Assembly (NCBI GenBank): GCA_035656635.1
Contig: DASRSD010000104.1
Location: forward strand, 1 to 45,397
DNA: 45,397 nucleotides
Direction: 5' to 3'
DNA from: Pirellulales bacterium
GTDB lineage: Bacteria; Planctomycetota; Planctomycetia; Pirellulales; JADZDJ01
Positions 1-45,397 of this stretch are shown here, one piece after another; within the stretch, counting starts at the first letter, position 1, and each line of letters starts with the position of its first letter. A program made the position numbers and the translations under genes. Below the pieces are notes generated by a model. It searched no databases. It worked only from the letters and a program-made list of their open reading frames with translations, and was not told where the DNA came from.

Positions 1-2
1 CG

Positions 3-146
3 GCAGGATTGCTTTACAAACGGCCAATTCGCGGCCTGGCAGTTGGAGCAATTCTCGGCGTCGTCCTATCGCTAGTCGTATTTTTGGGCCTGTTCTTTTT
101 TGATGGCAGTTTATTCATGGCATTGCCGATTCGGGATCTACCATAA
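3..146 (+). CDS. C-terminal end of a membrane protein (partial)
   Basis: An open frame enters from the left edge and ends at TAA 144-146. The visible 47 residues contain one strongly hydrophobic helix (roughly AVGAILGVVLSLVVFLGLFF) preceded by Lys/Arg residues and followed by a short tail ending in RDLP. This is the final membrane segment of an integral membrane protein; the family cannot be named because the rest lies outside the window. Confidence 0.5.
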   Translation, partial: AGLLYKRPIRGLAVGAILGVVLSLVVFLGLFFFDGSLFMALPIRDLP

Positions 147-442
147 GTCGGCAATCGCAAAAATTCTCAGGATTAGACGATTCTAAACTGCCTACTACCA
201 AAAATCTCACGATTAGACTGACCCGCTGCCCAATCCATTCATTCCTTGACAAACGGCCACAAACATTGGAAGATGATGCCTTAAGGAAGCATTGGTTCTT
301 TCAAGACCAGGGGCGTGTGTCCGAAGGCACTGTGGTAGTGGAATGACTGCGGTCTCTCGGAATGCACGGCAAACGGCAGGATTTTGGAGATGCTCGGCGG
401 CAGCTCGACGTCTTGCGCTAAACGGTCTGGATTTACCCTGGC
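147..442. other. Intergenic region with a short imperfect direct repeat
   Basis: No convincing gene is seen in these 296 bases. Two imperfect copies of an AT-rich motif of about 19 bp (AAAAATTCTCAGGATTAGAC at 159-178 and AAAAATCTCACGATTAGAC at 200-218) lie about 40 bp apart. No clear promoter or ribosome binding site for the downstream protease gene was found. Confidence 0.4.
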
Positions 443-3085
443 ATGAATGCTGAACATTGGGGAACGCCGCTTCGCCCACGCCGCAAGCGCGCGGGCACTT
501 CTCGCCGCCGGCCAACCGGCACGCACCGGCTGTTAAGACTAGAACCTTTGGAACCACGGCGGCTGCTTACGGCCGTGAAATTTGCTCCCACGGCAATTCA
601 TCCCGATTATTTACTGCCGGCCGCGCAGCACGGCCTGAAGCCGTTGGGCTCGCCCGGGCCGGTCGGTTTCACCCCGGCCCAAATTGATCAGGCATACGGC
701 ATCAATTTGCCAAACTTAAGCGTCGTTAAAGATGGGCAATTGCAATCGCTGCCAGCCGATGGCAGCGGCCAAACCATTGCCATTATCGACGCTTACGACG
801 ACCCCACGATTCAGGCCGATTTGAATGCGTTTGATGCCCAGTTTGGTTTGCCAAACACCACGATTATTAAAGTGAATCAGAGCGGGGGGAGCTCGCTGCC
901 GGGGACTGATCCGGCCGGTAAAGATAACGACGATTGGGAAATTGAAACCTCGCTCGATGTGGAATGGGCCCACGCCATGGCGCCAGGCGCCACCATTTTG
1001 CTCGTGGAAGCGAACAACGCAGGAAATAGTTTGTACACCGCGATCGATTGGGCCGTGACGCAGCCGCGGGTGGTGGCCGTTTCGATGAGCTGGGGCGGCG
1101 GCGAATTTTCCGGCGAAAATTCCTTCGATTCCAACTTCACTACGCCTTCGGGTCATCAAGGCATTACGTTTGTGGCATCGACCGGCGACGATGGCGAGCC
1201 GGGCGATTACCCAGCCTATTCGCCCAACGTGCTGGCCGTGGGTGGGACGACGCTCTCGCTGAATGCGAACAGCAGCTACAGCAGCGAAAGCGGATGGAAC
1301 GACGGCGGCGGCGGAATTAGCACCCACGAGGCGCAGCCCAGCTATCAAACCGCGGTCGTCGATCAAAATTCCAATCTGGGCAATCCGACAACGCGCAGCA
1401 TTCCAGACATCGCCTTCGATGCCAATCCTAACACCGGCGTAGCCATTTACGATTCGTACGATTTCGGCGCTTCGACCGGCTGGATTGCGGTGGGAGGCAC
1501 CAGCGTGGGCGCGCCGGTGTGGGCCGGCTTTGTCGCACTCATCGATCAAGGCCGTAGCGAGGTCCACGAGAATTCGCTCACCAGCCAGGCGCTGCTCACG
1601 ACGCTGTATCAGTTGCCCAGTACCGACTTTCACGATGTAACCACAGGCAACAACAGCCCCAACGGATCGAACCCGTTATACAATGCGGCGCCTGGGTACG
1701 ATTTAGTGACCGGGCGCGGCACGCCTCTCATTAATTTGCTGGTTCCCGCTATGGAAGGGAACGCCACAATTTCCGGAACCGTGTTCAGCGACGTGAACAG
1801 CAACGGCACGCAAGATAATGGCGAAGCAGGACTGGCAGGCTGGACCGTGTACGACGATTTGAACAACAACGGCGTGCTTGATCCGGCCGTGCAAACCACG
1901 TTCAATTCCAGCAACGTGCCCACCACCATTCATGCCAATGCCACTAGCACCTCGACGCTTGCCATTTCGGGCTTTGCCGGAAACATTGGCGGGCTGGAAG
2001 TGACGCTAAATATCACGGATTTGAAGGATTACCACCTCACGATTACGTTAATCAGCCCCAGCGGAACGCAAGTTACGCTGACCAACAAGGATGGGAATTT
2101 CGACGGCAGCGGGAGCAATATTGCGAATTACACCAATACGGTGTTCGACGATTACGCGGCGACTTCAATTTTCACCACCAGCTCTTCGATGGCGCCGTTC
2201 ACCGGCAGTTACGTGCCCATTGGATTTTTGTCGACTTTGGATGGGACCAATCCGAACGGCACCTGGAAGCTGCAAGTGGTCGACAACAACTTCCGCGATT
2301 CCAACGGCAGCATTACCGGCTGGTCGTTGCAAATTACGAATCAGCCCGACTATGTCACCACCACCGACGCCAGCGGCAATTACCAGTTCAACTATGTGGC
2401 GCCGGGCAATCATTTTATTCGCGAAGTGCCGCAAGCCAATTACACGGAAACGGCGCCCGCGAGCGGCGTGTACAACGTGGTGGCCGTCGCCTTGGGTAAT
2501 TCCAACGGCCTGAATTTTGGAAATCATTACACCCCGTCGGTAATGACGCCGCTGCTGGGAGACTTCAACCGCGATGGCGTAGTCGACGCCGCCGACATTA
2601 ACCCGGCCGAGCTAGCCCTGACCAATTTGAACGAGTACCTCACAACCTATTCGGTGACGCCGGCACAATTGGCAACCTACGACGACGTGAACCAGGATGG
2701 GAAATTCACCAACACCGACTTGCAGGCACTGCTAGATCTGTTACTGAGCGGCGGGGGAAGCAGCTCGCCGGCTGCGGCGCAAAGCAATTCAAACTCGACG
2801 AGCACTGTTACTTCGAGTACTGGCACTTCAAGCATTGGCAATTCCAGCGCGACTTCTGCCGGCAACACGTCATCTGCTAGTACAGCCGTTGCCAGTTCCA
2901 CTACGTCTACTTCCGCAGCGCCGGCAAAAACCGGCACAACTACATCGCCCCTATCTTCCACGTGGCAGCAACCAGCGCAGCAATCATTCGATCGACTGGT
3001 AGAGCATCTTCATCCATCGCGTTTAGCCGCACATGCCGCAGCATTAACGGCGTTGGATAAGCTGCTGGCAAACTGGCCCAGGTAG
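443..3085 (+). CDS. Secreted sedolisin-type (S53) serine-carboxyl peptidase with SdrD-like, P and dockerin domains
   Basis: 880 residues. The N-terminus is Arg-rich and carries LEPLEPRRLL at about 33-42, a tag typical of large exported planctomycete proteins, instead of an ordinary signal peptide. Residues ~75-435 form a sedolisin/kumamolisin domain: the E168-x3-D172 pair (ETSLD), the oxyanion Asp in STGDDG (~249) and the nucleophile S354 in GGTSVGAP are all present, so the protease looks active. An SdrD/B-like module begins at ~443 (SGTVFSDVNSNGTQDNGE). A proprotein-convertase P-domain-like stretch (~500-632) is inserted in it, and the module's last strands resume at ~640-695. A dockerin-like EF-hand pair follows (GDFNRDGVVDAADI ~706, DVNQDGKFTNTDL ~748), then a Ser/Thr-rich linker (~770-840) and a basic C-terminal helix. 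The start is the first in-frame ATG that retains the LEPRRLL tag; no Shine-Dalgarno is visible. Confidence 0.88.
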   Translation: MNAEHWGTPLRPRRKRAGTSRRRPTGTHRLLRLEPLEPRRLLTAVKFAPTAIHPDYLLPAAQHGLKPLGSPGPVGFTPAQIDQAYGINLPNLSVVKDGQLQSLPADGSGQTIAIIDAYDDPTIQADLNAFDAQFGLPNTTIIKVNQSGGSSLPGTDPAGKDNDDWEIETSLDVEWAHAMAPGATILLVEANNAGNSLYTAIDWAVTQPRVVAVSMSWGGGEFSGENSFDSNFTTPSGHQGITFVASTGDDGEPGDYPAYSPNVLAVGGTTLSLNANSSYSSESGWNDGGGGISTHEAQPSYQTAVVDQNSNLGNPTTRSIPDIAFDANPNTGVAIYDSYDFGASTGWIAVGGTSVGAPVWAGFVALIDQGRSEVHENSLTSQALLTTLYQLPSTDFHDVTTGNNSPNGSNPLYNAAPGYDLVTGRGTPLINLLVPAMEGNATISGTVFSDVNSNGTQDNGEAGLAGWTVYDDLNNNGVLDPAVQTTFNSSNVPTTIHANATSTSTLAISGFAGNIGGLEVTLNITDLKDYHLTITLISPSGTQVTLTNKDGNFDGSGSNIANYTNTVFDDYAATSIFTTSSSMAPFTGSYVPIGFLSTLDGTNPNGTWKLQVVDNNFRDSNGSITGWSLQITNQPDYVTTTDASGNYQFNYVAPGNHFIREVPQANYTETAPASGVYNVVAVALGNSNGLNFGNHYTPSVMTPLLGDFNRDGVVDAADINPAELALTNLNEYLTTYSVTPAQLATYDDVNQDGKFTNTDLQALLDLLLSGGGSSSPAAAQSNSNSTSTVTSSTGTSSIGNSSATSAGNTSSASTAVASSTTSTSAAPAKTGTTTSPLSSTWQQPAQQSFDRLVEHLHPSRLAAHAAALTALDKLLANWPR

Positions 3086-3101
3086 TGTGCAGCGCGCTGG
3101 C

Positions 3102-3986
3102 TTAAACACCATCGCCCGTCAGGGGCGGCGCGCCGCGGGCCCTGAGAACTTGGATGTACTCCGCGCCGATGAGAATAATGCTCACGGCGTAATAGCACCA
3201 CAAGAGCACCGCTAAAAATGCTCCCACCACGCCGTAAGCGCTGGTGTATTTGCTGCGGGCAATAAAAATGGTGAGTAACTGGCGGCCAATTTCCCAGGCG
3301 GCGGCGGTGAGCAAGCCACCGTAGAAAGAATCGACCCAGCCGGCCGGCGATTTCGGCAACAGCCGGAACAGCAGCGTAAACACTCCGGCGTTGATGATTA
3401 AAGCCGCGGCAATTTGCAGCGCGTCGGACATCCAGCCGACCCAAGGCAACAGGTCGGAAGCCTGGGTTTCGACTGCGGCCAGGACCATTCCGATCAAAAA
3501 CACAATGACCACCAGCAGGCCGAGTGCTAACAGCAACAAGAACGCCCGGCCGCGCTGAATGACTAGCGCCAGCGCGTGGGCCAGCAAGCTTTTCGATTGC
3601 CCCGCCGGATCGCCGTTGATGCGGTCCATGGCCGAATCTAGCTGGGCAAATGCCGCCAGCGCGGTAATGATCATCGTGGCCAACCCGAGCGGGCCATTGA
3701 TGATCGATCGGTTTTGCACGGCCGTGAGCGCACTAGCCACGTACTCTTTCAGGGCCGGTGAAACATTTTGGGCGATCGCTTCCAACACGGTCTGTCGCGC
3801 GTCTTGGCCGGAATGGGTATGCTCCAAAAACCAACCCAGGCCGGCGATCAGCACCAGCAGAAGCGGAAAGAACGACAACCCCAAGTAATACGCGGTGGCC
3901 GCGGCCATCAGCGGACCGTCGTCTGCAAACCAGCGCTCGATGGCGCGGCGAACATCGAGAACAAATTGGACCACGGCGCGTACCAT
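3102..3986 (-). CDS. YihY/BrkB-family inner membrane protein
   Basis: About 294 residues with six predicted hydrophobic segments and the family signature near the N-terminus (DDGPLMAAATAYYLGLSFFPLLL) and C-terminus (YGVVGAFLAVLLWCYYAVSIILIGAEY). This matches the YihY/virulence factor BrkB family (UPF0761), whose molecular role is not settled; older 'ribonuclease BN' labels are considered wrong. The ATG at 3986 is chosen; a GTG at 4040 would add 18 residues. It converges on the protease gene with only 16 bases between stops. Confidence 0.85.
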   Translation of the reverse strand: MVRAVVQFVLDVRRAIERWFADDGPLMAAATAYYLGLSFFPLLLVLIAGLGWFLEHTHSGQDARQTVLEAIAQNVSPALKEYVASALTAVQNRSIINGPLGLATMIITALAAFAQLDSAMDRINGDPAGQSKSLLAHALALVIQRGRAFLLLLALGLLVVIVFLIGMVLAAVETQASDLLPWVGWMSDALQIAAALIINAGVFTLLFRLLPKSPAGWVDSFYGGLLTAAAWEIGRQLLTIFIARSKYTSAYGVVGAFLAVLLWCYYAVSIILIGAEYIQVLRARGAPPLTGDGV

Positions 3987-4142
3987 GCGTTCAAAATCCG
4001 CTCTCCGAGCCACCAGCGATCTTTGTTGTTCCCCAGCCACAGCGTACCAGCATGCGGCGATAGATGGGATGGAAATTCACGTGCAAGATATGTGCCGGAG
4101 ATCGTGAATGAAGCGCCGCCTGGTCAAGACGGCGGTGAATGC

Positions 4143-4412
4143 TTATTGCGGCGTGCATTGGCACGGACAGCACGGCTGCGTAACGACCGGCGCACAGGCG
4201 GGCGATTGAACCACGGTGGGCGTCACCACCGGCGCGGCCGCCGGGGCTGTGTAATAAGTTGCTGGCGGAGCCGCCGGCTGGGTGTAGCAAACCGGCGGGG
4301 CCGGATTGTAAGAAGAATTGAACCACCGGCAGCAACATCCTGAACCCACGACCAGCCACATTAACACGAATAACACTAGCAGCGTCCGTTCGTTGCCAAC
4401 AAAACGTTTCAT
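4143..4412 (-). CDS. Small Cys/Pro-rich exported protein, probable lipoprotein
   Basis: 89 residues: a basic start, a hydrophobic signal segment (LLVLFVLMWLVVGSG) and then CCC, where the first Cys could be a lipobox cysteine (VGSGC). The mature part is low complexity, rich in Pro, Ala, Tyr and Thr with Cys pairs (QPCCPCQC) near the end. AGGTG lies 7 bases before the ATG. Small proteins of this composition are common in planctomycetes; no function is recognised. Confidence 0.6.
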   Translation of the reverse strand: MKRFVGNERTLLVLFVLMWLVVGSGCCCRWFNSSYNPAPPVCYTQPAAPPATYYTAPAAAPVVTPTVVQSPACAPVVTQPCCPCQCTPQ

Positions 4413-4711
4413 GCCGACACACCTTTGCGGGAAAAGAAGACTTACGGACCGTACAACATGAGCATGCGAAAGAGAATTGCGACCGGGAATTATGCGAATC
4501 AGCGGAGGGATATGGCAAAATCGATCCCAGATTGGAGCGGATCAATCTTGCCGGAGATAAGCGAGTGGGTGCCGCCTGTTTTCCGTGAGCGGCAAAGGGT
4601 AGGGGGGCGCGCCAGCCCACGTCAAGAGCAAATTCCAGCCCAGGGTGAATGCTAGCGACGGTGACGTGGCGGGTGCTTCTAGACGAACGCAATCAAACGG
4701 CACTGGCCCTG
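4413..4711. other. Intergenic region, nothing recognised
   Basis: These ~300 bases separate the pyrF stop from the small exported protein start, both on the minus strand. No open frame with family resemblance and no clear terminator hairpin was found. A TTGACG hexamer on the minus strand near 4624 has no good -10 partner. Confidence 0.35.
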
Positions 4712-5698
4712 CTAAACGCCCTGGCCCAAACGCCCGGCCGGAGTTTCGGAGCGCAATTGTGCAATCATTTCTCGGGTGGCAGCTTCGACCGCTTCCTGCC
4801 AGCGTGATGGACCGAAGCCAGCATACTCCCGGCGCTGGTGCGCAAAAATAATGCCGCGGGAATTATTCACAATTGCGCCCAGGCCGTCGGCATCGAAGCC
4901 GGCGACCACGTCTTTCGCAGTTCCCCCCTGGCTGCCATAGCCGGGAATCAGCAGCCACGCATGCGGCATGGCGGCCCGCAGTTCGGCGAGTTGCTCAGGA
5001 TATGTTGCCCCCACCACGGCGCCGACGCTGCCGTAGGAGGCGGGCGATTTTTGCCGGCCATTGGATGCCGCATCACTGGCTTGGCGGCTGGGCGAAGCAA
5101 TCTCAGCCGCCGATTGTTGCTCCACGAACTCGGCCACCTGGCGGTATACCGGTTGGCCGTCGCAAAGCAAATCTTGAAATTGGCCGCCGCCAGGATTCGA
5201 TGTTTTCACCAACACAAATAGCCCGCCACCTTGCTCTCGCGCCGCCGAAACGAATGGCATCAGGCTGTCTTCGCCCAAATAAGGGCTGACGGTAAGCGCA
5301 TCGGCGGGCCACGGAGCCGACGGGCCAAAGTAAGCCGAAGCATAAGCCGCCGCGGTGCTGCCAATATCGCTGCGCTTGGCATCGACGATGACCAACAGTT
5401 CCCGCTTTCGCGCATGGGCAATCACTTGCGCCAGCGACATCAATCCCGGCGGTCCAAGCTGTTCGAAAAACGCCACCTGCGGCTTGACCGCGGGAACGAG
5501 CGGCGCCACCACATCGATTACCCGGCGACAAAACTCGGCGAAGGCTGCCGCCTGCTGGACCGGTTCATTCTCGCCATGAAGTGCGGAGGGTTGCCGCAAA
5601 CTTTCCGGCAGCGATTGCCAGCGCGGATCGAGCCCCACCACCACGGGCGTTTGCTTTAATTGGACCGCCGCGGCAAGTCGTTGAGCAAAGGAAAGCAT
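4712..5698 (-). CDS. pyrF: Orotidine 5'-phosphate decarboxylase, type 2
   Basis: 328 residues from the ATG at 5698 ([12 protein letters not shown]), chosen because the family begins just before the VVVGLDPRW strand; the frame is open further upstream but adds unrelated sequence. The enzyme converts OMP to UMP in pyrimidine synthesis in the cytoplasm. The catalytic D-x-K-x-x-D motif is present as D106-A-K108-R-S-D111, with the expected VKPQVAFFE and IPGYGSQGG phosphate-loop segments. A polar low-complexity insertion (~195-222, rich in Ser, Ala, Gln) precedes GAVVGATYP, which makes the protein longer than the ~270-310 residues usual for type 2 enzymes. Confidence 0.92.
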
Positions 5699-5874
5699 CG
5701 AAGATGCAATATAACCCATCCGTCGAAGGCCAAACAGGACAGGCCGGCAGCCGATAGTATCCAAATTTGAAGGCAGCCTGTCCCAGGCAATGGACATCGC
5801 CGCATGCTGCCTCTAGCAGGCCGGGATGCGAAAAATGATAATACGCAGGCATCGCTCTGCCGGCAAACGTAAAT

Positions 5875-6639
5875 ATGGTCAACGAGAAAGCAACGTTGGA
5901 AGCACCGCCGCAAAAACCGGTGCGGGTAGCAATGTGGTCCGGGCCGCGAAATATTTCCACGGCCATGATGCGCTCCTGGGGGAACCGGCCCGATACGTTT
6001 GTCTGCGATGAGCCCTTGTATGCGTTCTATTTGAACGCTACCCACAAGCCACACCCCATGGCGGCCGAAGTAATTGCCAGCCAACCGACCGATTGGCGCG
6101 AAGTGGTGCGCTGGCTGACAGGCGAAATCCCGCAGGGGAAGGCGGTGTTTTTCCAAAAGCACATGGCCCATCACTTACTGCCGGAAATCGATCGCCGCTG
6201 GCTGAGCCAGGTCTGCAACTGCTTTCTGATCCGGCATCCGGCCGAAGTCATTACCTCGTATTTGGCCAAAAATGTGACGCCCGAGCTGGAAGATTTGGGC
6301 TTTACCCAGCAACAGGAAATTTTCGAGCGCATTCAAGATCAAACCGGAAGGGCGCCGCCGGTGCTGGATGCAAAAGACGTGCAGCAAAATCCGCGGCGGG
6401 TACTAAGCAAGCTATGCGAAATTTTGCATATCCCCTTTTACGAATCGATGCTCTCTTGGCCGCCGGGCTCCCGGCCCACCGATGGCGTGTGGGCCCAACA
6501 TTGGTATCCGGAAGTCGAGAAATCGACGTCATTTCGGCCGTATCAGCCCAAGGCGACCGAGGCGCCGGCGGCCTTCCAAGAAATTTATGACCGCTGCCTG
6601 GAAAGTTATGATATTTTACACGCCCATCGGTTACAATAA
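5875..6639 (+). CDS. Sulfotransferase-like P-loop protein
   Basis: 254 residues. The 5'-phosphosulfate-binding loop is seen as WSGPRNIST (~18-26), and the 3'-phosphate site as FLIRHPAEVITSYL (~117-130), which together mark the PAPS-dependent sulfotransferase fold. There is no signal peptide, so it is likely cytoplasmic, and the acceptor cannot be predicted. The stop codon touches the next open frame (TAA 6637-6639), and the aminotransferase starts about 110 bases later, so the two are probably co-transcribed. Confidence 0.75.
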   Translation: MVNEKATLEAPPQKPVRVAMWSGPRNISTAMMRSWGNRPDTFVCDEPLYAFYLNATHKPHPMAAEVIASQPTDWREVVRWLTGEIPQGKAVFFQKHMAHHLLPEIDRRWLSQVCNCFLIRHPAEVITSYLAKNVTPELEDLGFTQQQEIFERIQDQTGRAPPVLDAKDVQQNPRRVLSKLCEILHIPFYESMLSWPPGSRPTDGVWAQHWYPEVEKSTSFRPYQPKATEAPAAFQEIYDRCLESYDILHAHRLQ

Positions 6640-6753
6640 TTGAGCTACCAGCCCCGGGGGGGGATGTGGAAGCACCGACTGGTGGAAGGTCTGCGCGCTT
6701 CGCTGCATTGGAAACGCCAAACCGTCGATTTCCTTTTGTTTCCATCGCTTTTT

Positions 6754-7653
6754 ATGCTTCAGTCATTTCGCGAAGAAAATCGCAATCTGCTCGTTAACAT
6801 CAGCGGTAAGCTTATTCACCGTGACCAGGCCGGCATCAGCCCGTTTGATTCGGTCGTGCAAGGTGGCGACGCGGTATGGGAAGGCTTGCGGCTATATCAA
6901 GGACGCATTTTCAAACTGCACGAACATCTGGAGCGGCTGTTTAGCTCCGCCAAGGCGTTGGCCTTTCAGCAAATTCCCTCGCGGGAAGAAATTGTGGAGC
7001 AAATCCGCCGCACGCTGGAAGCGAATAATATGCGCGACGGCGTGCACATCCGCCTGACGTTAACGCGCGGCGTTAAAGTCACCTCCGGCATGGATCCGCG
7101 GTTGAACCAATCGGGCCCCACGCTGATTGTGCTGGCCGAGTTCAAGCCGCCGGTGTATGACCGCGAGGGGATCGTGCTCATTACCAGCAGCATTCGCCGT
7201 CCGCCGCCCGATTGCCTCGATCCGAAAATTCATCACAACAATTTATTGCCGTCCATCTTGGCAAAAATCGAAGCGAATTTGGCCAGCGCCGACGACGCGC
7301 TCATGCTCGATGTAAACGGCTTCCTGGCGGAAACCAACGCCACGCATGTATTTTTGGTGCATCATGGCGCGGTGTTGACCGGCCACGTGCGGGCTTGCCC
7401 GGAAGGAATTACCCGTTCGGTGGTCATCGAGCTGTGCCGCAAAAACGACATCGAATTCCGGCAGGAAGATTTATCGCTGACCGATGTCTACCGGGCCGAC
7501 GAAATGTTCTGCACGGGCACCATGGGAGAGCTAGCGCCCGTCGTGCAAGTGAACGGGCGCAAAATCGGCAGCGGGCAGCGGGGCGCGGTAACGCAACGCC
7601 TGGCGGCGCTATTTGCTGAACTGACGGCGCACGAAGGCGTGCCGATCGTTTAA
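6754..7653 (+). CDS. Class IV aminotransferase (branched-chain / D-amino acid aminotransferase-like)
   Basis: 299 residues from the ATG at 6754 (MLQSFREENRNLLVNISGKL). The frame is open back to a TTG at 6640 and has an ATG at 6664 behind a run of G, so the N-terminus is uncertain; the chosen start matches the family onset. Fold-type IV PLP motifs are visible: SPFDSVVQGGDAVWEGLRLY, the segment PKIHHNNLL with the likely PLP lysine, GFLAETNATHVF with the conserved Glu, and FCTGTMGELAPV near the end. It is likely to transaminate a branched-chain or related amino acid. It sits directly behind the sulfotransferase-like gene. Confidence 0.85.
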   Translation: MLQSFREENRNLLVNISGKLIHRDQAGISPFDSVVQGGDAVWEGLRLYQGRIFKLHEHLERLFSSAKALAFQQIPSREEIVEQIRRTLEANNMRDGVHIRLTLTRGVKVTSGMDPRLNQSGPTLIVLAEFKPPVYDREGIVLITSSIRRPPPDCLDPKIHHNNLLPSILAKIEANLASADDALMLDVNGFLAETNATHVFLVHHGAVLTGHVRACPEGITRSVVIELCRKNDIEFRQEDLSLTDVYRADEMFCTGTMGELAPVVQVNGRKIGSGQRGAVTQRLAALFAELTAHEGVPIV

Positions 7654-7677
7654 GCTCGTTGAATATCCAGGGGCGAA

Positions 7678-9594
7678 CTAGATCGCAGTTACGCGCCACC
7701 CTCTGCGGCGGCCATAGGCCAACAAAAAAGTTCCCGCCGCCAACAGTTCCCAGGCCGCCGGTTCCGGCACGGAAGACAACGAGGAGCCGCCGTTGCCGGT
7801 TAACTGTTGCTCCAAAGCGACAATGTCGGCGGAGTTGAACACACCATCGCCGTTTACATCGCCCAATGTTTTCAAGTCAGGTCCGGTAAGGCCGTTGGCT
7901 GCTTCGTAGCCCGCGGGGTTGAGCAGTGCGTTGATCATCGATTGCACATCCAGGTTTGTGACCTTGCCATCGTTATTGAGGTCTCCCTTCACGGCAAAAA
8001 ATTGCTCTTCGTTCCACTCCAACACCGAAACGCCCGCCGAGGTTTCCCCGCTGAGGCCGGTCGGCTCGTAGAACAAATCTAAAATGCCATACGTCTTCCA
8101 CATGTTTTCGTCGTAGGTGGGCTCGTAGTTTCCCATGCTGGCGCTGTCGAGCGTCAGGGTCGTCCACGTGGGAGTAAGAGACGTGTAAAGATTCGTGCTG
8201 TAATAAATGACAATGTTGTTTTTCACGGTCGACTGGTTGAACTTGCCCATGCCGGTATCTTCGGAGCGCGTAACAACCAGCACGCGGTTTTGCTTGTCGA
8301 CCAGCACGATGGGCCGACCCAAATCGCGGACATCGCCGCCGCCGGTGTCGATGCTGGTATCGGAGGCTCGATTGCTAACTTGCGAACTCAGCCATTGCGA
8401 GCCATTGTAATAAAACAGCATGTATTGCCGGTTGGGATTGCCGCTGTTCGTCGAGGGGTTCCAACCGGGCGTCAAATAGGTGGCCACCATGGGACGATTG
8501 AAATTGTCGATGGCTTCGCTGGTTTGATTGATGAAGCTGTCGTTTTGCGGAATGTTCTCGATAATTTGCCCCACCTGCGCCGCGGCGCCCCCTGCGGACA
8601 TGTTTTGAATGATCGGCAGCGCGTATTGCGTGGCTCCACCTTGCTGATACCACGTCGCGCCGTTATCGGGCGATTGGGCAAACATAATATTGCTGTTGGT
8701 TTGCCAATTGGGCGTGGCGCGCCAGGTCCACGTGGTGATTAAATTTCCATTGGTGTCGTAGGCAAAGCCGTTCAAATAAGCGTTCACGCTGGTCAGCTCA
8801 CCGTTGATCATGAAATTATTGACCCACGTGTTCGCCGAAGCGTTGTACGGATTGAGGTACTGATTACCGTTGCCGGAGCCGCCGCCGGCGCCGCCGTTGC
8901 GGTACGCAAAAATCAATTGTCCTGTGCCGGGCACATTGAAAAACTCCGGATAGGTGACCTCGTTGGTGGTGCTGCCGCTGGAGGGAAACAACGTGGGGGC
9001 CGTGGTCGACGATTGCTTGTTGAGCCGCAAAAATCCCCCTGAGCCGAATGCGCTGGTGCCGGTAATGGCCGCGTTCGAAATGGCGTAGTTCAGCGTGACA
9101 TTGTGCATGTCCCACGAGATGTGCAGGTTGCCATTGGGATCGATGCCCATGGCAATGACATCGTGATCGTCGCCAATATCGCTAGAAGAAATAGTGTAGG
9201 TGTTTGTGCCGGAACCTGTGCCCGTGGAGCTTGCCGAATCGACCGTCCAACTCCCCCACGTTCCCGTCGAAATGTTGAACGTGCGCCGGCCAATTTCGAT
9301 GTGATCGCTGGTGTTATAAAAGGCGAGGTATTCGTCCGTGTTTTGCGCGCCGGCGTTGGTGAAGTTCTGCGAAATTAAATTGTCGTGATCGATCGAGCAG
9401 GAATTGGTATCTTGCGCGAAATATGCGCCGGTGCTGACGACCGTGGTCAGCGAGCCCAAATTTTGCCCGCGACTGGGGGTGGCAGGAAAAGCCGCACAGG
9501 TCAGCGCCGCCAGCAGCCCGATTGCCCGGCAACCCGTGGCGGCTTGGAAGCAGCGCAGAACCATCGGGTTTGTGGAGAGCCTCTTCCGCAGCAT
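7678..9594 (-). CDS. Secreted BNR-type beta-propeller protein with dockerin and PEP-CTERM tail
   Basis: 638 residues. A signal peptide (IGLLAALTCAAFPATPSRG) is followed by a long domain whose ISWDMHNVTLNYAIS segment resembles the BNR_4 repeat family found in secreted carbohydrate-active proteins, including some polysaccharide lyases; the substrate is unknown. Residues ~535-605 are a dockerin type I pair (GDLNNDGKVTNLDV and GDVNGDGVFNSADI). The C-terminus (VPEP + hydrophobic helix + RRRGWR) is a PEP-CTERM signal for exosortase processing. It lies near the xylan locus but is not clearly part of it. Confidence 0.75.
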   Translation of the reverse strand: MLRKRLSTNPMVLRCFQAATGCRAIGLLAALTCAAFPATPSRGQNLGSLTTVVSTGAYFAQDTNSCSIDHDNLISQNFTNAGAQNTDEYLAFYNTSDHIEIGRRTFNISTGTWGSWTVDSASSTGTGSGTNTYTISSSDIGDDHDVIAMGIDPNGNLHISWDMHNVTLNYAISNAAITGTSAFGSGGFLRLNKQSSTTAPTLFPSSGSTTNEVTYPEFFNVPGTGQLIFAYRNGGAGGGSGNGNQYLNPYNASANTWVNNFMINGELTSVNAYLNGFAYDTNGNLITTWTWRATPNWQTNSNIMFAQSPDNGATWYQQGGATQYALPIIQNMSAGGAAAQVGQIIENIPQNDSFINQTSEAIDNFNRPMVATYLTPGWNPSTNSGNPNRQYMLFYYNGSQWLSSQVSNRASDTSIDTGGGDVRDLGRPIVLVDKQNRVLVVTRSEDTGMGKFNQSTVKNNIVIYYSTNLYTSLTPTWTTLTLDSASMGNYEPTYDENMWKTYGILDLFYEPTGLSGETSAGVSVLEWNEEQFFAVKGDLNNDGKVTNLDVQSMINALLNPAGYEAANGLTGPDLKTLGDVNGDGVFNSADIVALEQQLTGNGGSSLSSVPEPAAWELLAAGTFLLAYGRRRGWRVTAI

Positions 9595-9706
9595 AAGTTT
9601 TTGTTCCGTATCAGTCCCGGCAGCTTTTCACGTGGCCCCAGCGTGAATCAACGAACCACTCGCAGGGCTCCAGGAACAGAGCAACCCACGATTAGCCCCG
9701 CCGCCT

Positions 9707-9715
9707 ATTATAGCA
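9707..9715 (-). promoter_or_regulatory. Extended -10 promoter for the BNR/dockerin gene
   Basis: Read on the minus strand the sequence is TGCTATAAT, a perfect -10 hexamer preceded by TGn. No convincing -35 hexamer lies 17 bp upstream, which fits an extended -10 promoter. Transcription would start near 9700, leaving a leader of about 105 nt. Confidence 0.4.
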
Positions 9716-9721
9716 ATCGAA

Positions 9722-9814
9722 AGCGGCTGCGACTACATTTTTTCACCGGCAGTAGTTGGTCAGTTTGAAATGTAGAGGCGGCCGGGCACCGACCGAAGGT
9801 TGGTCGCAGCCGCT
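9722..9814. repeat. Long inverted repeat element
   Basis: Two perfect 12-bp arms, AGCGGCTGCGAC (9722-9733) and GTCGCAGCCGCT (9803-9814), enclose a second pair (CTACATTT and AAATGTAG), so the single strand could fold into a branched hairpin. A similar dyad of GGCTGGGCACAGCTGTCGCTAC type follows at ~9838. This looks like a REP/MITE-like intergenic element rather than a terminator, since no T-run follows. Confidence 0.5.
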
Positions 9815-10119
9815 GACGCGCCAATCGCTGAAAAAACGGCTGGGCACAGCTGTCGCTACATCCTGATCGATTAAACTGACCCACAACCTCACCGGTGCTT
9901 TCCGGGTTTCGTAGCGGGCGGGCGGAAGTTGCCGCAGCCGCTGCCCACGGATAGATGCTGCTTGAACCCTCGGAAGGGATGGACGTGGCCCGGAACAAAA
10001 ACAGCGGGCAGTGCTTCGCCCTTAGTTTGGTCGAAGCGCTGCCCGCCGAAACACACAAATTCAGAAAGTACGGCCCCTTGCCCGGGGAGAGGGCAGGGCC
10101 GCGAGAGCTTTTTACTTCA

Positions 10120-11145
10120 TTATTTCCGACGACGGGCGGCCCCAATCAAACCGACCAAACTCAAGCCGGCCAACAGCAATGCCGAGGGCTCGGGAACGAC
10201 GGTTAACTGGCCCGTCGTTTGGCTGAATTGGTAGTCCACGCCATTGGCGACTTCGTCCCAAATGCCGCCGCCATCATTGTTAAAGCCTGTCACGGTAAAC
10301 GTACCGGTAAAGGTTTGGGTAGTCGCGGCTGCGACTGACCAAATATCGCCGGGGGTGTTGTCGGCGCCGGCCAGATTGAAGTTAAACGCGCCATCGTAGG
10401 TAGCGATGCCAGTCAAAGTGGTGAAGACCGAGTTATTGACTCCATTGGCGCCGATGACAAAATTCAACACGCCTGTGCTGTCCAACTCAAAGCGGGGGAC
10501 GTTGGTTCCCAAGCCATCATTTTGTTCCGTGAGGTTAATGCTGCCGGTATATGTGTTGGCGCCGTTCGTAAAGTGTACGGTTCGCGCCACATCAGTATTG
10601 CCCGGAGAGTCAATGATCACGGTTGCTGAGCCGCTAACCAACGACTGAATGTAGGTCGGGCCTTGAGCGTCAATGATTCCGCCATTGATGAGCAAGTTCC
10701 CCGCCAGCGCGAAGAAATCGGCGCTACCACTTCCATGGCGAATGAACCCATTGGGATTCAAGGTCAAGTTATTGACGGTGATCACGTTGGGAGTTGCGGC
10801 GGAACCGCCGGTACCCTTCCAAATGATCGCCTGATTGGCGGGAGTTACAACAGCGGCAACGCCGGTGATCGTCAGTGAATTTCCAGCAAAACTGAAGTTG
10901 CCCGCAGACGACGGAGTTCGCAGCAGCTGACCACGAACGGGAGTAGTGGGCGAGTTGAGGTTGGTGTAGTCGTTCGCCGCTGCCGGGGCGTTCGAATCAC
11001 TCCAATGCCCGGCGGTATTGAAGGAGGTTGTGCCGACCGCATCGTCAGCGGTCATGTTAATGACGGACGCCTGCGATGAAAGAACAAAACCGAAAAGTCC
11101 GACCACCAGAACGGCGATCGCCAACGAAATGCGAGAGATGGACAT
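10120..11145 (-). CDS. Secreted PEP-CTERM protein, probable beta-strand-rich (autotransporter-like) fold
   Basis: 341 residues from the ATG at 11145 (MSISRISLAIAV), chosen because the neighbour paralogue starts the same way and an AGGGGA ribosome site lies just upstream. Signal peptide ~1-26 (cleavage after SQA-S). The mature part is Gly/Asn/Thr-rich with motifs such as NVITVNNLTLNPNG and NGANTYTGSINLTEQ, which resemble the beta-strand repeats of autotransporter-type passenger regions. The tail is VVPEPSALLLAGLSLVGLIGAARRRK, a textbook PEP-CTERM signal. Function unknown. Confidence 0.7.
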   Translation of the reverse strand: MSISRISLAIAVLVVGLFGFVLSSQASVINMTADDAVGTTSFNTAGHWSDSNAPAAANDYTNLNSPTTPVRGQLLRTPSSAGNFSFAGNSLTITGVAAVVTPANQAIIWKGTGGSAATPNVITVNNLTLNPNGFIRHGSGSADFFALAGNLLINGGIIDAQGPTYIQSLVSGSATVIIDSPGNTDVARTVHFTNGANTYTGSINLTEQNDGLGTNVPRFELDSTGVLNFVIGANGVNNSVFTTLTGIATYDGAFNFNLAGADNTPGDIWSVAAATTQTFTGTFTVTGFNNDGGGIWDEVANGVDYQFSQTTGQLTVVPEPSALLLAGLSLVGLIGAARRRK

Positions 11146-11249
11146 TAGCAAATTCCCCTGAAAACTTAAGTTGATCCTCTCAGTAGCTTTCCTCTACTTT
11201 GTGAAAGCTTGTGTGTCGCCTCTTCACAGCTCCACGATGCAAGCTTAGT
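11143..11249 (-). repeat. 5' leader repeat, copy 1
   Basis: About 105 bp upstream of, and including, the start of the PEP-CTERM gene at 11145 are almost identical to 12220-12326, upstream of the neighbouring PEP-CTERM gene. The shared block contains the ribosome site, GTGAA...TTCAC and AGTAG...CTACT short stems, and two AAGCTT sites. Confidence 0.8.
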
Positions 11250-11316
11250 GGTTATGGATTCAAAAAACCCCCAATCTTGCCCGGAAATAGGGAAGGATCG
11301 CGAGTTTCTTCTCTCG

Positions 11317-12222
11317 CTATTTCCGGCGACGAGCCGCGCCGATCAAACCGACCAGGCCCAAGCCGGCCAGAATCAACGTCGACGGTTCCGGCACGGCAGT
11401 CAGGCTGAATTCAGCCACGCTGCCATTCAACTTATTGGAGCCAAAAGCGATCCCGGTAATGGCGGAAGCGCCCGATGGATTGGCAGCCAGTTGGAGTGGT
11501 CCACCGCCTGTGGGTGTTACGCCGTCAACAAGCCAACTAATGGACCAAGGCGATGTCGTCGTATCAAGGATGATATCGACATCATGATATGCGCCCGTGG
11601 TGACCGAACCATTGACAAGATTGACCTTTTGATTCCCAGTCCCGTTGCCCTGAAACGCCTGCACCGCGCCGGTGCCTTTCATGATGATAAGGCCGGTTGA
11701 GTTATCGTTCGACAGCGCTTGGCCCCAAGTGTTGTGATTATTTAGTGCCGCGGGGACAAATGCCATGCCCAGCCAGTTGCCGGTTGTGGCCGGCGTTTCA
11801 GTTCCTGAATTGCTGTGCATGTGCAGATCGTAAATAAAGCCGTCGCCAGGATCCGGCGTGAAGGGGAGGAAAACGTTGCCGATTTGATTGGCGTCGTCTG
11901 CGCCATTAGTCGTCGTGGCGCCGGTAATGTTTGCGAATGTCGTTCCCAAGCCTGTGTTCGCGCCACCGCTAACGGTCCACAGCGCGTCGGTTGCGGTACT
12001 CGGAATTCCAAGATTCGCTGACGTAGCGGAAACATATGTGGCGCCGGCCGTGCCGCCATCAATACCGTTGGCTGTATCGGGCGTTCTACCGTTGATGGTG
12101 GTGGCAGCAGTGCCATCGAACAAATCGTCGTAGATGATGTCGGTCGCCAAAGCAGAACGGGCGATGCCGAATAGGCCAATCGCAAAGAGCGCGATCGCCA
12201 AAGAAGCGCGTGAGATGGACAT
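11317..12222 (-). CDS. Secreted PEP-CTERM protein with LamG/concanavalin-like domain
   Basis: 301 residues. Signal peptide MSISRASLAIALFAIGLFGIARSALA, then a mature domain starting DIIYDDLFDGT. The domain has alternating strands (NWLGMAFVPA, YHDVDIILDTTTSPWSISWLVDG) typical of LamG/concanavalin A-like jelly-roll proteins, and the PEP-CTERM tail VPEPSTLILAGLGLVGLIGAARRRK. The N- and C-terminal sorting regions are nearly identical to those of the neighbour (10120-11145), while the middle differs. This suggests duplication with replacement or strong divergence of the passenger. Confidence 0.7.
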   Translation of the reverse strand: MSISRASLAIALFAIGLFGIARSALATDIIYDDLFDGTAATTINGRTPDTANGIDGGTAGATYVSATSANLGIPSTATDALWTVSGGANTGLGTTFANITGATTTNGADDANQIGNVFLPFTPDPGDGFIYDLHMHSNSGTETPATTGNWLGMAFVPAALNNHNTWGQALSNDNSTGLIIMKGTGAVQAFQGNGTGNQKVNLVNGSVTTGAYHDVDIILDTTTSPWSISWLVDGVTPTGGGPLQLAANPSGASAITGIAFGSNKLNGSVAEFSLTAVPEPSTLILAGLGLVGLIGAARRRK

Positions 12223-12326
12223 TCGCAGACTCCCCTGAAAACTTAAGTTGTTCCTCTCGGTAGCTTTCCTCTACTTTGTGAAAGCTTGTGTGTCGCCTCT
12301 TCACAGCTCCACGATGCAAGCTTAAA
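12220..12326 (-). repeat. 5' leader repeat, copy 2
   Basis: Second copy of the ~105-bp leader described at 11143-11249, ending at the start codon of the LamG-like PEP-CTERM gene. Only scattered substitutions separate the copies, mostly near the start codon. Confidence 0.8.
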
Positions 12327-12629
12327 GGTAATGCGTGCGCTTAAGTGCACGTCAAAATGTTGAATGCGAAGTTTCCTACTGGGAATAATGTTTTTTCCAA
12401 CCGTGCTCTTAATGTAATTAGCGGCTACAACCATGTCCACTGTTTGGCGTTGAGATTTTACGTTTTTTTAATGTGTTTTTTGACATGCGGAGTGGACTGA
12501 TGTGGGTGGCCAAGCCGGCTGCCTGAATGACCTGCTGCACTCCCGGGTAAGCCGTGGCTTTGTGGCAGCCATCTCTAGATCAGTGGGGAGGCAAAGGATG
12601 CCCCCTGAGGTGGCTTCCGGCAAGCCAAA
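12327..12629. other. Intergenic region, AT-rich half with possible promoter
   Basis: No gene is seen. The left half is AT-rich with T-runs (TTTACGTTTTTTTAATG near 12456) and holds the palindrome at 12335-12350. The right half, beyond the stop of the lipoprotein gene, holds a GGCTT-ccggc-AAGCC stem at ~12611-12625 without a T-run. Confidence 0.35.
12335..12350. promoter_or_regulatory. 16-bp near-perfect palindrome upstream of leader copy 2
   Basis: GTGCGCTTAAGTGCAC is symmetrical except for one base pair and abuts TTGACG on the minus strand, which could be a -35 hexamer; the -10 (TTACCT region) is weak. It may be an operator for the downstream PEP-CTERM gene. It is absent from the copy 1 leader. 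Confidence 0.3.
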
Positions 12630-13061
12630 TTACTTGCTTTCCAGCTTAAAATCGTGCTGGTTGGAGCCTTCTTGAACATCTAACGTCAAGACGGATTCCA
12701 AGTTATATTTCGCCGGAACCGTCTCGGGGGGCACGATGCCGCCGGAGGTATCCACGCCCGGTGGAATGTGGCCCGGCTCGAAGACCTTCGGGGCCGAGAT
12801 GGCTACTTGATACTTATTCACCACCACATGCTTCAGCTCGTATTGTCCGTTTTGAATGCCCGCGCCCGCCGAGGGAGTTTTTCCATCGATGGCGGTAACG
12901 ATCACGCTTCCGATAACGACGGGTTTGCCGTCGAGGGTTACCTGGCCGTTGACATCGCCGGTGGCGGGCCCTCGATTGCAACCGCAGCAAGCGCTGGCCG
13001 TTACCAACAATGCGCAGGCGAATGGGAACGATCGGTGGATCATGTGGTTTGCTAAGGTCAT
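12630..13061 (-). CDS. Small lipoprotein with carboxypeptidase-regulatory-like beta-sandwich
   Basis: 143 residues from the ATG at 13061, which overlaps the TGA of the upstream DUF1559 gene (ATGA), so translation is probably coupled. A hydrophobic signal ends in SACCGC, a lipobox-like site, and is followed by [27 protein letters not shown]. This opening is typical of the small transthyretin/carboxypeptidase-regulatory-like proteins that planctomycetes often place next to DUF1559 genes. Role unknown; likely exported and lipid-anchored. Confidence 0.75.
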
Positions 13062-14203
13062 TGGATGCCGCTTTGGTCTTGTGATTCCCAATTGGTCGAG
13101 ACGCCGCCGAACGTGGTGTTCCAGCCGTCAATGGTGCTTAACGCGGCCCAAACGCCGCCGGTAATGGTTTCAGAAAAAAAGTGTACCGAACCATCCGCCA
13201 TGGCTGCATTCACGCCGCCGACGTGGAAGCTACGGGCTGCATGATAAATTCCGTTAGTGGCATTGGCGTTGGTGCACGGGATAAACGGATACTTGCTGTT
13301 CGTCGTTGGATCGCAATACATGGGAGTGCCCAGAGGGTTAACCTTCAGCGTATCGGGAATCGAACTGTTTGGAGTCAGATAGTTTACCGCGGCCCCTGTC
13401 ATGCCAGCAGTCGTCATAAACAAAGCGGTGCCGTCGTCATTGAGGATATCTCCACGATGATCGGCAGCATTATCTTCGGGAAACATGATGCATTCAGACA
13501 TCACCATGGTCTTCGATGTGCCGTCGAGAATGTCCTTCAGCGCGACTTTGCGAGGCAGATTGCGGGAGTTAAAGTCGCTGAATCCAAAGGGGCCGTGAAA
13601 TTGAAACATCGGTTGGCTGGTGTTTACAGTGACCGTCGGGTATCCAACGGGCCCCCAATTGAGCACATAGTTGCCGCGAGAGCGAGGAAAAGGACCGGGA
13701 GAAGGATCAACCAGGCCAGCCCAGGCGGGCCCACCGCGGTCACTTGGACAAAAATAAACGGCTACAGGGGTGGCACACGGGCCGCCACGCGTGCCAGCCG
13801 GGGTGTTAATGATGTTGGGGGGCATGTAATAGGGTGTGGTCAAACTATATTGCTGAGAAAGCGCCTTTTCTTCAATGTACGGCCAAAGTTCCGGCGGCCA
13901 GCCCTGCCGATTTTGAACACCGGCGATCGTGGGAGCATAGCAGGCATACGGCAACACTTTTCTCGTATCGTGATACAGTTGAATCGACAAGCCCCATTGC
14001 TTGAGGTTGTTAGTGCAACCGCTGCGGCGAGCGGCTTCGCGCGCAGCCTGCACGGCGGGCAACAACAGGGCAATCAAAATGCCGATAATGGCGATGACGA
14101 CCAACAGCTCGACCAGCGTGAAGGCCGTACGGGACCGTGAGCCGTAGGCGCCAGTTGGATGACGCATTGGCGATTGGTAACAATTGGCAGCAGGTGCGTT
14201 CAT
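13058..14203 (-). CDS. DUF1559 domain protein with type IV pilin-like N-terminus
   Basis: 381 residues from the ATG at 14203, which has GGAG upstream at 12-base spacing; the frame is open to 14266. The leader ends RTA and is followed by [33 protein letters not shown]. This is the methylation-type prepilin helix, with Ala instead of Gly before the Phe. The C-terminal [19 protein letters not shown] is the diagnostic H-x-G-G...DGSVH motif of DUF1559 (SBP_bac_10). These are secreted, very abundant proteins in planctomycetes with no settled role. Confidence 0.9.
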
Positions 14204-14605
14204 AGATTTTGATTGCTCCACAAGCGAAAATCGGCGCGCCCCACATACGTGGCCCACGTCCACCATCCGCGCGCAGACAAACCTTCATGAATAAACGCCG
14301 CTGTAAAAGCGCCTGCTCACAAAACCCCCACGGAGACAAGCGTAAGCGGCGTGCCGCAACCCGATCGGCCAGCCGCTAAGAAAAGATACGGCCAGCCGAC
14401 TCTGTCCTTATCATAGCAACAGGCGGCGAACGAGAAAATGAGATTTTCGTATGCAAGAGTAATTTTTTTTACTCGGCGCCAAAAAGAGACCTCCGGCCAT
14501 TGGCGAGGGAAAATAAGGTCAGCGCGGCGTATTCTGGAACGGCCGGCAAGATAATTGACCGAGCCGGTTACCCAATAGAAGTTCGGAAATTTGGCCGAGG
14601 CGGTT
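14204..14605. other. Intergenic region with extended -10 promoter and AT-rich palindrome
   Basis: No gene is seen in ~400 bases. On the minus strand TGCTATGAT (14410-14418) is an extended -10 candidate for the DUF1559 gene. About 50 bp further upstream lies a perfect 18-bp palindrome, GAGTAA-T6-TTACTC (14457-14474), which could be an operator or a short hairpin. Confidence 0.35.
14410..14474 (-). promoter_or_regulatory. Candidate promoter and upstream palindrome of the DUF1559 gene
   Basis: Extended -10 TGCTATGAT at 14418-14410 (minus strand) with the GAGTAAaaaaaaTTACTC dyad centred near -60. The placement would suit an activator site, but this rests on a single example. Confidence 0.3.
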
Positions 14606-15928
14606 TTAACCCTCCTTTTGGGTCGGCTGGAGATGTTGTTGCAGAAATTTGAGGAACACAACCCAATCGGCAGGCAGCGTGCCATGGCCGCCGGCGTGCA
14701 TGTAATAGCCCATGGTGTGCAAAATTGGCTCGCCGGCAACGGGCATTTGGTCCGTGTCGAGCCCTTGCTTGCCCAGCAGCTTATAAACGGGCCCGGCCGC
14801 CACGGCAGCTAGAAATTCGCCCTTGGGATCAGACCAGCGATCGGTATCGCCCGTTTGCAGCAGCACAGGGCGCGGCGCAATCAGTGCCAGGAGCAGGTGG
14901 GAATCGACCGGAAACTGGTCGACTTTGTCGGCCCACTTTTGGTAGTTCGCGCAGAACTGGTACGGGTAGCGCGTAGGGGCCACCAAATGAGCAATGGTTT
15001 CGCCATAATTGCGGCGGCTTAATGCCGCGCCCCCTTCGCCGGAACAACTGGCAATGACCAAGGCGAAGCGTGGATCGTGGGCGGCGGTCCAGAGGACGGT
15101 TTTGCCCAGCCGCGAAACTCCCATCAGTGCCACGCGCTTGGCATCCACGCCAGCATCGGTTTCTAAATAATCCAAGGCGCGGCTTAAACCCCAGGCCCAC
15201 GCGCCGATGGAACCCCATTCGTCGGGCGCCGGCTGGGTTTGCCCTGACTTGAGATACAGACTGCGCACACCGGAGCCAATCGCACCCAAGGCATCCGGAT
15301 CGATATCGGCGTAATTCACGGTGGCAATTCCGAAACCTTTTTCCACAAGCGGCACAACGTTCAAGCTTCCAAATCGCCGGCCGTTGGAGGCCGGCACGCG
15401 CTTATTCTGCTGCCGATCCCAAATTTCGCCCTCTTTCACGCCCGGATCGTTTACCGCCAGGTTATTGGCCGTGAAGCCGGCATTCAGCAACAAGGGAACC
15501 GGCTGCTTGGCATCGGCCGGCAAATAGATGAGCAAATCCATTTTTGGCCCGGCCTTGTCTTTGGAGAAATAGATGGTCACTTGCCGACGGAGAGCTTTTC
15601 CATCAAATGCCGGGGTGCCTGCATCGAAGACATCGAAGCTCATCTCAGCCGGGCGCTCCGGGCTTTTGCCGAATTGGTTTTCTTCAAACAGCTTGACAAT
15701 TTCCGGACGCCGCTTGGCGAACCAGGTGTTTGCATCCGCGACTTTCTGTCCGTCGGCTAGTTGCAGCGGATCGGGCAAAGAATATTCGCCGACTTTGGAT
15801 TCGGTGTAATTGGCCGGAATGCCAGCCACATTTCCATCCGGGGCATCGGCAACTTGCCCTGAAGCGCCGGCAGAAGAAAGCCCGACGGAAATCAACGCGG
15901 CGAATAAAAGCCGATTGGCAAGCTTCAT
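14606..15928 (-). CDS. CE15-family 4-O-methyl-glucuronoyl methylesterase, secreted
   Basis: 440 residues from the ATG at 15928 with a GGGGG ribosome site 7 bases upstream; signal peptide MKLANRLLFAALISVGLSSAGASG. The alpha/beta-hydrolase domain shows the CE15 nucleophile motif GVSRLGK (S272), the Glu in CSGEGG (E298) and the His in HAGGHG (H415), all in the expected order. The family cleaves esters between lignin alcohols and the glucuronic acid side chains of glucuronoxylan. It adjoins xylR and shares the locus with GH67 and GH10 enzymes, which supports that role. It is a paralogue of the central module of the 36390-39884 protein. Confidence 0.88.
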   Translation of the reverse strand: MKLANRLLFAALISVGLSSAGASGQVADAPDGNVAGIPANYTESKVGEYSLPDPLQLADGQKVADANTWFAKRRPEIVKLFEENQFGKSPERPAEMSFDVFDAGTPAFDGKALRRQVTIYFSKDKAGPKMDLLIYLPADAKQPVPLLLNAGFTANNLAVNDPGVKEGEIWDRQQNKRVPASNGRRFGSLNVVPLVEKGFGIATVNYADIDPDALGAIGSGVRSLYLKSGQTQPAPDEWGSIGAWAWGLSRALDYLETDAGVDAKRVALMGVSRLGKTVLWTAAHDPRFALVIASCSGEGGAALSRRNYGETIAHLVAPTRYPYQFCANYQKWADKVDQFPVDSHLLLALIAPRPVLLQTGDTDRWSDPKGEFLAAVAAGPVYKLLGKQGLDTDQMPVAGEPILHTMGYYMHAGGHGTLPADWVVFLKFLQQHLQPTQKEG

Positions 15929-16079
15929 TGGTGAACCCCCTTTTCGATTCAGAATGACTGCCAAAGTCAAACGCAGCCCGACGCCCCAGGCCGCGGCAGC
16001 CAATCCTATCATACCGCCATCCAAAGATCATCCTGCCCGAGAAAGAAGGGGAAAATGGCATCCGTCACAACCGCGCGAC

Positions 16080-17240
16080 TCATCCGTGACGGTGCCGGCG
16101 TCGATATTCGCTGGGCGTAATGCTAAATCGCTTTTTGAAGGCCACGCTCAGGTATTCGCCATGGTGAAAACCCGCCTGGTCGGCTACGGCGGCCAGCGGC
16201 AGGGCCGTCTCGCTGAGCAGCTTAGTAACGCGCTGAAATTGCATGCGCAGAATTTCATCGTGCGGCGAATATCCAAGCAGCTTTTTGAAGCGATGCTCCA
16301 GCACGCGGCGCGAGAGCGGAACCACCTTCAGAATGTCGTCCACGTTGATTCCTTCGCACGCATGCTCGCGAATAAAGTGCATGGCCTGGGAAATATCGTG
16401 GTCGGGCACCGCGAGAACATCGCTCGATTGCCGCGTGGCAATGCCCAACGGAGCGATTTTTAGCGAATGCGTCCGGGGTGTTTTTCCTGACATTAACTGG
16501 GCCAACATGCGGGCCGCTTCGTAACCGGTGCTGTGGGTGTTGGGAATGACGCTGGAAAGGGGCGGATCTGCCAGATTGCAAAGCATTTCGTCATTGTCCA
16601 CGCTCACCACGGCCATTTCGTCCGGTACGGCCACCCCAATCCGATGGCAAACGTCCAACAACTGCTGGCCGCGCACATCGTAGGCGGCCATGACGCCGAC
16701 CGGCTTGGGAAGCTGACGAATCCAAGCAACCAGCTGTTTTTCCTCCTCCGCCAAATTCATGGGCAACCGTCGATGCGGTTGTGGCCGAAACACGCTGCAC
16801 ACGCCGCCGCCTTGCTTGGTGATCCGCACAAATTCTTCCTGCCTCCACATCGACCAATGGAATTGGTTGTTGCCGACAAAGCCGAAGTTCTTGAAACCCC
16901 GATCCAGCAAATGCTCTGCGGCCAACTTGGCCATTGCAGCATCGTCCGTTTCGACCCACGGAATTTCCGGCATAATGCGCGCGGCGCTTACATCCACCAC
17001 CGGCAAGCCGGTTTTGACCATGGCTTGCGCAATGCGGCGATTTTCAATGCGGGCAATAATTCCGTCCCCCTGCAAATTATCGAGCACCCATTTGGGGGCC
17101 GGGTCGCCGCGGCCTTGTTCGGTTAAAAAGGTTGACCACGGACCGTGCTCTTGAATGTAGGCATAAATGCCACGGACCAATTCCCGCGAATAAGAATTCG
17201 AAGTTTCGATCAGCAAAACCACCCGCGGTCGATGCTTCAT
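16080..17240 (-). CDS. xylR: XylR-type regulator (periplasmic-binding-like sensor + AraC HTH)
   Basis: 386 residues, close to the 392 of E. coli XylR. Residues ~5-265 are a LacI/periplasmic-binding type sugar sensor (RVVLLIETSNSYSRELVRGI at the start; MAVVSVDNDEMLCNLADPPLSSV later). Residues ~283-386 are an AraC-type double helix-turn-helix (HFIREHACEGINVDDIL...AGFHHGEYLSVAFKKRFSITPSEYRRR). By homology it binds xylose and activates xylose/xylan genes. It lies divergently from the GH10 gene at 17772 and upstream of the CE15 gene on the same strand (152 bases), so it is placed to control both. Direct repeats with two-turn spacing lie ~75-100 bp upstream of its start. Confidence 0.85.
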   Translation of the reverse strand: MKHRPRVVLLIETSNSYSRELVRGIYAYIQEHGPWSTFLTEQGRGDPAPKWVLDNLQGDGIIARIENRRIAQAMVKTGLPVVDVSAARIMPEIPWVETDDAAMAKLAAEHLLDRGFKNFGFVGNNQFHWSMWRQEEFVRITKQGGGVCSVFRPQPHRRLPMNLAEEEKQLVAWIRQLPKPVGVMAAYDVRGQQLLDVCHRIGVAVPDEMAVVSVDNDEMLCNLADPPLSSVIPNTHSTGYEAARMLAQLMSGKTPRTHSLKIAPLGIATRQSSDVLAVPDHDISQAMHFIREHACEGINVDDILKVVPLSRRVLEHRFKKLLGYSPHDEILRMQFQRVTKLLSETALPLAAVADQAGFHHGEYLSVAFKKRFSITPSEYRRRHRHG

Positions 17241-17241
17241 A

Positions 17242-17341
17242 GAGATTTCGCGGCAGAAGTAATTGTTGGGGGGCTGACCCGCAAAATCGCGTGAAGCCGC
17301 CTACGGTAATATATCTCAAACTAATAACGCGAAATCTCAAA
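17242..17341. promoter_or_regulatory. Candidate XylR (AraC-type) binding sites upstream of xylR
   Basis: ATCTCAAA occurs as a direct repeat at 17313-17320 and 17334-17341, exactly 21 bp apart (two helical turns), the usual geometry of AraC/XylR half-sites. The inner copy belongs to CGCGAAATCTC (17328-17338), whose perfect 11-bp inverted copy GAGATTTCGCG sits at 17242-17252, just before the xylR start codon. On the minus strand a TATATT (-10-like) lies beside the outer half-site. Together these suggest autoregulation or looping; this is inference from geometry. Confidence 0.45.
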
Positions 17342-17602
17342 TGCAAGGCGCTGGGCGCGGCGGGACTGGCGGCCGGTGGCGGTCGCCTAATTCAGCGTGT
17401 TTTTGCCGCATTTTTTGGGCGATTCTTGCACGGCCACTAGAGCAGGCGGCCGCGGACGCCGCAAGGGGAAAAATATCAAAAGCAATGATCAGGGCATTCG
17501 CAGGCAGTGATCTTGGCAGATTCATGGGGGACGATGGTATTCAATCGGCTGCGTTTTTGCACGACGGACGGCTGGCAATCGCTGAGAAAGCTACGACGCA
17601 AC

Positions 17603-17617
17603 TTAGGCTACGCCTAA
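17603..17617. promoter_or_regulatory. 15-bp palindrome upstream of the GH10 promoter
   Basis: TTAGGC-TAC-GCCTAA is perfectly symmetrical and lies 31 bp upstream of the -35 hexamer of the xylanase promoter, in a typical activator position. Confidence 0.35.
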
Positions 17618-17648
17618 TTTGGAGGACAGACGCACTCTCGCCAATTTG

Positions 17649-17677
17649 TTGTGAATTTTCTCACTACATATTACAAT
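17649..17677 (+). promoter_or_regulatory. Sigma-70-type promoter of the GH10 gene
   Basis: -35 TTGTGA (17649-17654) and -10 TACAAT (17672-17677) are separated by exactly 17 bp. Transcription would start near 17684, about 88 nt before the start codon. Confidence 0.55.
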
Positions 17678-17771
17678 GCCGGGGGCCGAGCGACTGCATT
17701 ATCGACTCGGGCCAAAGGGGGCTGCCTTGGGCTTTGAGCCGCAAGGCTGCATTCTAGAGACGGAGGCTTCG

Positions 17772-20060
17772 ATGCGGGGGACTAGGCGCTGCTGCGTTTT
17801 GGTTACTGCGCTATTGTTGCGCCTGGCCGTCCATGCCCAAGGACAAACCTTGGTCAATGGCTCGGCGATGCCTTTTCAGTCGTTCCAATCGTTTGCGGCC
17901 GCCGGGAGCGACAGCGGCAACAATGCCACCCTCACGCAAAACGGCTATCTGGGCACCTACGTGAACTTAGCCCAGCCGGGACCGGTCACGTTCACCGTAA
18001 ATGCTTCCGGCGTGGCATCCAATGGCATCGATCCGGACATGACCATTTCGATTGCCGATTATAGCCATTCGTTCGACGTCAATTCATCGACCATGCACAG
18101 TTACACGTACACCACACCCACACTGCCGGCGGGCCTGTATTTTGTCCGAAGCCAATTAGACAACAGCAGCACTCAAGTGGTGGGCGGCAGCGCCGTTTCG
18201 GTGAAGCCCACGTTGACCGTTGGAAATTTGTCGGTGAGCAGCAACCCGACGGTCAATGCCACGCTCAACAATACTGCCTCCGATGCCAACGCGCTTTCGG
18301 CGGCAAATAATTACATTAACAATTTCCGTCAGGGAACGGCCGCCATTTCAACGGGATTTCACTCCGGAACGTCGGTTCAAGTCAGCATGCTGCGCAACGC
18401 CTTCAATTTTGGCGGAACGGTTTCGGGAGTGACCGTCGGCGATAGCAAAGACATGTTGTATGCCCCAAATTTTGCGGCGGACCCTGAAGAAGGACAATTT
18501 CAAAGCTTCATTAACAGTTACTTCAATACCATTGTTCCTTCCAACGGTGGCAAGTGGGCCAGTAACGTAAGCGGCAGCAATTTATCAAGCTTGACGATGC
18601 AGTTGGTCGACGAGCAACTGGCTTATGCCAAGGCGCACAACATGCAGGCCCGCATGCACAATTTGATTTGGGGCAGCGGAGCAACCTCGGGCTCTCAACA
18701 GCCCTCAACCGTTGATACCCTCTTAGGCACTGCAACGGGGGGCGGCGCCGGCGCCACCAGCGCCAAGCAGTCGCTGACCACCGACATCACCAACCGCATT
18801 GGCTATTACCTTTCAGGCGTTAGTTCCAGTTCGACGGGGAGCGGCAGCTCGCTAAAGACTTACGGAACGGGAGACATTCGGGCGACCGATTTCTCGCAAA
18901 TCGATGTGTTAAACGAAGCTTTGAATAGCCCTTCGTATTGGAACATTTTTCCCAACGGGCAGCCTGCGCCCGGCATCAACACGATTGACACCATCTATCA
19001 TCAAGTGGCGCAAGCGGCGGCAGCAGCCGGAAATCCGAATTTGAAGCTGTTTACGAACGAATTCAACGTGTTGCAATTTTCGCCGCAGTCGATCAGCACT
19101 TCTGGCACAGAGACGGGTTCCGATCCGTACGCCAATTGGTACCGCAACGAAGTGGAGGCCATTAACAATGGCGGCGTGACCGATTTTCAGAGCAAAGTGG
19201 TTAACGAGATTGGCATGGAAATGTATTCCAACGTAACCGGCTCCAACCAGCCCAGCGCGAATACGATGCAAAAAGCGCTGCAAAATCTGTCGGTGGAAGG
19301 TCTTTCACTTTCGATGAACGAATTTGGCATGGGCTCAGGAACCTCATCCACGGATGCCCAAAGCGCGACCAAAGGCGTGAAGGCGTTGAGCGATTCCGTC
19401 ACCATGTTTTATGGAAATCCGCTGGCCGATACATTCATGGTTTGGGGCTGGTGGGATACTGCCGCTTCCATCGCCATGAACGGCGCGCCGCCGGCTCAAT
19501 TCATTGCCACTTCGACCAGCGGCGGCGGTTACACGCTCACGCCGCTGGGGCAGGAATGGGTGAATTTGATGAATGCCTTCACGACACCAACGCAACCGGT
19601 GATTGTGAAGCCCGACGGCACGATTCAATTTAACGGATTTTACGGCGAGTACGCGCTAAAAATTGGTAGCCAAACGTATGCCACCGTCGATTTTGAAAAA
19701 GGCCCAAACGACACGCCCTTGGAAACACTGTGGATTAAAGGCGATTTCAATTTGGATGGCAAACTCACCAACGCCGATTTGCAAGCGATGCTGAACGCGC
19801 TAAAAAATCAAAATAGCTATCAGGCGGCCAACGGGATGTCGAACGAGGAATTCAATGCCATTTGCGACATCAACGGCGATAATGTTTTTAATGCCAGCGA
19901 TATTTCGACCATGATGCAACTACTGACCAGCGGCATCGAGGCCGGCGTGGGCAGCGGCGGCAGCTCCTTGGCGACGGTTCCCGAACCCGCGGGAATTGTT
20001 CTGGTGGCAATTGCGTTAGGGTGCTTGCTGGTGCGCAGCAAGTTAAAACCCGTGCAATAA
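17772..20060 (+). CDS. Divergent GH10 endo-xylanase with N-terminal beta domain, dockerin and PEP-CTERM tail
   Basis: 762 residues from the ATG at 17772, which has GGAGG 5 bases upstream; signal peptide up to VHAQG. Residues ~25-175 are a beta-rich N-terminal domain, also found in the GH10 protein at 33830. The GH10 barrel follows: RMHNLIWG, acid/base E382 in DVLNEALN, nucleophile E517 in LSMNEFG and FMVWGWWD. It departs from classical GH10 at the -1 subsite: the second His of the usual HTLVWH is Gly, and VPSNGGKW replaces TPEN-M-K. A dockerin pair (GDFNLDGKLTNADL, CDINGDNVFNASDI) and a VPEP tail ending in RSKLKP suggest surface anchoring. Likely role: first attack on xylan. Confidence 0.85.
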   Translation: MRGTRRCCVLVTALLLRLAVHAQGQTLVNGSAMPFQSFQSFAAAGSDSGNNATLTQNGYLGTYVNLAQPGPVTFTVNASGVASNGIDPDMTISIADYSHSFDVNSSTMHSYTYTTPTLPAGLYFVRSQLDNSSTQVVGGSAVSVKPTLTVGNLSVSSNPTVNATLNNTASDANALSAANNYINNFRQGTAAISTGFHSGTSVQVSMLRNAFNFGGTVSGVTVGDSKDMLYAPNFAADPEEGQFQSFINSYFNTIVPSNGGKWASNVSGSNLSSLTMQLVDEQLAYAKAHNMQARMHNLIWGSGATSGSQQPSTVDTLLGTATGGGAGATSAKQSLTTDITNRIGYYLSGVSSSSTGSGSSLKTYGTGDIRATDFSQIDVLNEALNSPSYWNIFPNGQPAPGINTIDTIYHQVAQAAAAAGNPNLKLFTNEFNVLQFSPQSISTSGTETGSDPYANWYRNEVEAINNGGVTDFQSKVVNEIGMEMYSNVTGSNQPSANTMQKALQNLSVEGLSLSMNEFGMGSGTSSTDAQSATKGVKALSDSVTMFYGNPLADTFMVWGWWDTAASIAMNGAPPAQFIATSTSGGGYTLTPLGQEWVNLMNAFTTPTQPVIVKPDGTIQFNGFYGEYALKIGSQTYATVDFEKGPNDTPLETLWIKGDFNLDGKLTNADLQAMLNALKNQNSYQAANGMSNEEFNAICDINGDNVFNASDISTMMQLLTSGIEAGVGSGGSSLATVPEPAGIVLVAIALGCLLVRSKLKPVQ

Positions 20061-20104
20061 TTGCGGTGTGTCTCTGAACAAATCCTGCTCGGTCGAAATG
20101 CAGA

Positions 20105-22228
20105 CTAGGAGTGCACAATCGGCCGGCCGCTAAAACCTTGGAAGTATTGCAGAATTTCGTCGCGCCATTTGCCGGCATCCGCCACTTGAATGGTCAAGCG
20201 CGCTGCCACGTGCTTGTAACGGGCCGAGTCGATCTCGGCGGCCAACGTGGACCACGTGGCTTGCAGAGCAGCCGCTTGGGCCGCGCCTTGATAATAATGT
20301 GCACATAATTCTTCCCACAACGTGCGGCCTGATTTGAGTTTGTAATCCCATCCGCAGCGATGAAACCACAGCAGCAGCTTTTCCGGACAAGTTGCCAAAT
20401 TGTCGAACATCTCGCACACCGGCGGAAAATACTGCTCTACTGCTTTATCGCCGGTACTGGTCCGATCGAATCCAATGCCGTCGGCTGAAGCCTGATGATA
20501 ATAAACCCCCGTCCAATCCGGGCGCGCCGCCTGGGTGTTTTGCGGGTGGGGAGCATAATGGTCACCGCCAATTAAGTGATGCAATCCTAACGGCATGGTG
20601 TAATTCACAAATGTCTCGCGCGAACTCATCATCATGCCGCAGATCGTTTTTACGTTGTCGGCGTTGTTTGTGAAGGTCATCCGCACCCATTCTTCAGCGA
20701 TTTGTTGCGCGGAAAGCTGTGGGTCCCAGGCCAACCGCCCGAATGCATACCAGTTTGCCTGACAGAAATGATGCCCACACCAGTTAGCATCCAAGCCCGG
20801 GTTGACCACGCCGGCCATTCCCGTCAATCGGGTAGGTTGCAGCTCTCCGGCAATAACTTTGCCCACGGTTGAACCTGGTCCGTGGGCGAAGGTGTCGGAA
20901 TCGAGAAACTCCTTCCACATGGTTCCTAAGTAAACCAAGTGCTTCGCTTGCCCCAAGTATTCCTGCGTGGGTTGCACTTCAGCAAACGCAGAAGTTTCTT
21001 TGAGTGCGCCGAATAAGGGATGAAATGGCTCACGGGGCTGGAAGTCGAGCGGGCCGTTTTTAATTTGCAGAACGACATTCGGCCGAAATTGGCCATCGAG
21101 CTTGGTGAATTCAATGTAGGCCCGTTTGGTGCGGTCGGGATCAATATCCTCGTCGTACACGAAGGCTCGCCAAATGACATTGCCGCCGTGGGGCGCTAGT
21201 GCATCGGCCAACACGGCGCTGCCTTCGGCATGATTGCGACCGTAATCTTTGGGCCCCGGTTGGCCTTCGGAATTGGCTTTGACCAGAAAGCCGCCGAAAT
21301 CGGGGATCAGCTCGTAAATTTCGTCGGCTTTTGCTTGCCACCATGCGGCGACCGCTTTATCCAACGGATCGGCTGTCGGCAAACCGCCCAAGCGCTTGGG
21401 TGCGGCAAAATTGGCCGACAAATACATTCGTATTCCATACGGCCGCCAGACATCGGCCAGCGCCGCCACTTTGCGTAAATACTCCGCCGTGAGAATGCGA
21501 AAATCGGCATTCACGTTGTTGATGGCCGCCGCATTGATGCCAATCGCCGCATTGGCCCGAGCGTAGTCGGCATAGCGCGGACTGAGCGTGTTGGGTAACT
21601 CGCCCCATAGCCACAACGATCGCCCAGCATAGCCGCGCTCTACACTACCGTTCAAATTATCCCAATGATTCAGCATCCGAATTTGGATTTTCGGCCGCTT
21701 GCTAATATCAAGCCGTTCGATGGGCAGAGCGGTTTGCAACATCCGAAGAAAATGAAATGCGCCATACAGCGCCCCCAACTCGCCGTTTGAAGCGATGCCA
21801 ATCACCGGATGATTGGCGATGGTGGTGGAGCGGATAAGAAATCCTTCCGGTCCGACTTCGTCGAGATCTGCCGTCCAATTCAAGCGATTAATGGCGTCCG
21901 ATGTTTTAGGCGTGCCGACGATAATTGCGCCATCTTCAATAGACTCACTAGCAGGAATCGCCGCGCCCAAAATGCCGGCCAGCCCGGCCGATAGCTCCTC
22001 GCGAATTGCCTTGGCCGTGGCCGATTGGCCTGTGACGAAAATTTGAGTCGCCAGGCGGCGGTACACTTCCGCATTTGATCCGGGGGGCGCATATCGCAGC
22101 CAAAGCTTGTAGCCATCTTCGTCAGGCAGCGCCATTTCCGTTGCCACGCAGCGCGCAGTGCGCCCCACGAGAGCGCCAGCCAAACCTGCCACGCCGGTGG
22201 CAACAAAGGACCGGCGAGAAACCTTCAT
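20105..22228 (-). CDS. aguA: GH67 alpha-glucuronidase, exported (Tat-like signal)
   Basis: 707 residues. The start MKVSRRSFVATGVAGLAGALVG carries a twin-arginine motif, so a folded protein is probably exported to the periplasm or surface; many GH67 enzymes lack any signal. The family landmarks are clear: YKLWLRYAP, QIRMLNHWDNLNGSVERGYAG, the acid E321 in VKANSEGQPGP, D395 in NGPLDFQPRE and a Glu at 423 (PTQEYLG). D395-E423 has the 28-residue spacing known for the general base pair. It removes (4-O-methyl)-glucuronic acid from the non-reducing end of xylo-oligosaccharides. It is divergent from the GH10 gene at 22433; the ribosome site GGGGAG lies 9 bases before the ATG. Confidence 0.93.
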   Translation of the reverse strand: MKVSRRSFVATGVAGLAGALVGRTARCVATEMALPDEDGYKLWLRYAPPGSNAEVYRRLATQIFVTGQSATAKAIREELSAGLAGILGAAIPASESIEDGAIIVGTPKTSDAINRLNWTADLDEVGPEGFLIRSTTIANHPVIGIASNGELGALYGAFHFLRMLQTALPIERLDISKRPKIQIRMLNHWDNLNGSVERGYAGRSLWLWGELPNTLSPRYADYARANAAIGINAAAINNVNADFRILTAEYLRKVAALADVWRPYGIRMYLSANFAAPKRLGGLPTADPLDKAVAAWWQAKADEIYELIPDFGGFLVKANSEGQPGPKDYGRNHAEGSAVLADALAPHGGNVIWRAFVYDEDIDPDRTKRAYIEFTKLDGQFRPNVVLQIKNGPLDFQPREPFHPLFGALKETSAFAEVQPTQEYLGQAKHLVYLGTMWKEFLDSDTFAHGPGSTVGKVIAGELQPTRLTGMAGVVNPGLDANWCGHHFCQANWYAFGRLAWDPQLSAQQIAEEWVRMTFTNNADNVKTICGMMMSSRETFVNYTMPLGLHHLIGGDHYAPHPQNTQAARPDWTGVYYHQASADGIGFDRTSTGDKAVEQYFPPVCEMFDNLATCPEKLLLWFHRCGWDYKLKSGRTLWEELCAHYYQGAAQAAALQATWSTLAAEIDSARYKHVAARLTIQVADAGKWRDEILQYFQGFSGRPIVHS

Positions 22229-22318
22229 TGTGCTGTTCTCCCCAAGGCCAACGACATGGCCACGGTTGCGCCGGGATTACAAGCCGGGAAGCAGCCCAGC
22301 GCGGACAATTTACTTTTC

Positions 22319-22397
22319 ATTCTATCCGGCGTCGTTGCTTGACAACCGCGCCGACGGCCAGTTTATTATAATCCAATTGGTATCTGCATACGTACCA
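22319..22397. promoter_or_regulatory. Divergent promoter region of aguA and the GH10 gene with an operator-like palindrome
   Basis: TTGACA (22339-22344, plus) and TTGTCA (22345-22340, minus) overlap almost completely. The minus -10 would be TAGAAT (22324-22319, 15-bp spacer). On the plus strand a perfect TATAAT (22367-22372) is 22 bp away, too far for this -35, while TTTATT (22362-22367) has 17-bp spacing. Next to it, TGGTA-N10-TACCA (22378-22397) is a 20-bp inverted repeat at the expected transcription start, a typical repressor position. Confidence 0.4.
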
Positions 22398-22432
22398 TGG
22401 CTCGAACGAAAGAAACATCCGGGGGAGAAACC

Positions 22433-23569
22433 ATGAGCTGCCGCCGCGGGCTTGTTCTGCGCTTCGTTCTGCTTGTTATTTTGGTGGCGATTACGTCCGT
22501 CGCCGGCGTTCCACTACGCGCTGGCACGCCCACGCTCAAGGATGCGTATCGGAATGATTTTCTGATTGGCGTGGCCTTGGGGGGTACGTTGCCGGATGAT
22601 TATAGCAAAGCAGAATTGGCGGCGATTAAAGCGCACTTTAACGCCGTCACGCCGGAAAATTGCATGAAGCCAGAGGAGATTCATCCGAAAGAAAAAATTT
22701 GGGACTTTGAGCAGCCCGATGCGCTGGTGAAGTTCGCCGAAGAAAATCAGATGCAGATTTTTGGCCACACGTTAGTATGGCACAACCAAACGCCGGGTTG
22801 GTTCTTTTGGGATCACGGCAAACCGGCCTCGCGGGAAATGCTTTTGGAACGGTTGAAGACACACATTGACACCGTCATGGGCCGTTACCGAGGAAAAATT
22901 CGGGGCTGGGATGTGGTGAACGAAGCGATCGCCGAAGGAGGAAAGGATGACCTACGCCAAACCAAGTGGCGGGACGGAATCGGCGACGATTACATCGTTC
23001 GGGCGTATAAATTCGCGCACGAGGCGGACCCCCAGGCCGATTTGCAATACAACGATTACGGCATTGAGTCGCAGCCCAAGTTGGGCAAAGCCCTGCGGCT
23101 CATCAAGAGCTTGCAAGATGCCGGGGTTCCCGTGGCCGCGGTCGGAATTCAAGGGCATTGGCAACTCGACCATGTGCCGTATGACAATCTGGAAAAAGCC
23201 ATCGACGAATTTAGCAAGCTGGGCGTGAAAGTAATGATCACCGAGTTGGATATGGATACCGCGCCGCGACAGGCAGGGGCCGATGTCGCTCACCACGAGG
23301 AAGGAAGTGCTCCCCCCGCCGAAGCAACTCCAGCGGCAGCCGACATTCTACAACGCCAGGCCGAGCAATATGCCAAACTGTTTGCACTGTTTGACAAGCA
23401 CAAAGACGTGATTACTCGCGTCACGTTTTGGGGCCTGGACGACGGCCGCTCTTGGCTGAACTATTGGCCAAAGCCGCGCATCGATCATCCGCTGTTGTTC
23501 GATCGGCAATGCCAACCCAAGCCGGCTCTAAAGGCCATTATTGACGTGGTTGCCAAGCCTACGGAATAG
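22433..23569 (+). CDS. Classical GH10 endo-1,4-beta-xylanase, secreted
   Basis: 378 residues from the ATG at 22433, chosen for its GGGGGAG ribosome site; an in-frame ATG at 22397 lies inside the operator-like palindrome. Signal peptide ~1-30 (LVLRFVLLVILVAITSVAG). All canonical GH10 features are intact: FNAVTPENCMKPE, FGHTLVWHNQTPGWFF, acid/base E164 in WDVVNEAI, nucleophile E271 in MITELDMD, and FWGLDDGRSWLNYWP. It has only the catalytic domain: no dockerin, no PEP-CTERM. A ~20-residue insertion rich in Ala/Pro/Glu (PRQAGADVAHHEEGSAPPAE) follows the nucleophile. It is likely to work on soluble or periplasmic xylo-oligomers, unlike its two surface paralogues. Confidence 0.95.
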   Translation: MSCRRGLVLRFVLLVILVAITSVAGVPLRAGTPTLKDAYRNDFLIGVALGGTLPDDYSKAELAAIKAHFNAVTPENCMKPEEIHPKEKIWDFEQPDALVKFAEENQMQIFGHTLVWHNQTPGWFFWDHGKPASREMLLERLKTHIDTVMGRYRGKIRGWDVVNEAIAEGGKDDLRQTKWRDGIGDDYIVRAYKFAHEADPQADLQYNDYGIESQPKLGKALRLIKSLQDAGVPVAAVGIQGHWQLDHVPYDNLEKAIDEFSKLGVKVMITELDMDTAPRQAGADVAHHEEGSAPPAEATPAAADILQRQAEQYAKLFALFDKHKDVITRVTFWGLDDGRSWLNYWPKPRIDHPLLFDRQCQPKPALKAIIDVVAKPTE

Positions 23570-23597
23570 CCAAGTGTGCGAATAGAAAACGCGCGAT

Positions 23598-25148
23598 TTA
23601 AGCAGCTGCAAAATTCTTTCGCCGTTCGGCCAATTCATCGGCCATTTGAATGGTCAGCCGCTTGTTGAGTTTATAAGCCAACAACAACAGCGTGCAAACT
23701 CCAAACAAGATTCCCACGATCAGCGTGCCGCAAATGCGAAAGCCTTGCAAGGTTTCCGGCGCCGGATCCAGCTTGGGATTGTAGTTGAAAAGGCCCGCCA
23801 TGATCCACAGGAACGAAGAATTACCCAGCGCCAGGCCACACTTCAGCGCAAAACCAATCGTCGCGAACACAATGCCTGTAAACCGCCGGCCCGTTTTCCA
23901 TTCAGAGTAATCGGCCACGTCGGCGTAAATGGCCCACACCAAGGGGCTCGTCGGAGCATACACGGCGGCGACAAACACGGTTAACAGCGCCATGCTTCCC
24001 ACGTCGCTGGGCTTCAGCGTATAGAAAGCCAATGAACCGACCGATGCCAAGGCAAACCCGACCACAGAGACCGTCTTTTTTCCAAATCGCCGCGAGAGTG
24101 CCGGCGAAAGCAAAATGACCACAATCATCGTGACTTTTTCTAAAATGTTCACGATGCTGTTGAACACGTCGGCCACGTTGGAATCGGCCAGGTTGGCCCG
24201 ATCTCCGTGCACGATGTAACCCAACGTCTCCAAAATTCCGCCCGAAGCCGGGGCGCCGGCCGGCGCCGTTAAACCCAGCCGTTGCAGCCAGTCGTACATG
24301 ACGCCTTTGTCGACGAAATGGTGATAGTAGTTGTACATGGCGTTGCCGCGGAAGGAGAGAATGCAAAAATGCACCAGCGTCATCAGGAACATGACGGCCC
24401 ACGGGCTGCTCTTGAGCAGAGCGGAAAAATCTTGCTTGGCAGACGATTTTTGCGTGGGGGGCGGCTGAATGCGCTCCTTCGTCGTAAAAAACGTAATCAT
24501 AAACAGAACCAAGCACACGACGGCCCAAATGGCCATCGTCATCTGCCAACCGTATTGCTTATCGGCCAGGCCGACGGCGGTCAAACCATTTTGTGCGGCA
24601 TGACCGGCGGCGAACTTAGCCACCAATGGCAGTGTGAAGCCGCCGACAATCAATTGCGCAATGTTCACCGACACAAAGCGAAACGAATTCAACTTGGCGC
24701 GTTCGTTCACGTCGCCCGTCATCACGCCCCCCAAGGCGCTGTAAGGCATATTGTTCATCGAATAAATGGTCATCATCAAAATGTTGGTGAAGGCCGCGTA
24801 GGCAATCATGGAGCCCAAGCTCCAGCGGTTCGGCGTGGTATAGGCCAGGACCATCACCACGCACCAGGGAAGGGCGGTGAACAAAATCCAGGGACGGAAT
24901 TTTCCCCAGCGCGTGTTCGTGCGGTCGGTAAGCACGCCAACAATGGGATCAAAAAACGCATCCCACAGTCGAGAAACAATCAAAATGTTAGCGGCAACAA
25001 CAGCAGTCAGCCCAAACACGTCCGTGTAGAAATTGCCTTGAAACAAAATCATCGTCATGAAGACGAAATTGGCGGCGGCATCGGCGGCACTGTAGCCTGC
25101 TTTTTCGACAAACGAAAGCTTCTCAGAAGCAGGACGGACTTCCGCCAT
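23598..25148 (-). CDS. GPH-family sugar:cation symporter (MFS), probably for xylo-oligosaccharides
   Basis: 516 residues from the ATG at 25148 (MAEVRPASEKL), with GAGG 6 bases upstream. Twelve hydrophobic segments and the glycoside-pentoside-hexuronide signature (SRLWDAFFDPIVGVLTDRTN followed by TRWGKFRPW) place it in the GPH symporter family with XynB/YicJ/MelB-type transporters. A long loop around the middle (~285-330, MYDWLQRLGLTAPAGAPASG) is unusual. It ends 28 bases from the convergent xylanase stop and lies downstream of GH3 on the same strand (51 bases), so GH3 and this gene probably form an operon. Uptake of xylobiose or aldouronates is inferred from context. Confidence 0.88.
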   Translation of the reverse strand: MAEVRPASEKLSFVEKAGYSAADAAANFVFMTMILFQGNFYTDVFGLTAVVAANILIVSRLWDAFFDPIVGVLTDRTNTRWGKFRPWILFTALPWCVVMVLAYTTPNRWSLGSMIAYAAFTNILMMTIYSMNNMPYSALGGVMTGDVNERAKLNSFRFVSVNIAQLIVGGFTLPLVAKFAAGHAAQNGLTAVGLADKQYGWQMTMAIWAVVCLVLFMITFFTTKERIQPPPTQKSSAKQDFSALLKSSPWAVMFLMTLVHFCILSFRGNAMYNYYHHFVDKGVMYDWLQRLGLTAPAGAPASGGILETLGYIVHGDRANLADSNVADVFNSIVNILEKVTMIVVILLSPALSRRFGKKTVSVVGFALASVGSLAFYTLKPSDVGSMALLTVFVAAVYAPTSPLVWAIYADVADYSEWKTGRRFTGIVFATIGFALKCGLALGNSSFLWIMAGLFNYNPKLDPAPETLQGFRICGTLIVGILFGVCTLLLLAYKLNKRLTIQMADELAERRKNFAAA

Positions 25149-25199
25149 GAAAGACCTCAAAAATTCCGATGGAATTGATTGTCCAGCGTTGCCTGCCGG

Positions 25200-27563
25200 T
25201 TACTGCACCACCGCAAGAACTACCTTTTGCAAATCTGCATCCCGCGAAGAATTGCCCACCATAATTTCAAACTCGCCCGGTTCGACCACGTATTTCATGC
25301 CCACATCGTAAAACGCCAGCCGGTCGGGCGTGATGTCCAGCGCCACGGTTTTGGTCTCACCAGGTTCGAGCGATACGCGTTGAAAACCCTTCAATTCTTT
25401 GATGGACCTCGTAACCGAGCTGACCAAATCGCGAATGTACATTTGCACAACCTCATCACCACGCACCCGGCCGGTGTTCGTCACATTTACCAGCACCCGG
25501 GTACGCCCGCTGCGGCGAATTTTTCTCTTTTCCAGCCGCGGCGGACTGAATGTAAAGCTTGTGTAGCTTAGCCCGAAGCCAAATGGATACAACGGCGAGA
25601 CGTCGTCGAACAAATAGCCGCGGCGTGCCGACGGCTTGTAGTTGTAATAAGCCGGCAAGTGACCGGCGGAGCGCGGAATGGTGATCGGCAGCTTTCCGCC
25701 CGGGTTGTAATCGCCAAATAATACATCGGCCACGGCGTGACCGGTTTCTTGTCCCAAATACCAGCACTCAAAAATTACGGGTGCGTGCTGGCTAAGCGAA
25801 TTGATCGACAGCGGCCGGCCGTTGAACAAAAACACGATTACCGGCTTGCCCGTGGCTAACATGGCGTCGGCCAATTCCTGCTGGCGTCCGATTAAATCGA
25901 GACTGGTGCGATCCCCCATGTGCTTCAGATTCCAAGCTTCGCGCGAGGTTAATTCATTGCCGCCGAGGCACAACACGATGACGTCGGCTTGCTTGGCCAC
26001 TTCCACCGCTTCGGCAATTTGTCGACGATCTTCGGCCGGATCGCTGGGGAATACTTCGTCTTGTCCCCAGACACCCGGCTGCGTGATTTTGCAGCCATCG
26101 CTATAGAGTACATGCACGCGGTCACCCACCTTGGCTTTGATGCCGTCGAGCACCGAAACATTGTGCTTAGGCACGCCGCTATAGCCCCCATGTAAGCAGC
26201 GGCCGGCATTCGGGCCAATGACCGCGATGGTTTTCATGTTAGCGGCCCTGAGCGGCACGATGCTACCGTCGTTTTTTAGCAGCGTAATGGTTTCCCGGGC
26301 TGCCTCTAGCGCCAGCTTTCGATGTTCGTCGCAACCCACCACGCGCTCCGCCTCGTCGGGATCAACGTATGGGTCGTCGAACAAACCGAGTTTGAATTTC
26401 CACAACAACATTGGCGCCACCAGCTCATCGAGCTGCGATTCCTTCAGTACTCCCTTTTTGACCAATTCGGCTAAATGCAAATAACAATCGGGTTCCGGCA
26501 GCTCGATATTGACGCCGGCTTTCACCGCTAGCGCGCAGGCTTCTTTTTTGTCGGCGGCCACAAAATGGCCATGCGTTTCAGGGCGATGGTGCAATTCCCA
26601 AATCGAATAATAATCGGAGACCACAAACCCTTGGAAACCCCATTCCTTTCGCAAAACATCGCGCAACAGCCACCGGTTGGCATGCGAGGGAATGCCGTCG
26701 ATTTCGTTGTAGCTGGCCATCACGCTGATGGCGCCGGCTTCTTGCACACAGGCTTTGAAAGTCGATAGGAATGTTTCCCGCAGCACCCGTTCCGAAATGT
26801 TGACTGGCGCACAGTTCATGCCCGATTCCGGCTGGCCGTGTGCTGCGAAATGCTTCAACGTGGCGATAACATTTTTCTGGCCCTTAAAGGAGCGGTTGCC
26901 TTGAAAGCCGCGTACGGCCGCCATGCCCATTTGGGCTACCAAATACGGATCTTCGCCGTAGGTTTCCTCCACGCGGCCCCAGCGTGGATCGCGAGCTACG
27001 TCGACGACCGGAGTCAAGGCCTGATGCGTGCCGCGCACCCGGGCTTCATGCGCCGTCATGGCGAATAGCTTCTGTGCTAATTCAGGATTGAACGTGGCGC
27101 CTAAGCCAATCGGCTGGCAGAAGCTCGTGGAATCGACAGCGGCATGGCCGTGCAGGCATTCTTCGTGATAGATCACGGGGATGCCTAAGCGCGAATGCTC
27201 AAGAAAGAACTTTTGAATGGCGTTGGTAAGCTCCGCGGTGCGGCGGGCATTCAAGCCGCCGGCGGCGTCGCTGGGCCGGCCCACTTGCCCTAAGCCGTGT
27301 CCTTTGCGAAAGCTGGCCGCGGCTTTCTGCGGATTGAAATTCCCTTGGTCATCCACCAGCTTGGCAGCTTTTTCCTGCCACACGCACATCATTTGTGCCG
27401 CTTTTTCGTCCAGCGTCATTCGTGCGAGCAAATCCTTCACGCGCTTTTCGGCGGACAGCTTGCTATTTTTGTAGGCAGGTAGTTTCCCGTTTTGCGTTCC
27501 GCGCGCAAATTTTTTAGTTCGTTCGACAGCACGGCGTTTACGAGGCAACGTGGAAGTACTCAT
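25200..27563 (-). CDS. GH3 beta-xylosidase/beta-glucosidase, cytoplasmic
   Basis: 787 residues with the complete three-part GH3 layout. The barrel holds PVVDVARDPRWGRVEETYGEDPYL and KHFAAHG (237-243); the nucleophile D317 is in GFVVSDYYS; an alpha/beta sandwich (IAVIGPNAGRCLHGGYSG) and a C-terminal Fn3-like domain (YPFGFGLSYTSF) follow. The N-terminus is Lys/Arg-rich without a signal peptide, so the enzyme acts inside the cell. With the GPH symporter gene immediately downstream it probably cleaves imported xylo-oligosaccharides to xylose; beta-glucosidase activity cannot be excluded from sequence alone. Confidence 0.9.
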   Translation of the reverse strand: MSTSTLPRKRRAVERTKKFARGTQNGKLPAYKNSKLSAEKRVKDLLARMTLDEKAAQMMCVWQEKAAKLVDDQGNFNPQKAAASFRKGHGLGQVGRPSDAAGGLNARRTAELTNAIQKFFLEHSRLGIPVIYHEECLHGHAAVDSTSFCQPIGLGATFNPELAQKLFAMTAHEARVRGTHQALTPVVDVARDPRWGRVEETYGEDPYLVAQMGMAAVRGFQGNRSFKGQKNVIATLKHFAAHGQPESGMNCAPVNISERVLRETFLSTFKACVQEAGAISVMASYNEIDGIPSHANRWLLRDVLRKEWGFQGFVVSDYYSIWELHHRPETHGHFVAADKKEACALAVKAGVNIELPEPDCYLHLAELVKKGVLKESQLDELVAPMLLWKFKLGLFDDPYVDPDEAERVVGCDEHRKLALEAARETITLLKNDGSIVPLRAANMKTIAVIGPNAGRCLHGGYSGVPKHNVSVLDGIKAKVGDRVHVLYSDGCKITQPGVWGQDEVFPSDPAEDRRQIAEAVEVAKQADVIVLCLGGNELTSREAWNLKHMGDRTSLDLIGRQQELADAMLATGKPVIVFLFNGRPLSINSLSQHAPVIFECWYLGQETGHAVADVLFGDYNPGGKLPITIPRSAGHLPAYYNYKPSARRGYLFDDVSPLYPFGFGLSYTSFTFSPPRLEKRKIRRSGRTRVLVNVTNTGRVRGDEVVQMYIRDLVSSVTRSIKELKGFQRVSLEPGETKTVALDITPDRLAFYDVGMKYVVEPGEFEIMVGNSSRDADLQKVVLAVVQ

Positions 27564-27742
27564 GAAAGTAATTTACCGGTGGCGTCGGGCAACGAGGAAA
27601 GAATTGTCGGTGCCACAAACATTTTGAAGTGCGCGACGAGCTTCGGCGTCCTTCAGATTTTTGCAGCCCAGCGGTTGCAGTGCGGAGTAGGATAGTTATG
27701 CTAATTGAGTTGATTTCGAATTCCAGGGGGAAAGGAAAAACC

Positions 27743-28414
27743 ATGTCTTACAAAACGATTTTCGTTCGCTGCTTACACTGCCTGATGTTGGCTGCCATTG
27801 TTTCCTATGTGTGCAGTTCCCAGCCGAGCGCGGCCCAATCGGACGGGAAAACATCCGACGCCAAATCATCCGCCGAGTCGCCCATCATTCGGTTTCGCGC
27901 CGGTTCCACCACCCCGTATAAAGATTCCCAGGGCCATACCTGGCTTCCGGACGTAACGACAAAAGAAGGGGGTTTTGAGGAAGGCGACACGATCGATCGG
28001 CCGGACGAAATGGAAATTAAGAACACGAAAGACCCCGCTTTATATCGCAGCGAACATTACAGCATGAAATCGTTCTGGTATAAGGTTCCTAACGGAAAAT
28101 ATGTGATCAAGCTGCACTTTGCCGAAACGTTCGACGGCATTGGCGGACCGGGCGACCGCGTGTTCAGCTTTAAGGTGCAAGACAAGGAATTCAAGGATTT
28201 TGACGTTTGGAAAAAAGCCGGCGGCCCGCAACGGGCTTACATTGAATCGGTGCCGGTGGAAATTACGGATGGGAAATTAAAAATTACATTTACGCCAAAC
28301 GTGGAAAACCCGGAAATCAACGGCATCGAAATCATTCCTGCCGATAAGGCCGCCCTGATGGACAAAGACGCCACGAAAGCATCCGCCGACGAAAAACCGA
28401 CCACGGGAAAATAA
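27743..28414 (+). CDS. Exported malectin-like carbohydrate-binding domain protein
   Basis: 223 residues from the ATG at 27743; signal peptide ~1-31 (LMLAAIVSYVCSSQPSAAQ). The single domain shows malectin signatures: FRAGSTTPYKDSQGHTWLPD, YRSEHYSMKSFWYKVPNGKYVIKLHFAET and ITFTPNVENPEINGIEIIP. Malectin-like domains bind glycans; no catalytic residues are evident. Upstream, TTGCAG and TATGCT (16-bp spacer, ~27674-27701) may serve as a promoter. Divergent from the GH3 gene, so it may belong to the xylan locus as a binding protein. Confidence 0.78.
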   Translation: MSYKTIFVRCLHCLMLAAIVSYVCSSQPSAAQSDGKTSDAKSSAESPIIRFRAGSTTPYKDSQGHTWLPDVTTKEGGFEEGDTIDRPDEMEIKNTKDPALYRSEHYSMKSFWYKVPNGKYVIKLHFAETFDGIGGPGDRVFSFKVQDKEFKDFDVWKKAGGPQRAYIESVPVEITDGKLKITFTPNVENPEINGIEIIPADKAALMDKDATKASADEKPTTGK

Positions 28415-28496
28415 CGACGGTCCTGCTCGCGTTTATCATGGCAAATAATCCGTCATCAATCGCCAACACCATCATTCTTGTGCAAAATACTCACCA

Positions 28497-29015
28497 CTAC
28501 CCGCCGGGATCAGCGGCTGGCGAGACTGTTTGATCGCCATTCAACAATTCTTGGTATCGGGCATCTTCAACCTCCTCGACTTTGCCGCCGTTGAATGCCA
28601 CTTGCCGTTTGCCGGCGATTCCTTGCTCTTCGAAGATCACCGCGTTAACCGCTCCGGGTCCGCCACCGAGCCCATATTTCACACGAAACGGCTGATGATC
28701 TCGCTCCGACATAAACACGGTATCGATGTGATGAGGGTCAATTTGCATCAAAGTCAGATGAGCCGGGCCCATCACATCCGTGATGAACTGCTTGAATTCC
28801 AATTCCCCGTGCGGCCCAGCTCCGTAATGATCCAATTGAAATGCAGAGTAAAGATTTGCCAATCGCTGGATGTTGCTGGTATTCACCGCAGCCACCGCTT
28901 TGCTGACTTGATCGGAGGAATTCACGTTTTCGGCGCAGCCCACCAGACAAAACGTGAATAGCAGGCATGGAAACCAAACCACAAAACAGTTCATTTGCAA
29001 AGTGCGTTCGATCAT
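28497..29015 (-). CDS. Putative lipoprotein, paralogue A of a tandem pair
   Basis: 172 residues. A hydrophobic signal ends in CLVGC, a lipobox. The mature part (VNTSNIQRLANLYSAFQLDHYGAGPHGELEFKQFI...HHIDTVFMSERDHQPFRVKYGLGGGPGAVNAVIFEEQG) matches the upstream neighbour along its whole length. Function not recognised. Last gene of an apparent three-gene unit behind DUF1559. Confidence 0.72.
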   Translation of the reverse strand: MIERTLQMNCFVVWFPCLLFTFCLVGCAENVNSSDQVSKAVAAVNTSNIQRLANLYSAFQLDHYGAGPHGELEFKQFITDVMGPAHLTLMQIDPHHIDTVFMSERDHQPFRVKYGLGGGPGAVNAVIFEEQGIAGKRQVAFNGGKVEEVEDARYQELLNGDQTVSPAADPGG

Positions 29016-29042
29016 GGATGATTCTCTTTGGATAATCGCCCT

Positions 29043-29591
29043 TTATTGCGATTTTCCCGTCCTTTGGCTGCCAGCGCCCGGCAAGGCTGGAGCAGCATTG
29101 GGGTCCGCAGGAGGATGCCATTTACCTGACCACATCTCTTGATATTGAGCGTCGTCCACGTCCATCACAATTCCACCATTCGCACCGACCTGCTTCTTGC
29201 CGTCGACCCCGTCTTGTTCAAACACTACGGCATTGCCGCTGCCATGGCCGCCACTGACCCCGTACCGGATTTTAAAGGGCTTGTGGTCTCGCTCGGAAAT
29301 AAACACACCGTCGATGTTGTTCGGATCGATGTGCATCAACTCCAAACGCGACGGACCCATGTTTTTTTTGATCCACGCTTTAAACTCCGTCTCGTTGGCA
29401 GGCCCCGGGCCATAATGATCAAATTGATAGGCCGAATAGAGGTTGGTCAGCCGCTGAAGGTTACTGCCGTTGACGGCGGCAATTGCACTTGCGCCTTCGT
29501 CGCCCGAACAACCACCCAAAAGTAAAATCGCTGAAAGCAAAAGACAAGATGTGTGCTTCGAGGGCGAAGTGTTCATTCCCGTGGATGGCAT
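29043..29591 (-). CDS. Putative lipoprotein, paralogue B of a tandem pair
   Basis: 182 residues. Signal ends in LLLGGC. The mature sequence repeats the paralogue A pattern: NLQRLTNLYSAYQFDHYGPGPANETEFKAWI, the IDGVFISERDHKPFKIRYGV core and a C-terminal QYQEMWSGKW. AGGAG lies 9 bases before the ATG. The spacing (33 bases to the DUF1559 stop, 27 bases to paralogue A) indicates one operon. Confidence 0.72.
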   Translation of the reverse strand: MPSTGMNTSPSKHTSCLLLSAILLLGGCSGDEGASAIAAVNGSNLQRLTNLYSAYQFDHYGPGPANETEFKAWIKKNMGPSRLELMHIDPNNIDGVFISERDHKPFKIRYGVSGGHGSGNAVVFEQDGVDGKKQVGANGGIVMDVDDAQYQEMWSGKWHPPADPNAAPALPGAGSQRTGKSQ

Positions 29592-29623
29592 TACACCTGT
29601 CTCCTCGATGGCCAGGGCACGGA

Positions 29624-30844
29624 CTAAAAAGCGCTCGAATCGACAGTCTGGCCGTCATCGCGCACGGCTAATCGGGCAAAAATGCCGGAATTTGCTGCGT
29701 CGAGATCGGTTGTTCCCCATTTGACCGTGAAGTCCATGTTGGTTGACAGCGGATGAACGGAGCCATCGCCGAAGACCGCTATAAAAACATTTTTGTGCGC
29801 GGTTCCAAATCCTTGTTCGGACTGACGGGTGCCAAAGACCGATCGGCTAAGCTCATCGTTTTGGAAGGTGGGAAAGCTGCCTGCTCGAATGCAACGCAAA
29901 GTATCCCAATGGGCGCCATGCGGCCAACCAGGCTCCTGCCAATAACCGGTGGCGGTGGAAAGCCCCTGCCATTGATAGAATTTGGACCATACCCCCTCTT
30001 CTGTGACTGCAATTGTTTTCGAAAGCCCGTCGGAAACTTGAGGTGGTTTCAAGAGGAAACCGGGCCACGAGCTTTTGTTGTGACCGGCTTTCATAAACAT
30101 TCCGCGATAAACCCGGTGAACCTCATCTGTCGGAACTGAAGGCGCTCCAGTTGCGCCCGCTGTGGCGCCATAGTGGTTCCATTGCCAATCCGAATTTTGA
30201 AAGTCCGACATAATGCCAACGTAGTCGTTAACGTGATACAAGTGAGCGGTGTCGGTGAGCAAGCTGGTGCGATCTCCCCGCGTAGGGCAGTTAAACATGG
30301 GAATTTGAATTTCGGCCAGGTCCTTGCCTCCCAATGCAGTTAAATTATGCTCGCCAACATCGCGCCCCAACTGATACAGTTGCAGTTCTTCCATGTATGG
30401 AAGAATTTGATACATCCAGCTTCCTCGCTCAAACCCATACAGAGCAGTGGTATCCCATTGCGAAGTGCCGTCAACGTTATCGACATTGGCGCCGGCGGTG
30501 GGAAAATACTTCTTGGCATCCAGATGACTGTGAATCGCCAGACCAATTTGCTTGAGGTTGTTGACGCACTGACTGCGACGGGCCGCTTCCCGCGCCGCTT
30601 GCACTGCAGGCAATAATAGCGCAATGAGAATGCCGATGATGGCAATGACCACCAGCAACTCGACCAGCGTGAAGCCCGTTTCAGCGGCCGAAGTTTGACG
30701 AGGGAGCGCTAGGTCGCTACCGGGCTGCCGATCCTCGGGTCCCGGCCTATTCGCTGATCGCTGAGCAATGATCACTGATTTTTGCGAACCGAGATGCAGA
30801 TCGGCGCGCATAAACCAACATAAGAAACTCGAATTGTGCTTCAT
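29624..30844 (-). CDS. DUF1559 domain protein with type IV pilin-like N-terminus
   Basis: 406 residues. An unusually long ~57-residue leader precedes [34 protein letters not shown]. The C-terminus has the DUF1559 variant [17 protein letters not shown]. The ATG at 30844 has GGGGG 7 bases upstream. It heads the unit with the two lipoprotein paralogues. Confidence 0.88.
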
Positions 30845-30946
30845 GGCACAACCCCCATAAGTTTTTCATCCCCACTAACGCAAGAATTGCGCTAAACCAA
30901 TCCAATTAGTTTAACAAAATTCGACCCAAGCTACCATTGTACTATT

Positions 30947-30984
30947 AAAACCGCTCCTGGCGCGGTGCAGCGCGCCAGGAGCGG
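30947..30984 (-). terminator. Rho-independent terminator of the PEP-CTERM gene at 31042
   Basis: A perfect 14-bp stem (CCGCTCCTGGCGCG / CGCGCCAGGAGCGG) with a 6-base loop at 30951-30984 is followed on the minus strand by TTTT. It lies 58 bases after the stop codon of the upstream gene and separates it from the DUF1559 unit. Confidence 0.8.
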
Positions 30985-31041
30985 CGAGGGTATGTCAAAG
31001 CATTCCGTTTTCCCACTTACGGAAATTCAAAAGTTACTCCT

Positions 31042-32040
31042 TTACTTTCGCTTTCGCGCGCCCCACAACAACGCGGGAGCTGCCAAACCCAACAAAACCA
31101 GCGTGCCGGGCTCGGGTACCGCGGCAATCTGAAAGCCGGCGAGGTAGCTGGTATCTGCGTTTTGTCCACCGTTGTCGTTGGCAGCATCCGTCGAAATTCC
31201 ATTGCCACCCCAACCATAAACCGTCAGCGATCCGGTCGCGTCTGTGGTAAGCGTAAATACTGCGGGCGCAGGCGTGGTGCCAGCGGTCCAGGTAATTGAC
31301 TGCTCATCGTGCGGAGCCACAAAGTCGCCCGCAGCAACAAAGGTATAACCAGCGGGAAGTAAGGAGGCGCTATCCGGATTCCAGCCAAAGTGATTATCGA
31401 CGGTGGTGTTAGACCAAGGGGCCGTGGCGGTCCAATTTGTCGTGTGGCTGCCCGAGCTGTCATACGAATAAAGAGCGATCTCATACGGTGTGGAAGGAGT
31501 AAGCCCCGACACTGCAAGTTGTAGGTAGTTCGTGCTTTGAACGTTGCTGTTGGTACCTGCGAACTCGAAGTCACGGAACAAATCGCTATCGCTAGCGGCG
31601 CCTGAAGGACTACCACGATCACGTCCATTCAACGATGCGATGCCGCTAACTTGGCCATAATTCGATGCGGTGCCCGGTATACTAAGCGTGACGTTCGCAG
31701 AACCAAAGTTCTTCGTAATGCTGGCTGCGGCATTCGTCGGCGACGCTGCACTATTAGGTAGCTGGATACCATCACCGTTTGTACTCGCCGGACCGCCCCA
31801 AGAAGACCATGTCACGCCAAACGGATCAGGACTTAACGTTGGACTACCACTGGGACCATTGGAACCTTCCGTCGTCGTGTTATTGCTGGCAATAACACCG
31901 CCGTTAATATCGACTGAAACTACAAGATTCGATGTTAACGGAGAAGTAAAATTCCCCGTAGAGGCCAAGGCGGCCGTTACCGAAATCATTAGGCCAAGAA
32001 CTACAGCAAAAGCTGTGAACCCCCTCAGAATCTTCGACAT
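31042..32040 (-). CDS. Secreted PEP-CTERM protein of unknown function
   Basis: 332 residues from the ATG at 32040, with GAGGGAGG 5 bases upstream; signal peptide ILRGFTAFAVVLGLMISVTAALA. The mature region is Ser/Thr/Asn-rich and probably all-beta, e.g. YEIALYSYDSSGSHTTNWTATAPW. The tail VPEPGTLVLLGLAAPALLWGARKRK is a PEP-CTERM signal. No catalytic motif was recognised. Confidence 0.7.
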   Translation of the reverse strand: MSKILRGFTAFAVVLGLMISVTAALASTGNFTSPLTSNLVVSVDINGGVIASNNTTTEGSNGPSGSPTLSPDPFGVTWSSWGGPASTNGDGIQLPNSAASPTNAAASITKNFGSANVTLSIPGTASNYGQVSGIASLNGRDRGSPSGAASDSDLFRDFEFAGTNSNVQSTNYLQLAVSGLTPSTPYEIALYSYDSSGSHTTNWTATAPWSNTTVDNHFGWNPDSASLLPAGYTFVAAGDFVAPHDEQSITWTAGTTPAPAVFTLTTDATGSLTVYGWGGNGISTDAANDNGGQNADTSYLAGFQIAAVPEPGTLVLLGLAAPALLWGARKRK

Positions 32041-32264
32041 AAGACCCTCCCTCAAAAACAAGGATGTGTCACTCTCAGCTACCGGAAAGCTGACAATCAA
32101 CGCTGCACTGCCTCATCTACCGGCGCTTCCGTTCCGTAGCGACATCCTCGATCGGCTGCGAAATGAATCGCAACCAGTCGGGCCTCTGCTCTAATTGTTC
32201 ACCGTTGCTATTGTGGCGCGAAACTCTATTCGCTGCAAGCAAATTCTGAAAAAAATCACAATTT
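32041..32264. other. Leader region with two short inverted repeats
   Basis: 224 bases without a gene. TCAGCT-accggaa-AGCTGA (32075-32093) would form a stem in the leader of the PEP-CTERM mRNA, and TGCGA-N6-TCGCA (32157-32172) lies further upstream. No clear sigma-70 hexamer pair was found. Confidence 0.35.
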
Positions 32265-33485
32265 TTAGGAGATTCTATTCCGACGTCGTCTTCGCGCCCA
32301 TAGTAACCCAGTGCCTGCCAGGCTCAAAAGCACAAGCGAAGACGGCTCGGGCACCGCGGTAACGCTGCCATGACCTGCTATCAAGTAATTCAGAAGGGCT
32401 TGCACGTCCATATTGTTGAATTTGGACCCGCCCGTCACGTCGGCATATTGGCCAATGTTGCTGGCCGTTACACCGTGGGAACCGGGAGTGCCATTGCCAA
32501 AATCGGTCGACAAATAGCCGCTGGTGTTGGTTAAGGCCAGCTCCAAAGCGCCGATGTCTTTGGAATCGACATGGCCATCGAAGTTCAAATCTCCCAGTAA
32601 AATGCTGGGAGTCGCAGCATAGACGGCCATATACAAATCGCGTGTGACGCCAGAAAAAGCTAAGTGATTGCGATTGAGGGTATTATCGGGAATTTGGCCG
32701 CCGGCCACTTTGTATCCCTCGCCGCCGTCGTAAAAATGCGCTTTCGCCGCGGGACTGGTGTTGCTGTCCATCGTTCCGCTGCTGCGTTGTAGAAACACCG
32801 TGCCGGTTTGATCGTTTCCCCACAATTCGAATGCGTACAAGTGACCGGCTTGCAAGGCGATTTGATCGCTGCCGGTGAAATTAAATTCAAAAAAGCGCTC
32901 CGGACCGGGGTTTGGATTGTACGTTACAATGTCACCGCTGCCGCCACCCAGCAAATCGGTTTTGTTATAGCCGTTCGGTCCTGGAACGTAGTCGGTCCAG
33001 TTTCGATATGGATTGCTTCCGGCAGGGGCGTCCGCTGTGGGTCCAGCGTAACCGGCCGAACCAGGAATGCCAAAGTCATATAAATGGACCGTCTGATTAA
33101 ACCCGTTTGGATTGGTATTCCCCGTACCACCGCCGGCAATAAATGCAATCGCACCCAAGTTAAAGTTGGTTGACGGCGTAAACGTTTCCGCCAGAATGCC
33201 ACCGTTATCAACCGATTCACCTACGACAACGACATTGGCGCCGCCGTTGGTGCCCAATTGCAATCCCGTGGGGAAGATTTGGTCGGAAAATGTTTCGACT
33301 TGAGGTCCTCCGCCGGCTTGAATGCTGATTCCTGCCGCGCCGCCAACGGGCCATAACACCTGTCCAGTGGAAGCAAATGCATCGTTGGTTGAGGTTATGC
33401 CAGCCCAGCTATATGCGCAGGGCATGAGCCAGGCAATCATGGCACAAAAGCCAATGCAGGAAGCGCGTTTAATGAAGGTCAACAT
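32265..33485 (-). CDS. Secreted dockerin + PEP-CTERM protein, function unknown
   Basis: 406 residues. Signal peptide ~1-28 (IGFCAMIAWLMPCAYSWA), then a ~260-residue mature domain (FSDQIFPTGLQLGTNGGANVVVVGES...YAFELWGNDQTGTVFLQRSSGTM). A dockerin pair (GDLNFDGHVDSKDI and ADVTGGSKFNNMDV; the second loop is degenerate) and the tail VPEPSSLVLLSLAGTGLLWARRRRR follow. AAGGAG lies 7 bases before the ATG. Its promoter region shares a ~70-bp block with the GH10 gene next door, so it is probably co-regulated with xylan breakdown. Confidence 0.72.
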   Translation of the reverse strand: MLTFIKRASCIGFCAMIAWLMPCAYSWAGITSTNDAFASTGQVLWPVGGAAGISIQAGGGPQVETFSDQIFPTGLQLGTNGGANVVVVGESVDNGGILAETFTPSTNFNLGAIAFIAGGGTGNTNPNGFNQTVHLYDFGIPGSAGYAGPTADAPAGSNPYRNWTDYVPGPNGYNKTDLLGGGSGDIVTYNPNPGPERFFEFNFTGSDQIALQAGHLYAFELWGNDQTGTVFLQRSSGTMDSNTSPAAKAHFYDGGEGYKVAGGQIPDNTLNRNHLAFSGVTRDLYMAVYAATPSILLGDLNFDGHVDSKDIGALELALTNTSGYLSTDFGNGTPGSHGVTASNIGQYADVTGGSKFNNMDVQALLNYLIAGHGSVTAVPEPSSLVLLSLAGTGLLWARRRRRNRIS

Positions 33486-33501
33486 GGTATTACTCCTTCA
33501 C

Positions 33502-33512
33502 CCAGAAGTTCT
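33502..33512. promoter_or_regulatory. 11-bp palindrome just upstream of the ribosome site
   Basis: CAGAAGTTCTG is symmetrical around one base and lies about 17 bases before the start codon of the dockerin gene, in its leader. Confidence 0.25.
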
Positions 33513-33632
33513 GTTTGTACGAGGCGCAATGCGATGGGGCGGCCGCGCCGACCTACAGCAGATTTAGAACACCCCCATAAACCGGTGCGATTCCCCCCAG
33601 CATACTTCGAGCGAACCGCAAGACTTGTAGCA

Positions 33633-33695
33633 TTTATCCGTTTTTGCAGTCGGATAAACGCTGCTTATTATGCCATCGCTTTCCCCCCAATACAA
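33633..33695 (-). promoter_or_regulatory. Shared promoter-operator cassette, copy 1
   Basis: On the minus strand: -35 TTGTAT (33695-33690), 17-bp spacer, -10 CATAAT (33672-33667). Then, at the expected transcription start, the inverted repeat TTTATCCG-N10-CGGATAAA (33633-33658). The -35 and its flank (CAATACAAGAACTTTT on the plus strand, 33688-33703) and the operator core (CCGTTTTTGCAGT) are identical to copy 2 at 36218-36288. It would drive the dockerin gene with a leader of about 175 nt. Confidence 0.65.
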
Positions 33696-33829
33696 GAACT
33701 TTTTATGGAGGAACCGCGAGTCCCCCTATATATACTGGCTGAGACGGGCCTGCCTTGATGGCCTCACGGCCACGACCATGGCTTGGGGCGTCAAGAAAAT
33801 GTGGGATGCGGCAACGAACTACTTGCCGC

Positions 33830-35962
33830 TTAAATCCGCGCCGACCGCCTGTTGCGTTGTGTTTTGTGGCGACGGTTCAGGCCGATCAGTGCCAAACCGC
33901 CCAAGCCCAATAGCGCTAGGCCCGTCGGTTCAGGAACGGCGACGGAGCTTCCGCCGCCGGATAACAACAGATTAAGCAGTGCTTGTATGTCGATGTTGTT
34001 TACTTGGCCATCATGATTGATGTCGCCAATGGAGGTCACATAGCTCGAGCCGTTTGTCGCTTCAAAACTCGCCAAATTTACGAGGGCACTCAGCATGGCG
34101 GGGATATCAGCACTGGTTAAATGACCATCCCCGTTAAAATCCCCCAACACAACTGGCACGCTGATCGAATAGCTATTTGTCGAGGGATTAAAATTGAAAG
34201 TGTAGGTTTTGCCATTAATGAGGGCTTGATAGTCACCATAGAACGCTGAGTCCGGCAACGTCACGCTTCCATCGGCATTGATCGTGCCTGTCATGTTGGT
34301 GATCCAGGAGTTGTGCAAAGCTTCGTAGGCTGTCCCGGCGGCCGTAATTTGGAAACTGGAGTTATACAAAACGGAACCCTGCGCGCCCGAAAATTGATTC
34401 GTGTAAGCCAATAAGCCCCACAGCGTGAAACCAGTCATTTGAGGCGTACCAAAGGCCAGCGTCATCGCGGTCGTCAGCGATGTGGCCTCAACGGATGCAG
34501 TGCCGGTGGTTTCGCCAAATTCGGTGACTTCCAGCGGAAGCCCTTGAGCAGCCAAGTTTTGCCAGGTTGCATAGGCGCGCGCCGGATCTACTTCGCTGCC
34601 ATTCGTGCCGACGCCCGGCGTGTTATACCATTCGGTGCCAATCCCGGTGACCGCGCCCGAGTTAGGGGTACCGCCGCCGCTGCCGTTGCTGATGCCATTG
34701 CGAATCGATTCAATGTGCTGCTGGTACCATTGTCCGAATTGGTCGGAATTGTTATTCAGAACATTGTATTCGTTGGTGAAGAGCTTGGTCGTGGCGCCGG
34801 CGTTGGTGACCGCGGTTTGTACCTGGTTATACAGACCAGCCGTCCAGCCGGCGCCACCGTTGGGGTTGGTAGCGCCCATTGTGGTCCAATAGTCGTCATT
34901 ATTGGCGCTATTGCTGTTGGCCGCCCCCGTGTGATAACTCTCGTTGTAGACATCCAGTTCGGAGTACTCAGTTGCTCGCGGCTTGCCGGTGATGCTATCG
35001 GTGCCTCCCACGTAACTGGCAATACGATTGTTGAGCCTAGTAGTAATGGCGCTGGTATTGTTACCGGAGAAATCCGAATTAATGTCCGTGGGTTGCTGCG
35101 ATCCCCAAACCACATTGTGCATGCGCACGCGCATGCCGTAATGTGAAGCATAATTCAGCAATCGATCAACACTCTGAAGTTGCCCCGCTGTGTCGCTTTC
35201 GCTCCATTTGCCGGCATTTTCTGGCGTAACACTATTAAAATCCTGATTGAGAATATTCGTATACTTCGTTTGTGTAGAAGTGTACGTTTGCGTGTTCCCA
35301 GGCGATAGCGGAATGTATGTGCTGATGCCGTCTAGCACTGCCGTCCCCCACTTGAAAGCCGAGTTCGTTTCTTGGAGCGTGATCGGCGTGCCAGCTTTGA
35401 CCCCCTGCACGGTCAAGTTCATTGGAGCTTCGCGAAAATTACTGATGTAGGTGTTCGCCGCGTTCGTTGCGTCGGTAGCGGCAGCGGTGCTGCTGATATT
35501 GTCATTGGCGAACGTAGCAGTTCCTCCGCTGACGGTATTCACTTTGAGGTTATTGACCGCAAATGATTTGTTGACCCCATTATCGTAATCGCGCTGGACT
35601 TGGACGAAGTAGGTGCCGGGAGTGTTATTAGGACCACCGGGCAAAAAGACATTCTGCGTGTCGTAGTCCGTCGCTGAACTGCCACTGATGTTGAAGCCGA
35701 ATGTCGAATTGGCGATAACCAAATTCATGTGTGCGGTCGAGCCTGTGCCGGTGGCATTCACATCGAAATTGATCGTGGCGCCGCCGGGGGGCACGACGAG
35801 ATAAGTACCGATATATCCGGTTTGACTCAAAGTGGTACTCTGCGTTCCCAACGACTTATAAGCAAGATTACCGGCGGTGAGAGACGTCTGTGACCACGCG
35901 GACGTTGCGGCCCCGATCAGTGTCGCGCTGCATATGATCAAGCAAGGCCAAGACTGGCGCAT
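33830..35962 (-). CDS. Divergent GH10 endo-xylanase with dockerin and PEP-CTERM tail (second copy)
   Basis: 710 residues. Signal peptide ~1-25 and a ribosome site AGAGG 5 bases before the ATG. A beta-rich N-terminal domain (~26-150, with TLSQTGYIGTYLVVPPG) resembles that of the 17772 protein (TLTQNGYLGTYVNLAQPG). The GH10 barrel shows FNSVTPENAGKWSE, MRVRMHNVVWGSQQP, acid/base E341 in LDVYNESYHTG and nucleophile E481 in LEVTEFG, with GFTLWG after it. As in the first copy the second His of HTLVWH is Gly. Dockerin loops GDFNGDGHLTSADI and GDINHDGQVNNIDI (~606-668) precede VPEPTGLALLGLGGLALIGLNRRHK. Confidence 0.88.
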   Translation of the reverse strand: MRQSWPCLIICSATLIGAATSAWSQTSLTAGNLAYKSLGTQSTTLSQTGYIGTYLVVPPGGATINFDVNATGTGSTAHMNLVIANSTFGFNISGSSATDYDTQNVFLPGGPNNTPGTYFVQVQRDYDNGVNKSFAVNNLKVNTVSGGTATFANDNISSTAAATDATNAANTYISNFREAPMNLTVQGVKAGTPITLQETNSAFKWGTAVLDGISTYIPLSPGNTQTYTSTQTKYTNILNQDFNSVTPENAGKWSESDTAGQLQSVDRLLNYASHYGMRVRMHNVVWGSQQPTDINSDFSGNNTSAITTRLNNRIASYVGGTDSITGKPRATEYSELDVYNESYHTGAANSNSANNDDYWTTMGATNPNGGAGWTAGLYNQVQTAVTNAGATTKLFTNEYNVLNNNSDQFGQWYQQHIESIRNGISNGSGGGTPNSGAVTGIGTEWYNTPGVGTNGSEVDPARAYATWQNLAAQGLPLEVTEFGETTGTASVEATSLTTAMTLAFGTPQMTGFTLWGLLAYTNQFSGAQGSVLYNSSFQITAAGTAYEALHNSWITNMTGTINADGSVTLPDSAFYGDYQALINGKTYTFNFNPSTNSYSISVPVVLGDFNGDGHLTSADIPAMLSALVNLASFEATNGSSYVTSIGDINHDGQVNNIDIQALLNLLLSGGGSSVAVPEPTGLALLGLGGLALIGLNRRHKTQRNRRSARI

Positions 35963-36389
35963 GAATGCCTCTCCCTAAACGGCAAAAACTGTTTCAATTT
36001 TACCGTTTTAATGGTCAGACCAACTACCGTCGGGGCATCATGGGGTTTGCTGCGAAATAACCAGACAGCACCGATCCGACGATCGATATATCATATCCAA
36101 TACAACGATGGCAGCAGGAACGCTACCGGGGAGAGGCCACACGGCCAGAACACCCCCCAAAGCGCGATCAGTTTAAAACCCCCTGGCACCTTCATTTGAT
36201 CGGAAGCAAACTTCCGACGTTATCCGTTTTTGCAGTCAGATAACGGTGATTATTATGTCGTCTCACCACAAGCAATACAAGAACTTTTACCAGCGACCCT
36301 CCACCATAGCGTAGGAAACTGTGATTTTGGCGCCATTTACAAAGAACGTCGTGTTGCCATCCGCCGAATTGATCTGTGCGCCGCTGGCG
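35963..36389. other. Intergenic region, regulatory
   Basis: 427 bases without a convincing gene. It contains promoter-operator copy 2 and a long leader (~280 nt) of the xylanase gene; the end near 36389 is the 3' flank of the esterase gene. Confidence 0.5.
36218..36280 (-). promoter_or_regulatory. Shared promoter-operator cassette, copy 2
   Basis: On the minus strand: -35 TTGTAT (36280-36275), 17-bp spacer, -10 CATAAT (36257-36252), then the inverted repeat CGTTATCcG-N10-CaGATAACG (36218-36245), 9-bp arms with one mismatch. Spacer length, hexamers and the distance from -10 to operator match copy 1, while the spacer sequence itself has diverged, which argues for selection on these elements. 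It would drive the GH10 gene at 35962. Confidence 0.65.
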
Positions 36390-39300
36390 TTATTTTCCCG
36401 CAGCGCTGGGATCGCCGGTCGGTGGTGGCGCGTGATCTTCCTTTGCCGGCGAACCAAGAACCTCGGTAAAGATGGGCTTAAGGCCATCGGCCCAAACTTG
36501 ATAGCCCTTAACGGTGAGATGCAACTTGTCGCTCGTCATGCCGTCGAATAATTTGCCGTCTTGATCCGCCAACTTGTCGTTCACGTTCAAATAGCGCACC
36601 CTTTTGCCATCGGCAAATTTGGCAATTTGCTCGTTCACACGATTAATGGTTGGTACAACTGCAATGTTATCGTTCCTGGGAAAAATGGCGGTCAAGATGA
36701 TCGTCGCGCCGGGAGCTTTCTGTTGGCAGAGATCTAAAATAGCTTTGATTCCCCTGGCCATGTCGGTAACTTTAGTTTCATCACCGGGTTTAATGCCAAT
36801 GTTGTTTGTGCCCGCCAGGACGACAATTATTTTTGGATTTACGCCATCCAGCTCACCGTTTTTCAGACGCCACAAAATATTTTGAGTAGTGTCGCCGCCC
36901 CAACCAAAGTTCGCGGCATTCCAGCCAAAGAAGTTTTGGTTCCAGTTGGCCAAGTTGGCTTGGTACTGTTGATCGCTGGTGCTCCAGCGCCGTGTAATGG
37001 AGTCGCCGACAAAATAAATGTCGATGTCACCTTGCTTGGCTTTCTCTAGCAAGAGTGCATGCGCAATTTGAGAGTTTTTGTCTGTTCGAGGGACCGGCAG
37101 ATCGGCAGCATTGGCATCGGCAACCTGCGAACTAGATGAAATAGTTGTTGCAGAGTCATCAACTCGCACCGCTGAGGTATCGACTGACGGCGCTTGTATG
37201 TACTTCCCCACCCACTCAAAGAACGCCGGCCAGTTCGGGGTAACATCGTGCCCCCCTTCGTGCTGCCGCCACGCCAATTCGCCACCAATGAGCGTTTTGA
37301 CCGGAGGCATTTCATCGGTTAAGTAATCTCCCGGCGTGCCGAAATCTTTTTTGCCCAGCATCCGATAGACCGGTCCTGCCAACACCCCGGCCATGAAGCT
37401 GCCGTGGGCATCCACCCATTTTGGATCGCCATGCTCAACCGAACCGTAGCTGATGAAGCAGGGGCGCGGCGCGCATAAAGCAATTAGTTCATGCGCATCG
37501 ACCGGCAAATCGGCCGCGGTTTTCGATCCAAAGGTTGCGTCACTGGCTCCGTACTTCAAGAAATTGCCAGCCATCCAGTAGTACTCGCCACCGGTGAGAT
37601 TCTCGACTGCTTCGCCGAAAAGATGGCGATGCAATTTCGCGCCTCCTTCACCAGAAGATGCGATCAGCCCAACCGCTACTCGCTCGTCGAAAGCTTCCGT
37701 AACGAGCGCCGCTTTGCCGTAGCGTGACACTCCTTCGATGCCCACTTTTTTCGGATCGACTTTCGCATCGGAGTTGGCCTCGAAGTAATCGATGAGCCGG
37801 CTCACTCCCCATTGCCATGCCCGCAGCGCGCCCCAGTCGTCCGGTTTGCGCGGCTCGCCCTTGTTGGTCAAACCGATGATGCCCGAACGCAACTGGTTAT
37901 TGTCGGGCTGAATGCTTCCTGGATTGATATACCCGTAGCCCCAACCATGGGCGATGGCTTGCTGTGTCCACGGCACTGCAATCGGGGTGCCGCCAGGGCG
38001 AGGACCGAATCCACCGCGACCAAACGCGCCGCCGAACACAATCATGATTGGAACCGGCGTCGATGTATTCGCTGGCACTGTAAAGCTGGCCTGAATATTC
38101 ACCGTGATATTCGGATCAACGCGGTTATCGACATGCCCGACAAGCGTTTTGGTGATTGTGGGTATACCGCCACTGTCACTTTCGGTAGTAGCTGTGACCT
38201 CCCATTTCACCGCCGGAACGTTTTTCGGAATCCACCCGTACACTTCCCGTTCGAAGTCTTCCAGAATCTCGGCACGCCGTTGGGGCCACTGCTCGGGACG
38301 AGTAACCTTGCTTCCATTTTTTATGGTCAGTACGTCGGGCAGGCTGTCCTTATATGGATTCGCTTTCGCTTCATCGTAAATGCTTTGGTCGTTGCCATCC
38401 GCTCCGCGACGCAGCCGCTTGATGCCCAATTGATCCATCATGTTTTGATGATCGTCATAACGAGATTGCGGTTCGATATGGCCCACTTCTCCGACGGGCT
38501 CAGCAACGGCGTTTGGTTTCACGTCTTCGCCGCGAACCAACGCATTCAGCCATTCGGCCGAACGCTGTGTATACGGCCGTTGCTGTGCTGGTGTGGCCAA
38601 GTTGTTGTGTGGCGAATCGATCATCGGCACTGCTTCCTTCGGTCCGGCAATTTGGTTGAACGCCGTCCAAATGCCGGCGGGCGGCGCCGTCGTATCCACG
38701 AACCCCATCGCCACTAGACACTTGCCCTTAATGCGCGGCGCGAAATTTACAGCGTCAAAGTACAGCGCCGTTTCCATAATTTTCGAGTTGCGTGACGGAA
38801 AATTCGGATAACCCGATTGCCGACCGTGCAGTGGACCATTGGTGTCGCAGCCGGCCGGCTCATCGACAATTAAATGTGTGATTTGCGGGTGCAGTCCTGC
38901 TACACACAAGCTTTGCTGGCCACCCATGCTGGTCCCCATGACCACCAGGGTTTTTCCATCCCAATCGGGCCGGCCGGCGATATAATCCACGGCGCGATAA
39001 TCAGCCAAATACATCTGCAAAAAATAACTTTTGTCGCGGTCATCGTTGCCGATGGTTTGGTAGTTTTTAATCGCTGACGGCAACGCGTCGTAGTACGATT
39101 GCGGCTGATCGGGCAGTACGTCGTGCGGCTCAATATTCAACGTAAGCCATCCGCTGGCCGCATGATTGGTAACCCACGACTTTTGCAAGGGATAGGGCGG
39201 ACTGGCCCATTGAAAAATCACCAGAGCCGGAAATTTTCCTTCTCGTTTCGGCTTGGCCAGTTGACCATAGACATGCGCACCGTTGATATGATCCATTTTG

Positions 39301-39884
39301 ATAGTGGCGTATTCGACATCAGGCTTGCCGCTGTCGCCTGGCGTAAGCTCCGTGTTCTCCGGAATTTCCCTTAGGGTTTTGATCTTTGTGTTCCAAAACT
39401 CATCAAAATCTGCTGGGCGCTCGACCGACGGTCGCAATTGAGTGGGCGCGACCGCCGCGCCAGCCGCGATTACAGCACGGCGACGTCGATCACTCGGCGA
39501 TTTATCCTCAGTTTCCTTGTTGGAATCTGTAGCCGCGCTCTCAGTCGATGCCTCAGGCGTGAGTTGTAAATACAGCATTGCCGGTTCATTAGTAGAAATC
39601 TCGATGTCAGTTTTGCCGGACGATAGATCGAGCTCGCCGCTTTTAATGACATCGAAATTATTCTTTTTGAGCGCGTACGTGTATTTTGCCATCGGCAGTG
39701 TTGTACCTTCCGGGAAAGCGACGGTCCAACCAACTTTTTCCCCGATTTTGTAAATGCCGGTTTTGTTATAGGGAGCAAAAGTTAACTCTTGTGCCGCGCA
39801 CCGCAACGTTGCGAGCTCAAACAAGCCCAGCAACGTAATCGCGAAGATCGGAATCGGCCTTCGATGGGAGACCATCCATCTCAT
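36390..39884 (-). CDS. Tri-modular secreted carbohydrate esterase: CE7-like + CE15 + GDSL/SGNH
   Basis: 1164 residues from the ATG at 39884 (GGGTGG upstream, signal peptide to ~32); the open frame extends to a GTG at 39965 that adds no recognisable signal. Module 0 (~33-110): small beta domain. Module 1 (~150-450): acetyl xylan esterase of CE7/AXE1 type with S319 in GTSMGG, D397 in GFVDTTAPP and H426 in SPHNN. Module 2 (~483-898): CE15 glucuronoyl esterase with S720 in EGVSRYGK, E746 in SSGEGG and H879 in HEGGHD. Module 3 (~940-1145): SGNH hydrolase with S962 in VGDSITRRW, the Gly of FGWGGDT, N1027 in AGTNN and D1119-x2-H1122. All three catalytic sets look complete, so one chain could deacetylate xylan and cut glucuronoyl esters. 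No dockerin or PEP-CTERM is present. Confidence 0.9.
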   Translation of the reverse strand: MRWMVSHRRPIPIFAITLLGLFELATLRCAAQELTFAPYNKTGIYKIGEKVGWTVAFPEGTTLPMAKYTYALKKNNFDVIKSGELDLSSGKTDIEISTNEPAMLYLQLTPEASTESAATDSNKETEDKSPSDRRRRAVIAAGAAVAPTQLRPSVERPADFDEFWNTKIKTLREIPENTELTPGDSGKPDVEYATIKMDHINGAHVYGQLAKPKREGKFPALVIFQWASPPYPLQKSWVTNHAASGWLTLNIEPHDVLPDQPQSYYDALPSAIKNYQTIGNDDRDKSYFLQMYLADYRAVDYIAGRPDWDGKTLVVMGTSMGGQQSLCVAGLHPQITHLIVDEPAGCDTNGPLHGRQSGYPNFPSRNSKIMETALYFDAVNFAPRIKGKCLVAMGFVDTTAPPAGIWTAFNQIAGPKEAVPMIDSPHNNLATPAQQRPYTQRSAEWLNALVRGEDVKPNAVAEPVGEVGHIEPQSRYDDHQNMMDQLGIKRLRRGADGNDQSIYDEAKANPYKDSLPDVLTIKNGSKVTRPEQWPQRRAEILEDFEREVYGWIPKNVPAVKWEVTATTESDSGGIPTITKTLVGHVDNRVDPNITVNIQASFTVPANTSTPVPIMIVFGGAFGRGGFGPRPGGTPIAVPWTQQAIAHGWGYGYINPGSIQPDNNQLRSGIIGLTNKGEPRKPDDWGALRAWQWGVSRLIDYFEANSDAKVDPKKVGIEGVSRYGKAALVTEAFDERVAVGLIASSGEGGAKLHRHLFGEAVENLTGGEYYWMAGNFLKYGASDATFGSKTAADLPVDAHELIALCAPRPCFISYGSVEHGDPKWVDAHGSFMAGVLAGPVYRMLGKKDFGTPGDYLTDEMPPVKTLIGGELAWRQHEGGHDVTPNWPAFFEWVGKYIQAPSVDTSAVRVDDSATTISSSSQVADANAADLPVPRTDKNSQIAHALLLEKAKQGDIDIYFVGDSITRRWSTSDQQYQANLANWNQNFFGWNAANFGWGGDTTQNILWRLKNGELDGVNPKIIVVLAGTNNIGIKPGDETKVTDMARGIKAILDLCQQKAPGATIILTAIFPRNDNIAVVPTINRVNEQIAKFADGKRVRYLNVNDKLADQDGKLFDGMTSDKLHLTVKGYQVWADGLKPIFTEVLGSPAKEDHAPPPTGDPSAAGK

Positions 39885-39964
39885 AGAGCCACCCGCACTT
39901 TGATTGGAGGATGTGAATTCGCGCGCCTCATCCACGAACGAAACAGAATTCGCTTGACTTATCA

Positions 39965-40018
39965 CAAGTAGGAAAAACTTGATTGACCCATTCTATTGCC
40001 GCCAGGAATGACACTCAA
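39965..40018 (-). promoter_or_regulatory. Promoter of the tri-modular esterase with dyad at the start site
   Basis: Minus strand -35 TTGAGT (40018-40013), 17-bp spacer, -10 TAGAAT (39995-39990). CAAGT-N7-ACTTG (39965-39981) overlaps the expected transcription start, giving a leader of about 100 nt. Confidence 0.5.
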
Positions 40019-40181
40019 GCGCCGATCCACTTGACAACGCTCCCAATCAGCGGCGACACTTGCGAATGAAGCATCGGCACTTTACGGTGCAATTCCCTGA
40101 TATTGCTTCGTCGCTCATACAGCCAGCGGCAGCGGGCCCTCTACAGTTGGCTTGAGTGCTTCGTCGACAGCCAGTTCCCAT

Positions 40182-41171
40182 ATGTGCTTGTACCGCCCGC
40201 TAGATTGTGCGCCAAAGAATCCTGGTTGCCCATGCAATGACCCAGTAGCGTGGCGGACCGGCCCGGACTTAGTTCGCAGTTTCCCTCTCCGCTTGATACG
40301 CGCATTCACGTTGATTGAGCTGCTCGTAGTGATAGCAATTATCGGTCTGCTAATTGCATTCTTACTGCCAGCCATTCAAAGTTCGCGAGAGGCGGCGCGC
40401 CGGACGGCGTGTGCGAACAATCTCAAGCAAATTGGCATGGCCATTCTGCATTATCAGTTAGCTCAAGGCGTGTTTCCTTCCAGCAATACCGACAACCTGT
40501 TCACTTGGGATACCAGCGGTGCGCTTCGCAATCACAGTTGGGCAAGCGTGATTATGCCCTACGCCGAATTGACAGGGCTTAACCGCACAATCGACTATTC
40601 TGTTTCCGCGATGTTGCCGGCGAATCAATTGGCCGCGGCGACCGTAGTACCCATGTATCGCTGTCCTTCCTACATTGGACCGGATTTTACAACTGATTCG
40701 CATTACCCGCCGGGACAGTATGCGATTGGCAACTATGTTTCGCTCGCTGCATCCGACGTAGATCACTTGTATGCAGCGGAATTGAGGCCCGAAGGCGTTA
40801 TCTTTCCCACATCCAGAATTCGGCCATCTGATGTAGCCGACGGCCTATCGAATACCGTCCTGATCGTGGAAAGCCGCGAGGAAAAGATGCGCGTTTGGAT
40901 CGATGGGCGCACGGCCGCTAATACCGCCCTGCGATATGATTCGGCCGACGCCGATTCCACCCTGCCGCACGGCATTTCATTAAACTATACGCCATATTAT
41001 AACGATGGCGATATTGTCTCCGCGTACGGGCCGTCCAGCATGCATCCCGGCGGAGCACTGCACCTGTATGGAGATGGTTCGGTGCATTTTCTGTTAGATC
41101 AAATGTCGGCAGCCTTGTATGTAGCCTTGTGCACACGTGCAGGGGGAGAAACCATCGATCATGTTCCGTAG
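40182..41171 (+). CDS. DUF1559 domain protein with type IV pilin-like N-terminus
   Basis: 329 residues from the ATG at 40182; the start is uncertain because the leader before the pilin helix is long (~41 residues) and no ribosome site is obvious, and the frame is open to 40152. Pilin-type helix [35 protein letters not shown] and the C-terminal motif HPGGALHLYGDGSVHFLL identify the family. Its last 11 bases overlap the next gene. Confidence 0.87.
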   Translation: MCLYRPLDCAPKNPGCPCNDPVAWRTGPDLVRSFPLRLIRAFTLIELLVVIAIIGLLIAFLLPAIQSSREAARRTACANNLKQIGMAILHYQLAQGVFPSSNTDNLFTWDTSGALRNHSWASVIMPYAELTGLNRTIDYSVSAMLPANQLAAATVVPMYRCPSYIGPDFTTDSHYPPGQYAIGNYVSLAASDVDHLYAAELRPEGVIFPTSRIRPSDVADGLSNTVLIVESREEKMRVWIDGRTAANTALRYDSADADSTLPHGISLNYTPYYNDGDIVSAYGPSSMHPGGALHLYGDGSVHFLLDQMSAALYVALCTRAGGETIDHVP

Positions 41172-41826
41172 ATTGCTGTACCGCCTGCCATTTCTCGCTT
41201 TGTGCTTGTGTCTGGCGGGTTGCGGCAGCGATCCCACGAGCCAACTGCTGGCCCAACTCAGAAGCCCGGAAGCTGAGGCTCGCCAGGCAGCGGTTCGCGG
41301 CTTAGATCAGCAAACCAATTGGGACAGCCGTGTAATCACTGCGCTGACCGATTTGGTTGCCGACAACGATGCCGAAGTTCAGCGATTATCGATGAATGCG
41401 TTGGGCAAGTGCGGACCAAGTGCCGAATCAAGCGTGCCGGCATTAACCAAGGCACTGACCAACCCGGAGCATTCCACACGTCTGGCTGCCGCACTGGCGA
41501 TCCAAAAAATCGATCCTAAAAATCCCAACTTCGCGCCAGTTCTCGTGGAGGCGATGCGCACCGGCGATGGCAGGATTTTCCTGGACGTGGGCGCCATGGC
41601 GCAAAGCGGCGCCTGGGCCGTTCCCACGCTCCTGGAGCTCCTGGGCCATAAAACGCCTCAAGTGCGCGCATTAGCCGCGCAAACGCTTGGCCAAATCGGC
41701 CCGGCCGCCCATGATGCAAGCAAGCCGCTGAAGGCCGCGATGCGCGATTCCAATCCTGCGGTGCAAAGAGCAGCCCAAATTGCCCTCACACAAATTCAAC
41801 CGCCGCCGATCAAGCCCGCAAAGTAA
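41161..41826 (+). CDS. HEAT-repeat lipoprotein
   Basis: 221 residues from the ATG at 41161 (GGGGGAG 9 bases upstream), overlapping the DUF1559 stop by 11 bases. The signal ends in CLCLAGC, a lipobox. The mature chain is built of HEAT/PBS-lyase-like helical repeats (EARQAAVRGLDQ, EVQRLSMNALGKCG, HSTRLAAALAIQKI, QVRALAAQTLGQIG, AVQRAAQIALTQI), usually protein-binding scaffolds. It is likely anchored in a membrane and coupled in translation to DUF1559. Confidence 0.82.
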   Translation: MFRRLLYRLPFLALCLCLAGCGSDPTSQLLAQLRSPEAEARQAAVRGLDQQTNWDSRVITALTDLVADNDAEVQRLSMNALGKCGPSAESSVPALTKALTNPEHSTRLAAALAIQKIDPKNPNFAPVLVEAMRTGDGRIFLDVGAMAQSGAWAVPTLLELLGHKTPQVRALAAQTLGQIGPAAHDASKPLKAAMRDSNPAVQRAAQIALTQIQPPPIKPAK

Positions 41827-41947
41827 TTGAAACCGTATAGTAATTGAACCGTGCTTTCGCCATTTAGCAGCCCGGTAATTTCATCCCGGCGGCCAAGGGC
41901 ATTCATGTCCGCTCAAGTCCGGTGTTGAACCGCTATCGCGCCGCTAA

Positions 41948-42226
41948 TCATGCGTAGCGAAGCATCACGTAGGCCAACACGGCCACGGCCAACAGCACCG
42001 CCACTCCCAGCAACCGGCTGAACGGAAGCACGTAGCGGTCAATGTCGATGCGCTTGTCTAGGGCGTCGGTAAATTTCCGGGTGTCGACCCACCGGGCACT
42101 GCGCGTGGCCACCTTGGCGAAAAATGCGGGGCTGATCACGGCGATCAGGCCCAGCATTCCGATGATGCCGATGGTCGTCCAAAGTACGGCCTGCTTCGAA
42201 ATCACGGCTACAAGTGCACACAGCAT
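41948..42226 (-). CDS. Small two-helix membrane protein
   Basis: 92 residues from the ATG at 42226 (AGGAG 8 bases upstream); a GTG at 42253 is the alternative. Hydrophobic segments at ~10-32 (LWTTIGIIGMLGLIAVISPAFF) and ~70-90 (LLGVAVLLAVAVLAYVMLRYA) flank a charged loop (TRSARWVDTRKFTDALDKRIDIDRYV). No family recognised. Confidence 0.6.
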   Translation of the reverse strand: MLCALVAVISKQAVLWTTIGIIGMLGLIAVISPAFFAKVATRSARWVDTRKFTDALDKRIDIDRYVLPFSRLLGVAVLLAVAVLAYVMLRYA

Positions 42227-42354
42227 GATGCTGGCTCCTAGGAATCGCTGCACCCAAACAGAGTTTAATGAAAGCTTAGCTTATCCCCTCCCATCGTCAA
42301 ATTGATAAATGAACAAGGTAAAAACGCATTTTTCTGTCTCCACACGCAATGTAT

Positions 42355-44568
42355 TTAGCCCACGCCTCCTAAATCAAGCGCCGCTCCATAGCGAGAAAGC
42401 ACCAATTGACGCAGCCGGGCGTGCTCGGTTTGCGAAAGTTCCGGGTCGGCGGCAATTACCTGGCGAGCATCTTCGCGCGCCTCAGCCGCAACGACCGAAT
42501 CGCGCACCAAGTCGGCCATGCGAAACGGGGACAGGCCGTGTTGTCGGGTGCCAACCAAATCGCCCGCCCCGCGCTGTTGAAAGTCGATTTCGGCCAGCCG
42601 AAAACCGTCGGTCGTGCTCACAAACGCTTGCAAGCGCTCGTTTGTGTTGTCGGTGGGTTCGGTCGTTGTAGCATTCCGCTCAGTTGTATCTTTATCGCTC
42701 CGCTCAGTTTTATCCTTATCGCTTCGCTCGGTGGCAAACACGCAGCAATTTCCCTGAAACTTTCCTCGCGAAACCCGGCCACGCATTTGATGCAATTGAG
42801 CCAGCCCAAAACGATCGGCGCCCAAAATCGTCATCAATGTGGCGTTGGGCACGTCGATGCCTACTTCCACCACACTAGTGGCAACCAGCACCTGCGTGCG
42901 ACCAGCGGCAAATTCGCCCAAGGCGGCGTCTTTTTCTTCGGCGCTCATGCGGCCGTGCATCAAGCCCAATCGAAACGCTTCCAACTCGCCGTGCGCCAAT
43001 TCTTCAAACGTGGCCTGCAAGTTTGCGGTGTCGACGTGCTCCGATACCTCCACCAGCGGCACAATCACATACCCTTGCCGACCTTCGCGCAAATGGCGGC
43101 GAAAAAAATCCCACCACTTGGCGCGATTTTCCTCCTCGGCCAAATACGTGTGCACCGGCAGCCGGCCGGGCGGGCTTTCGGAAATGATCGATACATCCAA
43201 ATCGCCGTACAGCGTCATGGCCACGGTGCGAGGAATGGGGGTAGCGGTCATCACCAAATAATGCGGATCGGCGCCGGCCTGCTTCAACGTCGCCCGTTGC
43301 CGCACGCCGAAGCGATGTTGCTCGTCAATCACCACCAGCCCCAATTGCTTGAACTGTGCCTCGGCATACACAATGGCCTGCGTGCCCACGATCAAATCGA
43401 TTTCGCCCGTCGCCAGCTTTTGCAACGTTTCTTCGCGCTCCTTGGCGGTCAAGCTGCCGCTGAGCAGCGCCATCCGCACCTGGCTATTGGCCAGCATTTT
43501 TTGCAGCGTCCGCAAATGTTGCCGAGCCAGCACTTCGGTCGGCGCCATCAGCGCGGCCTGGCAGCGATGGGCCACGGCCAACAGCATCGCATAAACCGCC
43601 ACCACGGTTTTGCCGCAACCCACGTCTCCTTGCAGCAAGCGGTTCATCGGCGTGGGGCGAGCCAAGTCGGCGGCAATTTCATCGATCGCCCGGCGCTGCC
43701 CCGGCGTCAGCTCAAACGGAAACAACCGCGTAATGCGGGCGTCAATTTTCGCGCTGGTTTCCAGCAGCGGAGCCTGGCGACGAGTTTCTTGCACATTGCG
43801 CCGCAGTGCCATCGCCAACTGCAACACAAACATCTCTTGATAAATGAAGCGCCGCCGGGCTGGTTGCACGTTTTCCTTGCTCGCAGGAAAATGAATTTCG
43901 TGCACGGCGGTTTGAATGGGAAGCAAACGGTGGGCCGCCAAATACGGCTGCGGAAACGCTTCTTCCAGCAAGCCCGCATATGCTTCTAGCGCTTGCTTTA
44001 CAATGTATCGCAGGCCGCTTTGCTTGAGCCCCTCGGTCAGCGAATACACCGGCAACAGTTGCGCGCCGGGCTTTTCCCCTTCGTCGGAATCGATCCATTG
44101 CACGCGCGGATGGGCCATTTCCCAGCGGCCTCCTTTCAACCGGGGCTTGCCGGAAACCAACACTTCCTGTCCTTGCCGCAATTTATCGGCCATGAACGGC
44201 ATGTTGAACCACAACGCCCGCAAGTACTGCGAATCCTGCCGCAGCAGCACGCCCAAGATAAAGCGGCCCGTCCCCGTGTTTCGCAAATCGATTTCTTCCA
44301 CCGTGCCGCGCACGCTTTGCAGCTTATCTTCTTCCAAGGCGTCAATGCGGCGCACGTCGCTCAGGTCTTGATAATCGCGCGGGAAATTGAATAGCACGTC
44401 GGCCGCCGTGCGCATGCCAATTCGCTGCAGCAGCTTGGCTCGATCAGGCCCCACACCTTTCAAAAACTGCACCGGCGTGGCTAATTCCTCCAGGGCCGAT
44501 TTTCCAGCGGCACGATTGGCAGTCCTGCTATCAACCGCAGGTCGAGGCGTGGTCGAAATATCGTTCAT
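42355..44568 (-). CDS. recG: ATP-dependent DNA helicase RecG
   Basis: 737 residues from the ATG at 44568; the frame is open further upstream, but that part translates the heptamer repeat at 44610-44672 and is unlikely to be coding. The wedge/OB region (VQFLKGVGPDRAKLLQRIG), Walker A (GDVGCGKT), DEQH box (VVIDEQHRFGVRQR) and helicase motif VI (LHQMRGRVSRG) are all present. RecG rescues stalled forks and processes recombination intermediates. An odd insertion of about 28 residues (ERSDKDKTERSDKDTTERNA...) lies between motif VI and the QRGAGDLVGTRQHG (TRG) element, encoded partly by a 24-bp tandem repeat. Confidence 0.95.
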   Translation of the reverse strand: MNDISTTPRPAVDSRTANRAAGKSALEELATPVQFLKGVGPDRAKLLQRIGMRTAADVLFNFPRDYQDLSDVRRIDALEEDKLQSVRGTVEEIDLRNTGTGRFILGVLLRQDSQYLRALWFNMPFMADKLRQGQEVLVSGKPRLKGGRWEMAHPRVQWIDSDEGEKPGAQLLPVYSLTEGLKQSGLRYIVKQALEAYAGLLEEAFPQPYLAAHRLLPIQTAVHEIHFPASKENVQPARRRFIYQEMFVLQLAMALRRNVQETRRQAPLLETSAKIDARITRLFPFELTPGQRRAIDEIAADLARPTPMNRLLQGDVGCGKTVVAVYAMLLAVAHRCQAALMAPTEVLARQHLRTLQKMLANSQVRMALLSGSLTAKEREETLQKLATGEIDLIVGTQAIVYAEAQFKQLGLVVIDEQHRFGVRQRATLKQAGADPHYLVMTATPIPRTVAMTLYGDLDVSIISESPPGRLPVHTYLAEEENRAKWWDFFRRHLREGRQGYVIVPLVEVSEHVDTANLQATFEELAHGELEAFRLGLMHGRMSAEEKDAALGEFAAGRTQVLVATSVVEVGIDVPNATLMTILGADRFGLAQLHQMRGRVSRGKFQGNCCVFATERSDKDKTERSDKDTTERNATTTEPTDNTNERLQAFVSTTDGFRLAEIDFQQRGAGDLVGTRQHGLSPFRMADLVRDSVVAAEAREDARQVIAADPELSQTEHARLRQLVLSRYGAALDLGGVG
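42677..42734. repeat. 24-bp tandem repeat inside recG
   Basis: Two full units, CGCTCAGTTGTATCTTTATC+GCTC (42677-42700) and CGCTCAGTTTTATCCTTATC+GCTT (42701-42724), and the start of a third (CGCTCGGT). A multiple of three, it keeps the frame and encodes the repeated ERSDKD-type octapeptide. Confidence 0.75.
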
Positions 44569-44609
44569 GTCAGTATTGTAAAGCAGTGAAGAACAACCGA
44601 CGAGGGACG

Positions 44610-44672
44610 GGGAATGCGAAGTGGGGAATGGGGAGTGTGGAGTGGGTAATGCGGAATCTGGAGTGGGGAATA
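44610..44672. repeat. Heptameric tandem repeat upstream of recG
   Basis: Nine consecutive 7-mers fit the consensus KGGARTG: GGGAATG, CGAAGTG, GGGAATG, GGGAGTG, TGGAGTG, GGTAATG, CGGAATC, TGGAGTG, GGGAATA. It ends 42 bp upstream of the recG start. Degenerate heptamer repeats of this type resemble the short tandem repeats of some cyanobacteria. Confidence 0.75.
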
Positions 44673-44869
44673 ATTGTTTGGCCAAGTTTTTTATTTCTTG
44701 GACACAATTCTGTGATTCTGTCCGCCACGTCGCAATTGGCCCGCCGTCAGTTTGCGGCTTCCGCCGAATGGCTGCATCACACAACTCAGGCAATTTTCGT
44801 CCGCAGGCGTGCATTGTTAGTAAATTGTTGACACGTTTTATGGATGACTGATTCGCCGGGCGTAACGGG

Positions 44870-44886
44870 CGTTAATAGTATTAACG
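44870..44886. repeat. 17-bp perfect palindrome
   Basis: CGTTAATA-G-TATTAACG, symmetrical around one base; it could be an operator for recG or part of a repeated intergenic element. Confidence 0.5.
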
Positions 44887-44927
44887 ACAGGGTGGCTGGG
44901 ATCGACCGCAGGGAGCCCCCAGTGCGA

Positions 44928-44945
44928 CCCGCGGGGTAACGCGGG
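44928..44945. repeat. G+C-rich hairpin
   Basis: CCCGCG-gggtaa-CGCGGG, a perfect 6-bp stem. It follows a GCTGGG...CCCAG dyad (~44894-44922), consistent with a REP-like element. Confidence 0.45.
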
Positions 44946-45024
44946 CAACTGTTCATCAGTATACTAACTCCCGATTTTCCGGCAAGTGATTTTTTGGGCC
45001 ACTATGCTCCGCAATTACCATCTC

Positions 45025-45045
45025 CCTCTCCCTTGATGGGAGAGG
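45025..45045. repeat. REP-like hairpin of the CCTCTCCC type
   Basis: CCTCTCCC-ttgat-GGGAGAGG with GGGGTGAGG downstream, a palindromic intergenic repeat seen in many bacterial genomes. A partial relative occurs near 10088-10101. Confidence 0.6.
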
Positions 45046-45111
45046 ACCAGGGGTGAGGCTGCTGACCCGCACCGGCGATGCCATTGCCGGAGTAATGCGC
45101 GGTTCACAAAG

Positions 45112-45130
45112 CCGGGCATGACATGCCCGG
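45112..45130. repeat. 19-bp perfect palindrome
   Basis: CCGGGCATG-a-CATGCCCGG. It lies about 120 bases upstream of the last gene and could act as a hairpin or belong to the same repetitive element. Confidence 0.5.
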
Positions 45131-45247
45131 ACCTGGTAGTCCAATTGTCCGACGGGCACCGTCGAGCCATGTGCGAATTTGTCACTTCCATAAAAACTCC
45201 ACATTGGCCCCGGCGGCAATATGTCGGCAATCGGCTGCACACTACGC

Positions 45248-45253
45248 TATAAT
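45248..45253 (+). promoter_or_regulatory. -10 hexamer of the last gene, possible leaderless mRNA
   Basis: A perfect TATAAT ends 6 bases before the ATG at 45260, so transcription would begin at or next to the start codon. No good -35 hexamer and no ribosome site are visible. Confidence 0.4.
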
Positions 45254-45259
45254 GCCGAA

Positions 45260-45397
45260 ATGAAACTCGCGGGCGGCTGTCTAATTGTGCTCGCTGTGCT
45301 GACCACATTGATGATCCTGGAAGAATTAGCACTTGCAGCGCATCGGAATCCGGTCGGCTTCAGTGAATACCTGCGGACGTTTTTTGGATATTGGTGG
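45260..45397 (+). CDS. N-terminal part of an unidentified exported or membrane protein (partial)
   Basis: 46 codons up to the window edge, beginning MKLAGGCLIVLAVLTTLMIL, a hydrophobic signal or anchor helix, then EELALAAHRNPVGFSEYLRTFFGYWW. Too short for family assignment. Confidence 0.5.
   Translation, partial: MKLAGGCLIVLAVLTTLMILEELALAAHRNPVGFSEYLRTFFGYWW

Follow-up and report, generated by a model that had tools for sequence, protein, structure and literature searches.

In Ruminococcus flavefaciens, the protein CesA joins a CE3 acetylxylan esterase to a CE15 glucuronoyl esterase, and its authors suggest that the two jointly deacetylate glucuronoxylan and cut its esters (PMC11345330). 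Fll4 of Flavimarina sp. Hel_I_48 has the architecture CE6-CE1a-CE1b and is called by its authors the first enzyme with three CE domains (PMC12247016). CE15 domains are also found on one chain with glycoside hydrolases, namely as GH10-CE15 in Caldicellulosiruptor kristjansonii (PMC7151638, PMC8280721), as CE15-GH8 in Bacteroides eggerthii (PMC8417218), and as CE15-GH106 in the case of OtCE15C (PMC10807430). Such enzymes matter because the breakdown of plant matter is limited by the ester groups of xylan and by the ester links between xylan and lignin.

The window analysed here, which is the whole stretch of 45,397 nucleotides from a Pirellulales bacterium, encodes a protein in which an AXE1-type, a CE15 and an SGNH/GDSL esterase module follow one another (Table 1). 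It is likely that this protein is a secreted three-module esterase that originated from two joined genes and that acts on acetylated (methyl)glucuronoxylan tied to lignin. This proposed substrate is supported by the surrounding glucuronoxylan locus with its three GH10 proteins, a GH67, a GH3, a XylR-type regulator, and a second CE15. Also the original prediction of a surface xylanase next door is in line with the dockerin and the PEP-CTERM signal of the neighbouring GH10 protein. A BNR_4 protein of ambiguous substrate role is encoded at 7678-9594. Judging from its N-terminus, the esterase is probably secreted, and its site of action would then be extracytoplasmic, with acetylated (methyl)glucuronoxylan that is still linked to lignin as the substrate. 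There, acetyl groups on the xylan backbone would be the target of the AXE1 module, and the ester that ties (4-O-methyl)glucuronic acid to lignin would be hydrolysed by the CE15 module via S720-H879-D820. A further acyl group on the same chain, most likely acetyl, would be taken off by the SGNH module. The polymer, once freed in this way, would be passed on to the GH10 xylanases, and likewise to the GH67 alpha-glucuronidase and the GH3 enzyme.

Table 1. Features of the window, with positions given for the forward strand
Feature	Position	Strand	Details	Basis
CE15 protein	14606..16024	minus	second CE15, single-module, 36% identity	comparison within genome, domain search
XylR-type AraC regulator	16080..17240	minus		PBP1_XylR, Peripla_BP_3, HTH_18
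GH10 protein	17676..20060	plus	with dockerin	domain search
GH67 alpha-glucuronidase	20105..22228	minus		domain search
GH10 xylanase	22397..23569	plus		domain search
MFS_2 sugar transporter	23598..25160	minus		domain search
GH3 protein	25200..27563	minus	putative beta-xylosidase	domain search
GH10 xylanase	33830..35962	minus	with dockerin and PEP-CTERM	domain search
Three-module esterase gene	36390..39884	minus	1164 aa, ATG at 39884, stop 36390-36392	single open frame
Likely Sec signal peptide	39789..39884	minus	residues 1-32	basic start, hydrophobic core, small residues at end
N-terminal domain	39438..39788	minus	residues 33-149, without Pfam name	matched in stand-alone AXE1 proteins
AXE1 / CE7-like esterase module	38535..39437	minus	residues 150-450, triad S319/D397/H426	Pfam, PDB, conservation
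Fusion linker	38460..38534	minus	residues 451-475	comparison with L148, L283, L284, L288 and L009, L149
CE15 glucuronoyl esterase module	37191..38459	minus	residues 476-898; S720, D820 (most likely acid), H879	Pfam, 6hsw, fold, conservation
Linker	37080..37190	minus	residues 899-935, Ser/Ala/Asp-rich	sequence; pLDDT <50 at 907-924
SGNH/GDSL esterase module	36393..37079	minus	residues 936-1164; S962, G997, N1027, D1119, H1122	Pfam, PDB, fold

All three modules were recognized by Pfam far above the cut-offs, as AXE1 (E=7.5e-36, 123.9 bits versus 21), GCE_fung/CE15 (PF22244, E=3.6e-32, 112.5 bits versus 27), and Lipase_GDSL_2 (E=6.9e-29, 102 bits versus 32.9); an NCBIfam search of the whole protein gave nothing at E<=0.01. 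The catalytic residues that had been named beforehand are all found at their positions. Together with their conservation in sets of 74 (AXE1), 151 (CE15; 152 rows before two of the same name were merged), and 50 sequences (SGNH), each of which counts the window protein as one row, the Pfam matches bear out that three modules with complete catalytic residues are present on a single chain, the carbohydrate action of the AXE1 and SGNH modules being putative.

The N-terminal domain that precedes the AXE1 module is common to many stand-alone AXE1 relatives (24-56% identity), and strands are predicted in it with modest confidence at residues 67-74, 78-86, and 103-108. The AXE1 module itself has its best PDB match in 3fcy (E=5.2e-22). 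Its nucleophile position is a serine in 74/74 sequences, D397 is conserved in 72 and replaced by Glu in two, and H426 is found in 70, with gaps in the other four. The nucleophile motif GTSMG agrees with GxSxG and deviates from the stricter GxSQG by a Met in place of Gln, as in 20 of the 74 sequences. The RGQ motif of CE7, as defined in PMC9606172, is absent, with HDV aligning with the RGQ of 1l7a and the His of HDV being present in all 74 sequences, and the HE motif is absent as well, with H426-N427 at its place. "CE7-like" is therefore the limit of assignment; the original label, which went no further, holds, and a firm CE7 assignment is not supported. No relative of the AXE1 part was detected in the viral contigs searched. 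In the structure prediction, the pLDDT is below 50 at residues 110-444 because the AlphaFold alignment contained no relative of the AXE1 part, so that the model is no guide to the AXE1 fold or to how the three active sites are placed relative to one another. None of the 50 fold-search rows listed fell on the AXE1 part, which carries no information about this module.

The SGNH module was matched to PAF-acetylhydrolase Ib in the PDB (E=3.6e-26), and its predicted fold agrees with 1wab (Z 23.5). S962, N1027, D1119, and H1122 are the same in all 50 sequences, and the position of G997 is shared by Gly (29) and Ala (21). Among solved structures, this module is closest to PAF acetylhydrolases and sialate O-acetylesterases rather than to xylan esterases. 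Such relatives, the lack of RGQ and HE in the AXE1 module, and the third CE domain of Fll4, which is reported as inactive on the substrates tested (PMC12247016), would fit a situation in which one or two modules are not active on xylan: the SGNH (or the AXE1) module might cut another ester, for instance an acetyl ester of some other polymer, or an aryl or acyl ester, or mainly aid binding, and the CE15 module alone would be the true glucuronoxylan enzyme. This is nevertheless unlikely, as the triad residues are (nearly) invariant across the compared sets, the gene is placed among xylan genes, and several other genomes have AXE1, CE15, and SGNH genes fused or side by side.

For the CE15 module, the best PDB match is TtCE15A (6hsw, E=9.4e-94), and the predicted fold superimposes on 6hsw with a Z of 37.2 and an rmsd of 3.2 over 385 aligned residues. 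S720, R721, K724, and W823 are invariant in 151/151 sequences and correspond to the Ser-Arg nucleophile and to the Lys and Trp of the glucuronate pocket, the roles of which are known from PMC6484129; H879 is conserved in 149, with two gaps. TtCE15A has Ser-304 at the usual acid position and relies on Glu-374 as its working acid (PMC6484129); the aligned residues of the window protein are S743 and D820. D820 is thus most likely the catalytic acid, in agreement with Asp or Glu at this position in 145 of the 151 sequences (five gaps, one Ser); the pLDDT of the adjacent residues 821-823 is below 50. The originally proposed set S720/E746/H879 therefore stands with respect to the nucleophile and the histidine; E746 is rejected as the likely acid, as it is at neither known acid position and is a Glu in only 76/151 sequences. 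E817 (Glu in 90/151) is a weaker acid candidate than D820.

Some bacterial CE15 enzymes have galacturonate-ester activity and have been proposed to act in pectin (PMC10807430), and with the BNR_4 protein there is a gene product in the window that might fit a CE15 module directed at pectin uronate esters in place of lignin-glucuronoxylan esters. This is very unlikely in view of the GH10, GH67, and GH3 proteins of the locus, the domain scan of 27 window proteins, none of which belongs to a named pectinase family, the glucuronoyl esterase TtCE15A as nearest solved relative, and a GH115-CE15 fusion that ties a relative of this CE15 to glucuronoxylan.

As judged by comparison with its relatives, the probably glucuronoxylan-directed esterase is made of two joined genes, one for a stand-alone AXE1-type esterase and one for a two-module CE15-SGNH esterase, which are separate in those relatives. 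The linker of residues 451-475 is found at the point where stand-alone AXE1 proteins end and where CE15 proteins bear their leader, and a second leader peptide is cleanly absent at this junction. The predicted 1164-residue polypeptide is encoded by one uninterrupted minus-strand frame without internal stop, and with this single frame and the clean junction, a missed stop or a frame error joining separate genes, which had been considered from the beginning, can be rejected. A decayed module is ruled out as well, since the triads are intact and the identity to the nearest relatives is 70-79% per module, in agreement with the original argument that intact sites speak against a decaying fusion. 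That two separate genes were merged by assembly or annotation is very unlikely: the genome is a single MAG in 190 contigs and the triple is known from one of these contigs only, but the continuous frame lies well inside a 45 kb contig, the leader is replaced by a linker, neither half has a close copy elsewhere in the genome, and the same AXE1-CE15 order recurs on contigs of 5.9 and 6.1 Mb (L275, L276).

The rarity concerns the full AXE1-CE15-SGNH triple, which was found in no other genome searched, among the matches listed, with the best few candidates scored per genome; both neighbouring pairs recur. CE15-SGNH proteins encoded in one frame are frequent and occur in several phyla, including L009 and L020 (Armatimonadetes), L012 (Bryobacteraceae), L010 (Limisphaerales), L089-L093 (the window's class), and others, the group names here and below being those of the central record in each search. 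They represent the same half as in the window protein, with up to 74% identity (L009), without the AXE1 half, and were not met in the titles and abstract openings of the literature searched. AXE1-CE15 is encoded in one frame in three other genomes, by L275 and L276 (class of a Verrucomicrobia record) and L320 (class of a Sedimentisphaerales record), in the same order and without the SGNH module; the N-terminal domain is matched also in L275 and L320. AXE1 and CE15 genes are separated by about 6 kb in L280 and L281 and are direct neighbours in L289, and in L306 a divergent AXE1 gene adjoins a CE15-SGNH gene. No AXE1 match was detected near CE15 or CE15-SGNH in 80 loci (80 of 180 relatives retained, with flanks of up to 8 kb), and the surroundings of four SGNH relatives from the class of the window (L162-L165) are free of CE15 matches over about 7 kb.

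Among 291 genomes from the phylum of G761 (Armatimonadetes record), again with the best few candidates per genome and with 2 of the 11 CE15-SGNH genes being cut, an AXE1 gene (E<=1e-60) is present in 5/11 genomes with CE15-SGNH versus 31/280 others (Fisher p 0.0059, which ignores kinship). As six of these 11 genomes have no such AXE1 gene and the 80 loci no AXE1 match, the two halves are but loosely linked. A less strict count (CE15 match at E<=1e-100) gave AXE1 in 10/22 versus 26/269 genomes (p 5.5e-05) and is not relied on because only the best two candidates per genome were scored.

Rows L184 and L188 (G761, G754) as well as L190 and L192 (G759, G760) are marked as duplicates. The trees, for which near-duplicate rows had been removed, comprised 58 rows for CE15 (identity >=56%, or fused), or 60 with L320 and L306, and two very long outgroup rows in the case of SGNH. 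The AXE1-CE15 joining of the window is independent of that in the two genomes of L275 and L276 (AU p 5.62e-05 for CE15, 1.65e-05 for AXE1). That the junction of the window goes back to the same event as those of L255 and L256 is rejected by the AU test, L320 being outside this test, whereas a single origin of L255, L256, and L320 together is not rejected (p 0.46 and 0.335). AXE1 has been joined to CE15 at least twice. These repeated joinings, together with the CE15-SGNH joinings in several phyla, suggest a benefit from making these cuts jointly in a single spot, and the CE15-SGNH proteins are a direct lead to the role of the SGNH partner. More speculatively, and rather doubtful at present, the SGNH module may represent an unnamed carbohydrate-esterase family that is a regular partner of CE15 and removes an acyl group beside the glucuronoyl-lignin ester, in which case the window protein, to which an AXE1 module was added independently, would amount to a natural machine that de-esterifies one type of lignin-carbohydrate knot in three steps.

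The full triple was found in no other genome searched, among the matches listed, but published multi-esterase chains exist. Like the window protein, CesA has an SGNH-fold esterase and a CE15 on one chain, but as described its order is CE3 then CE15, without AXE1 module, whereas the SGNH module of the window is nearest to PAF acetylhydrolase among solved chains. Fll4 has three carbohydrate-esterase domains on one chain, a parallel to the three putative ones of the window protein, but these belong to CE6, CE1, and CE1 and include feruloyl esterase, whereas the window protein has a predicted glucuronoyl esterase. TtCE15A from Teredinibacter turnerae, the closest solved relative of the CE15 module, shares the shifted acid and the Ser at the usual acid position, and the consulted parts of its report mention no AXE1 or SGNH partner (PMC6484129). 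In the described GH10-CE15, CE15-GH8, and OtCE15C proteins, the partner of CE15 is a glycoside hydrolase, whereas in the window protein CE15 is flanked by esterases on both sides.

The three-esterase protein is real and intact, being encoded on the minus strand (36390-39884) in one open frame of 1164 codons with an ATG start, and the domain search matched AXE1, GCE_fung and Lipase_GDSL_2 in this single polypeptide, as the original prediction had it. Residues are numbered from this ATG, and a longer frame of 1191 residues begins 27 residues upstream. Judging from its sequence, the protein is probably secreted. The domain ahead of AXE1 is found in that position in many stand-alone relatives too, and the linker at residues 451-475 starts at the end point of stand-alone AXE1 proteins and stands in for the leader of CE15 proteins.

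Layout of the three-module esterase
Feature	Residues	Strand	Basis
Sec signal peptide-like stretch	1-32	-	visual reading of sequence
N-terminal domain without Pfam name	33-149	-	comparison with relatives
AXE1	151-431	-	Pfam, well above curated cut-off
GCE_fung (CE15)	683-844	-	Pfam, well above curated cut-off
Lipase_GDSL_2	958-1130	-	Pfam, well above curated cut-off

The proposed AXE1 triad is intact, with S319 being Ser in 74/74 aligned sequences (window's row counted), D397 Asp in 72 (Glu in two) and H426 His in 70 (four gaps). The label CE7-like holds: the module belongs to the AXE1 family and has GTSMG at the nucleophile, but of the motifs given for CE7, which are RGQ, GxSxG (or GxSQG) and HE (PMC9606172), the first is replaced by HDV and the last by HN. 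A His at the RGQ position is common to all 74 sequences, and 20 of them have Met instead of the usual Gln after the nucleophile Ser. By its motifs the module is best placed as a branch of the AXE1 family beyond the CE7 signature, for which CE7-like is fair and CE7 proper not supported. It is the sole strong AXE1 match in the window's genome, where one further match reaches 22 bits.

In the SGNH module the predicted residues S962, D1119 and H1122 are likewise preserved, and together with N1027 they are present in 50/50 sequences, the window's included. The nearest solved relative by sequence and by fold is PAF-acetylhydrolase Ib (Z 23.5, rmsd 2.5, 204 aligned), followed in fold by sialate O-acetylesterases (Z about 18). 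As these enzymes take off acetyl groups, acetyl is a first guess for the putative leaving group. SGNH relatives at 54-56% also occur in the window's own class (L162-L165); no match to CE15 lies less than about 7 kb away from them, and their neighbours could give a hint on the substrate.

For CE15, the triad S720/E746/H879 had been proposed, of which the nucleophile and the histidine stand (Ser in 151/151 and His in 149/151 sequences, window's row counted here and below), but not the acid. Among solved structures TtCE15A (6hsw) is the best match; its paper describes Ser-304 as occupying the usual acid position and Glu-374 as the acid that does the work, E374A lowering kcat 100-fold (PMC6484129); a later paper of the same group gives a drop of about 33-fold (PMC6937553), and the two papers apply canonical and noncanonical to the two acid positions in opposite senses. 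In author numbering, derived through a constant offset at Ser-281, Ser-304 aligns with S743 and Glu-374 with D820; this alignment, along with a Glu at the E746 position in just 76/151 sequences, speaks against E746 as the acid. At the D820 position 115 of the 151 sequences have Asp and 30 have Glu (gap in five, Ser in one), and the predicted model puts D820 in a loop following strand 809-814, where local confidence is low. Since D820 is at the Glu-374 position, which is acidic in most CE15 sequences, the module looks active with an acid other than E746.

The glucuronoxylan setting of the protein is convincing, as the window also encodes a second CE15, a XylR-type AraC regulator, three GH10 (two with dockerin), GH67, an MFS_2 transporter and GH3. 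CE15, XylR-type regulator, GH10, GH67, GH10, MFS_2 and GH3 form a compact cluster on both strands at 14606-27563. Dockerin or PEP-CTERM proteins, GH10 and BNR_4 among them, lie at 7678-9594, 10120-12222, 17676-20060 and 31042-35962, and DUF1559 proteins are encoded besides; taken together, these three kinds of protein point to a planctomycete.

Among the genome sets searched, the order AXE1-CE15-SGNH in one frame was seen in the window's genome only, although further cases could lie in genes truncated at the end of a contig. The full-length searches covered 3, 397, 14, 291, 286, 160 and 161 genomes in overlapping sets and scored the best few candidates per genome, where a triple would come top; the pattern scan of the genome collection, requiring an exact peptide match, gave 188 pattern matches and 180 relatives, of which 80 were taken on. 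The same-genus and same-family genomes (G001, G002) had only partial matches of 35-39%.

Single-frame CE15-SGNH is frequent. It is found at L009, L010, L012, L013, L014 and L020 (three running to the contig end) and L089-L093, as nine whole and two cut genes among 291 genomes of the phylum of G761 (Armatimonadetes record), in 1/286 genomes of the class of G759 (Verrucomicrobia record; E<=1e-130) and in 12/161 of the class of G753 (Bryobacteraceae record). CE15 and SGNH are neighbouring genes at L011, L016, L030, L034, L310, L311, L313 and L315. At L091:613-3744 and L093:616-3753, both on the minus strand, a single frame encodes CE15 and then two distinct SGNH modules; in L090 (481-3789) the second SGNH match is in a different frame (765-1136), as after a frameshift.

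AXE1-CE15 in a single frame occurs at L275, L276 and L320. Both halves, AXE1 and CE15-SGNH, are separate genes of one genome in G124, G761, G840, G855, G846 and G754, in the last with the CE15-SGNH gene cut by the contig end; at L306 the AXE1 gene adjoins the CE15-SGNH gene divergently, at L289 AXE1 and CE15 genes are adjacent on the same strand, and at L280 and L281 they are about 6 kb apart. Within the 291 genomes, an AXE1 gene (E<=1e-60) is present in 5/11 CE15-SGNH genomes and absent from six, vs 31/280 others with one (Fisher p 0.0059, kinship uncorrected). Against a tight link of the halves counts that 0/80 pattern-scan loci have an AXE1 match near CE15 or CE15-SGNH, with up to 8 kb fetched per side. 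CE15 has other partners too: L277:8194-12384 (minus strand) joins GH115 alpha-glucuronidase and CE15 in a 1397-codon frame, i.e. a glucuronidase with a glucuronoyl esterase on one chain, and the 1797-codon frame L294:4074-9464 (plus strand) carries CE15 at its C terminus along with CotH, DUF7133 and cytochrome c.

A supported set of 18 rows contains the window in the AXE1 tree (nearest identity 70%); 16 of these rows were obtained by searches centred on Armatimonadetes, and one, L148, belongs to the window's class. In the CE15 tree its neighbours are 14 rows from the Armatimonadetes and Verrucomicrobia side (support 87), with L009 the nearest at 79% identity; in the SGNH tree its neighbours come from several groups, and the support is weak (83/53). 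Both the AXE1 and the CE15 tree place the fusions L255/L275 and L256/L276 (AXE1-CE15) apart from the window, and grouping them with it is rejected (AU p 1.65e-05 and 5.62e-05, respectively). Thus AXE1 was put in front of CE15 at least twice.

No description of AXE1-CE15-SGNH, AXE1-CE15 or this CE15-SGNH pair was found by title or abstract start in the open PMC literature. In a survey of CAZymes from planctomycetes multi-module enzymes are pointed out, together with a continuing need for characterised examples (PMC11131199). The paper on Fll4 introduces it as the first enzyme to have three CE domains, the third being reported as without activity on the substrates tried (PMC12247016). The window protein combines in a new way modules that are otherwise met two at a time, and a comparable kind of enzyme is already in print. 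CesA of R. flavefaciens has CE3 and CE15 on one chain, for which the authors of the CE15 structure suggest that both sites could cooperate on glucuronoxylan (PMC11345330).
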